Source: Bacillota bacterium
GTDB taxonomy: Bacteria; Bacillota; Clostridia; Peptostreptococcales; Anaerovoracaceae
DNA length: 60,244 nt
Direction: 5' to 3'
Assembly: GCA_017431785.1 (NCBI GenBank)
Contig: JAFRKJ010000045.1
Coordinates: 1-60,244, forward strand
Part shown: piece by piece, positions 1 through 60,244 of the stretch
How the letters are laid out: each line of letters begins with the position of its first letter
Position numbering within the stretch: position 1 is the first letter of the stretch
Program-made: the position numbers and the translations under genes
Notes under the pieces: generated by a model
Databases searched by the model: none
Told to the model about the DNA's origin: nothing
What the model saw: only the letters and a program-made list of their open reading frames with translations

Positions 1-1
1 A

Positions 2-121
2 TGTATTTCGCTAGAGGGTCAGAAGGTTTTTCACAGTGGGTATGATCCGGAAGAGAAAGAACTTCATGACATAGAAATTCTGATGCAGATAACAAAAGGG
101 ACGGTAAAAAGGGATAAATGA
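2..121 (+). CDS. C-terminal fragment of an unidentified protein
   Basis: An open frame enters from the left edge without a start codon and ends at TGA 119-121. The visible 39 residues are hydrophilic and charged and end in KGTVKRDK. The stop overlaps the ATG of the following lipoprotein gene (ATGA), the usual sign of translational coupling, which argues that the frame is real. No family can be recognised from so short a tail. Confidence 0.5.
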   Translation, partial: CISLEGQKVFHSGYDPEEKELHDIEILMQITKGTVKRDK

Positions 122-897
122 GTAGAAAATCAATCATACTGAGCCTTCTTATGGCTCTGATGCTAATCGCGCTTACAGCATGCGGTTCAGAAAAGGAAAA
201 GCCACTTGAATCTGGCGACATAACAAGAGAAAACGTATCACAGGTATGCGAAATTCTAGATGAGGCGGGGCTTTCCAATGTGGACGTGTTTGAAAAATGG
301 GTGAGGGATTCGTCATCCGGAGTGTCAGGAGACAATTCGGAGGAATCTGGCTTTACTGATGCCGATTGCCGTATGACAGTTATGCTTCTCGCAGGAGATC
401 TGATTAAATATGACAGCGTTGAAGAGGATTATGATGGCACCTATCTGATGTTCGATGTGGATGCGATAGAGAATAACGACGAGTACAGCATGCTGAAAAA
501 TAAGAAACAGTTATTTACTACCATGTTTGGAGAAATGACGATTTCTGATAATGGCTTTGCCGAGACTCTATCGGAGAGTTGGAGTAAGCATGGAATAAAT
601 GTGGAGAGCGATAAATGCTGCATCATCAGCATCCTGTTCAATGCTTATAACGAGGACAACGCATTCGTTGGGCACACCGGTATTCTGATTGATTGCAGAG
701 ATATGGAATCTGTCGATAGCAATTATTTGTTCGTGGAGAAGATCGCTTTTGGCGATCCGTTCAAAATCACACTCGTAAAAGATGAGAATGATCTCATAGA
801 GATGCTTTCCGACAGACCGGACTACAGATCAGAAGAGGGAAACCCTATGCCGGTGGTTTATAAAAACGGGGAGATAATAGGAGAACTGAAGCAATGA
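118..897 (+). CDS. Secreted lipoprotein of unknown function
   Basis: 259 residues. The first 21 residues form a type II signal peptide: basic start (MSRK), hydrophobic stretch, then lipobox L-T-A-C with Cys22 as the predicted lipid-modified residue. The mature part is acidic with no transmembrane segment, so the protein should be anchored on the outside of the cytoplasmic membrane. No domain is recognised. Its start overlaps the stop of the preceding partial gene, so the two are probably cotranscribed; a hairpin terminator of the family repeated in this window follows at 939-980. Confidence 0.8.
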   Translation: MSRKSIILSLLMALMLIALTACGSEKEKPLESGDITRENVSQVCEILDEAGLSNVDVFEKWVRDSSSGVSGDNSEESGFTDADCRMTVMLLAGDLIKYDSVEEDYDGTYLMFDVDAIENNDEYSMLKNKKQLFTTMFGEMTISDNGFAETLSESWSKHGINVESDKCCIISILFNAYNEDNAFVGHTGILIDCRDMESVDSNYLFVEKIAFGDPFKITLVKDENDLIEMLSDRPDYRSEEGNPMPVVYKNGEIIGELKQ

Positions 898-938
898 ACT
901 TGTACTACTGGCTAAGGGTAGATTAAACCAATGAGCAA

Positions 939-980
939 AGGGCCGGGCAGGTATGATGGTACCAAGTCCGGCTCTTGTTT
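939..980 (+). terminator. Bipartite hairpin terminator, repeat copy A
   Basis: Outer stem GGGCCGG/CCGGCTC, inner stem GGTA/TACC, followed by a T-rich stretch interrupted by one G. It follows the lipoprotein gene. Just upstream lies ATGAGCAAA, the same start sequence as the small basic protein genes at 2317 and 4687, so this copy looks like a collapsed relic of that gene-plus-hairpin unit. Confidence 0.7.
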
Positions 981-1079
981 ATTGGGGTTTTGAATGAAGC
1001 CAATAGGAATATTCAGTTAGACGTAACACCATGAGCATAGTACAATTGCATCAGACAATGAAAGGAAAGGTGAACCGAA

Positions 1080-1496
1080 ATGATTACATACACAGAAGAA
1101 AAACAATTTACACAGGAGCAGGTTGTTGCTTTATTTCAAAAAGTCGGCTGGCACTCGGCAGAATATCCGACGAGACTGTACAAAGCACTGATGAATTCAT
1201 CCACTGTGATCACAGCATGGGATGGCGACCGCTTAGCAGGGCTCGCCAGAGCGCTGGACGATACTGAACTCGTAGCATACCTGAAATACATTCTGGTCGA
1301 TCCGGACTATCAGGGTCTGGGCATCGCCGGCACCTTAGTCGAGATGTTAAAGGAAAAATACAAGAATTACCTGTATATCGATGGCATGCCGGACGAAAGT
1401 AAAAACGCTCCGTTTTATGCAAAACATGGCTTCACGATTTTAGAAGATGGAGTAGCAATTGAAATCTGGAACCAGTCTGAGGAATTGAAGTATTAG
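1080..1496 (+). CDS. GNAT-family N-acetyltransferase
   Basis: 138 residues. The acetyl-CoA binding motif A is visible at about residues 74-84 (V-D-P-x-Y-Q-G-L-G-I-A), and the C-terminal N-x-x-F-Y-x-x-x-G-F signature of GNAT proteins is near residues 108-118. The start at 1080 has a good ribosome binding site (AAGGAAAGGTG). GNAT enzymes transfer an acetyl group from acetyl-CoA to an amine; the substrate cannot be told from sequence. It is the first of a run of GNAT genes in this part of the window, 17 bases upstream of the next. Confidence 0.85.
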   Translation: MITYTEEKQFTQEQVVALFQKVGWHSAEYPTRLYKALMNSSTVITAWDGDRLAGLARALDDTELVAYLKYILVDPDYQGLGIAGTLVEMLKEKYKNYLYIDGMPDESKNAPFYAKHGFTILEDGVAIEIWNQSEELKY

Positions 1497-1513
1497 AAAG
1501 AGAGATAGATAGT

Positions 1514-1966
1514 ATGATATTCAGAACAGCGACAATAGAGGACATCAGAGACATTTCAGAACTCCGTAAAAAGCAAATCCAGGATGAGGGGCAAAAGCCG
1601 ACAATCGATATTGATGAAGACTTGTACAGATACTTTGAGAAATACATGCGCAGCGGTGAGTTGATTGAATGGATCGCCGAAGACGAGGGGAAAATCATTG
1701 CCACGACCGCAATTGTATTTATGGATTTTCCGCCTTCCTTTACAAACAAGACCGGCCGGACAGGGTATGTCGCCAATGTTTATACGGCAGACGAGTATCG
1801 TGGCAGGGGTATTGCAGGCCAGTTGCTTGATAAAGTGGAAGAGGAAGCGAAAAAACGCGGCATCACCAAGCTGCTCTTGCATGCCTCGGAGCTTGGCAGG
1901 AAGGCGTATATCAAGAGCGGATACGAAGATGTCGATATTGAGATGGAAAAGATTATTTCAGAGTAG
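1514..1966 (+). CDS. GNAT-family N-acetyltransferase
   Basis: 150 residues. Motif A is Y-R-G-R-G-I-A-G at about residues 95-102, followed by an amphipathic helix and a C-terminal Y-I-K-S-G-Y motif. It starts 17 bases after the preceding GNAT gene and is probably cotranscribed with it. The protein is about the size of a single GNAT domain and is cytosolic. The acceptor substrate is unknown; the two neighbouring GNAT proteins are not close copies of each other. Confidence 0.85.
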   Translation: MIFRTATIEDIRDISELRKKQIQDEGQKPTIDIDEDLYRYFEKYMRSGELIEWIAEDEGKIIATTAIVFMDFPPSFTNKTGRTGYVANVYTADEYRGRGIAGQLLDKVEEEAKKRGITKLLLHASELGRKAYIKSGYEDVDIEMEKIISE

Positions 1967-1990
1967 TAAGCATTTTGACATATAGAATCG

Positions 1991-2320
1991 ATGAGCAAGA
2001 TTGATATCAGCAAATACAAAGAAGAGGACATTACAAACATCTCAAAAGAAGAGACACCTATTGTCAAAGCATTGAACAGGAGACAGACAGCAGGTTTTAT
2101 CAGCGGCTTTGTGTTATTTATTCTTTGCGGTGTAAATGCTTATTTCTACAATGAGATAGGGCGTGTACCTGCAACGATCATTGAGATAATACTGGCATTG
2201 GCTCTGATCTTTTGCATTGTATACAGCATAAGAGTAGCTGCACAGCTCAGCAAAATAAAGAGGTGGCAGGTGAATGAATTATATCGAAGAATACGAGAAA
2301 AGGGGGAACAAGACCAATGA
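1991..2320 (+). CDS. Small two-helix membrane protein
   Basis: 109 residues. A hydrophilic N-terminus of about 33 residues is followed by two transmembrane helices at about 34-53 and 61-82 and a basic cytoplasmic tail. The stop overlaps the start of the next gene (ATGA at 2317), so they are translationally coupled. No family is recognised. A second pair of small membrane protein plus small basic protein occurs at 4289-4974, but the membrane proteins of the two pairs are not obviously related. Confidence 0.7.
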   Translation: MSKIDISKYKEEDITNISKEETPIVKALNRRQTAGFISGFVLFILCGVNAYFYNEIGRVPATIIEIILALALIFCIVYSIRVAAQLSKIKRWQVNELYRRIREKGEQDQ

Positions 2321-2562
2321 GCAAAAAGAAGAAACGGAGCGTTCCTGTAACTCCACAGAAACAAGAAAAGAAGATGGTCATTGACATGAACGCCATGAAT
2401 CTGAAGAAGGAGCACACTGTTCCAGGATTCAGGACAGGAAGACATATGACCACAAAAGACAGACCGAGGAAGAAGGACTGGAAAAGAGAATACGAGAGAG
2501 GCAGAGAGCCGGGCAGGTACAACAATGATACCAGCACCGGCTCTTATCATATCTGCGCCTAA
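2317..2562 (+). CDS. Small basic protein, paralogue of the 4687 gene
   Basis: 81 residues, strongly basic. It begins MSKKKKRSV, has a conserved core V-I-D-M-N-A-M-N-L-K-K-E-H and a second conserved block K-D-R-P-R-K-K-D-W-K-R-E-Y, both shared with the gene at 4687. The DNA of the first block is identical over about 30 bases. The last 17 or so residues (EPGRY onward) are encoded by the terminator hairpin, so the true protein may have evolved by running into it. Lys/Arg richness suggests a nucleic-acid or membrane-surface role, but no family is recognised. Confidence 0.65.
   Translation: MSKKKKRSVPVTPQKQEKKMVIDMNAMNLKKEHTVPGFRTGRHMTTKDRPRKKDWKREYERGREPGRYNNDTSTGSYHICA
2506..2546 (+). terminator. 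Bipartite hairpin terminator, repeat copy B
   Basis: Outer stem GAGCCGG/CCGGCTC and inner GGTA/GATACC pairing, with a weak T tract (TTATC). The hairpin lies inside the 3' end of the small basic protein gene, so it may be weak as a terminator here. Confidence 0.55.
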
Positions 2563-2790
2563 AACAAACTCTCCAATATCTCCGCATTCCTCTCATCCGC
2601 CTTCTTGAACACATGGGCATAAACATTCGTAGTCGTGCTCACCTGTGCATGGCCAAGCCTCCTACTGACGGAAACTGGATCCACACCAGCATAGATCAAG
2701 GCGCTTGCAAACCGAATGTCTGAAAGCATGAGTGTTCGTGAGCCACCCCAACATATTTTTTAGAACCTTTAAAATTGTGGTTCAGACAGG
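2559..2790 (-). pseudogene. Decayed tyrosine recombinase (integrase), C-terminal remnant
   Basis: On the minus strand a frame ending at 2559-2561 encodes a classic phage/transposon integrase tail: A-G-V-D-P-V-S-V, then R-R-L-G-H-A-Q-V-S-T-T-T-N-V-Y-A-H-V-F with the catalytic His and Tyr. The upstream H-A-F-R-H-S box, carrying the catalytic Arg, is in another frame, about one base out, so the gene is frameshifted. Nothing of the N-terminal half remains; the region is replaced by the leader of the PhzF gene. This marks a lost integrative element or prophage at this spot. Confidence 0.8.
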
Positions 2791-2872
2791 ACTCGAAGAT
2801 TTCCCATCAATTTTGTATAATGTTGTGTATAATGATGACCGCAAGGAATTTAATGCGCAGAAAGGTGGATTT

Positions 2873-3730
2873 ATGAACTTCTTTATCGTGGATTGTTTCG
2901 CAGAAGAAAAATATCAGGGTAATGAACTGTTGGTGCTAAAGGCGGATAGACAGATTTCTGATGAAGAACAGCAGAAAATCGCGCGCGAAATCAACTTTTC
3001 CGAGACGACTTTTATCCTCTCGGACAAACAGGAGAACGGCGGGTATGACGTCCGTATCTGGACGCCGAACGTTGGAGAGGTGCCTTTCGCAGGTCATCCA
3101 ACGTTAGGTACAGCCCATGTGATCCGGAATTGTTATGAAGACGGCGGCAGTGAAACAGTAAAACTGAACCTGGAGGTTGGCCAGATTCCGGTAGCCGTGA
3201 CAGAGGACGGCATGATAATGTCCCAGAATCCACCCGAATTCGGGAGCGTTGTGCAAAGGAAAGAAATCGCAGTAGTTTTTGGAATTGGTGAGGACAGTAT
3301 TGACGAAAAATATCCGGTGCAGTGGGTCAGCACCGGGCTCGAAGCAGTGGTTATTCCGTTAAAGAGCCGTAAGGCACTGGCAGAAATCAAAATGAATCGG
3401 CCAGCCTTTGAGAGATACATTGAACGCCACCCGGAAAACTACTGCAATCATCTCTTCTTCGTGGATATGGGTGAGAACATGCTGGCCGCACGATGCATGA
3501 TGGAGGATTTCATTGAGGATCCTGCAACAGGGAGTGCGAACGGTGATCTGGCAGGCTACCTGCTGGAGCATGATTATTTCAGATCTCAGGATGTTCAATA
3601 TACCGTGATACAGGGCGAAGATATGGGGCGGAAGTCCGTTCTCCATATCCATGCTTCTCAAAATAACGGTGATTGGGTCATTGAAGTTGGCGGAAACTGT
3701 TATATCGTTGCGCAAGGAGAGTGGGAATAA
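2873..3730 (+). CDS. PhzF-family phenazine-biosynthesis-like isomerase
   Basis: 285 residues from ATG 2873 (M-N-F-F-I-V-D-C-F), the usual PhzF length; the frame stays open 141 bases further upstream but that part has no family match. The N-terminal Y-Q-G-N-E segment, the R-I-W-T-P-N-V-G-E-V-P-F-A-G-H-P-T-L-G-T-A motif, and the D-P-A-T-G-S-A-N-G motif in the second half are hallmarks of the diaminopimelate-epimerase fold PhzF family. PhzF itself isomerises a phenazine precursor; most family members have unknown substrates. The next gene starts 2 bases downstream, so they form one unit. Confidence 0.88.
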   Translation: MNFFIVDCFAEEKYQGNELLVLKADRQISDEEQQKIAREINFSETTFILSDKQENGGYDVRIWTPNVGEVPFAGHPTLGTAHVIRNCYEDGGSETVKLNLEVGQIPVAVTEDGMIMSQNPPEFGSVVQRKEIAVVFGIGEDSIDEKYPVQWVSTGLEAVVIPLKSRKALAEIKMNRPAFERYIERHPENYCNHLFFVDMGENMLAARCMMEDFIEDPATGSANGDLAGYLLEHDYFRSQDVQYTVIQGEDMGRKSVLHIHASQNNGDWVIEVGGNCYIVAQGEWE

Positions 3731-3732
3731 AA

Positions 3733-4256
3733 ATGAGAATACGTAAATCGACAGAACGAGATTTTGAACGCATGATGGAGATATATGCCTATGCGAGGGA
3801 ACAGATGATCAAAACAGGAAATCCGAATCAATGGGGACCGACGGGCTGGCCTCCGGAAGACCTGATCCATCATGATATTGAAGAAGGCAATAGCTACGTC
3901 TGTGAGAATGATACTGGCGAAGTAATCGGCACATTTTATCTTATCTGTGGCAAAGACATCGAGCCTACCTATCGCAAGATAACGGACGGAGACTGGATGG
4001 ATGAAAGCCCTTACGGCGTGGTGCACCGAATCGCAGCCGATGGATCTGAGGGGGTATCGGGGCATTCTGTATAAACTGGGCCTACGACCAATGCGGTCAC
4101 CTGCGCATTGATACCCATGGGGACAATAAGGTAATGCAACGCCTGTTAACAAAACTTGGATTTGTCCACTGTGGGACGATCTATGTCGAAGAAGATGATT
4201 ATCCGAGGCTGGCATTTGAAAAAACGACCATAAAGGAATCCTCTGTGCTACTATGA
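3733..4256 (+). pseudogene. Frameshifted GNAT acetyltransferase
   Basis: The frame starting at ATG 3733 (ribosome binding site AAGGAG) reads well through G-N-P-N-Q-W-G and P-Y-G-V-V-H-R-I-A but stops at 4074. The remaining third (W-A-Y-D-Q-C-G, then R-I-D-T-H and Y-V-E-E-D) continues in another frame to TGA 4254-4256. One extra G in the run at about 4050-4054 explains the shift; removing it restores a normal domain of about 174 residues. The complete paralogue is the second half of the double-GNAT gene at 14011-15027. It is a pseudogene, or a sequencing error in a G run. Confidence 0.8.
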
Positions 4257-4288
4257 ATATAGAAAGGCATTCTTGGGGAGGACGAACA

Positions 4289-4672
4289 GTGAAGAAACGA
4301 ATTGAGGGAATTATCATAATCGCAGTCGCGGTGCTTGCCGGTATCGGAGCATTTGTTTTCATAGGATTAGATGCGCCAGTATTATTGGTTTTGCTGCTTA
4401 TCGCAATGCTGGGAATTGGCGTTTCTGTTCTGATTGACGGAAATAGAGCCATCAACAAATCAAAAGCATCCAGAACGGATGATGAAATCATTAATAGCAG
4501 AAAACTGCACGAAGAAGTGAATCAGGAGTTGAAACACAAAGGGAAAAGCGGAATAGAGGCGATCAATACCATAGGAGGAGTCAGTACAAATAATCTGGCC
4601 AGGAAGGACAAGTCCTGGAGCAGTGTTCCTGACTTTTTCTATAAAATGATAAAAGGTAAAGATAATAGGTAA
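4289..4672 (+). CDS. Small two-helix membrane protein
   Basis: 127 residues from GTG 4289, which has a good GGGGAGG site 7 bases upstream; an in-frame ATG at 4253 overlaps the stop of the GNAT pseudogene and is the alternative start. Two transmembrane helices lie at about residues 7-26 and 31-51, followed by a hydrophilic cytoplasmic part of about 75 residues. No family is recognised. It is followed 14 bases later by a small basic protein gene, repeating the arrangement at 1991-2562. Confidence 0.65.
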   Translation: MKKRIEGIIIIAVAVLAGIGAFVFIGLDAPVLLVLLLIAMLGIGVSVLIDGNRAINKSKASRTDDEIINSRKLHEEVNQELKHKGKSGIEAINTIGGVSTNNLARKDKSWSSVPDFFYKMIKGKDNR

Positions 4673-4686
4673 AGGAGATTAGAGCA

Positions 4687-4974
4687 ATGAGCAAAAGGAG
4701 AAAACGGAGCGTTTCTGTAGCTCCACCCAAGCAGGAGAAAAGGATGGTCATTGACATGAACGCCATGAATCTGAAAAAGGAGCATGTGATTTTGGGCTTC
4801 CGGACAGGCGGGCATATGACTGCCAAAGACAGACCTCGTAAAAAGGACTGGAAAAGAGAATATTACAAAAGCAAAGAGCCGGGCAGGTATCATGATGATA
4901 ACAGGTCCGGCTCTTTTGTGATATACTATTTTATATCTATTTCTAATATTTATGATAAGGAGTGTGCTGTTTGA
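4687..4974 (+). CDS. Small basic protein, paralogue of the 2317 gene
   Basis: 95 residues with start MSKRRKRSV and site AAAGGAG. The cores V-I-D-M-N-A-M-N-L-K-K-E-H and K-D-R-P-R-K-K-D-W-K-R-E-Y match the 2317 protein almost exactly, while the tail diverges. As there, the residues from EPGRY to SGSF are written by the terminator hairpin at 4876-4917 and the frame happens to read on to 4974. Two conserved copies about 2.4 kb apart, with mainly conservative changes, argue that the core is translated and under selection. Function unknown. Confidence 0.65.
   Translation: MSKRRKRSVSVAPPKQEKRMVIDMNAMNLKKEHVILGFRTGGHMTAKDRPRKKDWKREYYKSKEPGRYHDDNRSGSFVIYYFISISNIYDKECAV
4876..4917 (+). terminator. 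Bipartite hairpin terminator, repeat copy C
   Basis: Outer stem GAGCCGG/CCGGCTC, inner GGTATC/GATAAC-like pairing, then TTTT. It lies within the 3' part of the small basic protein frame. Confidence 0.75.
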
Positions 4975-5010
4975 GAAGACTGCATGACACAATGGAGATT
5001 GTCGGCTGAC

Positions 5011-5044
5011 CGGGAGGTTTGCTGATGATCAAACAAACCTCCCG
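5011..5044 (+). other. Stable hairpin in the leader of the next gene
   Basis: An 11-base perfect stem (CGGGAGGTTTG / CAAACCTCCCG) with a 12-base loop, 43 bases before the GNAT start at 5087. No T tract follows on either strand, so it is not an ordinary terminator. It could be a 5' untranslated region stabiliser or an operator. Confidence 0.5.
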
Positions 5045-5086
5045 CTGGACAGCAATTGAAGTCAACAATTTTCAGGAGGTAAAACA

Positions 5087-5716
5087 ATGAATGCAAATGA
5101 CATTACGATACGCTTAGAGAGAAACGAAGAATACAAAGAGGTTGAAAACCTTATCAGAGAGTCGTTCTGGAACATTTACAGACCGGGATGCAGTGAGCAT
5201 TTTGTGATCCATGTGCTCCGCGAAGATCCTGCTTTCGTGAAAGAACTTGATTTTGTCATGGAACAAAATGGCAAGCTGATCGGGCAGAACATGTTCATGA
5301 GAACTGTCATCAGTTCAGATGATGGCAGTGATATTGATGTGCTCACGATGGGGCCGATCTGCATCACGCCGGAGCTGAAACGAAAAGGGTACGGCAAACG
5401 GTTGCTCGACTATTCTCTTGCAAAAGCAACCGATCTTGGTTTCGGCGCGGTCCTGTTCGAAGGAAACATCGACTTCTACGGCAAGAGCGGCTTTGATTAT
5501 GCCCGCAGGTTCGGGATCCGGTACCATGACTTGCCGGAGGATGTGGATGACTCGTTCTTCCTGTGCAAGGAGCTTGTAAAAGGGTACCTCGACGGACTTA
5601 CAGGGGTATACCAGACTCCGCAGGGCTATTACGTAGACGAAACTGAAGTGGAAGCATTCGACAGGTCATTCCCATTTAAGGAGAAGCTGGTGCTTCCGGG
5701 ACAGATCTTCAAATGA
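5087..5716 (+). CDS. GNAT-family N-acetyltransferase (YhbS-like)
   Basis: 209 residues with an AGGAGG site. The GNAT motif A is at about residues 97-106 (L-K-R-K-G-Y-G-K-R-L), and F-Y-G-K-S-G-F follows in the expected place. The long N-terminal part with R-E-S-F-W and the extra C-terminal region of about 60 residues resemble the YhbS/COG3153 group of predicted acetyltransferases. The substrate is not known. It is followed by a bidirectional terminator shared with the convergent GNAT gene. Confidence 0.85.
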   Translation: MNANDITIRLERNEEYKEVENLIRESFWNIYRPGCSEHFVIHVLREDPAFVKELDFVMEQNGKLIGQNMFMRTVISSDDGSDIDVLTMGPICITPELKRKGYGKRLLDYSLAKATDLGFGAVLFEGNIDFYGKSGFDYARRFGIRYHDLPEDVDDSFFLCKELVKGYLDGLTGVYQTPQGYYVDETEVEAFDRSFPFKEKLVLPGQIFK

Positions 5717-5732
5717 CCAGAACCAAGAATTA

Positions 5733-5757
5733 AAAATCGCCCTGTTGGGCGATTTTT
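5733..5757. terminator. Bidirectional intrinsic terminator
   Basis: Perfect stem AAAATCGCCC / GGGCGATTTT with a TGTT loop, A/T tracts on both sides, placed between two convergent GNAT genes. It can serve both strands. Confidence 0.85.
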
Positions 5758-6284
5758 TAGTAGTACTTTCTTCTCACTAGTTCCTCATCGTATTCGTCAT
5801 CTGTTCCGGGCCGGAGTGTTCTTCTCACTTCTCCGGTTGATTCGAAACCGACAGATTCGTAGAGCGAGGCGCCGGTATCGTTGTCCAGATAATGCATCAG
5901 TTCGACGAATGCCGCGCTGGGGTATTCTTCTCTGAAATATTCCAGAGCGGCGATCATGGACTGTCTTCCCAGACCTTTTCCCTGTTCGCCTTCATCCAGC
6001 ATCAGCCGTTTGAAATAAATATAGTCTTTGCCTCCGGAATGAATCTCGTGCTTTCCTTCACCAGGACCCATCTGACGATTCACTCCATAGGGCTGGAAAT
6101 AGTACAGCATGAAGCCGATGAGCTTGTTATCATCATAGACCGCTCTCGGTTCAAGATAGTCAAAGACTTTTGCTTCGGCCAGAGAATACAGATTGTTTTC
6201 CAGATAACCAATCTGATCATCCCTTAACCGTAAATTGATTACCGCCTCAAAGTTATCTGGCGTAACTTTTTCAAAATGAATCAT
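5757..6284 (-). CDS. GNAT acetyltransferase, BltD/spermidine-acetyltransferase-like
   Basis: 175 residues from the ATG at 6284 (M-I-H-F-E-K-V-T-P-D-N), with GGGAG 7 bases upstream; an in-frame start further up adds 8 poorly supported residues. Motif A is E-Q-G-K-G-L-G-R-Q at about 100-108, followed by S-L-Y-E-S-V-G-F. The N-terminal sequence resembles diamine/spermidine acetyltransferases of the BltD type, so polyamines are a reasonable guess at the substrate, not shown. It ends in the bidirectional terminator at 5733. Confidence 0.8.
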   Translation of the reverse strand: MIHFEKVTPDNFEAVINLRLRDDQIGYLENNLYSLAEAKVFDYLEPRAVYDDNKLIGFMLYYFQPYGVNRQMGPGEGKHEIHSGGKDYIYFKRLMLDEGEQGKGLGRQSMIAALEYFREEYPSAAFVELMHYLDNDTGASLYESVGFESTGEVRRTLRPGTDDEYDEELVRRKYY

Positions 6285-6369
6285 TTCAGTGCTCCCTCTG
6301 GTTTCCACTGATGTATTATGACTTTATCTTTCTTTCTGTCTATATTATAATATGCGACAGAAGTAAAGT

Positions 6370-6400
6370 AAAACGGTGGTTTTTTAAGGATAAACAAAAG
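6370..6400 (+). promoter_or_regulatory. Predicted LysR operator in front of the LysR gene
   Basis: A 31-base element beginning AAAACGGT and centred on TTTTTTAAGG is almost the same as the element at 8281-8311 in front of the EamA transporter, aligned over its whole length with about five changes and a small shift near the end. The TTAAG core is near-palindromic, as in LysR-type T-N11-A boxes. It lies 44 bases before the LysR start. Confidence 0.6.
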
Positions 6401-6443
6401 AAAACTTTCAAACAATGGAAAAGGATATTAGAAGGGATAAGAT

Positions 6444-7313
6444 ATGGAAAAGATCAACGCGGAAGTATTTGTCACTGTCGCCGTGCTAGGCAGTTATAAG
6501 AGAGCTGCAGACAAACTCGGTTATACGCAGGCAGGAATCAGTTACATCATCAACTCCATGGAGGAACAGGCTGGAATGAAGTTCTTCGAAAGAGAGTACG
6601 GCGGAGTAAGATTGACCCAGGAGGGGAAGGAACTGCTCCCCTCCATGCAGAAACTCTATCAGGATGAACAAATCGTTCGTGAGCAGGTCGACAAGATCCG
6701 CGGATTGGAAACCGGGGAAATCAGGGTGCTCGCCATCAATACAGTGATCGTCTGTTATCTGCCTGAAATATTGAAGGAATTCAAGGAGCGGTATCCGGGG
6801 ATAACGATTGAAGTGTTTGACTGTGATTCTCCGGAGCGCGCGACGGATCTGCTTGTAAACAACAGTGCAGACTGTGCGTTTATGCAAATTGTTTCATCCG
6901 ATAAGCTGGAAATCATTCCGCTGGGGAGGCAGGAGGATATGCTGGTCGTAGCGAAAGACCATCCTCTGGCAAAAAAGAAAGTCTTTCCGATCAAAGAACT
7001 GAAAGACTATCCTTATATTGGCTGCTCCGAAGAGCTGGATTCCTATAATTACGACCTGGCGAGGGAGTTCGGCGCTTCGCTGAATCAGATTATGATGGTC
7101 AACAATGACTTTGGCTGTTTCGCCATGATCAGCAAAGGTCTCGGATTCGGGATTCATCCGAAGATCATGGTCAAGAGCAGCATGTTTCCAGTCAAAGGAA
7201 TACCATTCGATGTTGAATCCTATACCGATATCACGGTTGGCTTCAGATCTTATGAATCCTTATCACTGGCAGCCAGGACCTTCATTGATTTCGTCAGGAC
7301 CTGGAAATTTTGA
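6444..7313 (+). CDS. LysR-family transcriptional regulator
   Basis: 289 residues. An N-terminal winged helix-turn-helix (about 1-60; A-A-D-K-L-G-Y-T-Q-A-G-I-S-Y-I-I as recognition region) is followed by a periplasmic-binding-protein-like effector domain (about 90-289). Length is typical. It faces the EamA-family transporter gene and overlaps it tail to tail by 20 bases. Both genes have the same putative operator upstream, so the regulator probably controls itself and the exporter. The effector is unknown. Confidence 0.92.
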   Translation: MEKINAEVFVTVAVLGSYKRAADKLGYTQAGISYIINSMEEQAGMKFFEREYGGVRLTQEGKELLPSMQKLYQDEQIVREQVDKIRGLETGEIRVLAINTVIVCYLPEILKEFKERYPGITIEVFDCDSPERATDLLVNNSADCAFMQIVSSDKLEIIPLGRQEDMLVVAKDHPLAKKKVFPIKELKDYPYIGCSEELDSYNYDLAREFGASLNQIMMVNNDFGCFAMISKGLGFGIHPKIMVKSSMFPVKGIPFDVESYTDITVGFRSYESLSLAARTFIDFVRTWKF

Positions 7314-8202
7314 GACTGTCCTGCGGCAGGTTCGCGACAACGATCGCGGCGAACATGATTACACATCCGATGATTTCTCTGATCGACATAATTTCCCCCA
7401 ATAGTATCATACCCGCAATCAGGGCAAATACAGACTCAAGGCAGAGTATCATGGAAGCAATAGTCGGTTCAGTTTCCTTTTGTCCCAGCACCTGCAGGGT
7501 GTACGCAACACCGCAGGACATGATTCCTGCATATAGAATATTGAACCAGGAAGCACAGACATCAGCAACTGACGGCAAATCGAAACCTATGGCAGGATCA
7601 GCAAATGGCATAATGATGAGCGAGACGATGCCGGCAACAAAGAACTGAATGCATGACAGCTTTACCCCATCGACTTTCGGGGAAAAATGATCGATGACGA
7701 GAATATGAATCGCGAAGCAGATTGCACATGCGAGGATGATGATGTCGCCAACATTGACAGATCCAAACCCGCTCGCCGGGATGCAAAGCAGATAGAGACC
7801 GACAGCCGAGGCAGCAACACAGCACCACATGATTGGCGTGATTTTTTTCTTAAGGAACAGTCCCATCAGCGGTACTATGACCACGTAGAGGGCGGTAATA
7901 AAGCCTGTGTGGGAGACAGATGTGTAATATAGTCCGATCTGCTGGACATTTCCGGCGGCGCACAGCGCCAGACCGCAGCAGATTCCCCCTATGATGAGTG
8001 TCTTATCCGGACGCTCTTTTTTCTTGTTTCGTCCCATGATCAGGATCACCGGTATTAATGCAAAAGCACCAACCAGCGTTCTGATACCGTTGAACGCGAC
8101 AGGGCTTACCAGATCCATCCCTGATTTTTGTGCGACGAAGGCTGTTCCCCAGATAAGAGCTGTTGTCATCAGCATCAGGTTTCCTCTCATTTTGTGTTTC
8201 AT
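7294..8202 (-). CDS. EamA/DMT-family transporter
   Basis: 302 residues from the ATG at 8202, preceded by AGGAGG; the longer frame to 8235 lacks a ribosome site. About ten transmembrane helices in two EamA repeats are visible; the protein opens with the family's A-L-I-W-G-T-A-F segment. Such proteins usually export amino acids or metabolites. It overlaps the LysR gene tail to tail by 20 bases and shares its upstream motif. Confidence 0.9.
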   Translation of the reverse strand: MKHKMRGNLMLMTTALIWGTAFVAQKSGMDLVSPVAFNGIRTLVGAFALIPVILIMGRNKKKERPDKTLIIGGICCGLALCAAGNVQQIGLYYTSVSHTGFITALYVVIVPLMGLFLKKKITPIMWCCVAASAVGLYLLCIPASGFGSVNVGDIIILACAICFAIHILVIDHFSPKVDGVKLSCIQFFVAGIVSLIIMPFADPAIGFDLPSVADVCASWFNILYAGIMSCGVAYTLQVLGQKETEPTIASMILCLESVFALIAGMILLGEIMSIREIIGCVIMFAAIVVANLPQDSLKISRS

Positions 8203-8280
8203 TATTCCGGTCCTCCTTTGATTGGTTCCAGTCACTTTATCTTTTGTTAATTCAAGTATACTTTAAACATAAAATAAAGA

Positions 8281-8311
8281 AAAACGGTTGTTTCTTAAGA
8301 ATAAAACAAAG
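8281..8311 (-). promoter_or_regulatory. Predicted LysR operator in front of the EamA gene
   Basis: It contains TTCTTAAGAA, a perfect 10-base palindrome, inside the 31-base element shared with 6370-6400. It lies about 80 bases upstream of the transporter start, just behind a TATACT -10-like hexamer on the minus strand (8258-8263). Confidence 0.55.
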
Positions 8312-8419
8312 ATTTCTTTAATTTAATTCAAGACATAAGCAACTGCAAATGAAAACGCTGGAACCCATTTACGAGATACGGTATGATACAACGAGATATA
8401 CAAATTATGGAGGGATCTA

Positions 8420-9301
8420 ATGATGAGTGAACAGAAAAAAGAGAAGAAAAAAACATCCGACAAAATCATAACCACCGTATTGATAATCGTGCTATTATCT
8501 GCTCTTGGCGTCTATATTTACAACAAATTTTTCGACGGCTATGAAACCAATCACATGGAAGATACCGTTTCAGAGAGAACACTCATTGAACCTGTTCTTT
8601 ACCGCGAAAATATGATGGATGAATATGAAGAAGTACTCAATATTATGGATAAGACGGATGCATCTTACTTTTACGTTGAGAGCGGCGCTGAAGATGGCGA
8701 TGCATGCTATATTGTTTACAAAACCAGCAAGGCTGACATTGAAGCTGAACTGGATAAAACGATAGAGGACTTAAATGATACCAAGGTATCCATGTTTGGA
8801 TACAGAATGATCAAAGGTCTGCTCAATGCATCATACAAGGATGATGATATCAAACGATCCGGTTATGAAAAAGGCTCCTCCAAGATTCTCTGGGAGAAAT
8901 ACCCTGGCAAGCTTGTTATGGCTGGAAGTGAGACAGATGAATCTGTCTACAAGAGATTCTGCAAGCCTTTTAACGGTGATATAGACACCTATTTTCTGGA
9001 GAATCAGCTTGAGCTCAAATGTGAAGACTATAGCTTCACCAAAATGGGTGCAAACATAAATGAGTTTGGCTTTGACGCAGAAGGCAATGACACAATCGAA
9101 AGGCTTGATTCGAATCTTTATGTCATAGGCACGGCAAAGCTCACCACAGAAAATGCCATTGATGGTTTCAAGGGTAATGATGTCATCCCGGCAAAGGGAG
9201 AGTCGAGGACCATAAAGATGCGATGTGCTTTTGATTCGTTCGATTCCACCGGTGGCCCTTATGTTTTTTATAATCTGTTTGAACTCCTACCAAACGAATA
9301 A
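8420..9301 (+). CDS. Membrane-anchored extracytoplasmic protein, unknown
   Basis: 293 residues. A lysine-rich cytoplasmic start is followed by one transmembrane helix at about 16-35 and an acidic domain of about 255 residues outside the cell. There is no lipobox, so it is held by an uncleaved anchor. Two ATG codons stand in tandem at 8420 and 8423; the GGAGGG site fits either. The gene stands alone, with its own terminator at 9375. No family is recognised. Confidence 0.7.
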   Translation: MMSEQKKEKKKTSDKIITTVLIIVLLSALGVYIYNKFFDGYETNHMEDTVSERTLIEPVLYRENMMDEYEEVLNIMDKTDASYFYVESGAEDGDACYIVYKTSKADIEAELDKTIEDLNDTKVSMFGYRMIKGLLNASYKDDDIKRSGYEKGSSKILWEKYPGKLVMAGSETDESVYKRFCKPFNGDIDTYFLENQLELKCEDYSFTKMGANINEFGFDAEGNDTIERLDSNLYVIGTAKLTTENAIDGFKGNDVIPAKGESRTIKMRCAFDSFDSTGGPYVFYNLFELLPNE

Positions 9302-9374
9302 ACAATGAAGTGTAAATAAAAGATTGGAAGAACATGTCTCAAGAATTGTGAAAAAGCCGAAAAAGATCATCTAA

Positions 9375-9410
9375 GACACCTCCATCAGCCGATGCTGATG
9401 GAGGTGTTCA
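9375..9410 (+). terminator. Intrinsic terminator
   Basis: Perfect 14-base stem ACACCTCCATCAGC / GCTGATGGAGGTGT with a CGAT loop and a following TTTT. It ends the plus-strand gene; its sequence also encodes the last residues (N-T-S-I-S-I-G) of the convergent minus-strand gene. Confidence 0.8.
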
Positions 9411-9786
9411 TTTTCTTTGCTAATTTCAGTACATGGGCTGTATCTTCACGTGTCATGATGAACGGGCGAATCACAACATCACGAGCGATCAGAAGCTCTA
9501 CATTCGGAGCTTTTTTGCTGTAGTCCGGATGAAGGGATGTGATCTCATCCCAGGTCCAGAGGTTGTGCATGATCCACCTGCCAAAGAGAGTGTACTGGAT
9601 GTCGACGCCGTCTTCAGATATAATCTGTTCTTTTGTAAAGAAACAGGCCAGAATGACGAGAACGACAATCGGAATATAGGACCAATGCTGGGTGATGATG
9701 GTACGCCAGAGCATAAGACACGCCAGAATGACGAACAGGACAGTAAGCCATGTTTTTCTTTTTTTGATAATGCCTTTATATTCCAT
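9385..9786 (-). CDS. Small two-helix membrane protein, PH-like tail
   Basis: 133 residues: two transmembrane helices at about 13-30 and 34-50, then a beta-rich cytoplasmic part (about 55-125) that reads like the PH-like domain of many small Bacillota membrane proteins. Its ATG overlaps the stop of the lysine transporter gene by one base, so it is the second gene of the lysine-riboswitch operon. Its 3' end lies in a terminator hairpin belonging to the opposite strand. Function unknown; membership of the operon suggests a part in lysine uptake or its control. Confidence 0.7.
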   Translation of the reverse strand: MEYKGIIKKRKTWLTVLFVILACLMLWRTIITQHWSYIPIVVLVILACFFTKEQIISEDGVDIQYTLFGRWIMHNLWTWDEITSLHPDYSKKAPNVELLIARDVVIRPFIMTREDTAHVLKLAKKMNTSISIG

Positions 9787-11300
9787 TATTCCTCTCCGTT
9801 TTCTTCCCGAATCTTTGCGAGAGCCTTCATGGCTATTTCATGGGCGTCGTCCGGTGCGCCGGCAGGGTCGCCTTTTCTGAGCTTGCCGGTGAAATCGGTT
9901 CTGCTTCCGTCAGCCCAGAAGATATTTACCTTCATAGCACTTGTCACAAGGGCAAATACAGGATTGATCAGGTTCATGAAGCAGAACGGCAGGTAGGCCA
10001 GGGTGCTGACGCCAAGGATGTTGGAGTGATAAGCACCGCAGGATGACCATGGGACGAGCGGTGACCAGAGCGTGCCGCCGTCTTCCATCGTTCTGGAGAG
10101 CATGTTTCTTCCAAGACCCATTTCATCATACTTATCCTTGTACATGGCAGCAGGGATGATCAGTCCCAGATATTGATCGCACATTGTGGTAATACAGAAC
10201 ATGCCGGTAATGATTGTAACGAGGACCAGCTGGAAGACTGTTCTGACTTTGTGGATCAGGCCGCCGAGGATCGATTCGACCGCGCGGATCGTCTGTAGGA
10301 TTCCGCCGAAGCCGACGGCGATGATAACAAGGTTATTGGTCCAAAGCATGCTGTCCATACCTCCCTTGTTGAGCAGACTGTCGCAGAGCTCATTGCCTGT
10401 TTCAGCTTCGTATCCATAATGCCACATAGTAATCAGGTCAGAGAAGTTTGCATGCTGGAATATGACAGCGAAAACTCCACCGAGACCGGAAAGAAGCAGG
10501 ATACCCGGAAGGGCAGGTACTTTCAGAATCGCGACAACGAAGATTGCGATGAATGGAATCAGCAGCACTGGATGCATGAAATCATAGTGTTCTACGATTG
10601 CGTTGGACAGTCCATTTGCGACTTCAGGATCATAATCGCCGGTAGCCTTGATGCTGATGATAGCATACAGAATGATTGCGATGCATAGTGAAGGCAAGGT
10701 TGTCGTCATCATAGCACGGACATGGTCGAACAGACCGGTCTGCGCAGTACCTGCAGCGAGATTCGTCGAGTCTGACAGCGGTGAAAGCTTATCTCCGGTG
10801 CATGCGCCGGAGAGGATCATACCTGCAACCAATGCAGGATTCAGACCCATCGTTGCGCCAATTGACATGAATGCGATGCCAAGGGTGGCAGTGACTGTCC
10901 AGGCAGAGCCCAGGGCAATGCCTACGATAGAACAGAGAATGCATGCGAGGGGCAGGAACATTCCGGGCGCAATGATTTTGAGACCGTAATATACAACAGC
11001 CGGAATGGCGCCGCTCCATTCGAAGGATCCGATGAGGCATCCGACACATAGAATGATAATGATCGCCTCAAGGGACTGGCTGACAGCGGAGAGAGCTCCG
11101 GCCAGCATTTCTTTGTAAGTGAATCCGTATACTCTGCCGACGATCATTGCGACTACGCAGGCAATGAGCACGGGAATGTGTGGATCCTGACCCCATCCCA
11201 GTACATAGTTTGTAATCATGATTACAAGAAGCACCAGAATCGGGAGGATTGCCGGGATTTTGCCGGGCATGCGCCCGGACGACATTTTTGGTTCTGACAT
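9786..11300 (-). CDS. lysW: NhaC-family transporter, predicted lysine transporter
   Basis: 504 residues from the ATG at 11300, which has a strong AGGAGG site; the frame runs open to 11450 but the extra part lies in the riboswitch leader. About 11-12 transmembrane helices; the motif G-A-C-T-G-D-K-L-S-P-L-S-D-S-T and the later E-D-G-G-T-L-W-S-P-L-V-P-W are typical of the NhaC antiporter family. NhaC-like proteins under lysine riboswitches have been proposed as lysine transporters (LysW), and the riboswitch at 11450-11638 places this one there. The symbol is inferred from that context. Confidence 0.85.
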   Translation of the reverse strand: MSEPKMSSGRMPGKIPAILPILVLLVIMITNYVLGWGQDPHIPVLIACVVAMIVGRVYGFTYKEMLAGALSAVSQSLEAIIIILCVGCLIGSFEWSGAIPAVVYYGLKIIAPGMFLPLACILCSIVGIALGSAWTVTATLGIAFMSIGATMGLNPALVAGMILSGACTGDKLSPLSDSTNLAAGTAQTGLFDHVRAMMTTTLPSLCIAIILYAIISIKATGDYDPEVANGLSNAIVEHYDFMHPVLLIPFIAIFVVAILKVPALPGILLLSGLGGVFAVIFQHANFSDLITMWHYGYEAETGNELCDSLLNKGGMDSMLWTNNLVIIAVGFGGILQTIRAVESILGGLIHKVRTVFQLVLVTIITGMFCITTMCDQYLGLIIPAAMYKDKYDEMGLGRNMLSRTMEDGGTLWSPLVPWSSCGAYHSNILGVSTLAYLPFCFMNLINPVFALVTSAMKVNIFWADGSRTDFTGKLRKGDPAGAPDDAHEIAMKALAKIREENGEE

Positions 11301-11353
11301 TTTTAACCTCCTATCGTCAAATGAAAAATAACGTATTGAGATAAGAGAACTAA

Positions 11354-11383
11354 AAAAGCGGCTGTTCCGAAGCAGCCGCTTGA
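11354..11383 (-). terminator. Attenuator terminator of the lysine riboswitch
   Basis: On the minus strand AAGCGGCTG / CAGCCGCTT forms a 9-base stem followed by TTTTTT. It sits between the riboswitch and the ribosome binding site of the transporter gene, as expected for the expression platform: lysine binding should favour this terminator. Confidence 0.85.
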
Positions 11384-11449
11384 TAATCCCAACCAAAAAG
11401 GAGTGCCTGATACGCATTATAACATGCAACACCCATTTTGATTTTATCA

Positions 11450-11638
11450 AGGATAGCGCTCCGCAAATTATTGTAGTCTCCGTTTTCGGATCTTTCTTTG
11501 CGACAGTCGGACAAATCTTATTTCATCCGCCCAGCAGGATCCCCTATGCAGGTGAGATCCGCTTCGGCGCCTGTCCCTTTCACCGCATCTGTTCTGCACA
11601 ACGCTGTGTGCGGTTACTGATGACAAAACGCATCCTCT
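11450..11638 (-). ncRNA. Lysine riboswitch (L-box)
   Basis: The minus strand carries the conserved L-box elements in order: AGAGG-TGCG, TCA-CAGTAAC, GAAAGGG-AGGCGCCGAAG, a CTGG segment and ACTGTC. The P1 helix closes between AGGAT-GCG and CGC-ATCCT. The aptamer senses lysine; with the downstream terminator hairpin it should shut off the transporter operon when lysine is plentiful. Confidence 0.93.
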
Positions 11639-11654
11639 ATCTCAATGAGCAGAT

Positions 11655-11682
11655 GGTATATCAAAGACATTCTCCTTGTCAA
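11655..11682 (-). promoter_or_regulatory. Promoter of the lysine riboswitch operon
   Basis: On the minus strand TTGACA, a 16-base spacer and TATACC lie about 16 bases before the riboswitch begins, in the right place for its transcription start. Confidence 0.65.
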
Positions 11683-11856
11683 GGATTTTTTTCTGAATTG
11701 CCGTAGGAATTGTTTTATCACATCATCAATTTGGAGAGTAAAATGACATCTTTCATATGAAATAGGAGAAGGGAGAAAAATGTGATAAGAATCGCTGGGA
11801 CTTTTGATACAGCAAGGATTCAGTGTTTTGTGTTTGCTTTACCCTTGCAATTCTGG

Positions 11857-12098
11857 ATGGCAAAAAATATAATAAAGAAGAAAAAATTAATGGCAATACT
11901 GGCTGCGGCAACTATGGTTTTTGCTTTCGTGGGATGCGGATCCAGTGAAGAGGAACCGGTAGAAGAGACAACGACGACGATGGAGTAAACATCTATGAAG
12001 TCGAATTCGTCAATGGTGAAACAAAGTATGAGTACGATATCGACGCGAAGACAGGCAGCATCCTCGACAAGGATACCGACAGTATTTATGATGACTGA
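11857..12098 (+). pseudogene. Broken PepSY-domain lipoprotein
   Basis: The first frame encodes a type II signal peptide (K-K-K-L-M-A-I-L-A-A-A-T then lipobox-like F-V-G-C) and stops after about 43 residues at TAA 11986-11988. The following bases, in another frame, read Y-E-V-E-F, then Y-E-Y-D-I-D-A-K-T-G, a PepSY-domain C-terminus, to TGA 12096-12098. The middle of the PepSY domain is missing, so there has been an internal deletion as well as a frame change. Confidence 0.75.
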
Positions 12099-12167
12099 TA
12101 AATGATTATTACCAGATAGTACAAGTATCCCTTATTCAAAATCAGAGAGAAAAGGAGGCTACATATT

Positions 12168-12638
12168 ATGACAAAGAAAGTGATAATTTTGACCGCGTTA
12201 GTAATTGCTTTTTTGATGGTATTGGCTGCATGCGGTGATTCGGAATCTGCAGCAACACCAGCAAAAAACACGGCGACGGCAACGATGACTGAAGGCGAGA
12301 TGCCAATAGAAGTAACAGTTGATGTCAGCACGGGCTTGTCGGTTGCATTTGATAGTGACGGTTTCCTGTTATTTGATGGGGAATATGATGATTCAACATA
12401 TCCTATGGTCACAGCAACGATTCTGACAGAGGAAGTCTACGAAAAATATCTTGCAGATAATAAAGACAGTGACAGCTTTAGGGAAGATGACGGTTTTTAC
12501 AAATATACCTCCGATATTGGTGAGGCGTGCTGCCTTTGGATAATCGGTGATAAGGTTCCGTTTATGATGTCGTTTGAAAAGAGCGTTGACGGAGACAGGG
12601 CTGATGAAATAGTAGGATGTTTAGAATTTGACTACTAG
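12168..12638 (+). CDS. Lipoprotein of unknown function
   Basis: 156 residues with AGGAGG site. The type II signal peptide ends in lipobox L-A-A-C (Cys22). A Thr/Ala-rich linker of about 20 residues leads to a compact acidic domain of about 115 residues containing a Cys-Cys pair. No family is recognised. It is followed by a copy of the recurrent hairpin terminator and may have arisen in the same lipoprotein patch as the broken gene upstream. Confidence 0.75.
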   Translation: MTKKVIILTALVIAFLMVLAACGDSESAATPAKNTATATMTEGEMPIEVTVDVSTGLSVAFDSDGFLLFDGEYDDSTYPMVTATILTEEVYEKYLADNKDSDSFREDDGFYKYTSDIGEACCLWIIGDKVPFMMSFEKSVDGDRADEIVGCLEFDY

Positions 12639-12666
12639 AGAATTGCCCACATACAAGGAAAAAGAA

Positions 12667-12708
12667 GGGCCGGGCAGGTACAACAGCGATACCAGATCCG
12701 GCTCTTTT
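12667..12708 (+). terminator. Bipartite hairpin terminator, repeat copy D
   Basis: Outer stem GGGCCGG/CCGGCTC, inner GGTA/GATACC, then TTTT. It ends the lipoprotein unit just before the promoter of the DUF134 gene. One frame reads (G)PGRY..DT..SGSF as in copies B and C. Confidence 0.85.
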
Positions 12709-12718
12709 GCTATTATTA

Positions 12719-12770
12719 TTGACATATGCCAACAATAAAACTATACTGAATATAGTTATTGGCATATGCC
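12719..12770 (+). promoter_or_regulatory. Promoter with palindromic operator of the DUF134-NifX gene
   Basis: TTGACA (12719-12724), 17-base spacer, TATACT (12742-12747): a near-consensus promoter. It is embedded in an inverted repeat whose arms both contain CATATGCCAA and CTATA; the right arm holds the perfect palindrome GGCATATGCC at 12761-12770, downstream of the -10, and the left arm overlaps the -35. This layout suits repression, probably by the DUF134 protein encoded next. Confidence 0.75.
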
Positions 12771-12784
12771 AGAAAGGAATCGAT

Positions 12785-13519
12785 ATGTCCAGACCAAAGA
12801 GATGCAGAAGAATATGCGGATATCCCGACTACTGGAGTTTTCTGCCGGAAGGATCAGAAGTCACGGAGACGATAGCATTCAAGTTGGATGAATTGGAAAC
12901 CATTCGGCTAATCGATTATCGGAAGATGACGCAGGAAGAATGTGCGGAAGCGATGGGGGTTTCCAGAGCAACAGTGACGAGTATCTATGAAAAGGCACGC
13001 TATAAAATAGCAGATGCCATGCTGAACGGGAAGCGTATTCGCATTACGGGCGGTACATATCGAATCGATTCCATTCCGGCAAGTGCCCAGATCAAAGAAA
13101 AAGGAGACGATATCATGAGAATTGCAGTTACGTATGAACAGGAAATGATAGGCCAGCACTTCGGAAGAACAGAACAGTTCAAGCTTTACGATGTTCAGGA
13201 TGGACAGATCACAGGAGCCCAGGTCATAGATACCAATGGCACGGGCCATGGTGCATTGGCAGGATTCCTCCGCGCAGCGGAAGTTGAGGTGTTGATCTGC
13301 GGCGGTATTGGCATGGGTGCCAGAATGGCGCTGGAAGAAGCGGGCATAGAGCTTTTACCGGGCGCAGCAGGAAGTGCGGACGAGGCAGTCAGAAACTATC
13401 TGGCAGGGAACCTTGTGTATGACCCTGACACTGCCTGCAACCATCACGATCATGAACATGGTGAGGGGCACGAATGCCATCATGGGGACTGCAGTCACCA
13501 CGGATGTCATTCAAAATAA
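12785..13519 (+). CDS. DUF134 DNA-binding domain fused to NifX/NifB-type cofactor domain
   Basis: 244 residues from ATG 12785 (M-S-R-P-K-R-C-R-R-I). Residues 1-90 are a DUF134 helix-turn-helix (E-C-A-E-A-M-G-V-S-R-A-T-V as the recognition segment), and residues 115-220 are a dinitrogenase iron-molybdenum cofactor domain (I-G-Q-H-F-G-R-T and G-G-I-G-M-G-A). The last 27 residues are packed with His and Cys. The domain mix points to a metal- or Fe-S-responsive regulator. A palindromic operator upstream suggests autoregulation. No nitrogenase genes are in the window. Confidence 0.88.
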   Translation: MSRPKRCRRICGYPDYWSFLPEGSEVTETIAFKLDELETIRLIDYRKMTQEECAEAMGVSRATVTSIYEKARYKIADAMLNGKRIRITGGTYRIDSIPASAQIKEKGDDIMRIAVTYEQEMIGQHFGRTEQFKLYDVQDGQITGAQVIDTNGTGHGALAGFLRAAEVEVLICGGIGMGARMALEEAGIELLPGAAGSADEAVRNYLAGNLVYDPDTACNHHDHEHGEGHECHHGDCSHHGCHSK

Positions 13520-13560
13520 ATGTAAAAACAGACAATGCGGAACAGGAAGGAGTGTTCAAT

Positions 13561-13977
13561 ATGACAAAAGTAAGAATTACCTCCGGCGATTATTGCTTCA
13601 TTGCCGACCTTTTGGAAAAGGAAGCGCCAAAGACATGTGAAGCATTCAAGAAAATGCTGCCTTTGAAAAGCGAAATGATCCATGTGAGATGGAGCGGTGA
13701 AGGTGTCTGGATTCCGTATGGTGATCTGCGTCTCGGACTGGAGTATGAAAATCACACCTCTCATCCGTCAAAAGGAGAAATGCTGCTTTACCCGGGTGGC
13801 ATCAGTGAAATGGAAATCATACTGGCATATGGCAGATGCTGTTTCTCCAGCATGCATGGACAGCTTTCGGGAAACCATTTCCTGACAATCACAGACGGAT
13901 TGGATGATTTATATGATTTTGGCCGTAAGATTCTGTACGAGGGTGCGCAGCCAATTGAAATCACCATTATTGAATAA
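13561..13977 (+). CDS. DUF3830 family protein (cyclophilin-like fold)
   Basis: 138 residues from ATG 13561 with AAGGAG upstream; the frame is open further up but overlaps the preceding gene. The H-V-R-W-S-G-E-G-V-W-I-P segment and the P-G-G-I-S-E-M-E-I-I block are typical of DUF3830, a cyclophilin-like small protein family of unknown activity often found near amidohydrolases and transporters. It is cytosolic and lies 41 bases after the DUF134-NifX gene, probably in one operon. Confidence 0.75.
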   Translation: MTKVRITSGDYCFIADLLEKEAPKTCEAFKKMLPLKSEMIHVRWSGEGVWIPYGDLRLGLEYENHTSHPSKGEMLLYPGGISEMEIILAYGRCCFSSMHGQLSGNHFLTITDGLDDLYDFGRKILYEGAQPIEITIIE

Positions 13978-14010
13978 ACGTTGTATATACATAAACCTGT
14001 GTGGTGTGAA

Positions 14011-15027
14011 ATGAGTAATGGAACGGTTCAACTGACAACAGAACGTCTTATTCTGAGACGGCACATATTGGAGGATGCATTGCTTTTGCATCAGAATTTC
14101 GGTCTGGATCCGGAAATGTTCAGGTATTCGGGATGGAATCCGTACGCCTCGAAGGAAGCGGCAGAGGAGACTGTCCGGCAGTTTATGGACAGCTATGATA
14201 ATGAACATTTCTATGGCTGGGCGATCGAGTATGACGGCAGGCTGATAGGTACGATCGGGGCATATGATTATGATCCCGAGACAGACAGCATCGAAGTCGG
14301 CTGCAGCATTGAACGCAAAAGCTGGGGGAATGGTTTTGCCGGTGAGGCTGTTAGGGCAGTCATCCGGTATTTGACAGAAGAGGAAGGCATCCGATGCGTG
14401 AAAGCGTGGTGCGCAGCAGATAATACTGGATCCAGGAAGGTCATGGAGCGTGCAGGAATGACACGAGTCAGCACAGAAAAAGACGCGCTGGAGATCGAAG
14501 GAAAGAAATATGATAAACAGAACTATAGAATAACTATGTTGCGAGTGCGTAAGGCAGAAGCGTGCGACTATGAGCAAATCATGAAGATATACAGGTTCGC
14601 CCAGGACTTTATGATTGAGGCGGGCAATCCGAATCAGTGGGGGCACTTTTATCCTGCGCCTGAACTGGTAAAAGATGATATCGAGCAGGGAGTGTGTCAT
14701 GTGATTGCTGATACAGAAACGGTACATGGTGTATTTGCATTATTCAGAGGACAGGAACCTACCTATCGCTATATTGAAAACGGCAGCTGGCCCAATGACG
14801 AACCGTATGTGACGATACATAGAATAGCAGGGGATGGTCAGGCACATGGCATTTTCCGCTGCGCTGCAGACTACTGCAAAAGCATTTCATCAAACGTCAG
14901 AATCGATACGCATGAGAACAATGCTACCATGCAAAGGCAAATCGAAAAGGCCGGATTTGAAAGGTGCGGAATCATATATGTTGAGGACGGCTCACCGAGA
15001 ATAGCATATCAGTGGACCGCAGATTGA
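14011..15027 (+). CDS. Double GNAT acetyltransferase fusion
   Basis: 338 residues. Residues 1-170 are a RimJ/RimL-type GNAT (T-T-E-R-L-I-L-R-R start and S-W-G-N-G-F-A-G-E-A motif A). Residues 176-338 form a second GNAT homologous to the frameshifted gene at 3733 (G-N-P-N-Q-W-G, E-P-T-Y-R, H-R-I-A-G-D-G, R-I-D-T-H, I-Y-V-E-D). They join directly at about residue 175, where M-L-R-V-R looks like the old start of the second protein, so two tandem genes have fused in frame. A terminator copy follows at 15049. Confidence 0.85.
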   Translation: MSNGTVQLTTERLILRRHILEDALLLHQNFGLDPEMFRYSGWNPYASKEAAEETVRQFMDSYDNEHFYGWAIEYDGRLIGTIGAYDYDPETDSIEVGCSIERKSWGNGFAGEAVRAVIRYLTEEEGIRCVKAWCAADNTGSRKVMERAGMTRVSTEKDALEIEGKKYDKQNYRITMLRVRKAEACDYEQIMKIYRFAQDFMIEAGNPNQWGHFYPAPELVKDDIEQGVCHVIADTETVHGVFALFRGQEPTYRYIENGSWPNDEPYVTIHRIAGDGQAHGIFRCAADYCKSISSNVRIDTHENNATMQRQIEKAGFERCGIIYVEDGSPRIAYQWTAD

Positions 15028-15048
15028 CATGGAAACAACAAAAGCAAA

Positions 15049-15089
15049 GAGCCGGACAGGTATCGCAGAGATACGGGTTCGGCTCTTTT
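15049..15089 (+). terminator. Bipartite hairpin terminator, repeat copy E
   Basis: Outer stem GAGCCG/CGGCTC, inner GGTATC/GATACG, then TTTT. The 18 or so bases just upstream (ACAAAAGCAAAGAGCCGG) are the same as those before copy C, a hint that the small basic gene's 3' end travelled with it. Confidence 0.8.
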
Positions 15090-15139
15090 GATATAATGAT
15101 TTTTGTGGTAGAGTAATGGCAGAAAAGTGGTGATACTAT

Positions 15140-15490
15140 ATGCATGAAACATCATTGATTGATTACGCTCTGAATGCAGTAGAAGCCAGAGCCGCTCAGA
15201 TGGGAATACAGGAAGTAAGCGAAGTAGGTCTTGTCGTCGGCAAGGCAAAAGCCGTCCCGGGCCTCATGGAAAAAGCTTTTCAGATCATTCGGCTGAAGCA
15301 CCCGATGTGCAGGGAGGCTAAGCTTCACTTGGATGTGAGAGAAATCCGGATGCAGTGCGCTGCATGCGGGAGAGAGTTTGAAGTAGAGGATGTGATGGGC
15401 GATTTCCGGTGTCCGGAGTGTGATTGCGGAGACTGCCATATGATCAGCGGCAACGAGCTCATGGTCGATTATTTCATCCCACGAGATTAG
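15140..15490 (+). CDS. hypA: Hydrogenase nickel-insertion protein HypA
   Basis: 116 residues, the normal length. It starts with the nickel-binding M-H-E motif, has the family's E-V-G-L-V-V-G segment, and holds the zinc site C73-x-x-C76 and C91-x-x-C94 (two further Cys follow at 96 and 99). HypA delivers nickel to [NiFe]-hydrogenase, or to urease in some species, with HypB. No hypB or hydrogenase gene is seen here, so this copy is an orphan. It follows copy E of the terminator. Confidence 0.92.
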   Translation: MHETSLIDYALNAVEARAAQMGIQEVSEVGLVVGKAKAVPGLMEKAFQIIRLKHPMCREAKLHLDVREIRMQCAACGREFEVEDVMGDFRCPECDCGDCHMISGNELMVDYFIPRD

Positions 15491-15581
15491 AAGGTTCTGA
15501 TACTACTTGGTTCCAGGAAAAACGTGATGACTCAGACAAGCATAGAAAAAGATACACTTCAAAGATGAGATTACAGTTCAA

Positions 15582-16598
15582 ATGAGAAATTTATTAAAGA
15601 TCAAAGAACTAAGAAATATTCTTCTCTTCCTGATCGCGCTGAATGTTGTGACGATTGGGATCTCTGCATTTGTCAAATGGGATACATACGCCTTGTCACC
15701 AGATGGAAAGCGCATTGAACAGGCCTATGCTGTCAAGGCAGGAGCGCAGCTTTTGGGCTACACACCATCCAGAGAGGAAGCCGAGGAAGCAGTAAAAGAT
15801 ATCATCAACGAATACGTTGGTGATATGGTTCTGACAGAAGGCAAAACCAATCTTGACATTCAGTTCGAGAAACTGAAATTCCGCAAACACCTGCAGACCC
15901 AGAATGGTCAGGAAATCGCAGAGCAGGTATTAAGAAATCCGGACAGTGAGATTATCATTATCGGTACCGTTTTGGAGACAGAAGTCATTGAAAAGGATAC
16001 TGTCATGAAAGAAACCGATGAACTCATGAAAGGGGAGACGGAGGTTCAACAGGAAGGTGAGGACGGCAAACGCAGAATATCATCAGATGTGGTCATAGAA
16101 AACGGCAAGGTGACATCCAAGAAGACCGTCGAGAAAAAAGTCATCAAAAAAGACAAAGACAAGGTCGTTATGGTTGGTACCAAGCTGGATGACGGACTAA
16201 ATGAGGATGGTTCCTATCGGTTTGTGCATTGCACCGTGGAAGAAGATATCGAAAACTCAGAGGAGTACAAAGCCGTTCAGGGTGCGTTTGATTATGACGG
16301 ACCTGTCCTTTCCCGATCCAGAGGGGCGATCAGCGGGCCATCCGGAAAAGAGACATACTATAATCTGAACATGTCCGGCTGCATCAATATCATGAACAGC
16401 CGCGGCTTCCACGAACCGTATTGGGTAAGGTCTGACGGCGTCAAAATGTACGGCTACTATGTCATGTGCGCAGCCGGTCTGAGTATCAGACCTAAAGGGA
16501 GCATTGTGGAATCCAGTAACGGCCTTGCCATCGTTGTGGATACCGGTGGTTTCGCATCCCGTAATCCCAGACAACTGGACATCGCCGTAACGTGGTAA
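15582..16598 (+). CDS. Membrane-anchored G5/3D-type cell-wall protein
   Basis: 338 residues. One N-terminal transmembrane helix (about 11-30) anchors an outer part. Around residues 135-205 a Lys/Glu/Val-rich block (repeats like V-E-K-K-V-I-K-K-D) reads as a G5 domain. The C-terminal 90 residues, ending G-L-A-I-V-V-D-T-G-G-F-A-S-R-N-P-R-Q-L-D, look like a degenerate 3D domain (the R-x-x-D-I-A-V end is typical). Proteins of this kind (RpfB/YabE-like) act on peptidoglycan. No SD is obvious at the start. Domain calls are by pattern only. Confidence 0.6.
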   Translation: MRNLLKIKELRNILLFLIALNVVTIGISAFVKWDTYALSPDGKRIEQAYAVKAGAQLLGYTPSREEAEEAVKDIINEYVGDMVLTEGKTNLDIQFEKLKFRKHLQTQNGQEIAEQVLRNPDSEIIIIGTVLETEVIEKDTVMKETDELMKGETEVQQEGEDGKRRISSDVVIENGKVTSKKTVEKKVIKKDKDKVVMVGTKLDDGLNEDGSYRFVHCTVEEDIENSEEYKAVQGAFDYDGPVLSRSRGAISGPSGKETYYNLNMSGCINIMNSRGFHEPYWVRSDGVKMYGYYVMCAAGLSIRPKGSIVESSNGLAIVVDTGGFASRNPRQLDIAVTW

Positions 16599-16608
16599 TT
16601 ACTTGCGA

Positions 16609-17553
16609 TTATTTTCCGGCAACGATTGAAAACCCATCGAATATGTACTGACGCATGGTCGGTGGATCCATGTAGTAACCGTACTTTTCATCCTGGAGGG
16701 GAGTGCCTTCCGCGCTGCCATCCGCTACCTGACGCAGTGCGTTTTCGATTAGACTGATGGCATCTTTGTCAGTGATAAAGTCGTTGTGCGAAACATATAT
16801 GGATTTCAGATCAGGACATCTCGTCCTGATCTTTTTTAACGAGGCGATGTATTTATCGATATCGGAATAACCCATGATATCGTTGCCGAACTGCACGTAA
16901 ATCGCACCGAAGTAGATCATATCGCCCGCGAAAAGAATGCCGTATTTGTGGTCATACAGCATCGCATGGTCATTCGTATGTCCCGGCGTTGTAATGAATT
17001 CGATATTTCTTCCGCCAAGGTCAAAGATATGGCCATCTTCACACGGTCTGAAGGTATAAGGTTTGATGCAATAGTTTTTCGGATCGAACCCAGCAGGGTA
17101 GTCGTAAAGGAACATATCCTCATCCGTCTGGTTCGCGAGAGGTTCGAAAGGAACGCCCTTTTGCGCCTGCCTGCGTACAACAGGATCATCCACTGCGAAT
17201 ATCTCATCAAAGGCCCAGTTTCCACCTGTGTGATCGAAGTGACAGTGGCAGTTGACAACCTGAAGGAACTGGAAGTAGGAGCCTGATGCTTTTGCAGTTT
17301 CGGCGTCGTACTTTGAACATAATTCTTCTATAAGCGGCTTGATGCTGAAGATTCCCATTCCGGTGTCAAGGAGGAGTGCTTTTTTCTCGCCGAAGATAAG
17401 AAAAACGTTGACCTCCTGCAGGTGCTGCGGCTCACAGATTGCAATCACATTTCCCGGAAGCTCGTAGCACTCGAACCAGTTCAGGCTGTTGACAGTATTG
17501 ATATGTTTGTACTTCGCGTAGTATTCACGCGGCTGAGGTGTTTTCCATTTCAT
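16609..17553 (-). CDS. Metallo-beta-lactamase-fold hydrolase
   Basis: 314 residues. The zinc motif H-C-H-F-D-H is present at about 104-109, with T-P-G-H-T-N-D-H further on and L-F-A-G-D as the third ligand region, so the active site looks complete. Family members hydrolyse thioesters, lactones or similar bonds; the substrate here is unknown. It converges with the G5 gene with only 10 bases between. No ribosome site precedes the ATG; a TATAAT box ends six bases before it, raising the possibility of a leaderless message. Confidence 0.88.
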   Translation of the reverse strand: MKWKTPQPREYYAKYKHINTVNSLNWFECYELPGNVIAICEPQHLQEVNVFLIFGEKKALLLDTGMGIFSIKPLIEELCSKYDAETAKASGSYFQFLQVVNCHCHFDHTGGNWAFDEIFAVDDPVVRRQAQKGVPFEPLANQTDEDMFLYDYPAGFDPKNYCIKPYTFRPCEDGHIFDLGGRNIEFITTPGHTNDHAMLYDHKYGILFAGDMIYFGAIYVQFGNDIMGYSDIDKYIASLKKIRTRCPDLKSIYVSHNDFITDKDAISLIENALRQVADGSAEGTPLQDEKYGYYMDPPTMRQYIFDGFSIVAGK

Positions 17554-17559
17554 GTTTTT

Positions 17560-17565
17560 ATTATA
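17560..17565 (-). promoter_or_regulatory. -10 hexamer directly before the MBL start codon
   Basis: TATAAT on the minus strand lies six bases before the ATG, so transcription would begin at about the start codon. The -35 region is weak (TACCAT at 17-base spacing). Confidence 0.45.
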
Positions 17566-17645
17566 CGCAAAAACAGAACATAATGGTACAATAGAATGGT
17601 ATTGGGACTATAATTGCAACCTAAAGCGTACAACGGAGGTATAAG

Positions 17646-18242
17646 ATGAACATGAAACGAAAGGCAGCAATTACCTTACTGTGTGTGGTATTCATTATCG
17701 CTTTATGCGGATGCGGTTCCAAGTCTGCAGTGAACACCATTGGACCTTGGGACACATCGGATCAGCAGGCGGGGGCAGTCATAGAGATTCTTTCAACAGG
17801 AGGACTTTCTGCTTTTGCAGGATTCAATGTTGATGAAACCTATCAATCTGCGAAGATGGGAGTAGAATATTACAAGGATGGCAAGCTGGTAAAAGAGGAA
17901 GGACAGGGAGAAATTGCGCTCGAAGAGGCGTCACAGGGGATTGCAGGGTTCAACTGCGTGGATGGAACAGCAACCATCGGCGTATCAGCAAACGGGAGCA
18001 CCGGCAGTGCTTCTGATATTCAGCTTACAGATTATCCGGTGAAAGAAGGAGAGAATATCGCGGTGACATCCATAACGGAGACGAGGGACATTACGGATGG
18101 TCAGAAGATCTATCTGGGAGCACTAAGTGCCGGAAGCGATACTATTGATACTTCCGTGCTTGATGCTTCATTCGACAAAGGAAGTTTAGTCGGGCAGAAC
18201 TGGCTGTTCTATGTTGTGTTTTCTACTAAGCCGCTGGAATAA
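17646..18242 (+). CDS. Lipoprotein of unknown function
   Basis: 198 residues. The signal peptide ends in A-L-C-G-C, with Cys24 the likely lipidated residue. The mature protein is rich in Gly, Ser and Thr and looks beta-rich, consistent with a folded domain outside the cell. A TATAAT box at 17609-17614 and an AACGGAGG-type site precede it. No family is recognised. Several other small lipoproteins lie in this window, none clearly related in sequence. Confidence 0.75.
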   Translation: MNMKRKAAITLLCVVFIIALCGCGSKSAVNTIGPWDTSDQQAGAVIEILSTGGLSAFAGFNVDETYQSAKMGVEYYKDGKLVKEEGQGEIALEEASQGIAGFNCVDGTATIGVSANGSTGSASDIQLTDYPVKEGENIAVTSITETRDITDGQKIYLGALSAGSDTIDTSVLDASFDKGSLVGQNWLFYVVFSTKPLE

Positions 18243-18303
18243 GAAGAAACGATAACAGTAGGAATGACATCCGGCGAATGTATTATAGGCAAAGATATTT
18301 CAT

Positions 18304-18471
18304 ATGACAAAACTGATTAACAAAGATTTTAAGAAAGACTGGGAGAACATGTCTCCCGGAGACAAAAGACATATTATTAAAATGATTATTCTTTTAGCAG
18401 GCCTGACATTGATACCTGTGATTTGTATTGCATGTTCAGCGGCAACAGGGGCCATGTGGCTGAATGAATAG
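18304..18471 (+). CDS. Small single-helix membrane protein
   Basis: 55 residues, start M-T-K-L-I-N-K-D-F. A charged N-terminal half is followed by one hydrophobic helix (about 28-50) containing a Cys. The start has only a weak ribosome site. It is 15 bases upstream of the next small gene and may be translated with it. Function unknown. Confidence 0.5.
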   Translation: MTKLINKDFKKDWENMSPGDKRHIIKMIILLAGLTLIPVICIACSAATGAMWLNE

Positions 18472-18486
18472 CGTAAGGAGGAATGG

Positions 18487-18711
18487 ATGAGTTTATTTAA
18501 GAAGAAGAATAAGGACATCCCGCATATTTCTCTGGAGCAAAGCAAACCCGTACTCAGATGCAGCATCTGCACAGGGGAGCAAGTGCTGTGCAGCAAAGAC
18601 AGACAGACGGGTGAGATGACGGAACTGATGCTGATCAGGAATCCATCAGACCTTTTTGAGTTCTGTGAAGCAAATGGAATCAGTACGGAGGATGTGCAGA
18701 AAATCTACTGA
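18487..18711 (+). CDS. Small conserved-looking protein with C-x-x-C
   Basis: 74 residues with a strong AAGGAGG site. The centre has C-S-I-C followed by G-E-Q-V-L-C and K-D-R-Q-T-G-E; the C-terminal half reads like a short helical domain. The paired Cys could bind a metal, but no full zinc ribbon is present. Similar short proteins are common in Clostridia and uncharacterised. It is ended by terminator copy F four bases after its stop. Confidence 0.7.
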   Translation: MSLFKKKNKDIPHISLEQSKPVLRCSICTGEQVLCSKDRQTGEMTELMLIRNPSDLFEFCEANGISTEDVQKIY

Positions 18712-18714
18712 TAT

Positions 18715-18747
18715 GAGCCGGGTCAACATTGATCCGGCTCTTTTTTT
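18715..18747 (+). terminator. Hairpin terminator, repeat copy F (short form)
   Basis: Stem GAGCCGG(GTCAA)/(TTGAT)CCGGCTC followed by eight T. It has the same outer stem as the other copies but lacks the GGTA/GATACC inner part. Confidence 0.9.
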
Positions 18748-18750
18748 GTG

Positions 18751-18779
18751 TTGAGAAAAGTATTCCTTTGTGCTACGAT
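18751..18779 (+). promoter_or_regulatory. Promoter of brnQ
   Basis: TTGAGA, 17-base spacer, TACGAT, starting three bases after the T tract of terminator copy F and 52 bases before the brnQ start. Confidence 0.6.
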
Positions 18780-18830
18780 GTTTCTCTGTGGGGTATTTTG
18801 GGATGCACCAAAGGAAAAGGACTTGTTGGA

Positions 18831-20141
18831 ATGAAGCATCATATTGGAGTGTATATTATTGTGGGTCTGGCCCTCTTTTCAATGTTGTTTGGGTCAGGAA
18901 ACCTCATCTTTCCGCCGGAGATCGGAATTACCGGGGGAACTGAATGGTACAAAGGTTATATTGCATATTTCCTTGCAGATGCCGGACTTGGTATCTGCAG
19001 TGTTTTCGCCATGCTGAAGGTGGACGGAGATTTGAACCGTCTGACAGGAAGCATTGGTCCGAAAGGCGCAACGATCATCAATACAGTGTGCATCATTTGT
19101 ATTGGACCGATGCTTGCGATTCCTCGAAATGCTGCTGTTACATTTGAAATGGGTATTTCACCTTTATTTGGAATCGATCCGGAAAGCAGACTCCTTCGCT
19201 TGGTATTTTCTATCATCTTTTTTGGAGTTGTGCTTCTGCTGACCATCAGACCTTCCAAAGTCGTCGATATTCTGGGTAAATACCTGACGCCTATTTTGGT
19301 GGTTGCCATCGCAGTTCTGATTATCATAGGCATTGCGGCACCTGCGGCGCAGGCCGGAGCCCCTACATCAGAGAATCCGATCAGAGACGGCATCTTCAAT
19401 GGTTACCAGACCTTGGATCTGATGGCTGGAATCTATTTTTCAATTATCATTATTCAATCCATCCGGAGCAGAAAACTGCAGAGTAAAAGAGAAGAGCGAA
19501 AGACTGCAGCCGGCGCAGCGCTGATTGCAGGTGCCCTCCTGTGTTTCGTGTACGGAGGAATGGCGTATCTGGGAGCGACCACAGGATCGCAGTGGCTGCA
19601 GCAGTTTAACAGCGAAGAAATCAATCAGGCAGGTCTGGTAGTAAATATCACAGACGCGCTGATGGGGAGTTTTGGCGTTGCTTTTCTGAGCATTATCGTT
19701 TCACTGGCTTGTCTCACCACGGCAGTAGGACTGACATCAGCGGCCGGGGAGTATTTCAACAGACTGATTCCATCACGCAGTTACGCCTTCATGGTAGTAG
19801 TTATTTGTATCGTTTCCGCAGTGCTTTGCAATTTCGGCCTTTCAGCAATCATCAGTATTGCAGCACCGATTCTGATGCTGTTTTATCCACCGGTCATGTT
19901 CCTGACCCTGACGTGTCTGGGCCGCAACATCTTCCGAAAGAAGAATTTCTATCAGTTCGGTATGTGTATCTGTTTTTTGATCAGTCTTTTCACCGTTCTG
20001 ACCGATACGTTCGGTATATCAGCACTCTCATGGATTCATACGGCTCTGCCGTTGGATACATTCGGATTCAACTGGTTGATTCCTACCGCCATTGCGGCGG
20101 CAATAGGGCACTTCCTGCCTGGTCCCGAAATCGAAGTATAA
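18831..20141 (+). CDS. brnQ: Branched-chain amino acid:cation symporter BrnQ
   Basis: 436 residues from ATG 18831; the track-length frame runs about 34 codons further up without a ribosome site. About 12 transmembrane helices, with the family's F-G-S-G-N-L-I-F-P-P segment near residue 22 and the P-R-N-A-A-V-T-F-E motif near 102. BrnQ imports leucine, isoleucine and valine with Na+ or H+. It has its own promoter and ends in terminator copy G. Confidence 0.92.
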   Translation: MKHHIGVYIIVGLALFSMLFGSGNLIFPPEIGITGGTEWYKGYIAYFLADAGLGICSVFAMLKVDGDLNRLTGSIGPKGATIINTVCIICIGPMLAIPRNAAVTFEMGISPLFGIDPESRLLRLVFSIIFFGVVLLLTIRPSKVVDILGKYLTPILVVAIAVLIIIGIAAPAAQAGAPTSENPIRDGIFNGYQTLDLMAGIYFSIIIIQSIRSRKLQSKREERKTAAGAALIAGALLCFVYGGMAYLGATTGSQWLQQFNSEEINQAGLVVNITDALMGSFGVAFLSIIVSLACLTTAVGLTSAAGEYFNRLIPSRSYAFMVVVICIVSAVLCNFGLSAIISIAAPILMLFYPPVMFLTLTCLGRNIFRKKNFYQFGMCICFLISLFTVLTDTFGISALSWIHTALPLDTFGFNWLIPTAIAAAIGHFLPGPEIEV

Positions 20142-20163
20142 CGAAATAAACGATGTAATAAAA

Positions 20164-20206
20164 GAGCCGGGAAGGTACCCGTAGGATACCTTGAACGGCT
20201 CTTTTT
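20164..20206 (+). terminator. Bipartite hairpin terminator, repeat copy G
   Basis: Outer stem GAGCC/GGCTC, inner AAGGTA-C/G-ATACCTT pairing, then TTTTT; ends the brnQ transcript. Confidence 0.85.
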
Positions 20207-20251
20207 GCGTACTAGGATTTGTGGTATATTTAAGGGGTATTGGTAATTACA

Positions 20252-22330
20252 ATGAGAACGATTTTCAGTATTTTCAAAAATGACATCCGCGCGATCGTCA
20301 AATATATTTTCGTACTCATTATTGTCCTGGCTTTAGGAACACTCCCGTCACTTTATGCATGGATCAATATCTATGCGAACTGGGATCCATATGCCGGGGC
20401 GGGAAATGTTGAAGTGGCACTAGCATCCAGAGATCCGGGAATCGATCTGAAAAACGGAACCCATGTGAACAGTGCTGACGAAGTCATTGCTGATGTAAAG
20501 GATGATAAGGACATCGGATACAGACCGCTTGACGACCCGGAGGAGGCAATCGAAGGGGTACGCTCAGGCAGGTTTTATGCTGCCATTATTTTTGAAGATG
20601 GTTTCACTTATGATATGCATCATTTCGAGGAAGCCATCGGAGACAGGCAGCCGAAGATTACATACTACACAAACATCAAGAAGAACGCTGTCGCAAGTAA
20701 AATAACGGACGGCGCCTCGGCGAATCTGCTCGCTGACATCAACTCAAAGTATCTGAACAGTATGCTCAATCAGTACTTTGGTGATACGGAGGATGCGCTC
20801 GAGGAAGTAGATACGGAAGAGGCTGTGGATACAGCCCTGGAACAGCTCATCGGGACCAGGGATGCCATTCACGATTACAACGCAGCCATTACACAGATGC
20901 TGTCGACAAGAGGAGATGTCACAAAAGCCTTAAGGAACGGGCAGAACAAGCTGGATAAAGGCAGGAGCAAAGGCAGCGCAGACATTTCCAAGGCCCAAAA
21001 AGAACTCGAACAGGCAAAGAAAACACTGAAAAACGTATCGAAGACGATCGACGGCGAAACAGGGAAGCTGGAGACAGCCGTTGACGATCTGAAGAAGACA
21101 TTAGAGAAGTTGCAGGGTCCCATCGATGAGCAGACAAAGCAAAAGCTTGTTGAACAAGCGCTGGAAAAGACAGACCGTGTTCTGACGATCCTGCAGGGTT
21201 TGAGAACGATCCTTCCGGAAGATCCTAAAACCACTGCAGGGCGTATTGCGGCAGATTCCATGGACGTCATGATTGCGAATGCAGAACACATCAAAACGCT
21301 GCTTCAAAGCGATCCGACGGTTCCTGAGATCGTCACTGATGCAGAGACGTTAAAAGAATTGCTGAAAGATGATCTGAAACCGAGTCTGAAACTGATGCTT
21401 TCAGATATTGAGAAGGCGCTGGAACGGACGAAACCGATTCTTACTTCAGCAAGTGGTGCTCTGGATGACATGGATCCCGTACTGGATAGTGCCAGATCCA
21501 CGGTCAATAGCCTTGATGCCTCATTGACCGGACTGCAGGGAATGCTTGTTCCTCTGGAGACAAAACTGAACGATATCATCACGCAAGTACAGGATGCGAA
21601 GGACAGCGAGAAAGCAGGTGTGCTGGCAAAACTGCTCGGCAATGATCCGGATCAGTACAGCGACTTTTTCACTAATTTTGTTGAAGTTGAAGCGGAAGAA
21701 TTCTATAAACCTGTTACATACGGCGCTGCGATGACACCGTTCTATACCATCATCGCACTCTGGGTCGGCGGCGTCATGCTGGTTACGATCATGAACTGCA
21801 ACGTGGATCGGAGAAAATATCCTACCATTACGGAAACACAGGGTTTCTTCGGAAGATATCTGATTTTCTTCCTGATTGGGCAAATTCAGGCAGCCGTGGT
21901 TGTGGCGGGTGATATCTTCCTGCTGCACTGCAGTCCTGTTCATCCGTGGCTCATGTGGCTTTCAGCATCCCTGACCAGCATGGTATTTGTGGCTTTGATT
22001 TACGCGCTTACGCTCGCCTTTGGGGACATTGGACGGGCGGCTGTTGTCGTAATCATGATTGTCCAGATCGCCGGATCCAGCGGAACCTATCCAATTGAAA
22101 TACTCCCGGATATCTTTGAAAAAATCTACCTGTTCTTCCCATTCCCGTATGCAATCAACGCTATGCGTGAAACGATTTGCGGAATGTACGGGCACGATTT
22201 CGTTATCTATCTGGCGCAGTTGATGGTCTTCTTCCTATGTGCTGCTGCGATTGGCATATTCGTCAGAAAACCATTCACCGGCGTGAAGCAGTTCATGTAC
22301 GATAGAATGAAAGAAACGGAGGTGATGTAA
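20252..22330 (+). CDS. YhgE/Pip-domain membrane protein
   Basis: 692 residues from ATG 20252 (an in-frame TTG lies at 20240). N-terminal transmembrane helix (about 12-35) is followed by a large extracytoplasmic region that includes a long coiled-coil part (about 190-460), then five or six C-terminal helices (about 490-680) of the ABC-2 transporter type. This is the layout of the YhgE/Pip family, known from phage-infection protein and from WXG100 secretion loci. The next two genes are coupled: one-base overlap (TAATG), then ATGA. A second YhgE/Pip protein is at 22716. Confidence 0.88.
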   Translation: MRTIFSIFKNDIRAIVKYIFVLIIVLALGTLPSLYAWINIYANWDPYAGAGNVEVALASRDPGIDLKNGTHVNSADEVIADVKDDKDIGYRPLDDPEEAIEGVRSGRFYAAIIFEDGFTYDMHHFEEAIGDRQPKITYYTNIKKNAVASKITDGASANLLADINSKYLNSMLNQYFGDTEDALEEVDTEEAVDTALEQLIGTRDAIHDYNAAITQMLSTRGDVTKALRNGQNKLDKGRSKGSADISKAQKELEQAKKTLKNVSKTIDGETGKLETAVDDLKKTLEKLQGPIDEQTKQKLVEQALEKTDRVLTILQGLRTILPEDPKTTAGRIAADSMDVMIANAEHIKTLLQSDPTVPEIVTDAETLKELLKDDLKPSLKLMLSDIEKALERTKPILTSASGALDDMDPVLDSARSTVNSLDASLTGLQGMLVPLETKLNDIITQVQDAKDSEKAGVLAKLLGNDPDQYSDFFTNFVEVEAEEFYKPVTYGAAMTPFYTIIALWVGGVMLVTIMNCNVDRRKYPTITETQGFFGRYLIFFLIGQIQAAVVVAGDIFLLHCSPVHPWLMWLSASLTSMVFVALIYALTLAFGDIGRAAVVVIMIVQIAGSSGTYPIEILPDIFEKIYLFFPFPYAINAMRETICGMYGHDFVIYLAQLMVFFLCAAAIGIFVRKPFTGVKQFMYDRMKETEVM

Positions 22331-22719
22331 TGGAAAAGCAAGATAACCGTTACAACAACCTCAGTTCGTACGCAAAAGAACTGCACGAAAATAACAAGAA
22401 ACGCATTAAAATCAGCGGCTTCGTCCTGATTCTGCTTCCGATCATTCTGGGACTGATCAGGTGGATGACAGACAGCGATAAGACCGTGTTCCTGATGATC
22501 TGGGTATTATGCATGTTTGTATTGTCTGTATACCTGGTCAGTGTAGAGTATCTGGATCACGTTCTCCAAAAGAGAATCAAGGGAATGTCAAATTCGGAAG
22601 AAGACTACGATAGCCTCCTGAATGGAGAAGAAATCATCCCTGACAAAGTAAAAGAAAGGGTTAGAGACAAGCTCGGCTCCGATCCCGCAGATGAAGCGGA
22701 GAAAGGAGGGGACGAATGA
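22330..22719 (+). CDS. Small two-helix membrane protein between the YhgE genes
   Basis: 129 residues: two helices at about 25-45 and 50-70, then an acidic cytoplasmic tail of about 55 residues. It overlaps both neighbours (TAATG with the first YhgE gene, ATGA with the second), so it is translated with them. Not recognised as a known family; its place suggests an accessory subunit of the pair. Confidence 0.7.
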   Translation: MEKQDNRYNNLSSYAKELHENNKKRIKISGFVLILLPIILGLIRWMTDSDKTVFLMIWVLCMFVLSVYLVSVEYLDHVLQKRIKGMSNSEEDYDSLLNGEEIIPDKVKERVRDKLGSDPADEAEKGGDE

Positions 22720-24860
22720 GAAATGTTCTGAACATCATCGTCCATGACTTCAAACGCCTGACTTCCAGTGTCGTTGTGCTGGTCATACTGATGGGAATCA
22801 TCGTGGTTCCTTGTCTCTTCGCGTGGTTCAATATCATATCCAACTGGGATCTGTTCGAGCCGGAATCGACCGGCAGGATTCCTGTTGCTGTGACAACGGA
22901 GGATGAAGGTGCCGAGATGCTCGGCATGAATATCAATGTTGGTGAGAAGATCATCGATGCGGTGAACGGAAACGACATGATCGGATGGGACATCGTTGAG
23001 GAAAAGGAGGACGCCATCAATGGCGTGCATGCCGGCGATTATTACGCTGCCGTCATCATTCCAAAGGATTTCAGTGAAAAAGTGATGAGTTTTACGTCGG
23101 GTGAGTTGGAGCATCCGAAAGTATTGTTTTATGAAAATGAGAAAACAAACGCCATCGCTCCTAAAATAACAGGAAGAGTCAGAGAAGTTCTGGAGGAAGA
23201 AATCGATAAAGCGTTTGTCGATACTCTCGGTCAGTATATTACAGAAGCGGCAAATGCGGCAGAACAAGCCGGACTGGATCCGCAGGATGCCTTCAGTGAT
23301 CTGAGCAGTACGATGAATGATCTCAGTGCAGATCTTGAAGGCAGTCTGTCCATGATGAGAGCGGCAGCAGGGCTTTCAGATGCGGCCGGTGACTTGCTGA
23401 ATGCCTCAGATGATCTGATCAACAGTTCAGAAGATACGCTTGCACTGAGCGAACAGCTGATCGACTCAGCAGAAGGAAGGATTCCTGAAAAAGCTGACAC
23501 AGCATCTGCTGAGAAAGTAATCGATGAAATTACAACACTGCTGTCAAAAGATCTGGCGAAGATCGACGATGATCTTTCTGCTGTCAGAAATGACATGGGA
23601 AAGTACAACCAGTTCGTTCAGAAAGATTTGAAGAAACATAAGGAACTGGTTGCGAGGATGAAGTCTTCGACAGATAAAATTGCGAAGAAGCTGAAGGAGA
23701 TGGGTCTGACAGGACTGGCTTCAAGATTCTCGAGAATTTCCGACAAGCTGAATCACATCATCGACAGGTTGAACAAACTGGTAGAGGCAGACGCATCAAA
23801 CTGGACAGCGATACAGGGGTATATCGATGAGATTCTGTCGGATATTGGATTTGCAGAAGACTCAATCACTAAAATCGAAACTGATGTGGACGATGAATTG
23901 GATAAGAAACTCAATCAGGCAGTCAAGGACGCCAGAACGTCCATCTCTGAAACAAGAGATGCTTTGTCCGGCATTTACGGTGATATGAGTCTGTTGGAAA
24001 ACACCCTGGATAAGTCGGAGAAATCCCTGAAGTCACTGAAGGGTGGGCTGAACGGAACGATTTCTACGCTTGTTTCGCTGCAGAATGGCTCCAGAAATCT
24101 CGCGGAACTGTTTGACAGCTTCGCAGACAGCGATATGCTCAAGGATGTCAATCATCTGATGACCAATGATGCAGCAGTCATTGCTGAGAATATGGCCGCT
24201 CCGATCAAGATGAAAACGGAAGAAGTCTATCCAATCAGAAACTTCGGCTCTGTCATGACGCCGTTCTATACTGTCATCGCACAGTGGATCGGAGCATTGT
24301 TCGCTGCTGTCATGATCCATGTTCAAGTGCGTCGGAGAAAAGAACTGGAAACGATGAAACTGCACGAAGCATTCTTCGGCAGGTACCGACTGTTCCTGAT
24401 GATCGGCCTGGCACAGGCATTGCTGGTTTCTCTGGGCGAACTGCTTTATGTAGGAATCCAATGCCTGCATCCGTTCCTGTTCATTCTGGCAGCGTTTGTG
24501 AACAGTATCGTATTCACGATGATCATCTACTCACTTGTCTTTGCGCTTGAAAATATCGGACTGGCAGTAAGTGTTATCGTGATGATCCTGCAGGTTGCCG
24601 GAGGAGGGGGAACCTTCCCGGTAGAGGTGCTCCCGCCGGTATTCAAAGCCATGTTCCCATTTATGCCGTTCAGGTATGCTATGGACGCAATGAGAGAGTG
24701 CATCGGCGGAATATACGACCATACATATATCAAATGTCTTGCTATTTTGATTCTCTTCGGATTAGGCGCCGTCGCCTTCGGATTGCTTTTGCACAAACCG
24801 ATGAGTGGAATCATTGAAAAAGTAGAAGAAAGCAAGCGCGAAAGCGACATCATGCTGTAG
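22716..24860 (+). CDS. YhgE/Pip-domain membrane protein, second copy
   Basis: 714 residues. Same layout as the 20252 gene: N-terminal helix, a mostly helical extracytoplasmic part with a long coiled coil, then C-terminal helices of the ABC-2 type. Segments such as P-F-Y-T-V-I-A-Q-W and G-G-G-T-F-P-V-E-V-L-P match the first copy (P-F-Y-T-I-I-A-L-W; G-T-Y-P-I-E-I-L-P). The two are diverged paralogues, probably acting as a pair. Confidence 0.88.
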   Translation: MRNVLNIIVHDFKRLTSSVVVLVILMGIIVVPCLFAWFNIISNWDLFEPESTGRIPVAVTTEDEGAEMLGMNINVGEKIIDAVNGNDMIGWDIVEEKEDAINGVHAGDYYAAVIIPKDFSEKVMSFTSGELEHPKVLFYENEKTNAIAPKITGRVREVLEEEIDKAFVDTLGQYITEAANAAEQAGLDPQDAFSDLSSTMNDLSADLEGSLSMMRAAAGLSDAAGDLLNASDDLINSSEDTLALSEQLIDSAEGRIPEKADTASAEKVIDEITTLLSKDLAKIDDDLSAVRNDMGKYNQFVQKDLKKHKELVARMKSSTDKIAKKLKEMGLTGLASRFSRISDKLNHIIDRLNKLVEADASNWTAIQGYIDEILSDIGFAEDSITKIETDVDDELDKKLNQAVKDARTSISETRDALSGIYGDMSLLENTLDKSEKSLKSLKGGLNGTISTLVSLQNGSRNLAELFDSFADSDMLKDVNHLMTNDAAVIAENMAAPIKMKTEEVYPIRNFGSVMTPFYTVIAQWIGALFAAVMIHVQVRRRKELETMKLHEAFFGRYRLFLMIGLAQALLVSLGELLYVGIQCLHPFLFILAAFVNSIVFTMIIYSLVFALENIGLAVSVIVMILQVAGGGGTFPVEVLPPVFKAMFPFMPFRYAMDAMRECIGGIYDHTYIKCLAILILFGLGAVAFGLLLHKPMSGIIEKVEESKRESDIML

Positions 24861-24991
24861 AGGAATCGTAATCTGCGGGCACCATTTATACCCCTGATTA
24901 TGTTAGAATAAAAACATCATCAGCATAGGAAAGACAGCTAGTAAAAGACAGTAAGTGAATGTTGCAGAAACTCAAACCATATTGACGCGCA

Positions 24992-25308
24992 TTGCCGGAT
25001 ATATTTACATATCAGATACTGACAAAGGCTCTGATCGGCATATGGATTTATTTACTGGGTAGTATCACACAGGCTTTACTGAAAAGTACAGGCAGGGTGG
25101 CGATTACATCCGGTGATTTTTCGTTTCTCTTCCAGACCTGGCAAGGGTATCTGATTCTGCAGCTTCGGGTTTGCTTTCCTGAAGTATGGTGAGAAGAGAA
25201 AAGTAGCAAACAAAGTCGTGCAGGGTCTTACACTGAAACCGGAACCAATTGAAACTGAGACAGAAGCAGATGCTGCAGAAGATATCACAGAGATAGGAGA
25301 TAAATAGA
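24992..25308 (+). pseudogene. Remnant of a multi-helix membrane protein, GDPD-membrane-domain-like
   Basis: From TTG 24992 a frame reads T-Y-Q-I-L-T-K-A-L-I-G-I-W then S-T-G-R-V-A-I-T-S-G-D-F-S-F-L-F and W-Q-G, matching the start of clostridial proteins with a glycerophosphodiester phosphodiesterase membrane domain. It shifts frame near 25165 and ends, in another frame, with a lysine-rich and then acidic tail stopping at 25306-25308. The several hundred residues expected between are gone, so this is an internal deletion relic. Confidence 0.65.
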
Positions 25309-26109
25309 ATGGATCGTTTACTCAACATCCCTGAGCCGTGGGCTACGGTCATCCATCTGGCCTTGATCATCGTTATCGGTATGATCGCGATCACAATCAT
25401 CATCGCAGTGCTCCGACGGATTCTGAAAAAAATCGACAGTCTGGATGAAATGTTGAATGCATTTATCATCAATGCGGTCAAAGTAATCTGTGTCATCTTG
25501 CTGGTTGCCATATTCCTGGATGCGTTGGGCGTTAATATCGGAACCATCGTTGCCGTTCTGGGCGCCGCAGGCGCGGCCATCGCACTGGCGCTGAAGGACA
25601 GTCTGGCCAATATAGCCGGCGGCCTGATGATTCTCATCACACAGCCATTCAAGAAAGGCGATCTGATCAATATCGGGGAACACCGGGGCAGGGTGCAGTC
25701 GATCGACTTGTTTCTGACAACCCTGCGGACATTGAATTACCAGATCATTACGATTCCGAACGGACTAGTCAATACATCCATTATCATGAATGAAAGCAGA
25801 GAGGAATTCCGCCGTGTAGATCTGACGTTCAACATCAGCTATGACAGCGATGTGGTCAAGGCGAAGGAAATCATGCGAGAAGTCTGCCGTAAAGGAACTG
25901 TGATCGTGGACGACCGGGAACCTGTGATTGGAGTGCGCAGCAATGGCGACAGTGCTGTCGAACTGGATCTGATGGCCTGGTGCCGGACGGAGCACTACTT
26001 TGACGCCCAGTACTATCTTCTGGAAGAAGTCAAAAAGGCCTTTGATGAAAATGGAATCAAAATACCATATCCGCACGTGGTTGTGTATGAAGAAGGAAGT
26101 GCGAAATGA
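25309..26109 (+). CDS. mscS: Small-conductance mechanosensitive channel MscS
   Basis: 266 residues, typical of compact MscS. Three membrane helices; the third, pore-lining helix is the Gly/Ala-rich segment G-A-A-G-A-A-I-A-L-A (about 84-95), followed by the beta domain with P-F-K-K-G-D and I-P-N-G. It releases solutes when membrane tension rises. Coupled to the next gene (ATGA at 26106), it forms an envelope operon with cardiolipin synthase. Confidence 0.93.
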   Translation: MDRLLNIPEPWATVIHLALIIVIGMIAITIIIAVLRRILKKIDSLDEMLNAFIINAVKVICVILLVAIFLDALGVNIGTIVAVLGAAGAAIALALKDSLANIAGGLMILITQPFKKGDLINIGEHRGRVQSIDLFLTTLRTLNYQIITIPNGLVNTSIIMNESREEFRRVDLTFNISYDSDVVKAKEIMREVCRKGTVIVDDREPVIGVRSNGDSAVELDLMAWCRTEHYFDAQYYLLEEVKKAFDENGIKIPYPHVVVYEEGSAK

Positions 26110-27692
26110 GTAAACAAGACAGCGTTCTACGCTTAGCAAAACCGAAACGAAAAGGCATCCTTGGCCTGATTTTCAGCCGGTTCTTCATTATCGTCCTGCT
26201 GATTATAGTGGAACTGGCAGTGATGGTTCTGCCGCTGATTCTGCTGAATGATTCTCTGCACCACTTTTATGTCGCATTGGCCATTTTCACTTTGATTATA
26301 ATGATCTATCTGTTCAATAATAAAATGGATTCCACGGCGAAACTGACATGGATGCTGATCATATCAGTGCTGCAGGTTCCGGGCGCACTGATGCTTTTGT
26401 TCACGCAGACAAATACAGGTCACCGAGTGATCAAAAAACGGTCAGAACGGATGATTTCAGAGACGAAAGACGCCATTCCGCAGGATCCCCAAACGGTGAA
26501 AAAGCTGCGGGAAGAAGACAGTTATACAGATGATCTGCTGACATATCTGAACCGCAGCGGTTGTTTTCCTGCCTTTGCAGAAACCGAGACAACGTATTTT
26601 CCTTCCGGTGAAGAGAAGTTCCAGGCGCTTCTGACAGAACTGTCCAAGGCGGAAGAATACATCTTCATGGAGTACTTCATCATCGAAGAAGGCTATATGT
26701 GGGGTAAGATTTTGGAAATCCTTACTGCAAAAGCAAAGGCAGGCGTGGATGTACGCGTTATGTATGACGGCATGTGTGAGATTTCCACGCTGCCGTCCAA
26801 TTACTGCAAACTGCTGCAGGCAGAGGGCATCAAGGCGAAATCCTTCGCACCGATTCGGCCGTTTATCTCGTCCCATTACAATTACAGAGACCACCGCAAG
26901 ATCTGCGTCATCGACGGGAAAGTCGCGTTCAATGGCGGCGTCAATCTGGCAGATGAGTACATCAATGAGATTGAACGCTTCGGTCACTGGAAGGACACTG
27001 CCGTGATGCTGAAGGGCGACGCTGTACGCAGCTTTACGCTGATGTTCTTGCAGATGTGGAATGTAAATGTAGATGTGAAAACAGCCGATTTCACAGAGGT
27101 ATATAAAGAGGTTGAAACAGACAATGCCACGGAGATTCATCCTTCCGGCTATGTCATTCCATTCTGCGACTGTCCTTTGGATGAGGACAAAGTCGGTGAA
27201 GCGGTTTATATGGATATTCTGAATCGAGCCGGCCGTTATGTGCATATCATGACACCTTACCTGATTCTGGACGGGGAACTGGAGACCGCACTGAAGTATG
27301 CCGGACAGAGAGGTATCGATGTGAAACTGATTCTGCCGGGCATACCGGACAAGAAACTTGCGTATTCCCTGGCCAAATCCCATTACATGCGGTTACTGCG
27401 CGCCGGTGTAAAAATATACGAATATACGCCGGGATTTGTACATGCGAAGGTTTGGACCAGCGATGATGAAAAGGGGGTTGTCGGTACCATCAACCTGGAT
27501 TACCGCAGCCTCTACCACCACTTTGAATGTGCAACATATATGTACAGGACCGACTGTATTTCTGATATTGAGCGTGATTTTCAGGATACGCTGGCGAAAT
27601 GCCGTCCTGTAACAGAAGAAACGATTCGCGGGACAGAGAAGTTCTATAAAATCGTAGGACCTCTGGCGAAACTGATTGCACCGCTGCTGTAA
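26106..27692 (+). CDS. cls: Cardiolipin synthase
   Basis: 528 residues. Two N-terminal membrane helices, then two phospholipase D-type HKD motifs: H-R-K-I-C-V-I-D-G at about residue 263 and H-A-K-V-W-T-S-D-D at about 445. Both are intact. It makes cardiolipin from two phosphatidylglycerols at the membrane. It overlaps mscS and is 11 bases before the HAD gene. Confidence 0.93.
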   Translation: MSKQDSVLRLAKPKRKGILGLIFSRFFIIVLLIIVELAVMVLPLILLNDSLHHFYVALAIFTLIIMIYLFNNKMDSTAKLTWMLIISVLQVPGALMLLFTQTNTGHRVIKKRSERMISETKDAIPQDPQTVKKLREEDSYTDDLLTYLNRSGCFPAFAETETTYFPSGEEKFQALLTELSKAEEYIFMEYFIIEEGYMWGKILEILTAKAKAGVDVRVMYDGMCEISTLPSNYCKLLQAEGIKAKSFAPIRPFISSHYNYRDHRKICVIDGKVAFNGGVNLADEYINEIERFGHWKDTAVMLKGDAVRSFTLMFLQMWNVNVDVKTADFTEVYKEVETDNATEIHPSGYVIPFCDCPLDEDKVGEAVYMDILNRAGRYVHIMTPYLILDGELETALKYAGQRGIDVKLILPGIPDKKLAYSLAKSHYMRLLRAGVKIYEYTPGFVHAKVWTSDDEKGVVGTINLDYRSLYHHFECATYMYRTDCISDIERDFQDTLAKCRPVTEETIRGTEKFYKIVGPLAKLIAPLL

Positions 27693-27703
27693 AGGAGGAC
27701 TGC

Positions 27704-28366
27704 ATGATTAAGATATGCATTTTTGATCTTGATGGAACGCTGGTGAGATCACAGGAATCCATTGCCAGACCCGTCAATATGACATTGGAATACTTCGGAT
27801 TACCGCAGCAGCCGGTGGAGGCCTTCAATTATTTCGCCGGGGATGGTATAAAGAATGCACTCCGAAGAGCGCTGATCGCTTCTGGTGACAGTGATGCAGT
27901 GCATCTGGAAGAGGGACTGCCCATGTGCCGGGACTGGCTGCAGGAGGATCCTTGCTTTCACGTTGTACCATATGACCACATCGTCTGGGCGCTTGAGGAA
28001 CTCAAAAAAAACGGCGTGAACATAGCGGTATTCTCGAACAAACAGCATATCAGCGCCATCAGTGTGGTTGAGACGATCTTCGGAAAAGGGTTTTTCGATT
28101 ACATTCAAGGACAGACTGACAGAATATCTATCAAACCAGACCCAACCGGTGTGCTTGAGATATTGGACCGATTCGGGGCGGCAAAGGAAGAATGCCTTTA
28201 CTTCGGAGACACTAACACGGATATGATGACCGGGCGCAATGCTGGTGTTACTACTGTCGGCGTAACCTGGGGATTTCGGCCGCGGTCAGAGTTGGAACAG
28301 TATGGCGCGGATATCATCATCGACAGCGCAGAAGAGATTCCGGCATTGGTGAAACACAGTGTATAA
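27704..28366 (+). CDS. HAD-family phosphatase, phosphoglycolate-phosphatase-like
   Basis: 220 residues. Motif I is D-L-D-G-T-L-V near residue 8; motif II is in I-A-V-F-S-N-K; motif III includes K-P-D-P-T-G; motif IV is F-G-D-T-N-T-D. The alpha-helical cap between motifs I and II places it in HAD subfamily I, like Gph. Metabolite specificity cannot be inferred. It follows cls by 11 bases in the same operon. Confidence 0.9.
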   Translation: MIKICIFDLDGTLVRSQESIARPVNMTLEYFGLPQQPVEAFNYFAGDGIKNALRRALIASGDSDAVHLEEGLPMCRDWLQEDPCFHVVPYDHIVWALEELKKNGVNIAVFSNKQHISAISVVETIFGKGFFDYIQGQTDRISIKPDPTGVLEILDRFGAAKEECLYFGDTNTDMMTGRNAGVTTVGVTWGFRPRSELEQYGADIIIDSAEEIPALVKHSV

Positions 28367-28451
28367 TGTGCTTTTTTAATAGACTTTTTGACTTTATCGT
28401 GATAAAATAACCGTAGTCGAATTGTTAACAAGTGCCGGGAGGAGGAATCAT

Positions 28452-28889
28452 ATGGATAAGGATACGATCAAATACGTTGTTGTCATCCAGTGCGAACACA
28501 CAATGAAACGTTGTTCCGGTTTCGCATGCTCTGAGAGTTTCTTTGGAAAGAGCGCAGCGTTTGCCGGTTATAACAATGGTACAAAATATCTTACAATGTC
28601 TTGTGGGGGCTGCAATGGTGCATGTGTAGCGGGGCGTCTGGAGCATTTTGAGATGAAACTCCGTACATTAACAGATATCAAAAAGTCAGAAGTTGCAGTT
28701 CATCTCGCATCTTGTGTCGTAACAGACAACAGGCATCATGACAGATGTCCGTATGTTGATTACATTGAGGAAATCATCAGAAAGAACGGTTTTGATAACA
28801 TCGTGGAAGGAACATATCAGAGTCAGGCTTCGCGCGAATTGCGGCAGAAGGGCGTATATAAGACCTACGACAGTGTGGCCTTTGAATAA
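28452..28889 (+). CDS. CGGC-domain protein
   Basis: 145 residues from ATG 28452 with GGGAGGAGG. The name-giving C-G-G-C motif is at about residue 56, and other Cys (C-E-H-T, C-S-G-F-A-C, C-V-V, C-P-Y) lie in the family pattern, suggesting a bound metal or iron-sulfur cluster. CGGC-domain proteins (pfam08821-like) are widespread in anaerobes with no assigned reaction. Soluble; single-gene unit ended by the terminator at 28920. Confidence 0.8.
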   Translation: MDKDTIKYVVVIQCEHTMKRCSGFACSESFFGKSAAFAGYNNGTKYLTMSCGGCNGACVAGRLEHFEMKLRTLTDIKKSEVAVHLASCVVTDNRHHDRCPYVDYIEEIIRKNGFDNIVEGTYQSQASRELRQKGVYKTYDSVAFE

Positions 28890-28919
28890 GAAACAAGCAT
28901 ACGAAACGGGAAAAGCGTG

Positions 28920-28946
28920 GACGGCAGTATTACTGCCGTCTTTTTA
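28920..28946 (+). terminator. Intrinsic terminator
   Basis: Stem GACGGCAG / CTGCCGTC with TATTA loop, followed by TTTTT; ends the CGGC gene. Confidence 0.88.
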
Positions 28947-28963
28947 TTGAAATAGGGAGGGGC

Positions 28964-28991
28964 TTGATTTTTTTAAAACAAAGCGTATACT
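28964..28991 (+). promoter_or_regulatory. Promoter of the 29033 gene
   Basis: TTGATT, 16-base spacer, TATACT, about 40 bases before the start codon. Confidence 0.6.
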
Positions 28992-29032
28992 ATTTCAGGC
29001 AATAAAAATGACATTCAAGGAGGAAATCAAAT

Positions 29033-29464
29033 ATGAAGGAAAAAGCACAGAAATTATCAAAAGCATACGAAGAGCTTCATGAGGAAGCGAAACATTCCCT
29101 GATCGGTCTGGAGAAACTGATCGAAAAGAATTCCATGTCACTGGAAGAGGTCGTTGAACTGATCGACAACAAAATGCAGGGCGATGTCATTCATCCGGAA
29201 CTCAAGAACATTGAGGAGATGACAAGCACTGATTTCGCAGCCATGTACAAGAAGATGGCTGAAGATATCAAGGTATCCCCTGAAAAATACGAAGCACACC
29301 TTAAGGCAAGCGGGATGACAGCTGATGAACTGTCGACATTATTTGCATCCATCAACGGTTCCATTGAAAGGTATCCGGAGGTATGGGAAGCAAAGGAAAA
29401 CGCTGAACTGCTCCACCCGAAGCACCTGGCTGTTCTGGTCAGCGGATTCGGAAAGAAGTATTAA
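29033..29464 (+). CDS. Cytosolic helical protein of unknown function
   Basis: 143 residues, AAGGAGG site. It has no membrane helix, no Cys and a predominantly helical, charged composition with several short helix-turn-like segments. It has its own promoter and its own terminator (29479), so it is a single-gene unit. No family is recognised. Confidence 0.7.
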   Translation: MKEKAQKLSKAYEELHEEAKHSLIGLEKLIEKNSMSLEEVVELIDNKMQGDVIHPELKNIEEMTSTDFAAMYKKMAEDIKVSPEKYEAHLKASGMTADELSTLFASINGSIERYPEVWEAKENAELLHPKHLAVLVSGFGKKY

Positions 29465-29478
29465 AGATATAAGCAATA

Positions 29479-29514
29479 GGCCGGATTTGCGGATGCCTGC
29501 AAGTCCGGCTTTTT
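29479..29514 (+). terminator. Intrinsic terminator
   Basis: Stem GCCGGA-TTTGC / GCAAG-TCCGGC, then TTTTT. Its outer part resembles the repeated family (GCCGG) but the inner part differs. Confidence 0.88.
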
Positions 29515-29602
29515 GATTGCAGTATTTGCATTAGAATATTTCAATAATTAATCATGAAAATGGTAAATAATTGACAAGTCAGCATGCAAGGTTATGTTAT
29601 AA

Positions 29603-29616
29603 TATACAATTGTATA
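29603..29616 (+). promoter_or_regulatory. Palindrome at the promoter of the SpoIIE operon
   Basis: TATACAATTGTATA is a perfect 14-base palindrome about 20 bases before the first gene of the operon. A TTGACA stands at 29572-29577 and TATAAT overlaps upstream at 29598-29603, though their spacing (about 20) is long. Its core TACAATTGTA is shared with the palindrome at 47784-47797. Confidence 0.5.
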
Positions 29617-29635
29617 AAGAATATCCGGAGGAAAT

Positions 29636-31402
29636 ATGAAACGGCTTAAAAGAGGAATTATTTTAGAAGTTATCATACTGTTTGCATGCGGCACACTCAT
29701 GATTGGTGTGTTTACTTACTTTACACAGCAGGTGCTCACGGACGCCAGCGTAAAAGGCCAGACTGAGAAAATGGCATCCAATATGGCAGATGAAACGATT
29801 GCAGCAATAAAAGAGTATCCTTCTTACCGGTGGTTGATCAGATACTGGAGAGATCATGCGGAAGAGATGGATGTTGAATATGATGCCGATTACAATGCCG
29901 GCACGGAGACAGAGAAAAAGTTTGAACTGCTCTGCGAGCGCCACCCTGATTTGAAACCGAAGTATGCAGATACGGAAGAAATCGAAGCTCTTCCTCCAGA
30001 GGATCAGAAACTGTTTGCGGAGGTCACCTATTCATGGCTAATTACAAGAGTCGACCAAATCAAGAGTGCGAATGAAATCGCATTTCTGTTTGGTGTCCTG
30101 GCAAGTAACAACTACAGGGAACAGTTCTTCCTCTTCAGCGGGGCTGATCCGGGCTCTGAACGAGGTACTGAATACGGACAGGTTTATACCCTCGGTGTGA
30201 CATCAGAGGTATCAAGAGGGCAGATAGAAGGTATGCGTCAGGCGCATAGAACGAACAGGCAGCTTGTGGATGCAGGTGATTATGTCGATTATTACGTATA
30301 TGTCGAAACAATCGATAATCAGGATCTGATGATCGGACTGACCTATGACCTGTCGGAGCTCAATGAAAGGATCAGCAGAAGTACATGGAATGGAACCGTC
30401 CTTGCCATGATTCTTGAGCTGCTTTTGGCATGGGTATTCCTGGGGATGATATATCGTGTTGTCCTGCAGCCTCTGAAGACGATACAGGAGAACATACGGC
30501 TTTATATGGACAGAAAGGACAGCGACGAGGTTTGCAGAAACCTTGCGGAGATCAAATCCGCCAATGAAATTGGACAGCTTTCCGCAGATGTCTGCAATAT
30601 GACCATCGAAATCGATGAACATATGGATCACATTAGAGAGATTACCGGCGAACAGGAGAGAATCAAAGCAGAGCTATCTCTAGCAAGTAATATCCAATCA
30701 TCCATGCTGCCAACGATATTTCCTGCATTTCCGGAAAAGGCGGAGTTTGATGTCTTTGCAACTATGGATCCAGCAAAGGATGTCGGCGGAGATTTCTACA
30801 ACTTCTTCCTCATCGATGATGATCATCTTTGTCTGCTGATTGCTGATGTGGCCGGCAAAGGCATCCCAGGTGCGATGTTTATGATGGCGACACAGATTAT
30901 GCTCAGGAACAACGGCTCAGAGTGTACATCTCCATCAGAAATCCTGGAAAAGACGAACGAAAGAATCTGTGCCAATAATCCTGAGGATATGTTTGTAACC
31001 ATATGGCTGGGTGTTCTGGAGATTTCAACAGGGAAACTGACCGCTGCAAATGCGGGACATGAATACCCTGCAATCTGTAAGAAAGACGGTATCTTTGAGC
31101 TTTATAAAGATAAACACGGTATGGTAGTCGGCGCCTTTGAAGGACTGAAGTACAAAGACTATGAGATTCAGATGGAACCAGGCGACAGAATATTCGTTTA
31201 TACAGATGGTGTAGTTGAAGCAACAAATGAGGATAATCAACTTTTCGGTACAGACCGTATGATCGAGGCATTGAATGAGAACGCAGATGCACCGTCAGAA
31301 GTTCTGGCGAACGTCAGAAAGTCTGTAGACGAATTCATCGGACAGGCGGAGCAGTTTGATGATTTAACGATGCTGTGTCTGGAATACAAAGGTTCAAAAT
31401 AG
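29636..31402 (+). CDS. Membrane sensor SpoIIE/RsbU-type PPM phosphatase 1
   Basis: 588 residues. Helix 1 at about 8-30, an extracytoplasmic sensing region of about 220 residues, helix 2 at about 257-280, a HAMP-like linker, then a SpoIIE-type PP2C phosphatase domain from about 345 (V-G-G-D-F-Y, I-A-D-V-A-G-K-G-I-P-G-A, and F-D-D-L-T-M near the end). Such enzymes remove phosphate from the serine of STAS anti-sigma-antagonist proteins. Two STAS proteins are encoded further along the same operon, so they are the likely substrates. First gene of the operon. Confidence 0.92.
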   Translation: MKRLKRGIILEVIILFACGTLMIGVFTYFTQQVLTDASVKGQTEKMASNMADETIAAIKEYPSYRWLIRYWRDHAEEMDVEYDADYNAGTETEKKFELLCERHPDLKPKYADTEEIEALPPEDQKLFAEVTYSWLITRVDQIKSANEIAFLFGVLASNNYREQFFLFSGADPGSERGTEYGQVYTLGVTSEVSRGQIEGMRQAHRTNRQLVDAGDYVDYYVYVETIDNQDLMIGLTYDLSELNERISRSTWNGTVLAMILELLLAWVFLGMIYRVVLQPLKTIQENIRLYMDRKDSDEVCRNLAEIKSANEIGQLSADVCNMTIEIDEHMDHIREITGEQERIKAELSLASNIQSSMLPTIFPAFPEKAEFDVFATMDPAKDVGGDFYNFFLIDDDHLCLLIADVAGKGIPGAMFMMATQIMLRNNGSECTSPSEILEKTNERICANNPEDMFVTIWLGVLEISTGKLTAANAGHEYPAICKKDGIFELYKDKHGMVVGAFEGLKYKDYEIQMEPGDRIFVYTDGVVEATNEDNQLFGTDRMIEALNENADAPSEVLANVRKSVDEFIGQAEQFDDLTMLCLEYKGSK

Positions 31403-31438
31403 TAAGGGTGTGCGCAGCACAGAAAGGATGTATGAGCC

Positions 31439-31918
31439 ATGCTTAGATATAGAATCTGCGGTCCGAGAGACTGCAGTGTATGGGTGGAGCTCAACAGAGC
31501 TTTCATGAGAGAAGAAATCAACGACAATGAGTTCTGGAACGAAGCAGATAAACTGACCTTGCAGGAGTTCAGAGATCTGTTCATGGAAGGCCTTGAGGCG
31601 AGTGAACAGGTGAAGTTTCTGCTGTTTGAAGAAGATGAGGAACCGATTGGCTTCGCGAATCTGATGATTTCATTCAGCGTATGGTCCCACGGGAAAGCGA
31701 TGTTCATCGATGACCTCTACTTCAAATCAGGCGAACGCGGCAGAGGAAACGGTAAGGAAGCTATGCATATGATTGAGGAATATGCCAGAGAACTGGGATG
31801 TAAGCGCATCCAGCTTCATACGGAACACTCGAACACTGATGCCATCGAGTTCTATAAAGCAATCGGATATATGTTGGCAGACGTGAAATTCTGCGTCAAA
31901 TATCTGGAGGAAGAATGA
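31439..31918 (+). CDS. GNAT acetyltransferase in the SpoIIE operon
   Basis: 159 residues. The GNAT motif A reads E-R-G-R-G-N-G-K-E-A-M near residue 99, with H-S-N-T-D-A and F-Y-K-A-I-G-Y following; it resembles the aminoglycoside 6'-type branch. It sits between the two phosphatases, 36 bases after the first and overlapping the second (ATGA), so it belongs to the operon. Whether it modifies a signalling partner or a small molecule is open. Confidence 0.85.
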   Translation: MLRYRICGPRDCSVWVELNRAFMREEINDNEFWNEADKLTLQEFRDLFMEGLEASEQVKFLLFEEDEEPIGFANLMISFSVWSHGKAMFIDDLYFKSGERGRGNGKEAMHMIEEYARELGCKRIQLHTEHSNTDAIEFYKAIGYMLADVKFCVKYLEEE

Positions 31919-33672
31919 TAAAGAAAACTGCTGACCTGAAGAACAAACAGAAACGTATTCGACATTCGCTGAATATCAAGACGTTTCTGATTATGATTGC
32001 ACTTGTTCTCGGAATGGGCGGAACCGTCTTAGTTGCGGGCTTTTTTCTGTACCTTGTCGGTATGGTCAACCAGTTTTATGTTACCACTTGGAATCAGGCA
32101 AATTCAGAGGCAGCCGTACTGGAACAGCAGAATTACTATGATAAATCGATGGAAGTAATCGATATCTATAACAGCATTCCTGAGGAGAAAAGAGGAGACG
32201 GAACATCGGAAGAGTATCATGCCCATTTCACGCCGGTGCTCGATGATACGTTCAGAACCCTTCAGAAAGCACAGAGAGACTTGAAAGACCGGAACGGCCC
32301 GATGAATTCCTTTATCGTTGCAATCGACAGTGTGAACTGCAAGATGATATACATCTGCGATTCTGACCCGAATGAGGAAACATTCTGTTATCCGGGAACA
32401 TGGGAAGAATATCCGCAGGATCAAATCGACGCACTGATCAATGGAAGGGAATTAGGCTATTTCGACAAAGTGATAGATGCCACACAAAAGGTACAGTCCG
32501 TCATCACAAATCAGCCGAAGTTTGGTCTTCGCTGTACGGGAGGAGCGACGTTGTTCGAGACGGATCAATATACAGTGATGGTTTGTGTGGATGAAAAGCT
32601 GAGTCCGATGGCGATGGCCAGTCAGGTCTTTCTGACCCATTATGTTCTGTTGCTTTTGTTCGTAAGCGTGATCACAGCTCTGATCGGGACCTTCATTGTG
32701 GGGAGAAAGATCGTCAGACCGATCAACAAGATGGCAAAGGCGGCAAGAACCTACAGTGAAAATAAATACACCGGCAATGAGAGATACTTCAAAGATCTGA
32801 AGATCCATACCAGAGATGAGATCGAAAACCTTGCAGTCACCCTTGAGGATATGGAGAGTGATCTGGCAGAATATGTCGATAATATGAAGCACATTACCGC
32901 ACAGGAAGAACGGATCAATACAGAGCTGAATCTTGCGGCCAGAATCCAGGAGAGCATGCTCCCACGAGAGTTTCCTGCTTTTCCGGAGCGCAATGAATTT
33001 GATGTTTACGCCGAGATGAAAGCCGCCAGAGAGGTTGGAGGCGACTTCTATGATTTCTTCCTGGTTGATGATGATCACCTGGCACTCGTCGTCGGAGACG
33101 TATCAGGAAAAGGAATGCCCGCGGCACTGTTCATGACTGCATCGAAGATCATGCTTAAGATGAAGGGGCAGGAAGGTGTGTCACCCGCAGAAATGCTGGA
33201 GGATGTCAATGAAAGAATATGCGCCAATAATTCAGAGGAAGTATTCGTCACAGTCTGGGTTGGAATTCTGGAAATCTCGACCGGCAAAATCATTGCGGCA
33301 AATGCAGGACATGAGTATCCTGTCATCTTGCACAATAGCGGAAAAGCAGAGATTATCCATGATAAACATGGATTTGTCATTGGCGGATTGCCGGGAATGA
33401 AATATAATAATTATGAGCTTCAAATCGAACCGGGAGACGGTCTTTTTGTCTACTCTGATGGTGTTCCGGAAGCGATGAATGAAACAGACGAGCTCTTCAA
33501 AACAGAAAGAATGCTTCGGGCTCTGGATGACGCGGAAAAAGATAATCCGCGCAGGATCATTGAGCAAGTTGAAAACGCTGTGAACAACTATGTTGGCGGA
33601 GCAGAGCAGTTCGATGATATTACTATGCTGTGCCTTACATACAGAGGAGTGATGAATGCGCAGGAGACTTGA
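31915..33672 (+). CDS. Membrane sensor SpoIIE/RsbU-type PPM phosphatase 2
   Basis: 585 residues. Same layout as phosphatase 1: helix at about 24-47, extracytoplasmic part of about 180 residues, second helix at about 240-262, HAMP (V-R-P-I-N-K-M-A-K-A-A), and SpoIIE phosphatase domain with V-G-G-D-F-Y-D-F, D-V-S-G-K-G-M-P-A-A and F-D-D-I-T-M. The phosphatase halves are close to each other, while the sensing parts are unrelated in sequence, so the two enzymes should feed the same STAS targets from different signals. Overlaps both neighbours. Confidence 0.92.
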   Translation: MIKKTADLKNKQKRIRHSLNIKTFLIMIALVLGMGGTVLVAGFFLYLVGMVNQFYVTTWNQANSEAAVLEQQNYYDKSMEVIDIYNSIPEEKRGDGTSEEYHAHFTPVLDDTFRTLQKAQRDLKDRNGPMNSFIVAIDSVNCKMIYICDSDPNEETFCYPGTWEEYPQDQIDALINGRELGYFDKVIDATQKVQSVITNQPKFGLRCTGGATLFETDQYTVMVCVDEKLSPMAMASQVFLTHYVLLLLFVSVITALIGTFIVGRKIVRPINKMAKAARTYSENKYTGNERYFKDLKIHTRDEIENLAVTLEDMESDLAEYVDNMKHITAQEERINTELNLAARIQESMLPREFPAFPERNEFDVYAEMKAAREVGGDFYDFFLVDDDHLALVVGDVSGKGMPAALFMTASKIMLKMKGQEGVSPAEMLEDVNERICANNSEEVFVTVWVGILEISTGKIIAANAGHEYPVILHNSGKAEIIHDKHGFVIGGLPGMKYNNYELQIEPGDGLFVYSDGVPEAMNETDELFKTERMLRALDDAEKDNPRRIIEQVENAVNNYVGGAEQFDDITMLCLTYRGVMNAQET

Positions 33673-35281
33673 TGAGTTTTCAAAACAGTATACACTAAAC
33701 GGTAAAGGAATCGACAAGCTGTCCGAGACGATCAATCAGCAGTTGGAGAAGATTGACATGGAACAGAGGAACAGACTTCGTATACGTCTGTCTTTTGAGG
33801 AATCTCTGCTGCGGATGAGAGACAGGTTCGGTGAAGATGCTAAAGTGACTCTGACGATGGGAAATTCGATCAACAGGTCTTTTATGATGATCACGATGGA
33901 AGGGGAGCTGTTCAATCCTTTGAGCAAAAGAGAGGTTGACCTCGAGGATTGGAGCGGAACACTGTTGACGGCAGTTGGTCTTTATCCACAGTACAGTTAT
34001 GAAAGAGGCAAAAATGTACTGAGGCTGAACCTTCCTGTCAGAAAAGTGAATCCGGCAATCATTCTTCTGATCGCAATCACAGCCGGCATTGTACTGGGAG
34101 TAGGCATACAGATGTTTTGTTCCGATGCGCAGATGGCTGCCATAACGGATGTTGTTCTGGAACCGCTGTATAATCTATGGATCAGAATCCTGTCAGTACT
34201 GTCGGGACCTGTCATCTTTTTCATGGTTATCACGACTGTTCTGAATACAGGCGGCATTGAGGAAGAAGGCGGAAGCAGCAGGAAAGTCATCTCCAGATAC
34301 TTTCTGCTCAGCGGTCTAGTTGGAGTGGTGGCAATCATCATATGCATGGCCATCTCCAGAACGGAAGTGGTGCTTGGGCAGACTCTGGGTGTGAGTATAT
34401 CTCAGTATTTGGATAAGTTGTTCCATATTGTGCCATCGGATGCTTTTGAACCGATTCTGAATGCGAATACACCTCAGATTCTCCTGTTTGCTTTTGTACT
34501 TGGACAGGGACTGAATATCATTGGTTCAAAGGTGGAAGGCCTTACATCAATCATCAGACAGATGAATATGGTAGGCCTGCTCATGACCGACTGGGTCAGC
34601 AGGTGCGTGCCTTACATAGCAGGAGGATTGATTTGCTATGAGATACTCTGGCATCAGACGAACCTTCTGATGCATCTTTGGATCGTACTGTTGCTTTCTC
34701 TAGCAGTTGCCTTTGTATGTATTGCAGGAGCTGTTATAATAGTATCTGTAAAGAAGCAGGTTGCTGTTCCTGTTCTTGTTAAGAAGATTCTGCCGGATTT
34801 CCTGACTGCAGTGAAGAGCGGAGGTCTGGATGAAGGATATGGTGAAACAGAAGCCGGATGCATCCACAAGCTGGGAATAGAGAGACATTACACACAGATC
34901 AGCCTGACACAGGGATTGGTACTGTATATGCCGATCAACGTAATCGGAACGCTGATTCTGACGTTTTATGCTGCAGTGCAGTTCGATGTCAGTATTTCGG
35001 TGGCTTGGCTGTTCATTGCCTGGATGCTATCCGTTGTCATGTTCGTGGCGACGCCGCCGGTTCCGGGAGCGAATTTGCTTGCATATATCATGATTTTTGA
35101 TCTGTTGGGAGTACCAGATATGGTTCTGATAGACGCGATGATTTTCGAGGTACTCTTCGGAATATTTGCATCGGCAGGAAATCAGACCATGTTGCAGATG
35201 GATATGATCATGCAGTCAGATCGGATAGGTTTGCTGGATATAGACCAGCTTAGAAAATATAGGAGGAATGATAAGAAATGA
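33656..35281 (+). CDS. HATPase-like domain fused to a dicarboxylate/amino acid:cation symporter-like protein
   Basis: 541 residues. Residues about 15-128 look like a degenerate kinase-type ATPase domain (F-E-E-S-L-L-R-M-R-D as an N-box-like helix, then strands and G-E-L-F-N-P-L). From about 134 to 520 the protein has the helix pattern of the GltP-type symporter family. The canonical N-M-D-G-T motif of that family is replaced by N-V-I-G-T at about 428-432, so coupling and substrate binding are probably altered. It overlaps the second phosphatase by 17 bases and the STAS gene by ATGA. It may be a membrane receptor rather than a transporter. Confidence 0.75.
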   Translation: MRRRLDEFSKQYTLNGKGIDKLSETINQQLEKIDMEQRNRLRIRLSFEESLLRMRDRFGEDAKVTLTMGNSINRSFMMITMEGELFNPLSKREVDLEDWSGTLLTAVGLYPQYSYERGKNVLRLNLPVRKVNPAIILLIAITAGIVLGVGIQMFCSDAQMAAITDVVLEPLYNLWIRILSVLSGPVIFFMVITTVLNTGGIEEEGGSSRKVISRYFLLSGLVGVVAIIICMAISRTEVVLGQTLGVSISQYLDKLFHIVPSDAFEPILNANTPQILLFAFVLGQGLNIIGSKVEGLTSIIRQMNMVGLLMTDWVSRCVPYIAGGLICYEILWHQTNLLMHLWIVLLLSLAVAFVCIAGAVIIVSVKKQVAVPVLVKKILPDFLTAVKSGGLDEGYGETEAGCIHKLGIERHYTQISLTQGLVLYMPINVIGTLILTFYAAVQFDVSISVAWLFIAWMLSVVMFVATPPVPGANLLAYIMIFDLLGVPDMVLIDAMIFEVLFGIFASAGNQTMLQMDMIMQSDRIGLLDIDQLRKYRRNDKK

Positions 35282-35574
35282 ATATCACGAAGAAAGCTGA
35301 AGACAAGAAGCTCACAATTGGTGTAGATGGACGTCTCGATACCATGACAGCACCTGAGCTGGATGAAGAACTGAAAGCATCCCTCGGTGGGGTTGAAGAG
35401 CTTGTTATGGATTTCTCCGACCTGGAGTACATTTCATCTGCAGGACTCCGTGTACTGCTGTCAGCGCAGAAGACGATGAACACGCAGGGAGAGATGACTG
35501 TGACAGGTGTCAACGATGTAATCATGGAGATCTTTGAAGTAACCGGATTCAGCGATATTCTCACCATTAAATAA
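35278..35574 (+). CDS. STAS-domain anti-sigma-factor antagonist
   Basis: 98 residues, a single STAS domain. The phosphorylation loop reads L-E-Y-I-S-S-A-G-L-R, so Ser54 is the expected phospho-acceptor (matching SpoIIAA Ser58). Unphosphorylated protein normally binds the anti-sigma kinase; the SpoIIE-type phosphatases encoded upstream would return it to that state. Overlaps the symporter-like gene by ATGA and is followed 20 bases on by the triple-domain gene. Confidence 0.92.
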   Translation: MNITKKAEDKKLTIGVDGRLDTMTAPELDEELKASLGGVEELVMDFSDLEYISSAGLRVLLSAQKTMNTQGEMTVTGVNDVIMEIFEVTGFSDILTIK

Positions 35575-35594
35575 AACGCAAAGGAAGAATAATC

Positions 35595-37184
35595 ATGGAA
35601 GAAGTTAAGGGACGCTTGCAGGATAATACTGCAATAATCACCCTGACTGGACGTATCGATTCAAGCAATGCCGCCCAGGTTGAAGAGGAAATCTTCAGAC
35701 TTCTGTCGGATGGTGAAATCGGATCGTTGTGCATTGACATGCAGGGACTGGAGTTTATTTCAAGCTCAGGACTGCGGATTTTACTTAAGCTGCGAAAAAT
35801 CTATGGCGATTATCGTTTGACAGATGTGGGACCGGATATCTATGAAGTTTTGCATATGACCGGCTTTACAGAACTCATGACCGTCGAAAAAGCATATCGC
35901 CGCGTATCTGTGGATGGATGCGAAGTAGTCGGTGAGGGCGCAAACGGAACGGTTTACCGAATCGATGGGGACAACGTTGTAAAAGTATATAAAGATGCAA
36001 ACGCACTGGATGAGATCCAGAAAGAGCGTGAATTAGCGCGCCTTGCCCTTGTGCTGGGGATTCCAACTGCCATATCATATGATGTGGTTCGTGTTGGGGA
36101 CAGCTATGGATCTGTTTTTGAAATGCTGGATGCAAGATCTTTTTCTAAAATACTTGCAGAGCATCCTGAGAAAATGGATTGGTGTGTGAAGGAATATGTT
36201 GATTTGCTCAAGAAGATCCACAGAACTGTCGTTCCTGCCGGGAAGCTTCCGGACATGCGCCGGGTTGCTATTTCCTGGGCTGAATTCGTGCAGGATTATC
36301 TTCCGGAAGAACCGGGAAGGAAGCTGCTGCAGCTGGTTCGGGCAGTACCTAAGAGCAATCACATGCTCCATGGTGACTACCATACCAAGAATCTGGAACT
36401 CACCGGAGATGAAGTACTGCTCATCGATATGGATACACTGGCTACAGGTCATCCTGTTTTTGAGCTGGCATCCATGTTTAACGCCTTTGTCGGATTCGGG
36501 GAATACGATAACGGTCAGACCAAACGGTTCTTGGGATTTGACCGTCCGGTTGCCTTGGAATTCTGGAGAAAATCTCTGGCTGCGTATCTCGGAACAGAGG
36601 ACGAGGATCGTATTCGTGCAGTTGAGAATAAGGCACGTGTCGTAGGATATACGAGGCTGATTCGCAGGTCTATCCGCCGCGGCGGATTGGAAGATACAGA
36701 GCGGAATGCAGAAATTGAACTCTGGAAGTCAGAGCTTTTGGAACTGCTGGACAAAGTGGATGATCTTACATTCCTGCCGAATGAAATACGGGTGGAAGCG
36801 ACAAGACAGAACCTTGGTCCTGTGATGGAATTTCTATGCGCGCATTTAGAACAGGCAGGATGCTCCATGAAATCACAGACAGAACTGGAACTTGCCGTTG
36901 AAGAAATCTTCATCAATATTGCCAACTATGCATACAGCCCGGGCACAGGGGAAGCGGATATCCATATTGAGATAGAAGGTGACCCGAAACAGGCTGTCAT
37001 CACACTTCGTGATCAGGGTGTGCCGTATAATCCTTTAGAGAGGGAGGATCCGGACGTTACACTCAGCGCCGAAGAGCGCGGCATCGGCGGACTTGGAATA
37101 TTCCTGACCAGAAAGACGATGGATGAGTTGTACTATGAGTACCGTGACGGCAGTAATATCCTGACGATGAAGAAGAGAATCTAA
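35595..37184 (+). CDS. STAS - APH/kinase-like - HATPase triple fusion
   Basis: 529 residues in three parts. Residues 1-97: STAS domain with loop F-I-S-S-S-G-L (Ser57 as acceptor). About 105-370: protein-kinase/aminoglycoside-phosphotransferase fold with G-E-G-A-N-G-T-V-Y-R loop, Lys in V-V-K-V-Y, H-G-D-Y-H-T-K-N catalytic loop (about 259-266) and I-D-M-D metal site. About 395-529: HATPase of the RsbW/SpoIIAB kind with E-E-I-F-I-N-I-A-N, D-Q-G-V-P-Y and G-I-G-G-L-G-I-F. Antagonist, phosphotransferase and anti-sigma-type kinase are thus on one chain, each with intact motifs. Confidence 0.9.
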   Translation: MEEVKGRLQDNTAIITLTGRIDSSNAAQVEEEIFRLLSDGEIGSLCIDMQGLEFISSSGLRILLKLRKIYGDYRLTDVGPDIYEVLHMTGFTELMTVEKAYRRVSVDGCEVVGEGANGTVYRIDGDNVVKVYKDANALDEIQKERELARLALVLGIPTAISYDVVRVGDSYGSVFEMLDARSFSKILAEHPEKMDWCVKEYVDLLKKIHRTVVPAGKLPDMRRVAISWAEFVQDYLPEEPGRKLLQLVRAVPKSNHMLHGDYHTKNLELTGDEVLLIDMDTLATGHPVFELASMFNAFVGFGEYDNGQTKRFLGFDRPVALEFWRKSLAAYLGTEDEDRIRAVENKARVVGYTRLIRRSIRRGGLEDTERNAEIELWKSELLELLDKVDDLTFLPNEIRVEATRQNLGPVMEFLCAHLEQAGCSMKSQTELELAVEEIFINIANYAYSPGTGEADIHIEIEGDPKQAVITLRDQGVPYNPLEREDPDVTLSAEERGIGGLGIFLTRKTMDELYYEYRDGSNILTMKKRI

Positions 37185-37192
37185 AGGAGTCT

Positions 37193-37732
37193 ATGGGCGA
37201 CGAGAAACTGAGAAAATATGAACATACACTTGCTATAAGCGGCGCGGCTGTCGTCGCTTTTGGCATTTGGAGTGTAGTTAAGGCTGTCGTCTACTTTGTC
37301 GTGATTCCGCTTGCAAAGGTAGGCGCTGAGTTACGGGAAACAGGAGGCGTCGACTTTGAGTCAATCCAGTCCCTTGGAATTACAGACCGGGGACTGGGTT
37401 ATATTACGGCTATCAGCATAGTGCTGGTTCTGATGATAGACCTTCTCATGCGCTTTTATGTGGGACGGTCAGCCATTTTAGAAGGAAGAGGCAATAAAAA
37501 GGGCAGTTTCTATCTGATTATTTCAGCTGTAGTGGTTGCTTTACTCTGTATGAGTATTGTCAGAAGAGCAATTGTATGGTTCATTCCTGATGAAACGGGA
37601 ATCATGAAAGATCTAATGGATACCGCCGGAGTGTCTCAGATTCTCGATCTGACATCTCTATTTGCCTTGATTCAGGTCATCGTTTCAGCAATCATGGTCA
37701 GGCGGCTCCGTGAACAACTTGAGGTGAGCTGA
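37193..37732 (+). CDS. Four-helix membrane protein of the SpoIIE operon
   Basis: 179 residues with four transmembrane helices (about 16-38, 65-87, 101-123 and 147-167). It starts 8 bases after the triple-fusion gene and its stop overlaps the next start (TGATG). No family is recognised. Its tight coupling to the signalling genes suggests either a membrane partner or an output gene. Confidence 0.75.
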   Translation: MGDEKLRKYEHTLAISGAAVVAFGIWSVVKAVVYFVVIPLAKVGAELRETGGVDFESIQSLGITDRGLGYITAISIVLVLMIDLLMRFYVGRSAILEGRGNKKGSFYLIISAVVVALLCMSIVRRAIVWFIPDETGIMKDLMDTAGVSQILDLTSLFALIQVIVSAIMVRRLREQLEVS

Positions 37733-38841
37733 TGCAGGGAGATTTTCATTATTACGCAACATACTGCGCAGCTTTTCTCGCAGGATATACGCACGAAGAA
37801 AGTTTGGCGATTTGCTTCGGCGCGCAGTTCGTTGATTTTTGTTCTGTGACGTTTCTCAAAAAAATCAAAGGGCCTGAGACTGCTGCAACGACGCAATTAC
37901 AGGCGGAACTCATGGACTCCAGAACGGATCATGTGGGACTTCAGAAAATCACCAGAACATGGGCTTCCTTTCATTTCCTCCCAAGAGACCTCAACGTCGA
38001 AGTCAAAGGCGGCAGACGCTATCAGAATAAATATCGTCTCATATGCGGACCAAATGGGGAACTGCTGGCAGATACCGTAGAACTGGCAAAAGGAAAAGGA
38101 CTGGAAGCAGCAGGTGTCGCGATGCATGTCCTAGCGGATACGTGGGCCCACAGATATTTTGCGGGCACTCCATCACTAGTCATCAACAATACAAATTATC
38201 AATTCTACGAAATACTGGGCGAGGGTGATGATGCGGAAACCAGGCGTATTGCTTTTCGTCACAATCCAAAGGCGCTGGATGACCCGGTTGAAGGGAAGTA
38301 TACAAACAGCGTATATCAGATCAGCGAAAACAATGTCATGAATCTGGGACACGGCAGGGCAGGTCATCTTCCAGACTACAGTTTCGCACGCTATAAATAT
38401 CTTCCAGCCTGGGCTGAATACAAGGAAATCATCAAAGACAACCCATCGGATTACATGCACGCATTCTGCCAAATGGTGTATGCGTTAAGGTATCTGAGGG
38501 GGGATATTGATGCCTTTGCATTAGATACCTATGATTGGGATACTGTCGCACCCTATCGAGAAGAAATCAAGGAAATCATCGAACGGCGACAGCTGTTGGC
38601 CTCAAAAGACTGGAAAGCTCTGGGAGAAAGGTTGTCTGGCTGCACGATTGAAGCTTTTGATATCAAAAAGTATCAGCAGGAATATGTTGACGCAGAAAAT
38701 AATGAGAAAAACCAGACTTATCTGGGCAGGTTTATCACAGCGGCGCTGGCGCAAAAGAGCATGGTCACCAACAGTATGGCTGCCTCCAAGAACAGACTGG
38801 CAGGAGTTGGATTGGAGGTGAGATTCCGTGACAAAGGCTAG
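37732..38841 (+). CDS. DUF6765-like protein, possible metal-dependent hydrolase
   Basis: 369 residues, soluble. H-Y-Y-A-T at the N-terminus, M-H-V-L-A-D-T-W-A-H-R-Y-F near residue 130 and N-L-G-H-G-R-A-G-H-L-P-D near 205 show many conserved-looking His and Asp, a pattern like zinc-dependent phospholipase-C-type folds. It resembles the DUF6765 family of unknown function. It is coupled to both neighbours (one-base overlap upstream, 14-base overlap downstream). The family call is by pattern only. Confidence 0.65.
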   Translation: MQGDFHYYATYCAAFLAGYTHEESLAICFGAQFVDFCSVTFLKKIKGPETAATTQLQAELMDSRTDHVGLQKITRTWASFHFLPRDLNVEVKGGRRYQNKYRLICGPNGELLADTVELAKGKGLEAAGVAMHVLADTWAHRYFAGTPSLVINNTNYQFYEILGEGDDAETRRIAFRHNPKALDDPVEGKYTNSVYQISENNVMNLGHGRAGHLPDYSFARYKYLPAWAEYKEIIKDNPSDYMHAFCQMVYALRYLRGDIDAFALDTYDWDTVAPYREEIKEIIERRQLLASKDWKALGERLSGCTIEAFDIKKYQQEYVDAENNEKNQTYLGRFITAALAQKSMVTNSMAASKNRLAGVGLEVRFRDKG

Positions 38842-39358
38842 ACGCATTGGACATGTGCTGACAGGTTTGATCATGGTCATCTTCGGTACTGCTATGGCTA
38901 TTATGCCGAGTGAAGTATACGGTGTGATCATATTGAGCCTAGGCTTGACGTTGATGCTGTCGGGAATCAGATCCCTGGTCTATTATTTCACCATGGCGAA
39001 ACATATGGTTGGCGGTTTAGCTGTGCTATACCGTGGTGTTATTGTTTTTGACATTGGGCTGTTCACACTTTCTCTGGTAGATGTACCGCTTATCTTTATC
39101 ATGCTGTATTTGGCCGGACTCCATGGATTCTCCGGCTTCATCGATATCATGCGGGCAATTGAGTCCAAGAAAATGAATGCTTCATGGAAACTGAATATCA
39201 GCCACGGAATCATCAATGTGTTGATTGCTTTGTTATGCCTCGTCTTCCTGAAGACCGTATGGGTTGCCACGCTCTGCTACTCACTGGGTCTGATTTATTC
39301 AGGTATTATCCGTATCATTCAAGCCTTCCGCAGGACAACTGTCGTTTACATTCAGTAG
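38828..39358 (+). CDS. HdeD/DUF308-like membrane protein
   Basis: 176 residues from GTG 38828, preceded by GGAGGTG. About six transmembrane helices arranged in the repeated two-helix fashion of HdeD/DUF308 proteins. It is the last gene of the SpoIIE operon, ending 9 bases before the convergent asparaginase gene. HdeD relatives are linked to acid stress in enterobacteria; no role is known in Clostridia. Confidence 0.8.
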   Translation: MTKARRIGHVLTGLIMVIFGTAMAIMPSEVYGVIILSLGLTLMLSGIRSLVYYFTMAKHMVGGLAVLYRGVIVFDIGLFTLSLVDVPLIFIMLYLAGLHGFSGFIDIMRAIESKKMNASWKLNISHGIINVLIALLCLVFLKTVWVATLCYSLGLIYSGIIRIIQAFRRTTVVYIQ

Positions 39359-39367
39359 ACAGTATTT

Positions 39368-40363
39368 TCAGTAGACGCTGTCCATGGCGACAGGTGTGTA
39401 GAAACGCTGTTCGATTTCATCCCATGTCTTGCTGTTGTTTCCGAGGATCCACATGAGCTTGGCGATAATGGTCTCCAGAGTCATATCACGCGCTTCGAGG
39501 ATCTTAAAAGAATCTGCAATGCGGCGTCCGACCGCATAGGTGTTCATGTGACTTCCTTCGTAGGTGACCTGGGTGGTCATGGCAAGGATTTTTTCTTCCG
39601 GTCTATATTTCGACAGCTCAGTGAGGAGGGTGTTTTCAATTGATGCAGGAATACCGCCTGCACCGAAACTTTCAATCACGACAGCATCATAGATGCTGAA
39701 GATTTCAGGAATCAGGTCCGGGGACATGCTCGGCGTCAGTTTGAGCAGGAATACATTCGGATTGATCGAATCATAGAATTGCACACGGCCATTGGAAGGT
39801 ATGTTGAGGTACCGGATGATGTGGCCGTTATTTATTTCCGCTATTACCGGAAGGTTGATGCTCTCAAAAGCAAGAAAGCTCATTGATCTCACTTTGCGGG
39901 CATGTGTTCCGGCGATGACCTTGCCTGCAAAGACGATTTGTACACCATGAGAGAGGGAATTGGCTGCATAAAGAATACTGTCCTGCAGATTGGATTTCGC
40001 ATCTGTGATTTCAAAGCCAATCGGTTTCTGGGCGCCGGTCAGGACGATTGGCTTTTCAGAGTTCTGGATCATATATGAAAGGACAGCTGCCGTATAGGCC
40101 ATGGTGTCAGTTCCGTGGCATACAACGAAACCGTCGTAGAGATCATAATTGTCTCGGATGGCATCAATGATTCTGATCCAATGTGAGGCAGTCATGTCAG
40201 TACTGTCAATATGGAAAAGCTCCTTAATATCAATGGCGATGTCCGAACCAATCTGTGGGAGATGTTCACGGAGCTGATTGCTGCTCATTCCAGGCACGAG
40301 GCCATCCGGAGATTGCACAGAAGCAATCGTTCCTCCCGTGGTAAGTATCAAAATCTTTCTCAT
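39368..40363 (-). CDS. L-asparaginase
   Basis: 331 residues from the ATG at 40363 with AGGAGG; the frame is open a further 63 bases upstream without a ribosome site. The first catalytic motif is T-T-G-G-T-I-A-S (nucleophile Thr12), the second H-G-T-D-T-M. Type and length match cytoplasmic (type I) asparaginases, which turn asparagine into aspartate and ammonia. No signal peptide. It is near other amino-acid catabolism genes on the same strand. Confidence 0.93.
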   Translation of the reverse strand: MRKILILTTGGTIASVQSPDGLVPGMSSNQLREHLPQIGSDIAIDIKELFHIDSTDMTASHWIRIIDAIRDNYDLYDGFVVCHGTDTMAYTAAVLSYMIQNSEKPIVLTGAQKPIGFEITDAKSNLQDSILYAANSLSHGVQIVFAGKVIAGTHARKVRSMSFLAFESINLPVIAEINNGHIIRYLNIPSNGRVQFYDSINPNVFLLKLTPSMSPDLIPEIFSIYDAVVIESFGAGGIPASIENTLLTELSKYRPEEKILAMTTQVTYEGSHMNTYAVGRRIADSFKILEARDMTLETIIAKLMWILGNNSKTWDEIEQRFYTPVAMDSVY

Positions 40364-40429
40364 TGCAGTCTTCCTCCTTGCACTGATTTTAGCATAAATG
40401 ACCGCAACGGGATACGGCTGTATCAAAAC

Positions 40430-40476
40430 AAAAAGGCTCTGAAGAGAGGATTACCTCATGTTTCGGAGCCTTTTTG
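40430..40476. terminator. Bidirectional intrinsic terminator
   Basis: AAAAGGCTC-TGAA / TTTC-GGAGCCTTTTT with T/A tracts on both sides; ends the CoA-transferase gene on the minus strand. Confidence 0.8.
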
Positions 40477-40553
40477 CTTGTACTGAAGGTTTGTTTAATG
40501 AACTTATGGAACCTTATGTGCTTCTTTATCCTATGTGATGTGCTTTTTTGTAT

Positions 40554-41903
40554 TTAATCACCAACATATGGAGTGTTGAATCTCTCTTCAAATGCTTTTG
40601 ACAGCTCATCCACAACAGAAGGGTGGGCGATGCTGATGAGTGCGCGTGCACGCTCTCTTAATGTCTTGCCTTTCATCCTGGCAATTCCGTATTCTGTGAT
40701 GATATAGTCGACATCGTAACGGTTCGTTGTTACGGCTGCGCCGTTGTCAATGTACGGTACGATTTTGGAAATGACAGTTCCATCTCTCTTGACTGTGATG
40801 GACGGCATTGCGATGATGGAGATGCCTTTGCCGTCTTCAGCCCTTGAAGCACCGCGGACAAAGTCAACCTGACCGCCTACGCCGGAGAACTGCTTTGTTC
40901 CGATGGATGCGGCGACGACCTGACCCATAAAATCGACCTGCAAAGCAGAATTGATCGAGACCATCTTGTTGTTCTTCGCGATAACCGTAGGGTCGTTTAC
41001 GTAATCTACCGGCCGGAGCATCAGCATAGGATTGCGGTCTGCAAAATCATAGAGCCGCTTTGTTCCCATCAGGAAGGTGACGACGATCTGGCCTCTGTGC
41101 AGCGTTTTTTCAGAGCAGTCGATGACGCCGGCTTCCACCAGATCCAGAACGCCATCTGCAATCATTTCAGAGTGGATTCCCAGATGCTTGTGATTCTTTA
41201 ATGATGCGAGGACGGCATCCGGTATTGCGCCGATACCGAGCTGCAGAGTTGATCCATCTTCGATCAGAGACGCGCAGTACTCACCGATAGCCATTTCCAC
41301 ATCGCCGACCTTTGGAGGCTGTGATTCCATCAGCGGCATATCCATCTCTACGATGGCGTCGAGCTGGCTGACATGGATGTGTGTATCTCCGTAAGCAAAC
41401 GGCATGTTGTTGTTCACCTGCGCGATGACTGTCTTCGCAGAGCGCATGGCCTGGAAAGTATATCCCGACTCAACGCCCAGATTGCAGTATCCCCACTGGT
41501 CAGGAGGGGAGACCATCACCAGACACACATCGAAGTTGAGAATGCCTCTTCTCATCCAGATCGGAAGTTCTGAGAAGTATACCGGGATGACGTCGCCGTT
41601 CCCGTGGGCAATACTGTTTCTGGTTCCTGCTCCGAAGAAGATTCCATCAAATGTGAAGTTGTCTTTGTACTTAGGGTCTGTGTATTCGCCTTTGCCGAGG
41701 GAGACCATATGTGTGATATGAACACCGCGGTACGCGTCATGGTTTGCCACCATGGCATCGATCAGACCCGTAGGCTCACAGATGCAATGACCGAAGATGA
41801 CGTGATCGTGAGACTTGATCAGTTTTACTGCTTCTTCGGCTGTCGTTAACTTATTTTCATAGTCCTGTTTCCAGTTCATCGGGGTTACTGTTATCTCTGC
41901 CAT
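40554..41903 (-). CDS. Acyl-CoA:carboxylate CoA-transferase (acetyl-CoA hydrolase/4-hydroxybutyrate CoA-transferase family)
   Basis: 449 residues from the ATG at 41903 (AGGAGGAAGG upstream). The family's G-I-H-S-E-M motif places the likely catalytic Glu at residue 246; the G-x-G segments (G-I-G-A-I-P and F-S-G-V-G-G-Q) are present. Enzymes of this group (AbfT- or butyryl-CoA:acetate-type) pass CoA between acetate and an acyl acid during amino-acid fermentation. The exact acid cannot be read from the sequence. Confidence 0.9.
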   Translation of the reverse strand: MAEITVTPMNWKQDYENKLTTAEEAVKLIKSHDHVIFGHCICEPTGLIDAMVANHDAYRGVHITHMVSLGKGEYTDPKYKDNFTFDGIFFGAGTRNSIAHGNGDVIPVYFSELPIWMRRGILNFDVCLVMVSPPDQWGYCNLGVESGYTFQAMRSAKTVIAQVNNNMPFAYGDTHIHVSQLDAIVEMDMPLMESQPPKVGDVEMAIGEYCASLIEDGSTLQLGIGAIPDAVLASLKNHKHLGIHSEMIADGVLDLVEAGVIDCSEKTLHRGQIVVTFLMGTKRLYDFADRNPMLMLRPVDYVNDPTVIAKNNKMVSINSALQVDFMGQVVAASIGTKQFSGVGGQVDFVRGASRAEDGKGISIIAMPSITVKRDGTVISKIVPYIDNGAAVTTNRYDVDYIITEYGIARMKGKTLRERARALISIAHPSVVDELSKAFEERFNTPYVGD

Positions 41904-42025
41904 GAGTCCTTCCTCCTGCAACAGCTGCATTTTTGATCAGCACTTAAGCGGGCTGATAGGTGATTCGATTGTTGTATTTATTTTAATGCATGATTTAGTG
42001 AGATAAAGTATATGTAGCAATAAAA

Positions 42026-42063
42026 AACGGGAAAAAATGCAGATATGCATATTTTCCCGTTCA
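42026..42063 (-). terminator. Intrinsic terminator
   Basis: On the minus strand AACGGGAAAA-ATGCA pairs with TGCAT-TTTTCCCGTT around a short loop, followed by TTTTTTATT; ends the saccharopine-dehydrogenase-like gene. Confidence 0.85.
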
Positions 42064-42097
42064 GATTATGCAAAAACGAATTATCTTGCAATTTTTA

Positions 42098-43414
42098 CTA
42101 TTCAACGATTTCCCAGGTCTTCTTGATCTTTGTATCAAGAGTGATGCCCAGCTCTTCCGCATATCTGAAGTATTCATCTACCTGTTCATCAGAAAGCATG
42201 TCAGAAGAGATGACGCCGCTCTGACCTTCAAACTGATCGTTAATGAAGAGTTTTGAGAACATATATCCGCCCTGACCAGTCAGATACATCTCGCCTGTCA
42301 TCTTAGCTCTCTCGAAGGATTCGACAAAACCAGGTGCATTCACGTGGACTTCCACGAGGACGCCCTCATCATCCTTACGTCCATATGCTTCAATGACCAT
42401 ACAGCCGGAGTCAAGAGCCATACCTTCATCTACGAAGGATTTGATTTCCTCTTCGTATTTCGGAGCATGCGGCAGATGGCTGAGCACGAAGTCAAACGGT
42501 ACGATTTTCTGACCGTTGAACTCTTCCTCTTCATGACTGAGCATTCCTGCTTCATAAAGAGGTGCAGCGAAGTCCATACCGGCTCCGGCATACTTGAAGT
42601 ATGCGTTCTTACAGCCTTTGAAATGAGTATCTGCATTGAAACTGTACTGGAGAGGTTCGTCATGGCAATGTTCTCTGAAAGTAATCCTGCTTTCCATGTA
42701 CGGATACTGTCTTGTGATCGGTCTGCCGAACGCAGGAGTGTTGATCAGTTTACCGCCTTCCCAGGCCAGCGCCATTTCACTCATATCCGTAAGAGCGGTG
42801 ATAGGAGACCACCAGAATGGCTGGAAACGTTTCGCAATCGCACCTTCCCAGACAAAGTTGTAGATGGTATCGCATTTGTCGAGATAACGCATGGCGTACT
42901 TGGTCGCGGCGCAGATAAGGCCCGGTGCAGAACCGGTTCCGAATATGGCCAGTTTGCCGATTTCTTCAAACTTCGGTCCATACAGTTCAAACATAGCCCG
43001 GATGCTTCTGTACCAGTTGAGCGTGTCCGGATCCTGGAGCTCAGGTTCGTCGCCTTCCGCAATCGCCTTTTTGCCTGGCTCGCTTTCTGCCCACATATCA
43101 CCCAGTGCTGTGGTGCCAGCGTAATCCTGATAGTTTGCTTTCACGATCAGTGCGGCATCCAGAACATTCTGCGTACACTCAAGTGGCAGACCATTCAGAA
43201 TCAGGTCAACGCCTTCTGCAGCCTTCACAATGCTGTCTAAATCATGAGCGTCAACAAAAGCTCCTTTTGCTTTTGTAAGCTGTGCAACCAACGTGTCTAC
43301 CGCGGTTTGATCATAGTCAGCGCAGATGATTTCGCCGACGTCCGGTTCTGCATCCAGCTTTCTGGCAGCAGTGCTTCCCTGGGCGCCAACACCCAGAACT
43401 AGTATTTTTTTCAT
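42098..43414 (-). CDS. Saccharopine dehydrogenase-like oxidoreductase
   Basis: 438 residues from the ATG at 43414 with a GCGAGG site. The N-terminus has the dinucleotide-binding G-V-G-A-Q-G-S motif and the family's acid-rich D-A-H-D-L-D segment; the rest matches the saccharopine dehydrogenase / Lys9-like C-terminal domain. Family members act on saccharopine, carboxynorspermidine or similar; substrate here unknown. A lysine-metabolism role is suggested only loosely by the lysine-responsive operon elsewhere in the window. Confidence 0.85.
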   Translation of the reverse strand: MKKILVLGVGAQGSTAARKLDAEPDVGEIICADYDQTAVDTLVAQLTKAKGAFVDAHDLDSIVKAAEGVDLILNGLPLECTQNVLDAALIVKANYQDYAGTTALGDMWAESEPGKKAIAEGDEPELQDPDTLNWYRSIRAMFELYGPKFEEIGKLAIFGTGSAPGLICAATKYAMRYLDKCDTIYNFVWEGAIAKRFQPFWWSPITALTDMSEMALAWEGGKLINTPAFGRPITRQYPYMESRITFREHCHDEPLQYSFNADTHFKGCKNAYFKYAGAGMDFAAPLYEAGMLSHEEEEFNGQKIVPFDFVLSHLPHAPKYEEEIKSFVDEGMALDSGCMVIEAYGRKDDEGVLVEVHVNAPGFVESFERAKMTGEMYLTGQGGYMFSKLFINDQFEGQSGVISSDMLSDEQVDEYFRYAEELGITLDTKIKKTWEIVE

Positions 43415-43479
43415 ATTTTTACCTCGCAATCTTTATACTTTCATATTATCATATATTTGATAAGAGAGGTATGATTTTC

Positions 43480-43917
43480 ATGTCGTTACTGGATAAATAT
43501 GCGGAATACAAAAGCAACGTCAGCCAGCGAGGCAATACTGTAACGAGAAGATACATGGATCCGGACTTTCTGATGCCGGATGTGTTCTTCATGATGGATG
43601 AAATCAAGGGCAGGCAGATCCTGCGGAAATACAACAAGGCTTCAGGAATGACGGTATACGCAGGGACCTATCACGTGATATTCAAGACCGAGGATATGGG
43701 ACGGTTCTGTCTGATCATGAGAAGGATCAAGAATGAATGGCCTGTACCGGAGGAATATATGAATCTCAGTGAGATGGAACAGAACACATATATCGTCTCA
43801 GAATACTACCCGGGGACTCACATGAGAATCTATCTCCGGGGACTGGGAGAAGCGGCCCTTGACCGTGTTGTGAAGGAATACGAAAGAAAGACAAGAAAAA
43901 AGCTCACATTGAAATAA
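43480..43917 (+). CDS. Conserved-looking protein of unknown function
   Basis: 145 residues from ATG 43480; an upstream in-frame ATG at 43471 would sit too close to the ribosome site. Soluble and basic. It contains no known motif but reads as a compact alpha/beta protein with several aromatic residues. It is divergent from the dehydrogenase gene and ends in its own terminator. Confidence 0.7.
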   Translation: MSLLDKYAEYKSNVSQRGNTVTRRYMDPDFLMPDVFFMMDEIKGRQILRKYNKASGMTVYAGTYHVIFKTEDMGRFCLIMRRIKNEWPVPEEYMNLSEMEQNTYIVSEYYPGTHMRIYLRGLGEAALDRVVKEYERKTRKKLTLK

Positions 43918-43928
43918 TGTGAGCTTTT
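43897..43928. terminator. Bidirectional intrinsic terminator
   Basis: AAAAGCTCACATT / AATGTGAGCTTTT with GAAAT loop between two convergent genes; overlaps the end of the 43480 gene. Confidence 0.88.
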
Positions 43929-43957
43929 CAAGTCTGTCAGATGATTGATTTAAGTCA

Positions 43958-44695
43958 TCAGGAAGGGAAGCCCGAATCAGCCAGACCTTCCTGTTTCAGT
44001 ATGTTTTCAAGGACTGTGATATCTGTTGAGATATCCAGCAGACCCTCTGTCGAAACACGATTCAGAATATTGGAGAACGCATCCGCCAGCATCGCCAGAG
44101 AATTTTCAAACTGGGCTTTGATGCGCTGTTCCTCCTGATCCAGATTGCTCAGATTGCAGAGTGTTTGGTAATGCTCAATTGCAGAAACTGTCTTAGGAAG
44201 ATAGTTCTCAACAAACTTGTCATAGCTTTCATGGTCTTCTGGTTCTTTCTCGTAATTGCGGAGAATCTTATCTGTGAGATCTCTGATTTTCAGAATATTG
44301 TCTCTGTGAGCACCGTCGCTGATTCCTTCGAGAGATTCATTGATTCTGCTGATGCTGTCTTTGCGGACAGCTTCGATTTTCTTATATCCCTGCAGAGCAT
44401 GACCGCAGTAGAAACAGTAGTTGATTTCGGAAGGAATCTCTTTACCACAGAACGGGCATTCCATGGGAGCACCGAAATCTTCAGCATTATATTTTGGTTC
44501 AACAACGGTTTCTTTTGCCTTTGCATTATCCTGCCTGTTCGTCGTCTTATCGACGATGATGGTGAAGAGAGCAATAATGATCAGAAGCAATCCGAGGAAA
44601 GTGTGATCCGGGAGATAAATCAGGCCAAGAAGACCTAACAATACGATGACAACGATTCTGGTTCGTCCAAATTCTTTGACTTTATTCTTTTTCAT
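43958..44695 (-). CDS. XpaC-like membrane protein with zinc ribbon
   Basis: 245 residues. Two N-terminal helices (about 12-50), then a zinc ribbon C-P-F-C (about 80-83) / C-F-Y-C (about 94-97), then a mostly helical region whose end resembles the XpaC / 5-bromo-4-chloroindolyl phosphate hydrolysis family. The activity named for XpaC is not established biochemically. It lies 21 bases after the zinc-ribbon gene at 44717 on the same strand; the pair likely forms one unit, perhaps linked to envelope stress. Confidence 0.75.
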   Translation of the reverse strand: MKKNKVKEFGRTRIVVIVLLGLLGLIYLPDHTFLGLLLIIIALFTIIVDKTTNRQDNAKAKETVVEPKYNAEDFGAPMECPFCGKEIPSEINYCFYCGHALQGYKKIEAVRKDSISRINESLEGISDGAHRDNILKIRDLTDKILRNYEKEPEDHESYDKFVENYLPKTVSAIEHYQTLCNLSNLDQEEQRIKAQFENSLAMLADAFSNILNRVSTEGLLDISTDITVLENILKQEGLADSGFPS

Positions 44696-44716
44696 GGTAT
44701 CCTGCCTGTCCGTTTC

Positions 44717-45322
44717 TTATTCTGAAGCCGGTTCAGATTCAGCCGGCTCTGAAGCGTCTGTTTCTTCCTCTGTCTGCGGAGGTTCTGTTTCAGGTGTATC
44801 TTCTGAAACCAGTTCGAAGTAAGCGCTGTCGTAATCGATGACGACGACCTGACCGGCCTTGAGCTTATATCCGCGCGCCAGTGAATACAAGTGATCGATG
44901 GCGTAGGAATTGTAATCTTTGTCGTATTTTTTCTGCGCATCTTCCAGATTGTTGTAGATGTCTACAGACATGTAGCTTTCATTATCTGGAGGGTAGATAT
45001 TGTACCTACCCTGAGGAAGCTCTGAATCCTCTCCGACAACATAGGTACCGGTCAGTTCGATTCCCGCACGTTCCATGCTGACAACATCTCTTTCGTAATT
45101 GTCCAAATTGTCATATGGGTCGTGCGAGCTGACCATCCATCCCATGCCGAGGACAACGCACATGGCAGCGAGGATGATTGAGAGCAATTTGTATCTCTTC
45201 GCCTCTGTGCGCGCCTTTTCGAGGGCTGCAGGCGCCTTTTTCTTTTTTTCCACTTTTGCTCCGCACTCACCGCAGTATTCTGCGTTATCCGGCAGAACTG
45301 TTCCGCATTTATTACAAATCAT
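44717..45322 (-). CDS. Zinc-ribbon membrane protein
   Basis: 201 residues from the ATG at 45322 (a start at 45331 adds M-G-H). N-terminal zinc ribbon (C-N-K-C / C-G-E-C), a short basic linker, one membrane helix at about 46-67, then an extracytoplasmic domain of about 130 residues and a long Glu/Thr/Pro tail. The topology puts the ribbon inside and the domain outside. No activity is known; paired with the XpaC-like gene downstream. Confidence 0.8.
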   Translation of the reverse strand: MICNKCGTVLPDNAEYCGECGAKVEKKKKAPAALEKARTEAKRYKLLSIILAAMCVVLGMGWMVSSHDPYDNLDNYERDVVSMERAGIELTGTYVVGEDSELPQGRYNIYPPDNESYMSVDIYNNLEDAQKKYDKDYNSYAIDHLYSLARGYKLKAGQVVVIDYDSAYFELVSEDTPETEPPQTEEETDASEPAESEPASE

Positions 45323-45445
45323 ATGTCCCATCCTTTCTGTACAAATGATTATAACAAATACACTCTATTTCTTCCAGTTTGCTTTTGCCTTCCCGTCATA
45401 AATGGTATAATCAATGCTGTAATTAAAAAAAGGGAGGACAGAACT

Positions 45446-46159
45446 TTGAAGAAATTTATATTGAAAGAAGACTTTCTGGAGCTGTTCCCGGAAGCGAAGA
45501 TTGGGATCCTGGTGTGTAAGGGAATCGACAACCATGTGAAGGATGAAGAAAAATACGCACCGTGGCTGCGGGAGTGCGAGAAAGTATCTGCACAGTATAC
45601 ATCCAATCCGGAGTTTACATCCAATCCGGTCATCCGTGGATGGAGAGATGCATTCTATAAATTCAAAACCAAGAAGGGAGCACGCTGTTCTATTGAGGCG
45701 CTGCTCAAGCGTGTTGCAAAAGGCAATCAGATAGGAACGATCATTCCTCTGGTGGACATCTACAACGGCATTTCACTGAAGTACGGTGTTCCCATCGGCG
45801 GCGAGGATATCGACAAGTTCGAAGGAGATATGAGGCTGACGATTGCAGAAGGCGGGGAGGACTTCGTCACCTACGGCAGCGAAGGTAAGAGCGAACCGCC
45901 AAGTCCGGGAGAGGTCATCTACAGAGATGACTTCGGCGCAGTATGCCGCTGCTGGAACTGGCGGGAAGCAGAACGTACGATGCTGACGGAGGATACGGTG
46001 AACGCATTCATGATCATTGAAGCACATAACGCCGAGAGCGCAGAGAATATGGATGCAGCACTGGAAGAACTCAGGAGCATGATTGAAACGGAACTGGGCG
46101 GCAGCGTGGAGAAGCGCCTGGCGACCGCAGAGAATCCTGAAGTACTCATAGAAGAGTAA
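45446..46159 (+). CDS. B3/B4 (tRNA-binding-type) domain protein
   Basis: 237 residues starting at TTG 45446, which has an AGGGAGGA site seven bases upstream; the frame is open to 45323 but that part has no family match. It reads like the B3/B4 domain of the phenylalanyl-tRNA synthetase beta chain found as free-standing proteins in many bacteria (P-V-I-R-G-W-R-D, then V-D-I-Y-N-G-I-S-L-K-Y-G-V-P-I-G-G). Such proteins may bind tRNA or edit mischarged tRNA; not proven. Ends in terminator copy H. Confidence 0.8.
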   Translation: MKKFILKEDFLELFPEAKIGILVCKGIDNHVKDEEKYAPWLRECEKVSAQYTSNPEFTSNPVIRGWRDAFYKFKTKKGARCSIEALLKRVAKGNQIGTIIPLVDIYNGISLKYGVPIGGEDIDKFEGDMRLTIAEGGEDFVTYGSEGKSEPPSPGEVIYRDDFGAVCRCWNWREAERTMLTEDTVNAFMIIEAHNAESAENMDAALEELRSMIETELGGSVEKRLATAENPEVLIEE

Positions 46160-46169
46160 GTCAATAAAA

Positions 46170-46202
46170 GAGCCGGCGGGGGATATCCTTACCGGCTCTT
46201 TT
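46170..46202. terminator. Hairpin terminator, repeat copy H (bidirectional)
   Basis: GAGCCGG(CGGG)/CCGGCTC with A and T tracts on either side, between the B3/B4 gene and the convergent DUF937 gene. Confidence 0.88.
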
Positions 46203-46230
46203 GGTGCTATTTGATGTTTTGCTTTTGCTC

Positions 46231-46803
46231 TTATTTCATCATGGAGAGCAGAGCGTTGATCAGCTGTGTTCCGTCGTTGGCTGGAGCAGCCTGAGGTGCT
46301 GGCTGGCTTGCAGCGCCGCCGAACAGTGACAGAAGATCGCCCAGATCCAGACCGTCACTCAGGTCAACACCTGCCTGCTGCTGTGTCTGTGCTGTCTGTG
46401 TTGCAGCAGAAACGCCGCTCATCAGTGATGGAGCAATCGTTCCGAGTACATTGGCGATATCGTCGATGCCGATGCCGGTTTCATTTGACAGGGACTTCAG
46501 AACATCATTTTCATCGTCTCCCAGGATGTGTCCGATGATCTTGCCGCCATCTTCAACGTCAGCAGATGCAATCTGATCTGAAACAGAGGATCTGCTCTGG
46601 TGCTGTCCGAGTGCTCCGAAGAGAGAGGACAGACCTGACTGTGACTGGGAATTGCTTGTCATGTACTTGATGAGCAGAGGCAGAGCAAGAATCAGAAGCT
46701 TCTTGAGCTGAGGCTGCTGAACTCCGGTGTTGTTGGAGAGAGAGCCGAGGGACTGGCTGCTGAGATAAGCAGATAATAGTAATCCAAGTAAATTCATTTT
46801 CAT
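46231..46803 (-). CDS. DUF937 family protein
   Basis: 190 residues, a good AAGGAG site. It is rich in Gln, Ser and Ala with the helix-forming pattern of DUF937 (G-I-G-I-D-D-I-A-N-V-L-G-T-I-A-P-S-L-M-S-G near 116-136). A hydrophobic stretch near residues 37-50 is not clearly a membrane helix. Function is unknown; family members (YidB type) are common in bacteria. Confidence 0.75.
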   Translation of the reverse strand: MKMNLLGLLLSAYLSSQSLGSLSNNTGVQQPQLKKLLILALPLLIKYMTSNSQSQSGLSSLFGALGQHQSRSSVSDQIASADVEDGGKIIGHILGDDENDVLKSLSNETGIGIDDIANVLGTIAPSLMSGVSAATQTAQTQQQAGVDLSDGLDLGDLLSLFGGAASQPAPQAAPANDGTQLINALLSMMK

Positions 46804-46939
46804 TCTCCTTTATTGTTTCTGTTAAAATGATGATCGATATCTTATGTGTATATAATAACCCAAGTCAGAGAATTCAGAAAGAGAAAAATGAGAATAAATG
46901 TGATATAATGTGCAGCGTATGAAAGGAAAGGGTAATCAT

Positions 46940-47089
46940 ATGAGCAGTAAAAAATATGCAAAGAACAGCAAACAGCAGAGTGAATTCAAGAGCATGCATT
47001 CGCCGGTCAAAGTATGGGCGGTGAGAATCGTAGTATTCCTTCTCTGCATTGCGGTTGCAATCACCTTAATACCATCAGTATTCTTCTAA
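46940..47089 (+). CDS. Small single-helix membrane protein
   Basis: 49 residues, start with AAAGG 9 bases upstream. A basic, Ser/Lys-rich N-terminal half is followed by one membrane helix (about 27-46). It lies directly before the CIRCE element, divergent from the DUF937 gene. Not in any family I recognise, but its codon use and ribosome site look real. Confidence 0.55.
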   Translation: MSSKKYAKNSKQQSEFKSMHSPVKVWAVRIVVFLLCIAVAITLIPSVFF

Positions 47090-47114
47090 ATAAAAATCAT
47101 TCTTTCTCAAATTG

Positions 47115-47157
47115 TTAGCACTCACCTATTGACAGTGCTAACAAACAGTGATATGAT
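47115..47157 (+). promoter_or_regulatory. CIRCE operator overlapping the hsp20 promoter
   Basis: TTAGCACTC-N9-CAGTGCTAA matches the HrcA operator (consensus second arm GAGTGCTAA) with one mismatch. TTGACA at 47129-47134, 17-base spacer, TATGAT at 47152-47157 overlap it, so HrcA should repress this promoter until heat or protein damage. Confidence 0.93.
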
Positions 47158-47239
47158 ATGTCCAGAACAAGGGAACAGAGAGAAAAAAGTTCTATTGCTC
47201 AGATAAATATTGACAGAATAATATCCAAAGGGGGAAAGA

Positions 47240-47698
47240 ATGATGTTTTATCCAAGTATTTTTAATGACAACCTGTTTGACGACTTAATGAGTTTTGATT
47301 TTCCAACATTCGCAGCGCCATCCAATGCTGAGAGAAAGTTGTATGAAAAGCAGGCATCAAATCTGATGAAGACAGATGTCCGTGAGCTCGAAGACCACTA
47401 TGAAGTAGATATCGATCTGCCGGGATTCAAGAAAGAAGAAATCAAACTGGAACTGGAAAAAGGTAAACTGACGGTAAGCGCTGCCAGAAACACCAGCGAA
47501 GAAGAAAAGAACGAAGAGGGAAAAGTCATCCGTCAGGAGCGTTATATGGGCTCCATGCAGAGAAGCTTCTATGTAGGTGAGTTCATCACCGAAGAAGATG
47601 TGAAGGCAAGATTTGAAGACGGCGTTCTGAAGCTGGCTGTTCCTAAGAAGGAAGCGCCGAAACTTCCGGAAAAGAAGAGCATCACAATCGAAGGTTAA
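47240..47698 (+). CDS. hsp20: Small heat shock protein Hsp20
   Basis: 152 residues. The alpha-crystallin domain spans about residues 45-140, with the D-L-P-G-F-K-K-E-E-I-K motif and F-E-D-G-V-L-K-L-A-V-P-K near the end. It binds unfolded proteins to keep them from aggregating. A single gene under a CIRCE operator, with a start at tandem ATG codons (47240 and 47243). Ended by the terminator at 47714. Confidence 0.95.
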   Translation: MMFYPSIFNDNLFDDLMSFDFPTFAAPSNAERKLYEKQASNLMKTDVRELEDHYEVDIDLPGFKKEEIKLELEKGKLTVSAARNTSEEEKNEEGKVIRQERYMGSMQRSFYVGEFITEEDVKARFEDGVLKLAVPKKEAPKLPEKKSITIEG

Positions 47699-47713
47699 AC
47701 AGAATCATCAAAA

Positions 47714-47748
47714 GAAGGGCTTCCGCGAAAAGCGGTAAGTCCTTTTTT
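47714..47748 (+). terminator. Intrinsic terminator
   Basis: AAGG-CTT-CCGC / GCGG-AAG-CCTT with GAAAA loop and TTTTTT; ends hsp20. Confidence 0.9.
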
Positions 47749-47762
47749 GTTTAAAACACATC

Positions 47763-47797
47763 TTGATTCAATCCTAAGATTATTGTACAATTGTACA
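47763..47797 (+). promoter_or_regulatory. Promoter with palindromic operator of the HTH-symporter operon
   Basis: TTGATT, 17-base spacer, TACAAT. The -10 lies inside the palindrome TGTACAATTGTACA (47784-47797), whose core TACAATTGTA recurs at 29603-29616 before the SpoIIE operon. A dimeric repressor could cover this promoter. Confidence 0.65.
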
Positions 47798-47833
47798 CGG
47801 TAAAGTACATTAATTGAAAGGAGATATAGTCAA

Positions 47834-48022
47834 ATGGCTGGAGATATCAAGTTTCTGACGGTTGAAGATGTTGCCGAGATGCTTCAAGTGACAAGAACGA
47901 CGATTTACAACCTAAAGAAGCAGGGACTTCCATTTATCAAGCTTGGCAAGAATATCCGCTTCGATCAGGATGACGTAGTCGACTGGGTCAGAAGCAATAG
48001 ACAGGTCGAAAAGAATGATTAA
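47834..48022 (+). CDS. Excisionase/AlpA-like helix-turn-helix protein
   Basis: 62 residues, GAAAGGAG site. A winged helix of the excisionase (MerR-like) type: L-T-V-E-D-V-A-E-M-L-Q-V-T-R-T-T-I-Y-N as the DNA-reading part and F-I-K-L-G-K-N-I-R-F as the wing. It is preceded by a palindrome over its own promoter and overlaps the symporter gene by 8 bases. It may regulate that promoter rather than any mobile element, as no integrase is near. Confidence 0.85.
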   Translation: MAGDIKFLTVEDVAEMLQVTRTTIYNLKKQGLPFIKLGKNIRFDQDDVVDWVRSNRQVEKND

Positions 48023-49421
48023 TGCTCTGATAATCGGAGGAATATATTTAATTATTTTGTTTGTGTTAAGTGCCTTCCTGATCAGGAAGGCATTGACTTC
48101 TTTTGAGGACTATAGCTACTGCGGCAGATCCCTCGGCATCGGGTTTGTCTTTTTTACCTATTTGGGAACCTGGATAGGCGGAGGGACCATTATTGGCTTA
48201 GTAGGAAGAAGCCATGACTATGGCGCAAGTCAATACTGGATCATGGCTATGGCCTGTTTTGTCGAGCTTTTTTTCGCCTTCTTCCTGATCGATAAGATTC
48301 GGGATAAGGAGTACAAAAGCATCACTGTTTTTTTTGCGTCCAATTATCCTATGCACGGCGGGATTGTCAGAATTCCCGCTGCAGCAGCGCTGCTGATCAG
48401 AAATGTAACTATGATCGCCATGCAGTTCAGCGCGCTTTCATATCTAATAACCATCACCTTCGGAATCAACAGAAGTCTTGCACTGATGATCATATTTATT
48501 GTCATCATCGGGTATACGGTTCTGAGCGGTCTTTGGGGTGTTGCCATGACAGACGTTTTTCAGGGCATACTCCAGACATTCAGCATCATTGCGTTGATTG
48601 TAGTCACACTATACGCAGCGGGCGGTATCGGCGGCATTGAGCATTTCTATCTTGAAGAGGAGGAACTGGACAGTCTGAACCTCTTCTCGACATCTATGAG
48701 CTGGTATGAAATCATCATGTTCATCGCTGCTTTCGGATTGTTCTTCCTGATGAACGATCAGACGAATTGGGAAAGAATTTACGCCAGCAAAGGGGACCGC
48801 ACCGCTAAGTGGGGTTTCATGCTGCCTCTCGTCATCACATTGATCAGCCTTGTGATGATCTCTTATCTCGGTGTGTTTCAGAGAGCCATATCCGGAGGTG
48901 TTGAAGATTCCCAGTCTGTTCTATACACATTTCTGTTCGACCGCGGAGGTTCGATTCTGACGATTCTGATCATGGTCGGACTCATCGCTGCCATTATGTC
49001 TTCGGCAGATTCCTTTCTGCTGGCATCCGGAATCATGATTTCTGAAGATATCATCAAGACATTCATCATAAGGGACATGTCAGACAGGGCGATGATATTC
49101 TTTACTCGTATCTTTGTTGTGGTAACAGGATCCATCGCGTTCACCTTTGCCATCAACATCCATGACATTCTCTCTCTCTGGCTGACAGGAATCGGTATGA
49201 CATCCATCATTCTTCTGCCGGGTTATTTCTTGGGCTGGGGTAGGAGAAAACCTTCTACAGATACTGTTCTTGCCGGTATGGGTGCCGGTTCTGTATGTGT
49301 TCTGCTGATGATGTTCGGGATCATACCAGTAGAGGCGCCGTATATTTGCGCCTGCTGTATTCTCAATCTTCTCATTTGTGCGATTCCAGTAAAGCGGAAC
49401 CGCATCCCTGACAACGCTTAA
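48015..49421 (+). CDS. Sodium:solute symporter (SSS family)
   Basis: 468 residues with about 13 membrane helices; the family's T-W-I-G-G-G-T-I-I-G motif (near 51-60) and the N-D-Q-T-N-W-E-R region are visible. Members move proline, pantothenate, sugars or organic ions with sodium; the substrate here is unknown. Its start overlaps the HTH gene, so they are one operon. Confidence 0.9.
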   Translation: MINALIIGGIYLIILFVLSAFLIRKALTSFEDYSYCGRSLGIGFVFFTYLGTWIGGGTIIGLVGRSHDYGASQYWIMAMACFVELFFAFFLIDKIRDKEYKSITVFFASNYPMHGGIVRIPAAAALLIRNVTMIAMQFSALSYLITITFGINRSLALMIIFIVIIGYTVLSGLWGVAMTDVFQGILQTFSIIALIVVTLYAAGGIGGIEHFYLEEEELDSLNLFSTSMSWYEIIMFIAAFGLFFLMNDQTNWERIYASKGDRTAKWGFMLPLVITLISLVMISYLGVFQRAISGGVEDSQSVLYTFLFDRGGSILTILIMVGLIAAIMSSADSFLLASGIMISEDIIKTFIIRDMSDRAMIFFTRIFVVVTGSIAFTFAINIHDILSLWLTGIGMTSIILLPGYFLGWGRRKPSTDTVLAGMGAGSVCVLLMMFGIIPVEAPYICACCILNLLICAIPVKRNRIPDNA

Positions 49422-49459
49422 TTATCTTGACAAAAACATCACACTGATTTAAACTTACG

Positions 49460-49488
49460 GTAGTTTACAATAATATACAATAAACTAC
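49460..49488 (+). promoter_or_regulatory. Inverted repeat before the nitrilase gene
   Basis: GTAGTTTA and TAAACTAC, a perfect 8-base inverted repeat with a 13-base spacer, lie about 25 bases upstream of the nitrilase start and probably overlap its promoter; a likely operator. Confidence 0.5.
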
Positions 49489-49511
49489 TTGTTTTAATGG
49501 AGGAGGAAGCA

Positions 49512-50405
49512 ATGAAGGATATTATGACTGTTGCTGTCGTCAACTTCAAGGTCGATGCATGCAACAAAGAAGGCAATCTGTCCAGAATCTGCGGGTATGT
49601 TGAAGCAGCGGCAAAACGCGGCGCAGATCTGGTACTGCTCCCGGAACTCTGTCTATATGGATACGACTACTATGTAGACACGAAGATTCCGCAGGCGGAG
49701 AAGATTGAAACAGCTGAGCTGAAGGATGGTCCATCAGCACAGGCGGTAGCTGAAGTTGCGAAGAAATACGGAGTTTACGTTGTATTCGGAATGGCCGAAA
49801 AGAAAGAAGACACACCGGATGCAATCCTGTACAATTCCGCGATCGCAATCGGTCCGGACGGTATTATCGATTCCTATCAGAAAATGCATCCGTTCGAAAC
49901 TGAGAGTGTATGGTGCGAGAAGGGTGAGAAACCATTTATGTTCGATACACCTTGGGGACCTGTTGGTATCAGCATCTGTTTTGATACCTACCAGTTCCCG
50001 GAACTGCAGAGACATTACTGCGCACAGGGATGCCGTCTCGTACTGAATCCGACTGCTTTTATCGAAGAAGTACCATTCGATGGAAGCCGCGACGCCTTCT
50101 GCCAGACATTCGGAAAGACGCTGGAGTACGGCGTGATCTGCAATACGATCTACATCGCAACAGCAAATCTGACCGGCATGGATACCGAATGCTATTTCGG
50201 CGGCGGAAGCAGCATTATGGGCCCGAAGATCACGCCATTCTACGAGACGATGCTCCACTACTATGCAGGCGGACCGGAAGATAATCAGGCGGAACTGCTG
50301 ATGGCGACAATCGACTTGTCACTGGCAGAGAGGCGTTTGTTCGTAGACAAAGAGATTACAGGCGTACCTGACTACAGACCTGAAATCTATAAGAAGTTCC
50401 TGTAA
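49512..50405 (+). CDS. Carbon-nitrogen hydrolase (nitrilase superfamily)
   Basis: 297 residues from ATG 49512 (GGAGGAGG upstream). Catalytic triad in place: Glu45 in L-P-E-L-C-L-Y-G, Lys124 in Q-K-M-H-P-F, Cys156 in I-S-I-C-F-D. It cleaves an amide or nitrile bond; relatives include N-carbamoylputrescine amidases and aliphatic amidases. It is 59 bases before an APC permease gene, so uptake and hydrolysis of the same amide or amine are likely linked. Confidence 0.92.
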   Translation: MKDIMTVAVVNFKVDACNKEGNLSRICGYVEAAAKRGADLVLLPELCLYGYDYYVDTKIPQAEKIETAELKDGPSAQAVAEVAKKYGVYVVFGMAEKKEDTPDAILYNSAIAIGPDGIIDSYQKMHPFETESVWCEKGEKPFMFDTPWGPVGISICFDTYQFPELQRHYCAQGCRLVLNPTAFIEEVPFDGSRDAFCQTFGKTLEYGVICNTIYIATANLTGMDTECYFGGGSSIMGPKITPFYETMLHYYAGGPEDNQAELLMATIDLSLAERRLFVDKEITGVPDYRPEIYKKFL

Positions 50406-50464
50406 TGCAAAGTCAGTAACTACATTATCATCATTCATAAATCGTTAAGAGAGGAGAAATTTCA

Positions 50465-51793
50465 ATGGAAGACAATACTTTGAAACGTACCATGAAATTG
50501 AGCCATCTGGTTATCTTCGGCGTTGCGTTTCTGACTCCGATGATCGCCTACACAATATACGGCACGATTTCCACAGCATCCCATGGTGTTGAAACGGGAT
50601 CTGTAATATTCGCAACCATTGCGATGCTGTTCACAGCACTGAGCTATGGACATATGGCAAAGGCTTATCCGACAGCAGGATCAACTTACACTTATTCACG
50701 TAAAGCCATTAACTCGAAGCTGGGAGTACTGGCAGGCTGGATCGTACTTCTGGGATATGTATTCTTCCCGATGGCTATCTGGCTGATCGGTGCGCAGTAT
50801 CTGGGAGATGCGGTTCCTGCAGTTCCGTCATGGCTGTGGCTGATCCTGTTCATCGTTGTGACATCCGGAATCAACATCATCGGCGTTGAGGTCGGAACAG
50901 TTGTAAACTTTATTCTGGTGGGAATCCAGGTAGCAATCATCATTGCATTCCTGGCATTCAGCATCAACTATGTTACAGAAGGAAATGGACTGGCAACACT
51001 GGCATCATTTGATCCGTTCTACAATCCGGATATTGATTTCTCATTCATTGTAGCCGGCGCTGCTGCATCCTGCTACTGCTTCCTGGGATTTGACGCACTG
51101 ACAACATTCACGGAAGACGCAATCGATCCGACAAAGAATATTCCAAGATCCATCATCCTGACTTTGATTGTCTGCGGAGCGATCTTTGTTGTTGTAACTT
51201 ACTTCACACATCTGGCACACCCATCCTTCGAATATGCAAATCCTGACAGTGCTGCATATGAGATCGCTCGTGAGGTCGCACCGGCTGTATTTGGCGGAAT
51301 CTTCCTCATCGGTCTGATTGCAGGTCAGTTCGCTGCAGGCTTAGCTGCGCAGGCTTCCGGCGCCCGTTTGCTGTATGCGATGGCTCGTGACGGTGTTATG
51401 CCTAAGAAGTTATTCGGAAGACTGCACAAGACCCGCAGAACTCCTGTCAATGCAATCTGTCTGACAGGTCTGGTTGCACTGTTTGCAGTATTTCTTGATG
51501 TTACTTCCGCAACAGCTTACATCAGCTTCGGTGGGTTGGTAGCATTTATATTCGTTAACATTGCAGTCATCTTCCAGTATTTCATCAAGCAGAATGAACG
51601 TTCTGGAAAGGGAGTATTCCTCTATCTGATTCTGCCGATCATAGGTGCAATATTCTGTCTGTATCTGCTGATCAGTCTCGACAGACTCGCTATCGTGCTG
51701 GGCTGCATCTGGATCGTTTTGGGAATCATCTATGTACTGATTCTGACAAAGGGACTGAAAGAAGAACCACCTGAACTCGGAATCGACGCATAA
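50465..51793 (+). CDS. APC-family amino acid/amine permease
   Basis: 442 residues with about 12 membrane helices. The first helices carry the APC pattern, and G-Q-F-A-A-G-L-A-A-Q-A-S-G-A-R near residue 280 resembles putrescine-importer (PuuP)-type members. In operon with the nitrilase, it may import the substrate of that enzyme, perhaps an amine or amino-acid amide. Followed by a strong terminator. Confidence 0.9.
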   Translation: MEDNTLKRTMKLSHLVIFGVAFLTPMIAYTIYGTISTASHGVETGSVIFATIAMLFTALSYGHMAKAYPTAGSTYTYSRKAINSKLGVLAGWIVLLGYVFFPMAIWLIGAQYLGDAVPAVPSWLWLILFIVVTSGINIIGVEVGTVVNFILVGIQVAIIIAFLAFSINYVTEGNGLATLASFDPFYNPDIDFSFIVAGAAASCYCFLGFDALTTFTEDAIDPTKNIPRSIILTLIVCGAIFVVVTYFTHLAHPSFEYANPDSAAYEIAREVAPAVFGGIFLIGLIAGQFAAGLAAQASGARLLYAMARDGVMPKKLFGRLHKTRRTPVNAICLTGLVALFAVFLDVTSATAYISFGGLVAFIFVNIAVIFQYFIKQNERSGKGVFLYLILPIIGAIFCLYLLISLDRLAIVLGCIWIVLGIIYVLILTKGLKEEPPELGIDA

Positions 51794-51849
51794 CTGTCGC
51801 AAGAAAGTAAACAAAATCCTCTATTATCCGGAGAGATAATTGATGAAGA

Positions 51850-51884
51850 GGCTGCTGTACCATGTGAAGGTACAGCAGCCTTTT
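51850..51884 (+). terminator. Intrinsic terminator
   Basis: GGCTGCTGTACC / GGTACAGCAGCC with ATGTGAA loop and TTTT. Confidence 0.92.
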
Positions 51885-51940
51885 ACTGTGAAAAAGCGTA
51901 TGAGATGTGATATAGTAAGTACACGAGGTATAATAATCAC

Positions 51941-53320
51941 ATGACAGGCTACTTGGTTTTTACAGGATGTATGATCATCCTGATAATTTTATATCTTGTC
52001 CACCGCAGAGGAATCTCTGCGCACAGCATCGAAAGCATGATTTTCGGAGGTGAATCTGTAGGCACAATGGGACTCACCTGCAGTATCTTTGCCGCATGGA
52101 TGTGGACAACTTCTGTGTTCGGGTCCGCGGAGACCTATGCTTTATTTGGGATATGGGGTCCGATCACGTATGTACTTGGCGCTTGTATTGCTTTTGCGGG
52201 ACTCATAGGGATGATTGTATTTCTGCGCCGCCATTATCCCAAAACAGTCACATGGCTGGAGTTTATTCAGGTTCGCTACGGCAGGTGGACAAAGCTTTGC
52301 TTCTATTTGTTTGCAGTCATCGTTCCTGCCTATGTTCTGATTGAGCAGGGGGTAGGCATTGCATTTGTTCTGGAGACTTTTTATGGAAGCTCCTTCAGAA
52401 TGATCTCCTTCTTTAGCGTCATCATTACCATGGGATTTGTGCTGTTGGGCGGCATGAAGCTGGTGATTGCAGAAGAGAAACTGGCGACTGCAATCATCAT
52501 AGCAGGGTTTCTTTTCGGAGCAGTCAGTGTAATTGTCGGAACGGATGTTACACCTGTGAAACTGCAGGCGATTTCCATGACCGATCTGGGGCTGGCAGGA
52601 AGAATCAGCGTATCGGCCATTCAATATTTTGTTCTGGCCATCATCATTGCCTTTGGACAGATTGCCTTTGACCCTGCTTATTATATAAAAGCCAGTATGG
52701 CAAAAACCGAAAAGAAGATGATCTGGGCCTATCTGCTCGGCGGTATTATCATATGGGGCCTCATTACATTGGCAGCTTCTATTTACATGGGATACGCCGC
52801 AACATCTGCGGGCAATGAAATGACAGATCTGTTCCGAGGACCGGCAAGAGCAATTTTCAGTTTTATCATCATCATGATCGGCATCAGCACCATCGCACAT
52901 TTCATGATTGGCATGATAGGAGTATTCTCAACCGATTTGTACAGCACCGTTATCAGGAGGGAAGGATCAGACCGGGAGAAAATCATCTTCGGACGCGTTA
53001 TGCTGATTGCGGTCGGCTTGTCATGCGCGTCCATGACCATTGCGCTGGAGAATATCTCACCGCTGACGCTGGATGTATTCTGTGCCATCTTTTTCGCGGC
53101 GCCTTGTGTTCCCCTGGTGTTCGGCTGCATCTCACAGCGCAATTTCGGCAGGCTGCCGATTATGGCAACGATGATGGGTATCATAGGCGGGCTGATCATA
53201 TGGGCTGCGATTCCATTTAGTCAGCAGGGAAGCCAGCTCGCAGGAGTGACAGCATCTCTCCTCATTTCACTTTTGATTATGCTGATTGGCTGCGTACGCC
53301 GTATGCCATACGATAGATAA
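51941..53320 (+). CDS. Sodium:solute symporter (SSS family)
   Basis: 459 residues, about 13 helices. S-I-F-A-A-W-M-W-T-T-S near residue 46 and the later N-terminal half pattern are of the SSS family. Twenty-three bases before a D-cysteine desulfhydrase-like enzyme gene, so the solute may be an amino acid (for example D-cysteine or a related one), not proven. It is not a close copy of the SSS protein at 48015. Confidence 0.88.
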   Translation: MTGYLVFTGCMIILIILYLVHRRGISAHSIESMIFGGESVGTMGLTCSIFAAWMWTTSVFGSAETYALFGIWGPITYVLGACIAFAGLIGMIVFLRRHYPKTVTWLEFIQVRYGRWTKLCFYLFAVIVPAYVLIEQGVGIAFVLETFYGSSFRMISFFSVIITMGFVLLGGMKLVIAEEKLATAIIIAGFLFGAVSVIVGTDVTPVKLQAISMTDLGLAGRISVSAIQYFVLAIIIAFGQIAFDPAYYIKASMAKTEKKMIWAYLLGGIIIWGLITLAASIYMGYAATSAGNEMTDLFRGPARAIFSFIIIMIGISTIAHFMIGMIGVFSTDLYSTVIRREGSDREKIIFGRVMLIAVGLSCASMTIALENISPLTLDVFCAIFFAAPCVPLVFGCISQRNFGRLPIMATMMGIIGGLIIWAAIPFSQQGSQLAGVTASLLISLLIMLIGCVRRMPYDR

Positions 53321-53343
53321 ATACCTTTCAGGAGGAATCGAAC

Positions 53344-54402
53344 ATGTCATTTACAATTCAAGAAGCAAAAGCAATGATAAGCAGTATGCCTCGTGTGTCT
53401 TTGGGATTCTTTCCAACGCCGCTTTACAGACTGGACAGCTTATCCGAGGAGCTTGGAATCAATCTGTGGATCAAGAGAGATGATTTCACCGGAAGCAATC
53501 TGTTCGGCGGAAACAAGACAAGAAAACTGGAGTTTCTTATAGGAAAGGCGAAAGCAGATGGAGCGGATTGCGTTTTCACCTATGGAGCGACACAGTCGAA
53601 CCATGCCATGCAGACTTCCTGGGCGGCTGCAAAGAACGGTCTCAATCCGATTCTCTATCTGGCAGCTGTCGTACCGCCGGATCCGGATGACTATAAAGCA
53701 AATCTACTGCTCGATAGCATCTATGGAGCAGAGATTCATATCGTTGATCTGGAGGAAGGGGAGTCCTTTGCAGACGCAGAGAAACGTTCCTTCAAGATGG
53801 GCAAAAGCCATATTGCGCGGTTGGAAGAACAGGACATCAAAAGTTACGATATTCCAATGGGTGGCGCTAATGAATACGGAACACTTGGTTATGTAAACTG
53901 CATGATTGAGCTGGCAGAGCAGATGGAATCAGAAGGAGTACGCTTCGACCACATGTATCATTCCACAGGTTCCGGCGGTACTATGGCTGGAATCGTTGCA
54001 GGAAAGCGTATTATGGATCTTGCCATGCAGGTGCATTCTGTCACAGCTATGGATGTTGGAGATGAAGATAAGTATGCCGGCAGAGCGGCACAGATGGCAT
54101 CAGATGCACTGACGCTTCTGGGGGTCAATGAAACCTTGTCCGCTGAGCATTTCCTGATAGATCAGAATCACTACGGTCCAGGCTATGAGTGCCCAAGTGA
54201 AGAGGGAACAGAAGCAATCAGGCTTCTGGCCCGCAAGGAAGGTATTCTCGTCGATCCGGTTTATTCAGGAAAGGCGTTTGCAGGTCTGCTGTCAGATGTA
54301 CGCAGCGGAGCGATTCCGGAAGACAGCAATGTGCTTTTCCTGCACACAGGAGGATCCACAGTATTTTTCGCTGAGAAGGAGATCATCGGGAATCTGGTGT
54401 AA
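53344..54402 (+). CDS. D-cysteine desulfhydrase / ACC-deaminase family PLP enzyme
   Basis: 352 residues with AGGAGG site. The pyridoxal phosphate lysine is Lys58 in G-G-N-K-T-R-K-L-E, and S-T-G-S-G-G-T (near 207) is the phosphate cup. This family turns D-cysteine or 1-aminocyclopropane carboxylate into keto acid, ammonia and (for cysteine) sulfide. Next to a sodium symporter, it suggests uptake and breakdown of an amino acid. Cytosolic. Confidence 0.9.
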   Translation: MSFTIQEAKAMISSMPRVSLGFFPTPLYRLDSLSEELGINLWIKRDDFTGSNLFGGNKTRKLEFLIGKAKADGADCVFTYGATQSNHAMQTSWAAAKNGLNPILYLAAVVPPDPDDYKANLLLDSIYGAEIHIVDLEEGESFADAEKRSFKMGKSHIARLEEQDIKSYDIPMGGANEYGTLGYVNCMIELAEQMESEGVRFDHMYHSTGSGGTMAGIVAGKRIMDLAMQVHSVTAMDVGDEDKYAGRAAQMASDALTLLGVNETLSAEHFLIDQNHYGPGYECPSEEGTEAIRLLARKEGILVDPVYSGKAFAGLLSDVRSGAIPEDSNVLFLHTGGSTVFFAEKEIIGNLV

Positions 54403-54426
54403 GGGATTTGGTGCTTTTGCATTGCG

Positions 54427-54454
54427 TTGACTTTGCATTGAATGGTGATAGAAT
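54427..54454 (+). promoter_or_regulatory. Promoter of the CobW operon
   Basis: TTGACT, 16-base spacer, TAGAAT, 42 bases before the first CobW start. Confidence 0.65.
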
Positions 54455-54496
54455 TGAAATCAGATAGAAACAAGTAATAAAGAGGTGAAAACAGCA

Positions 54497-55603
54497 ATGA
54501 CGAAGGTAAAAGTTGATATTTTTTCGGGTTTTTTAGGTGCAGGCAAGACAACGCTCATCCGGAAACTGATTCAGGAAGCATATGACGAGAAACTGGTCCT
54601 GATCGAGAATGAATTTGGGGAAATCGGTATCGATGGAGGATTTCTTAAGGATACCGGCGTTCAGATAAATGAAATGAATTCAGGATGCATCTGCTGCACA
54701 CTGGTCGGCGACTTCAAGACAGCGCTGAAGCAGGTCATTGATCGGTACAAGCCGGAGAGAATCCTGATCGAACCATCCGGTGTCGGCAAACTGAGTGATG
54801 TGATCATTGCGGTACAGGATGCCGGAATCGAAGAAATCGAGCTGAATGGATTCACCACGGTTGTAGACGCCAAGCTGTGCAAGATGTATATGGCTAACTT
54901 CGGCGAGTTCTATGAAAACCAGGTAGAGCATGCCAGTTCGGTGATTCTGAGCCACACGAAGGGAATGAGTGATGCGAAGATCAAGGAATGTGTTGATATT
55001 ATCCGTCAGCACAACGATCACGCTTCCATCGTGACGACGGATTGGGATGAACTGACTGGTGCGCAGATCCTCGAAACAATGGAGCAGAAGAAGACGCTTT
55101 CTGCAGAGCTCGACAGATTAAGAGAAGAGGCCTATGCCGAAGAAGAGGCGCACCATCACCACCATCACGACCACGAGCATCATCACCACGAACATCATCA
55201 CCACGAACATGAACATAATCATGATCACAACCATGAACATGAACATCACCACGACCACCATCATGACCACGGCCACCATCATGACCATGAGCACGATCAT
55301 CATCACGATCATGACCATCATCATGCGGATGAGGTGTTCAGTGATATTGGTGAGGAGACTACGAATAAATACACAATGGAACAGATTCAGTCTGCACTCG
55401 AGGCACTTCAGGACGAGGAACAGTGCGGACAGGTGCTCAGAGCAAAGGGTATCGTTGAGGGAACAGACGGTGCATGGATCCACTTTGATTATGTTCCCGG
55501 AGAGCCGCAGGTCAGAACAGGCAGTGCAGAGACGACGGGCATGATCTGCGTTATCGGCGTAGACATCAAACAGGATGTTATCAGAGAGCTCTTTCGCCTG
55601 TAA
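54497..55603 (+). CDS. CobW/COG0523 GTPase with His-rich tract
   Basis: 368 residues from ATG 54497. Walker A is G-F-L-G-A-G-K-T-T (residues 11-19) and the family's metal motif G-C-I-C-C lies at 63-67. Residues 219-276 are a 58-residue run with 40 His (plus Asp, Glu, Asn, one Gly), then a C-terminal CobW domain. COG0523 proteins are metal chaperones, mostly for zinc, cobalt or nickel. The His tract probably buffers metal. First gene of an operon with three more genes. Confidence 0.95.
   Translation: MTKVKVDIFSGFLGAGKTTLIRKLIQEAYDEKLVLIENEFGEIGIDGGFLKDTGVQINEMNSGCICCTLVGDFKTALKQVIDRYKPERILIEPSGVGKLSDVIIAVQDAGIEEIELNGFTTVVDAKLCKMYMANFGEFYENQVEHASSVILSHTKGMSDAKIKECVDIIRQHNDHASIVTTDWDELTGAQILETMEQKKTLSAELDRLREEAYAEEEAHHHHHHDHEHHHHEHHHHEHEHNHDHNHEHEHHHDHHHDHGHHHDHEHDHHHDHDHHHADEVFSDIGEETTNKYTMEQIQSALEALQDEEQCGQVLRAKGIVEGTDGAWIHFDYVPGEPQVRTGSAETTGMICVIGVDIKQDVIRELFRL
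55150..55325 (+). repeat. CAT/CAC-rich low-complexity repeat encoding the His tract
   Basis: About 175 bases of imperfect CAT/CAC with GAC/GAT/GAA between, coding the His-rich stretch. Such a repeat is prone to length change by slippage. It also opens long antisense frames that are not genes. Confidence 0.85.
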
Positions 55604-55645
55604 CGGTCAATGTAAGAACATAAACCTATGCAAGGAGACAAGAAT

Positions 55646-56593
55646 ATGATGGGCAACTACGAGATCCCGGTATATCTGTTCACAGGTTTTCTGGGGTCGG
55701 GCAAGACAACATTCCTTCAGGACCTGCTGGATGGAAGCGATTTCAATGACGGTCAGAGCACACTCGTTCTCCTCTTTGAAGAAGGGGAGGTGGAACTCAA
55801 GCCGGAAAATTTCGCAAGCCCTGCAGTTTACATAGAAAAGATCGACAGGGACAACTTCAGTACGGATTATCTGAAGGAACTCGTTGAAAAGTATATGGTT
55901 GAACGCGTTCTGATTGAATATAACGGAATGTGGATGCTGCAGGACCTGTTTGAGGAAGCGCCGGAGAACTGGGTCATCTATCAGGAGATGATGTTCGCTG
56001 ATGCGACGACCTTTATGATGTACAACACAAATATGCGGCAGCTTACATTCAACAAAATGCAGACAGCGGAGCTGGTCGTGTTCAACAGATTCACAGAGGA
56101 CATGAATCAGATGGAGTTCCATAAACTGGTGAGAGTAGCAAACAGAAAGTCCAATATATGCTACGAATACAGCGAGGACAATGTGGTATTCGATGAGTTT
56201 CAGGATCCGCTGCCCTATGATATGGAAGCCCCGCTTATCACCATCAAGGATGAATGGTACGCAGAGTGGTACAGGGATATTACAGAGAATCAGGACAATT
56301 ACGAAGGCAAGAAAATCAGAATCAAAGGCCGTGTCGCGAGGGACGGTTCTATTCCAGACAACTACATGGTCTTCGGAAGACATGTGATGACATGCTGTGA
56401 AGAGGACATCCAATTCGCCGGCATCGCCTGCGTCTATGCAAAGGCAACAGAATTCAAAACCGGCGATTGGATCGCAGTCGATGCGACCATCAGGATAAGG
56501 GAAGAAGAAATGTATGGGGAAGAAGGACCTGTACTCATCTGCAGTAAGGTCAGAAAATGTGAACCTGCCGATCCGGAGGTCGCCACATTCTGA
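55646..56593 (+). CDS. CobW-like GTPase fused to a DUF1980/YcgQ-type C-terminal domain
   Basis: 315 residues from ATG 55646. Residues 1-190: GTPase with Walker A G-F-L-G-S-G-K-T-T, but no C-x-C-C metal motif and F-N-R-F where the guanine-binding N-K-x-D is expected. Residues about 215-315: G-K-K-I-R-I-K-G-R-V, R-H-V-M-T-C-C-E-E-D-I-Q, and V-D-A-T-I-R-I look like the C-terminal domain of the YcgQ/TIGR03943 permease-associated family. In Bacillus-type loci CobW and YcgQ/YcgR proteins work together in metal supply; here they are one chain. Confidence 0.8.
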   Translation: MMGNYEIPVYLFTGFLGSGKTTFLQDLLDGSDFNDGQSTLVLLFEEGEVELKPENFASPAVYIEKIDRDNFSTDYLKELVEKYMVERVLIEYNGMWMLQDLFEEAPENWVIYQEMMFADATTFMMYNTNMRQLTFNKMQTAELVVFNRFTEDMNQMEFHKLVRVANRKSNICYEYSEDNVVFDEFQDPLPYDMEAPLITIKDEWYAEWYRDITENQDNYEGKKIRIKGRVARDGSIPDNYMVFGRHVMTCCEEDIQFAGIACVYAKATEFKTGDWIAVDATIRIREEEMYGEEGPVLICSKVRKCEPADPEVATF

Positions 56594-56630
56594 TTTGTGA
56601 AAGCAAGTATCAAGGAAAAGGAGAAAGGAC

Positions 56631-56924
56631 ATGACTAATTTCTACGTTACATATACCATGCCGACCAAGGCAGAGAGAGACGGGTATCTGAAGGACATTC
56701 AGGATGCAGGCATCGATGAAATTTCCAGAGGTGAAGATGGATGCATCAGATATGATTACTTCTATCCGGTCGGTTCAGACAACACGCTGTTCCTCTGGGA
56801 ACAGTGGGAGTCCAGAGATCATCAGAAGGCGCACTGCCAGACAGAGCACTTCGCGCAGCTTGGAAAACTCAAAGAAAAGTATAGCGTCACAGCTGAGATC
56901 CTGGTTGAAGACAGAGCAGAGTAG
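56631..56924 (+). CDS. ABM-domain protein (putative quinol monooxygenase type)
   Basis: 97 residues, AAAGGAG site. A single antibiotic-biosynthesis-monooxygenase fold: C-I-R-Y-D-Y-F-Y near residue 39 and L-F-L-W-E-Q-W-E-S-R-D-H-Q-K-A-H are typical. YgiN-like members act on quinols; haem degraders (IsdG) share the fold but need the Asn-Trp-His set, which is not evident. It is 37 bases after the CobW-DUF1980 gene in the same operon. Confidence 0.8.
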   Translation: MTNFYVTYTMPTKAERDGYLKDIQDAGIDEISRGEDGCIRYDYFYPVGSDNTLFLWEQWESRDHQKAHCQTEHFAQLGKLKEKYSVTAEILVEDRAE

Positions 56925-56952
56925 AGCAAGGAAAGGAAAGGGACGGATAACA

Positions 56953-57171
56953 ATGGAAACGTTCGCACAGAAATTCCTGAAAATCTATGACAGAAAGATC
57001 CTCAGCGGTGAAATTACTTTCAGTACATCAGGCATCAACAAGAACAATTTCACAAGACTCTGTATCGATTCGGAGTACGTGATGCCAAAGGAAGAAATCC
57101 TGACTTGTTGTGAGAAAATGCACCTTTCTGAGAAAGAAAAAGAAGCGCTGCTGGCCTATGCAGAAGAGTGA
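56953..57171 (+). CDS. Small conserved-looking protein of the CobW operon
   Basis: 72 residues from ATG 56953; the upstream part of the frame overlaps the ABM gene and is not credible. Mostly helical, one Cys pair (C-C near 58), no membrane helix. It follows the ABM gene by 28 bases and ends the operon. No family is recognised. Confidence 0.65.
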   Translation: METFAQKFLKIYDRKILSGEITFSTSGINKNNFTRLCIDSEYVMPKEEILTCCEKMHLSEKEKEALLAYAEE

Positions 57172-57190
57172 TTCTTCCGCGCTTGAACCT

Positions 57191-57219
57191 TTGAAATCAG
57201 TTCTTTTTTCTGCTATAAT
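57191..57219 (+). promoter_or_regulatory. Promoter of the carD-murT-gatD operon
   Basis: TTGAAA, 17-base spacer, TATAAT, 30 bases before the CarD start. Confidence 0.75.
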
Positions 57220-57249
57220 ATAATTTGGCTAAGAAGAAAGAAGGACGAG

Positions 57250-57780
57250 ATGAACGAAGCTCAATTTGAAGTAGGACAATATGTAGTATATGGAACCAAT
57301 GGGATCTGTATTATCGACAGTATAGAGCAAGTGAGTTTCGCTGCGGGAGCGCCTGCGGAAACGTATTATATCCTCAGACAGCACAAGAACCGCGCGAACA
57401 AATACTTTGTCCCGATGAAAAACGAGTCTCTTGTAGCAAAGATGAGAGAGCCCATGGTAAGAGAAGATATTGAAGATATTTTAATGGGCCTTTCTGATGG
57501 CGACGTCAAGTGGATCAAAGACAGGAGAGAAAGGGGAGAATACTTCAGAAGTATTCTTCATGATGGCGTCAGCGTAAGACTCCTCAATATGGTCACATGT
57601 ATCTATGAAAAAAAGCGTGAGCTTGCCAAGATAGGCAAGAAGCTTTCTGTTACAGATATGACAACACTCAAATCAGCAGAGAAGCTGGTGGAGGAGGAGT
57701 TTGCGTGGGCTCTTGGAATTCCACAGGAAGAAGTACCTGCGTTCATCAGGAGAAGGCTCCACATTCGAGAGGAAGAATAG
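57250..57780 (+). CDS. CarD/CdnL-family transcriptional regulator
   Basis: 176 residues. The RNA-polymerase-interacting Tudor-like domain is at about 1-65 (F-x-V-G-x-Y-V-V-Y-G-x-N-G-I, Y-x-I-L-R), followed by a helical DNA-binding part (about 70-165). CarD proteins stabilise the open promoter complex. It is 9 bases before the MurT gene, so probably in one transcript. Confidence 0.92.
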   Translation: MNEAQFEVGQYVVYGTNGICIIDSIEQVSFAAGAPAETYYILRQHKNRANKYFVPMKNESLVAKMREPMVREDIEDILMGLSDGDVKWIKDRRERGEYFRSILHDGVSVRLLNMVTCIYEKKRELAKIGKKLSVTDMTTLKSAEKLVEEEFAWALGIPQEEVPAFIRRRLHIREEE

Positions 57781-57789
57781 ATAGAGCAA

Positions 57790-59139
57790 ATGAAATTCAG
57801 ATTTGCATTGATCGCTGCGAAATTTACAGCGTGGGCAATTAACATAGTAGCCAAAGGGAGAGGCACCAATCTCCCCGGTAAAGTAGCCCTGAAAATCGAT
57901 CCGGATTTTATCAGTCACATCAAGGGTCTTGATCCGGACAGGACCATTTTCGTAACAGGCACAAACGGCAAAAGCACAACGACCAATCTGATGGCCCATG
58001 TCTTTAAGCGTGCCGGACTCAAAACAGCGGTAAATCTGGAAGGCGCAAACCTCATCGGTGGCGTCGTTGTTTCGCTGCTCAAAAACTGCAGTTTATCCGG
58101 TGAACTGATGGCGGATGTGGTGCTCATGGAAACAGACGAGAGGTTCCTGCCGATCATACACAAACAGCTTCCTGCGAAACATCTGTGCATCACAAATGTG
58201 CAGAAGGATCAGGTGCAGAGAAACGGTGAACCTGAAATCATCCGCAGAAAGATTCAGTCAGTCATCAGTGAAGATATGACAGTTTATGTGAACGGAGATG
58301 AACCGAACGCGCTGAGCCTTGGACAGGGTGCAGGAAGATGTGTCACATACGGTGTCAGCAGAAATGCGTCTTCCTTTGATAAAAAAGACGATTTCTTCTC
58401 TGTTACAGCGCCTTGCCCGATTTGTCATGAAGCAGTTGTCTACGACTACTATAACATAGACAACATCGGCAGCTTCACCTGCCCGTCCTGCGGATTCGGA
58501 ACAGCAGTCAAGGATTACCAGGCCGAGGATATCGATTTTGAAAACAAGATCTTCAAGGTCGGTGACAAGACATATGATTTCAAATACAGCACGCCGTACT
58601 TCCTGTATTGCTATATTGCTGTACTCGCCGCAGCATCTGAATTTGGCGTAAAGAGCGAAGATATCAGCAGCGCTTTTGCGGATTTCGCCCTGCAGGGTGG
58701 AAGAATGGAAACCATTAATGTGGGGAGCAAAAGCATCAAGTACCTGCGTATGAAACAGGAGAATCCTGAGACAGTGCAGTCGGCACTGAACGTGATCGCA
58801 GATGACCCGGAAAAGAAGATCTTCATGCTGGGACTCGATGAGCTTGTTGATTTTGACCCTCATTATACGAATACATTCTACACCTTCGACTGCGACTTCC
58901 GCAGACTGATCGCCTCGGATATCGAAAGATGCATCTGCTTCTCAGGAACCGTTGCCTACGATGCTGGTCTCAGAATGCTTTACGATGGTTTTGAAGCGGA
59001 GAAACTGACGGTTCTTCCTACGAATGATGATAAGACGATCATCGAGGAACTGCAGAAGTACGATTGTGATAATGTTTATCTGATCACATGGCTTCACAAA
59101 TACGAAGCACTGGCAGAGTACGTAAAAAACATGAAATAA
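57790..59139 (+). CDS. murT: Mur-ligase-like lipid II isoglutaminyl synthase subunit MurT
   Basis: 449 residues. ATP-binding loop T-G-T-N-G-K-S-T-T (from residue 56), Mur ligase central domain, a Cys4 zinc ribbon (Cys209, 212, 231, 234) and the C-terminal DUF1727 domain. MurT with GatD amidates the D-glutamate of lipid II. The residue that lines up with the catalytic Asp of S. aureus MurT (in D-x-S-W-x-x-D-V-D-F) appears to be Asn361 here, going by memory of the family. The gatD-like gene follows 27 bases on. Confidence 0.92.
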   Translation: MKFRFALIAAKFTAWAINIVAKGRGTNLPGKVALKIDPDFISHIKGLDPDRTIFVTGTNGKSTTTNLMAHVFKRAGLKTAVNLEGANLIGGVVVSLLKNCSLSGELMADVVLMETDERFLPIIHKQLPAKHLCITNVQKDQVQRNGEPEIIRRKIQSVISEDMTVYVNGDEPNALSLGQGAGRCVTYGVSRNASSFDKKDDFFSVTAPCPICHEAVVYDYYNIDNIGSFTCPSCGFGTAVKDYQAEDIDFENKIFKVGDKTYDFKYSTPYFLYCYIAVLAAASEFGVKSEDISSAFADFALQGGRMETINVGSKSIKYLRMKQENPETVQSALNVIADDPEKKIFMLGLDELVDFDPHYTNTFYTFDCDFRRLIASDIERCICFSGTVAYDAGLRMLYDGFEAEKLTVLPTNDDKTIIEELQKYDCDNVYLITWLHKYEALAEYVKNMK

Positions 59140-59166
59140 AATCGTCCTGATTATGGAGTGAGACGG

Positions 59167-60021
59167 ATGGATAGATTTGATAAGTTCAACAGAATACGAA
59201 AAAAATTCAACAGGGACTCTGATGTTCTTGCCAATGTAACAGAGGTGACAGGCGAGAGCGGATTCAGGCGTCTGCATATACTGTGGCTTTACCCTGACGT
59301 GCTGAATATCCATGGCGGCAGGGGAGATGTGATGGCTCTCGTTCACATGTGTGATCTGCTGGATGTTCCTGTTGAAGTGAGAAGAAGTGATAACCTGAAG
59401 ACAGATGAAGACTGGAGCTGGCCTCATATCGTTTATATGACGGCAGGAGAACTCAAATGTGCGGATAAAGTGTCGGCTGCGCTGATTCGTCAGAAAGAAG
59501 GCATTACGGAATTCCTCAGACGCGGAGGACTGCTGATTGCAAACGGAAGCAGCGGAGCAGCACTTGGCAAAAGCACGGAACTGTACGATGGGAGTGTGAT
59601 TAAAGGACTTGGTCTCCTCGACATGACCTGGAAGGAAAGAGAGTCCGTTTGGGGCGATGATATCTGGGTGAGAACAGAGGATGGTCTCGATGTTATAGGA
59701 AACCAGATTCAGGTTGCTGACGTGACACTGGCAGAAGGACAGAAACCTTTCGGCAAAGTGATATACGGCAGGGGAAACAATGGAGACGGCGAGGAAGGCG
59801 CCATCAGCGGCGGTGTAATCTACACCGGAGTGCTGGGCCCTCTCCTTACGAAAAATCCGCATCTGACAGCCAGTCTCATCAAAGGTGAAGCAGTCCTGGG
59901 CGGCGTCGAATCAGGACGCGATCTTCAACCGGAAGACATAGAAGTCGAGGAACGTTCCGCGGAATATATTAAGGATTTCATGAAAGCGAAGATGAACGCA
60001 GGGTCTGAGACAAAAGAGTAA
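59167..60021 (+). CDS. GatD-like amidotransferase homologue lacking catalytic residues
   Basis: 284 residues from ATG 59167. The frame follows GatD closely (L-Y-P-D-V-L-N-I-H-G-G-R-G-D, G-L-G-L-L-D-M-T, Y-G-R-G-N-N-G, G-P-L-L-T-K-N-P). The nucleophile region, normally I-C-G-G-Y-Q-x-L-G, is I-A-N-G-S-S-G-A-A-L-G, so Cys is absent; Gly127 stands in its place. In the last motif the His of L-H-G-P-L-L is Leu223 (V-L-G-P-L-L). Glutamine hydrolysis is therefore unlikely. Partner MurT is intact at its ATP site. Confidence 0.85.
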   Translation: MDRFDKFNRIRKKFNRDSDVLANVTEVTGESGFRRLHILWLYPDVLNIHGGRGDVMALVHMCDLLDVPVEVRRSDNLKTDEDWSWPHIVYMTAGELKCADKVSAALIRQKEGITEFLRRGGLLIANGSSGAALGKSTELYDGSVIKGLGLLDMTWKERESVWGDDIWVRTEDGLDVIGNQIQVADVTLAEGQKPFGKVIYGRGNNGDGEEGAISGGVIYTGVLGPLLTKNPHLTASLIKGEAVLGGVESGRDLQPEDIEVEERSAEYIKDFMKAKMNAGSETKE

Positions 60022-60041
60022 AAAGAAAGAGAAAATAATTC

Positions 60042-60070
60042 TTGACATAGATATAAGCAAATGGTAGTAT
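60042..60070 (+). promoter_or_regulatory. Promoter of the tRNA cluster
   Basis: TTGACA, 17-base spacer, TAGTAT, 34 bases before the tRNA-Met gene. Confidence 0.8.
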
Positions 60071-60104
60071 ATTTGTTGCGGCGGCTAAGTCAGCCTGCCG
60101 ATGT

Positions 60105-60181
60105 GGCGGTGTAGCTTAGTTGGCTAGAGCGTCCGGTTCATACCCGGAAGGTCGGTGGTTCGACTCCACTCGCCGCTACCA
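60105..60181 (+). tRNA. tRNA-Met (CAT), elongator type
   Basis: 77 bases with encoded CCA. Acceptor stem GGCGGTG/CGCCGCT, D-loop with AGTTGG, anticodon stem TCCGG/CCGGA with CAT in the loop, T-loop TTCGACT. It lacks the three G-C pairs of initiator tRNA in the anticodon stem, so elongator Met (or a lysidine-modified Ile2) is likelier. Confidence 0.93.
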
Positions 60182-60182
60182 T

Positions 60183-60244
60183 GGGAGTTTAGCTCAGCTG
60201 GGAGAGCATCTGCCTTACAAGCAGGGGGTCACAGGTTCGAGCCC
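60183..60244 (+). tRNA. tRNA-Val (TAC), cut by the window end
   Basis: It starts one base after the tRNA-Met CCA. D-arm AGCTCAGCTGGGAGAGC, anticodon loop with TAC, T-loop TTCGAGC begins before the sequence ends; the 3' acceptor strand is missing. Confidence 0.93.

Follow-up and report, generated by a model that had tools for sequence, protein, structure and literature searches.

A partner-switching operon in a member of the Anaerovoracaceae with a transporter-like protein as a possible output

Partner switching is taught as a mechanism of sigma-factor release, and a few side outputs are known. What would such a switch control at a locus that encodes phosphatases, a STAS antagonist, and a kinase, and no sigma factor? 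The question is raised by nine genes of a Bacillota gut bacterium of the family Anaerovoracaceae (assembly GCA_017431785.1, contig JAFRKJ010000045.1), located in a stretch of 60,244 nucleotides, referred to here as the window. The respective roles of phosphatase, STAS antagonist, and kinase are outlined for the RsbU-RsbV-RsbW-SigB and SpoIIE-SpoIIAA-SpoIIAB-SigF systems in PMC8256260. The operon resembles these switches in combining SpoIIE-type phosphatases, a STAS protein with a conserved serine, and an RsbW-type kinase, but differs from them in that its kinase shares one polypeptide with STAS and APH domains, the phosphatases are two, a membrane protein carries a pseudo-kinase domain, and no SigB/F/G-type factor was found.

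Operon layout and switch components

All nine genes lie on the plus strand between positions 29636 and 39358, with neighbors overlapping by 1 to 17 bases or separated by gaps of 8 to 36 bases (Table 1), in agreement with the tight packing reported in a preliminary description of the locus. Promoter-like sites were not in excess over the 12.4 kb scanned (15 versus 21.4 in shuffled sequences), whereas terminator-like sites were commoner (21 versus a shuffle mean of 8.0), so that transcription may stop inside the operon, although the terminator-like stems within it have at most 8 pairs.

Table 1. Features of the operon and its upstream flank, in window coordinates
Feature	Position	Strand	Basis
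Terminator-like hairpin with a 15-pair stem, 5' of the operon	29478..29511	+	sequence scan
Promoter-like site, TTGACA-16-TATGTT	29571..29598	+	consensus match only
SpoIIE/RsbU-type phosphatase 1 with membrane sensor	29636..31402	+	Pfam SpoIIE, E 6e-52; motifs present
GNAT acetyltransferase	31439..31918	+	Pfam Acetyltransf_1, E 6e-20
SpoIIE-type phosphatase 2 with HAMP and another membrane sensor	31915..33672	+	Pfam SpoIIE, E 4e-49; HAMP, 9e-6
HSDF N-terminal domain, degenerate RsbW/SpoIIAB-type HATPase	33656..34060	+	hhalign to kinase domains; motif counts; AlphaFold model
HSDF membrane part, SDF/SLC1-like	34061..35281	+	Pfam SDF, E 4e-28; aspartate/GltPh-type transporter profiles
RsbV/SpoIIAA-like STAS protein with Ser54 as candidate phosphosite	35278..35574	+	TIGR00377 above cut-off; Pfam STAS, E 4e-15; ISSAGLR
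SAH, fusion of STAS, APH-type phosphotransferase, and HATPase_c_2 kinase	35595..37184	+	Pfam, NCBIfam, motifs
MEM, small membrane protein (179 aa), variable tail	37193..37732	+	no Pfam family above cut-off
DUF6765 protein, variable tail	37732..38841	+	Pfam, E 7e-71
DUF308 membrane protein, variable tail	38828..39358	+	Pfam, E 2e-10

The earlier claim that every component of a partner switch is present was borne out by Pfam matches and a motif scan, which placed in the operon a pair of SpoIIE phosphatases, a STAS domain in each of two proteins, and an RsbW-type kinase domain that is intact. The scanned motifs were found in the kinase, in the APH domain, and in both phosphatases, which are of the SpoIIE/RsbU PP2C type with the motifs that we take to mark the metal site; one pattern proved too strict for the second phosphatase, which reads REVGGDFYDFF at that point. 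The sensor halves of the two phosphatases are not significantly similar (their best alignment, at E = 0.05, falls in the transmembrane/HAMP stretch), as expected from the initial view that the second has a different sensing part. In the small STAS protein, Ser54 lies within ISSAGLR (residues 52 to 58), at a position that presumably corresponds to Ser58 of SpoIIAA. SAH unites matches to STAS (4e-15), APH (6e-16), and HATPase_c_2 (3e-24) in one protein and retains the N-box, G1, G2, HGD, and DxD motifs, and the kinase N, G1, and G2 boxes are intact in its relatives, with the Asn and Asp present in 25 of 25. A single HATPase_c_2 match exceeds the cut-off in the genome, and it is located in the operon. 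For the DUF6765 protein, a search for a solved relative gave none (best E = 0.12), and a literature search turned up no paper.

HSDF, a transporter-like protein with a kinase-related N-terminal domain

The symporter-like protein, denoted HSDF, had been credited with an ATPase-like N terminus, and profile comparison specifies the relationship. With deeper alignments, hhalign matched this domain to the kinase-domain profile with a probability of 95.8 (E = 8e-9), versus 0.5, 0.1, and 0.2 for the STAS, SpoIIE, and APH controls, respectively; this result supersedes a weak earlier comparison of small alignments (probability 32). HATPase_c_2 was matched in 16 of 43 HSDF members scanned singly, the Pfam scan of the operon's own N-domain gave no match, and the N-domain profile matched no PDB sequence up to an E of 1; the AlphaFold model of the domain has a pLDDT of 85.6. 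The N-box asparagine, the Mg-binding residue of the kinase, is replaced by Arg53 in the operon HSDF, which also lacks the residues responsible for holding nucleotide in GHKL proteins, namely the G1 aspartate and the glycines of G2. The same holds for the closer HSDF proteins (n = 50), with Arg in the N-box of 47 and Asn in one, no G1 Asp, and no GGLG. Among 24 distant members, none of which has the G1 Asp, the N-box loss is uneven, given that Arg occupies the position in only 9 and Asn in 4. Judged by profile and motifs, the HSDF N-domain is a degenerate relative of RsbW/SpoIIAB.

The membrane part is homologous to SDF/SLC1 symporters, such as GltPh and DctA, across the transport domain, with the Pfam SDF match confined to residues 137 to 511 and matches to aspartate/GltPh-type transporter profiles at 1e-41 to 5e-21. 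HSDF differs from these symporters in the extra N-domain and at the Na+ and amino-acid binding site, for which we assume the GltPh numbering (NMD, D394, R397, N401, D405). YMP stands at the site where ordinary SDF members carry NMD, and the canonical NMD, D394, R397, and D405 are mostly swapped for other conserved residues; across the HSDF set (n = 73), Asp is found at the Asp312 position in 3 and at Asp405 in 2, and Asn401 is retained in 58. An ordinary Na+/dicarboxylate symporter was rejected on account of the replaced site residues, and since most of the SLC1 binding residues are missing, the membrane domain may be no transporter. Transporters of the SLC26/SulP family are described as carrying a fused STAS domain (PMC8256260). 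HSDF is similar in that one half of the STAS/RsbW pair is joined to a transporter-type protein, but here the degenerate kinase half is fused, to an SLC1-like protein, and STAS is separate.

Linkage and co-inheritance in relatives

Switch genes occur within 5 kb at 35 of 67 HSDF loci versus 0 of 21 ordinary SDF loci, the latter drawn from genomes in which SAH had no strong match, so that they do not control for its presence; at the other 32 HSDF loci, a number of them with short flanks, no switch gene lies this close. The 67 loci omit L056, a linked, third near-identical copy, and L105, a broken gene. In other families of the phylum, 3 of 8 HSDF loci were linked as well, and on the HSDF tree the linked or unlinked state changes at least 14 times. 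Across 61 genomes, the STAS-APH gene was present in 13 of 13 with HSDF versus 3 of 48 others, with G026, which has a distant HATPase-SDF-like protein (E = 4e-4) and a kinase match at 4e-31, counted as neither. When 26 genomes were chosen because no full STAS-APH-kinase gene had been seen beside HSDF, 24 matched STAS-APH or the kinase at E of 1e-30 or below; in these counts, genomes of the same genus are not independent. In an order-wide search, the HSDF N-domain was matched in 18 of 297 genomes (in G317 by a protein that is itself a kinase and in G292 by an ABC fusion, for which reason we do not use this as the principal count), and all 18 were among the 36 with a match to the switch query. 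A chance rate and p-value that presuppose six switch loci and independence carry no weight in our argument. This query contains the HATPase domain, so that part of its 153 matches may be other fusions.

Comparison of the gene order in other genomes upheld only part of the preliminary description, which had presented the nine genes as a self-contained unit. A core of HSDF, STAS, and STAS-APH-HATPase recurs in many genomes, and the association of these three is thus more than chance. The nine genes as a conserved unit were rejected: the phosphatases, GNAT, and the three tail genes come and go among relatives, the order within the core varies, and in some genomes (e.g., G003) HSDF and the STAS-APH-kinase gene are on separate contigs. 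At loci L083 to L085, the domains are rearranged into a SpoIIE-HATPase protein and a separate STAS-APH protein, with the same set of parts kept. An ABC cluster (C2) near HSDF was considered as a set of fusions and discarded, its members being ordinary ABC proteins.

What the switch may control

We read the operon as a partner-switching circuit and propose, with even confidence for and against, that the membrane protein HSDF takes the place of a sigma factor as its output. The two membrane SpoIIE phosphatases, with their different outside sensors, would dephosphorylate Ser54 of STAS, which the HATPase domain of SAH would phosphorylate. Unphosphorylated STAS would dock on the N-domain of HSDF, an RsbW-like domain that has lost the ATPase residues and is predicted to have kept the kinase fold, and docking would open or close the attached SLC1-like membrane domain. 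We infer who phosphorylates whom, the docking and its sign, and any transport by HSDF. The suggestion that the symporter-like protein may be the output, made in the preliminary description, is strengthened by the linkage, the co-inheritance, and the homology of the N terminus to the kinase domain. An anti-anti-sigma (STAS) protein that acts on a non-sigma protein, a diguanylate cyclase, is reported for the HsbA-HsbD pair of Pseudomonas aeruginosa (PMC5085249). The output proposed here is likewise not a sigma factor, but HSDF combines a transporter-like membrane part with a degenerate RsbW domain. The cyclase is not known to carry an RsbW-type domain. If the proposal is correct, a kinase half grafted on transporters would provide direct, fast control of nutrient traffic, and roles would emerge for several genes whose matches are limited to generic SDF, MATE, or ABC-ATPase families; the model yields a simple binding assay, of STAS against the HSDF N-terminal domain.

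It is possible, if rather unlikely, that HSDF is an input, a transporter-like receptor that would sense a solute and hold or free STAS through its pseudo-kinase domain, adding a third input to a switch with its output elsewhere. The replacement of the known Na+ and substrate residues by other conserved ones is receptor-like, the pseudo-kinase domain could buffer STAS, and transporter-type sensors, such as CbrA, exist elsewhere. However, the two phosphatases already supply membrane sensors, regulated transport accounts better for the RsbW-type domains that MATE exporters and ABC ATPases also carry, and nothing besides the DUF6765 group was observed to recur as a candidate output.

That group figures in another reading, which we regard as improbable, namely that the switch has a remote target (e.g., the DUF6765/DUF308 tail genes, an APH substrate, or a transcription regulator), with HSDF as a frequent passenger. 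MEM-DUF6765-DUF308 adjoins STAS-SAH at a locus lacking HSDF (L115), DUF6765-DUF308 adjoins STAS-kinase at L120, and SAH occurs in 3 of 61 genomes with no HSDF detected; this reading has to contend with the recurrence of the HSDF-switch linkage across other families of the phylum and with the RsbW-type domain borne by HSDF itself. Quite improbable, too, is that the HSDF N-domain senses nucleotide or energy status, with ATP/ADP binding gating the membrane domain and no binding of STAS. The domain is a GHKL-type relative, Glu is kept at the catalytic-base position in all 50 closer HSDF proteins and in 18 of the 24 distant ones (Asp in 5 more), and Arg53 could stand in for Mg2+, but the nucleotide-holding residues of G1 and G2 are lost in the HSDF set, and it would be left unexplained why HSDF is linked to, and inherited together with, STAS and SpoIIE genes. 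A sigma factor as the target, the classical role of these domains in the SigB and SigF switches, was set aside as very improbable: in line with the initial observation, Pfam found no sigma-factor gene among the nine, and in the genome, which is just 81% complete, no SigB/F/G-type factor exceeded the cut-off (best 141.5 bits versus 234).

The HSDF-output circuit might belong to something broader. We give somewhat less than an even chance to a general network of partner switching, non-transcriptional in its action, among gut Clostridia and related bacteria, in which RsbW-type domains, many apparently dead as ATPases, would serve as plug-in STAS receptors on effectors unrelated to one another (SLC1-like symporters, MATE exporters, polar amino-acid ABC ATPases, and an AMP-binding enzyme), so that one circuit would set several transport systems directly; the operon would be a compact, single-target version. 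In the literature searched, judged by titles and the openings of abstracts, no recognizable description of HATPase-fused transporters was found, which is no proof of absence. In the same bacterial family, fusions of RsbW-type domains with MATE, amino-acid ABC, and AMP-binding proteins occur as well, which favors the HSDF-output reading too. The ABC fusions point the other way: switch genes were found within 5 kb at 0 of 19 loci examined, several with short flanks, and 12 of 77 genomes with ABC-type fusions (a list cut near E 5e-12), 4 of these 12 being at least 90% complete, had no switch-query match. Of the 19 MATE-fusion loci, 7 have STAS, SpoIIE, or kinase genes within 5 kb, and SpoIIE and STAS genes share a cluster with one AMP-binding fusion.

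Layout of the operon and its genomic setting

The nine genes that the preliminary description had grouped in a partner-switching operon were all recovered on a single strand, and the tight packing claimed for them was borne out, with neighboring genes sharing 1-17 bases or lying 8-36 bases apart. Pfam and NCBIfam searches identified two SpoIIE phosphatases, a GNAT protein, an SDF protein, a STAS protein, a STAS-APH-HATPase_c_2 fusion (SAH), DUF6765, and DUF308, and the small membrane protein MEM matched no family in either database above the cut-off. The scanned motif patterns were found in the phosphatases, the kinase, and the APH domain of SAH, which retains its catalytic motifs, the exception being one pattern too strict for the second phosphatase (SpoIIE2). 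As previously claimed, the sensing parts of the two phosphatases differ, their sensor halves sharing no significant similarity (E 0.05). Judging from these parts and motifs, the operon would work like a partner switch.

Immediately upstream of the operon lie a terminator-like hairpin of 15 pairs and a promoter-like site. Over the 12.4 kb scanned, promoter-like sites did not exceed those in shuffles (15 vs 21.4), whereas terminator-like sites did (21 vs 8.0); no terminator-like site internal to the operon has a stem longer than 8 pairs. The 2.7-Mb, 81%-complete genome to which the window belongs as one contig encodes a single HATPase_c_2 domain above the cut-off, inside the operon, with a weaker match below the cut-off on another contig; three STAS domains, two of them in the operon; and six SpoIIE matches above the cut-off, on five contigs. 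As for the reported absence of a sigma factor, no SigBFG match above the cut-off was found in this incomplete assembly (best 141.5 bits vs 234); SigBFG exceeded the cut-off in 1 of 14 control genomes.

Elsewhere in the window, a lysine riboswitch (92.5 bits) directly precedes a 554-aa transporter-like ORF that resembles, by eye, an NhaC-type antiporter or lysine transporter. Convergent genes downstream of the operon look asparaginase-, CoA-transferase-, and saccharopine-dehydrogenase-like by eye, which suggests amino-acid fermentation.

Positions of features in the window and in loci (L-numbers) from other genomes
Feature	Sequence	Positions	Strand
554-aa transporter-like ORF	window	9786-11450	-
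Lysine riboswitch	window	11446-11647	-
Partner-switching operon	window	29636-39358	+
MEM-DUF6765-DUF308 group	window	37193-39358	+
Convergent genes downstream of operon	window	39368-43429	-
ABC ATPase fusion	L161	12623-13747	
GNAT-type protein	L258	3877-4929	
GNAT-type protein	L261	3620-4618	
AMP-binding fusion	L269	3445-5544	
AMP-binding fusion (same gene as in L269)	L202	2446-4545	

The two altered parts of the symporter-like protein

The first 135 residues of the symporter-like protein of the window (HSDF) matched no Pfam family. When 43 aligned HSDF N-domains were scanned singly, 16 matched HATPase_c_2 (best 8.5e-7), and no other family was matched by more than one of them. Profile-profile comparison of 50 HSDF N-domains with 34 kinase domains yielded a probability of 95.8 (E 8.1e-9, 111 columns), and the control profiles of STAS, SpoIIE, and APH scored 0.5, 0.1, and 0.2, respectively, against the same N-domains. 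The AlphaFold model of the N-domain is fairly confident (pLDDT 85.6, pTM 0.81; full HSDF, 80.2 and 0.75) and has the element order strand-helix-helix-strand-strand-(short helix)-strand-strand, with residues ~92-108, at the expected position of the ATP lid, among the least certain.

In one alignment, the N-box Asn was present in 25/25 SAH kinases, 9/9 SpoIIE-HATPase fusions, 16/19 MATE fusions, 11/19 ABC fusions, and 1/50 HSDF proteins, 47 of which have Arg instead; the corresponding counts for the G1 Asp were 25/25, 9/9, 17/19, 0/19, and 0/50, and the Glu at the catalytic-base position was retained throughout all five sets. A further 24 HSDF proteins, more distant ones, all lack the G1 Asp; at the N-box position they have Arg (9 proteins), Asn (4), Lys (3), or another residue (8). 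Collectively, these counts indicate that the HSDF N-domain is an RsbW-type relative that is widely conserved and probably inactive, the N-box Arg being typical of one large HSDF branch. In a few loci (L148-L151, L048), HSDF is ~750 aa long, and an additional hydrophobic domain, probably multi-pass, precedes the HATPase-like domain.

Residues 137-511 of HSDF match SDF in Pfam (E 4e-28), and a profile built from 45 sequences matched aspartate/GltPh-type transporters at 1e-41 to 5e-21. One alignment, comprising 73 fused SDF proteins and 21 ordinary ones, was used to compare residues, with positions given in GltPh numbering. In the fused proteins, the Asp312 position is occupied by Pro in 67/73 and by Asp in 3/73, few fused SDF parts (those of L157, L161, and L278) retaining it; the Asn310 position is Tyr in 52/73 and Asn in 4/73; Asp is found at the Asp405 and Asp394 positions in 2/73 and 13/73, respectively; and Asn401 is retained in 58/73. 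The ordinary set is mixed too, with Asp at the Asp312 position in 13/21 and deviations at Asp394, Asn401, and Asp405 in 6/21. By this comparison, the SDF part of HSDF is altered, like the N-domain.

Established partner switches operate through binding of the unphosphorylated STAS protein to the RsbW-type kinase, which then releases its target. The window operon differs in that it has, besides the kinase, another RsbW-type domain, which is apparently dead and forms part of a membrane protein, HSDF. Under the simplest reading, either phosphatase would generate unphosphorylated STAS, which would bind the RsbW-type domain of HSDF and thereby alter the membrane part, and the SAH kinase would reset STAS. 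Because the symporter residues of HSDF are lost, the strongest rival is that HSDF could act as a receptor that provides input to the switch, rather than its output.

Conservation and reshuffling of the core trio

HSDF was detected at E 2e-119 or better in 13 of 61 related genomes (its own and 12 congeneric ones). In each of these 13, HSDF is accompanied by a match to STAS-APH(-HATPase) with E no higher than 1e-100 (some split by contig ends), which is also present in 3 of the 48 others; the Fisher p values for this co-occurrence (8.5e-11 for the 61 genomes, 1.6e-7 for the 37 of the same genus) are too small, because the genomes are related. In the GTDB genome collection, 50 HSDF loci were found, mostly from rumen and gut MAGs and mostly labeled by their submitters as Clostridiales, Lachnospiraceae, Oscillospiraceae, Erysipelotrichaceae, and Coriobacteriaceae. 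STAS, HATPase, or SpoIIE genes lie within 5 kb of HSDF in 35/67 loci, many with short flanks, vs 0/21 ordinary SDF loci; since strong SAH matches are missing from the control genomes, all that this comparison establishes is that ordinary SDF genes do not adjoin STAS, SpoIIE, or kinase genes. In a phylum sample, HSDF matches were found in 9 of 398 genomes, the own genome among them, and 3 of the 8 loci from the other genomes were linked to switch genes. The linked and unlinked states changed at least 14 times on a 72-row quick tree. In 26 genomes chosen for the apparent lack of a complete STAS-APH-kinase gene next to HSDF, a genome-wide search returned a STAS-APH or kinase match (E 1e-30 or better) in 24. 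The parts of the switch described earlier are real, but the nine genes are not conserved as a unit: the conserved unit is a three-gene core of HSDF, STAS, and SAH.

The kinase, joined to STAS-APH in the window, is joined to SpoIIE in L083-L085, with STAS-APH as a separate gene, and stands alone in L066, L096, and L104. In L080 and L083-L085, from Erysipelotrichaceae- or Solobacterium-labeled genomes, a 470-aa protein is encoded between HSDF and STAS, the L084 copy matching PTS_IIB and ROK. The MEM-DUF6765-DUF308 group, also present in L040 and L092, occurs near STAS/SAH without HSDF in L115 and adjoins a distant HSDF in L099, and the DUF6765-DUF308 pair occurs near STAS/kinase without HSDF in L120; given this recurrence, the group may be another effector of the switch.

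Other carriers of RsbW-type domains

Neighborhood analysis revealed, within this bacterial family, further proteins that carry RsbW-type domains. One type comprises polar amino-acid ABC ATPases of ~367 aa (L161-L191) with a C-terminal degenerate HATPase-like domain, and all-in-one proteins of 914-1133 aa (L197, L198, and L199) combine a binding protein, a permease, an ABC ATPase, and such a C-terminal HATPase-like domain. Two ABC-type domains tested alone matched HATPase_c_2 weakly in Pfam (E 0.27 and 0.002), and their putative tie to the RsbW family rests on profile comparison, with the kinase (probability 95.0, E 4e-8) and with HSDF (96.0, E 4e-9). A profile from two of these domains had matches in 97 of 349 genomes; the switch query, which includes the HATPase domain, matched in 65 of 77 genomes with an ABC-type match vs 88 of 272 others. 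MATE exporters bearing a C-terminal RsbW-type domain include those of L192, L195, L203, L255, L258, L261, and L266 (HATPase_c_2 E 7e-15 for L192), some of which adjoin STAS, SpoIIE, or kinase genes. None of 19 ABC fusion loci has a switch gene within 5 kb, vs 7 of 19 MATE fusion loci. An AMP-binding enzyme with a C-terminal degenerate HATPase-like domain (HATPase_c_2 E 3e-4, below the cut-off) clusters on the same strand with membrane acyltransferase, STAS, and SpoIIE genes. The MATE fusion of L203 bears an HD-CE domain as well, and GNAT-type proteins are encoded inside the MATE-type switch clusters of L258 and L261, as in the window operon.
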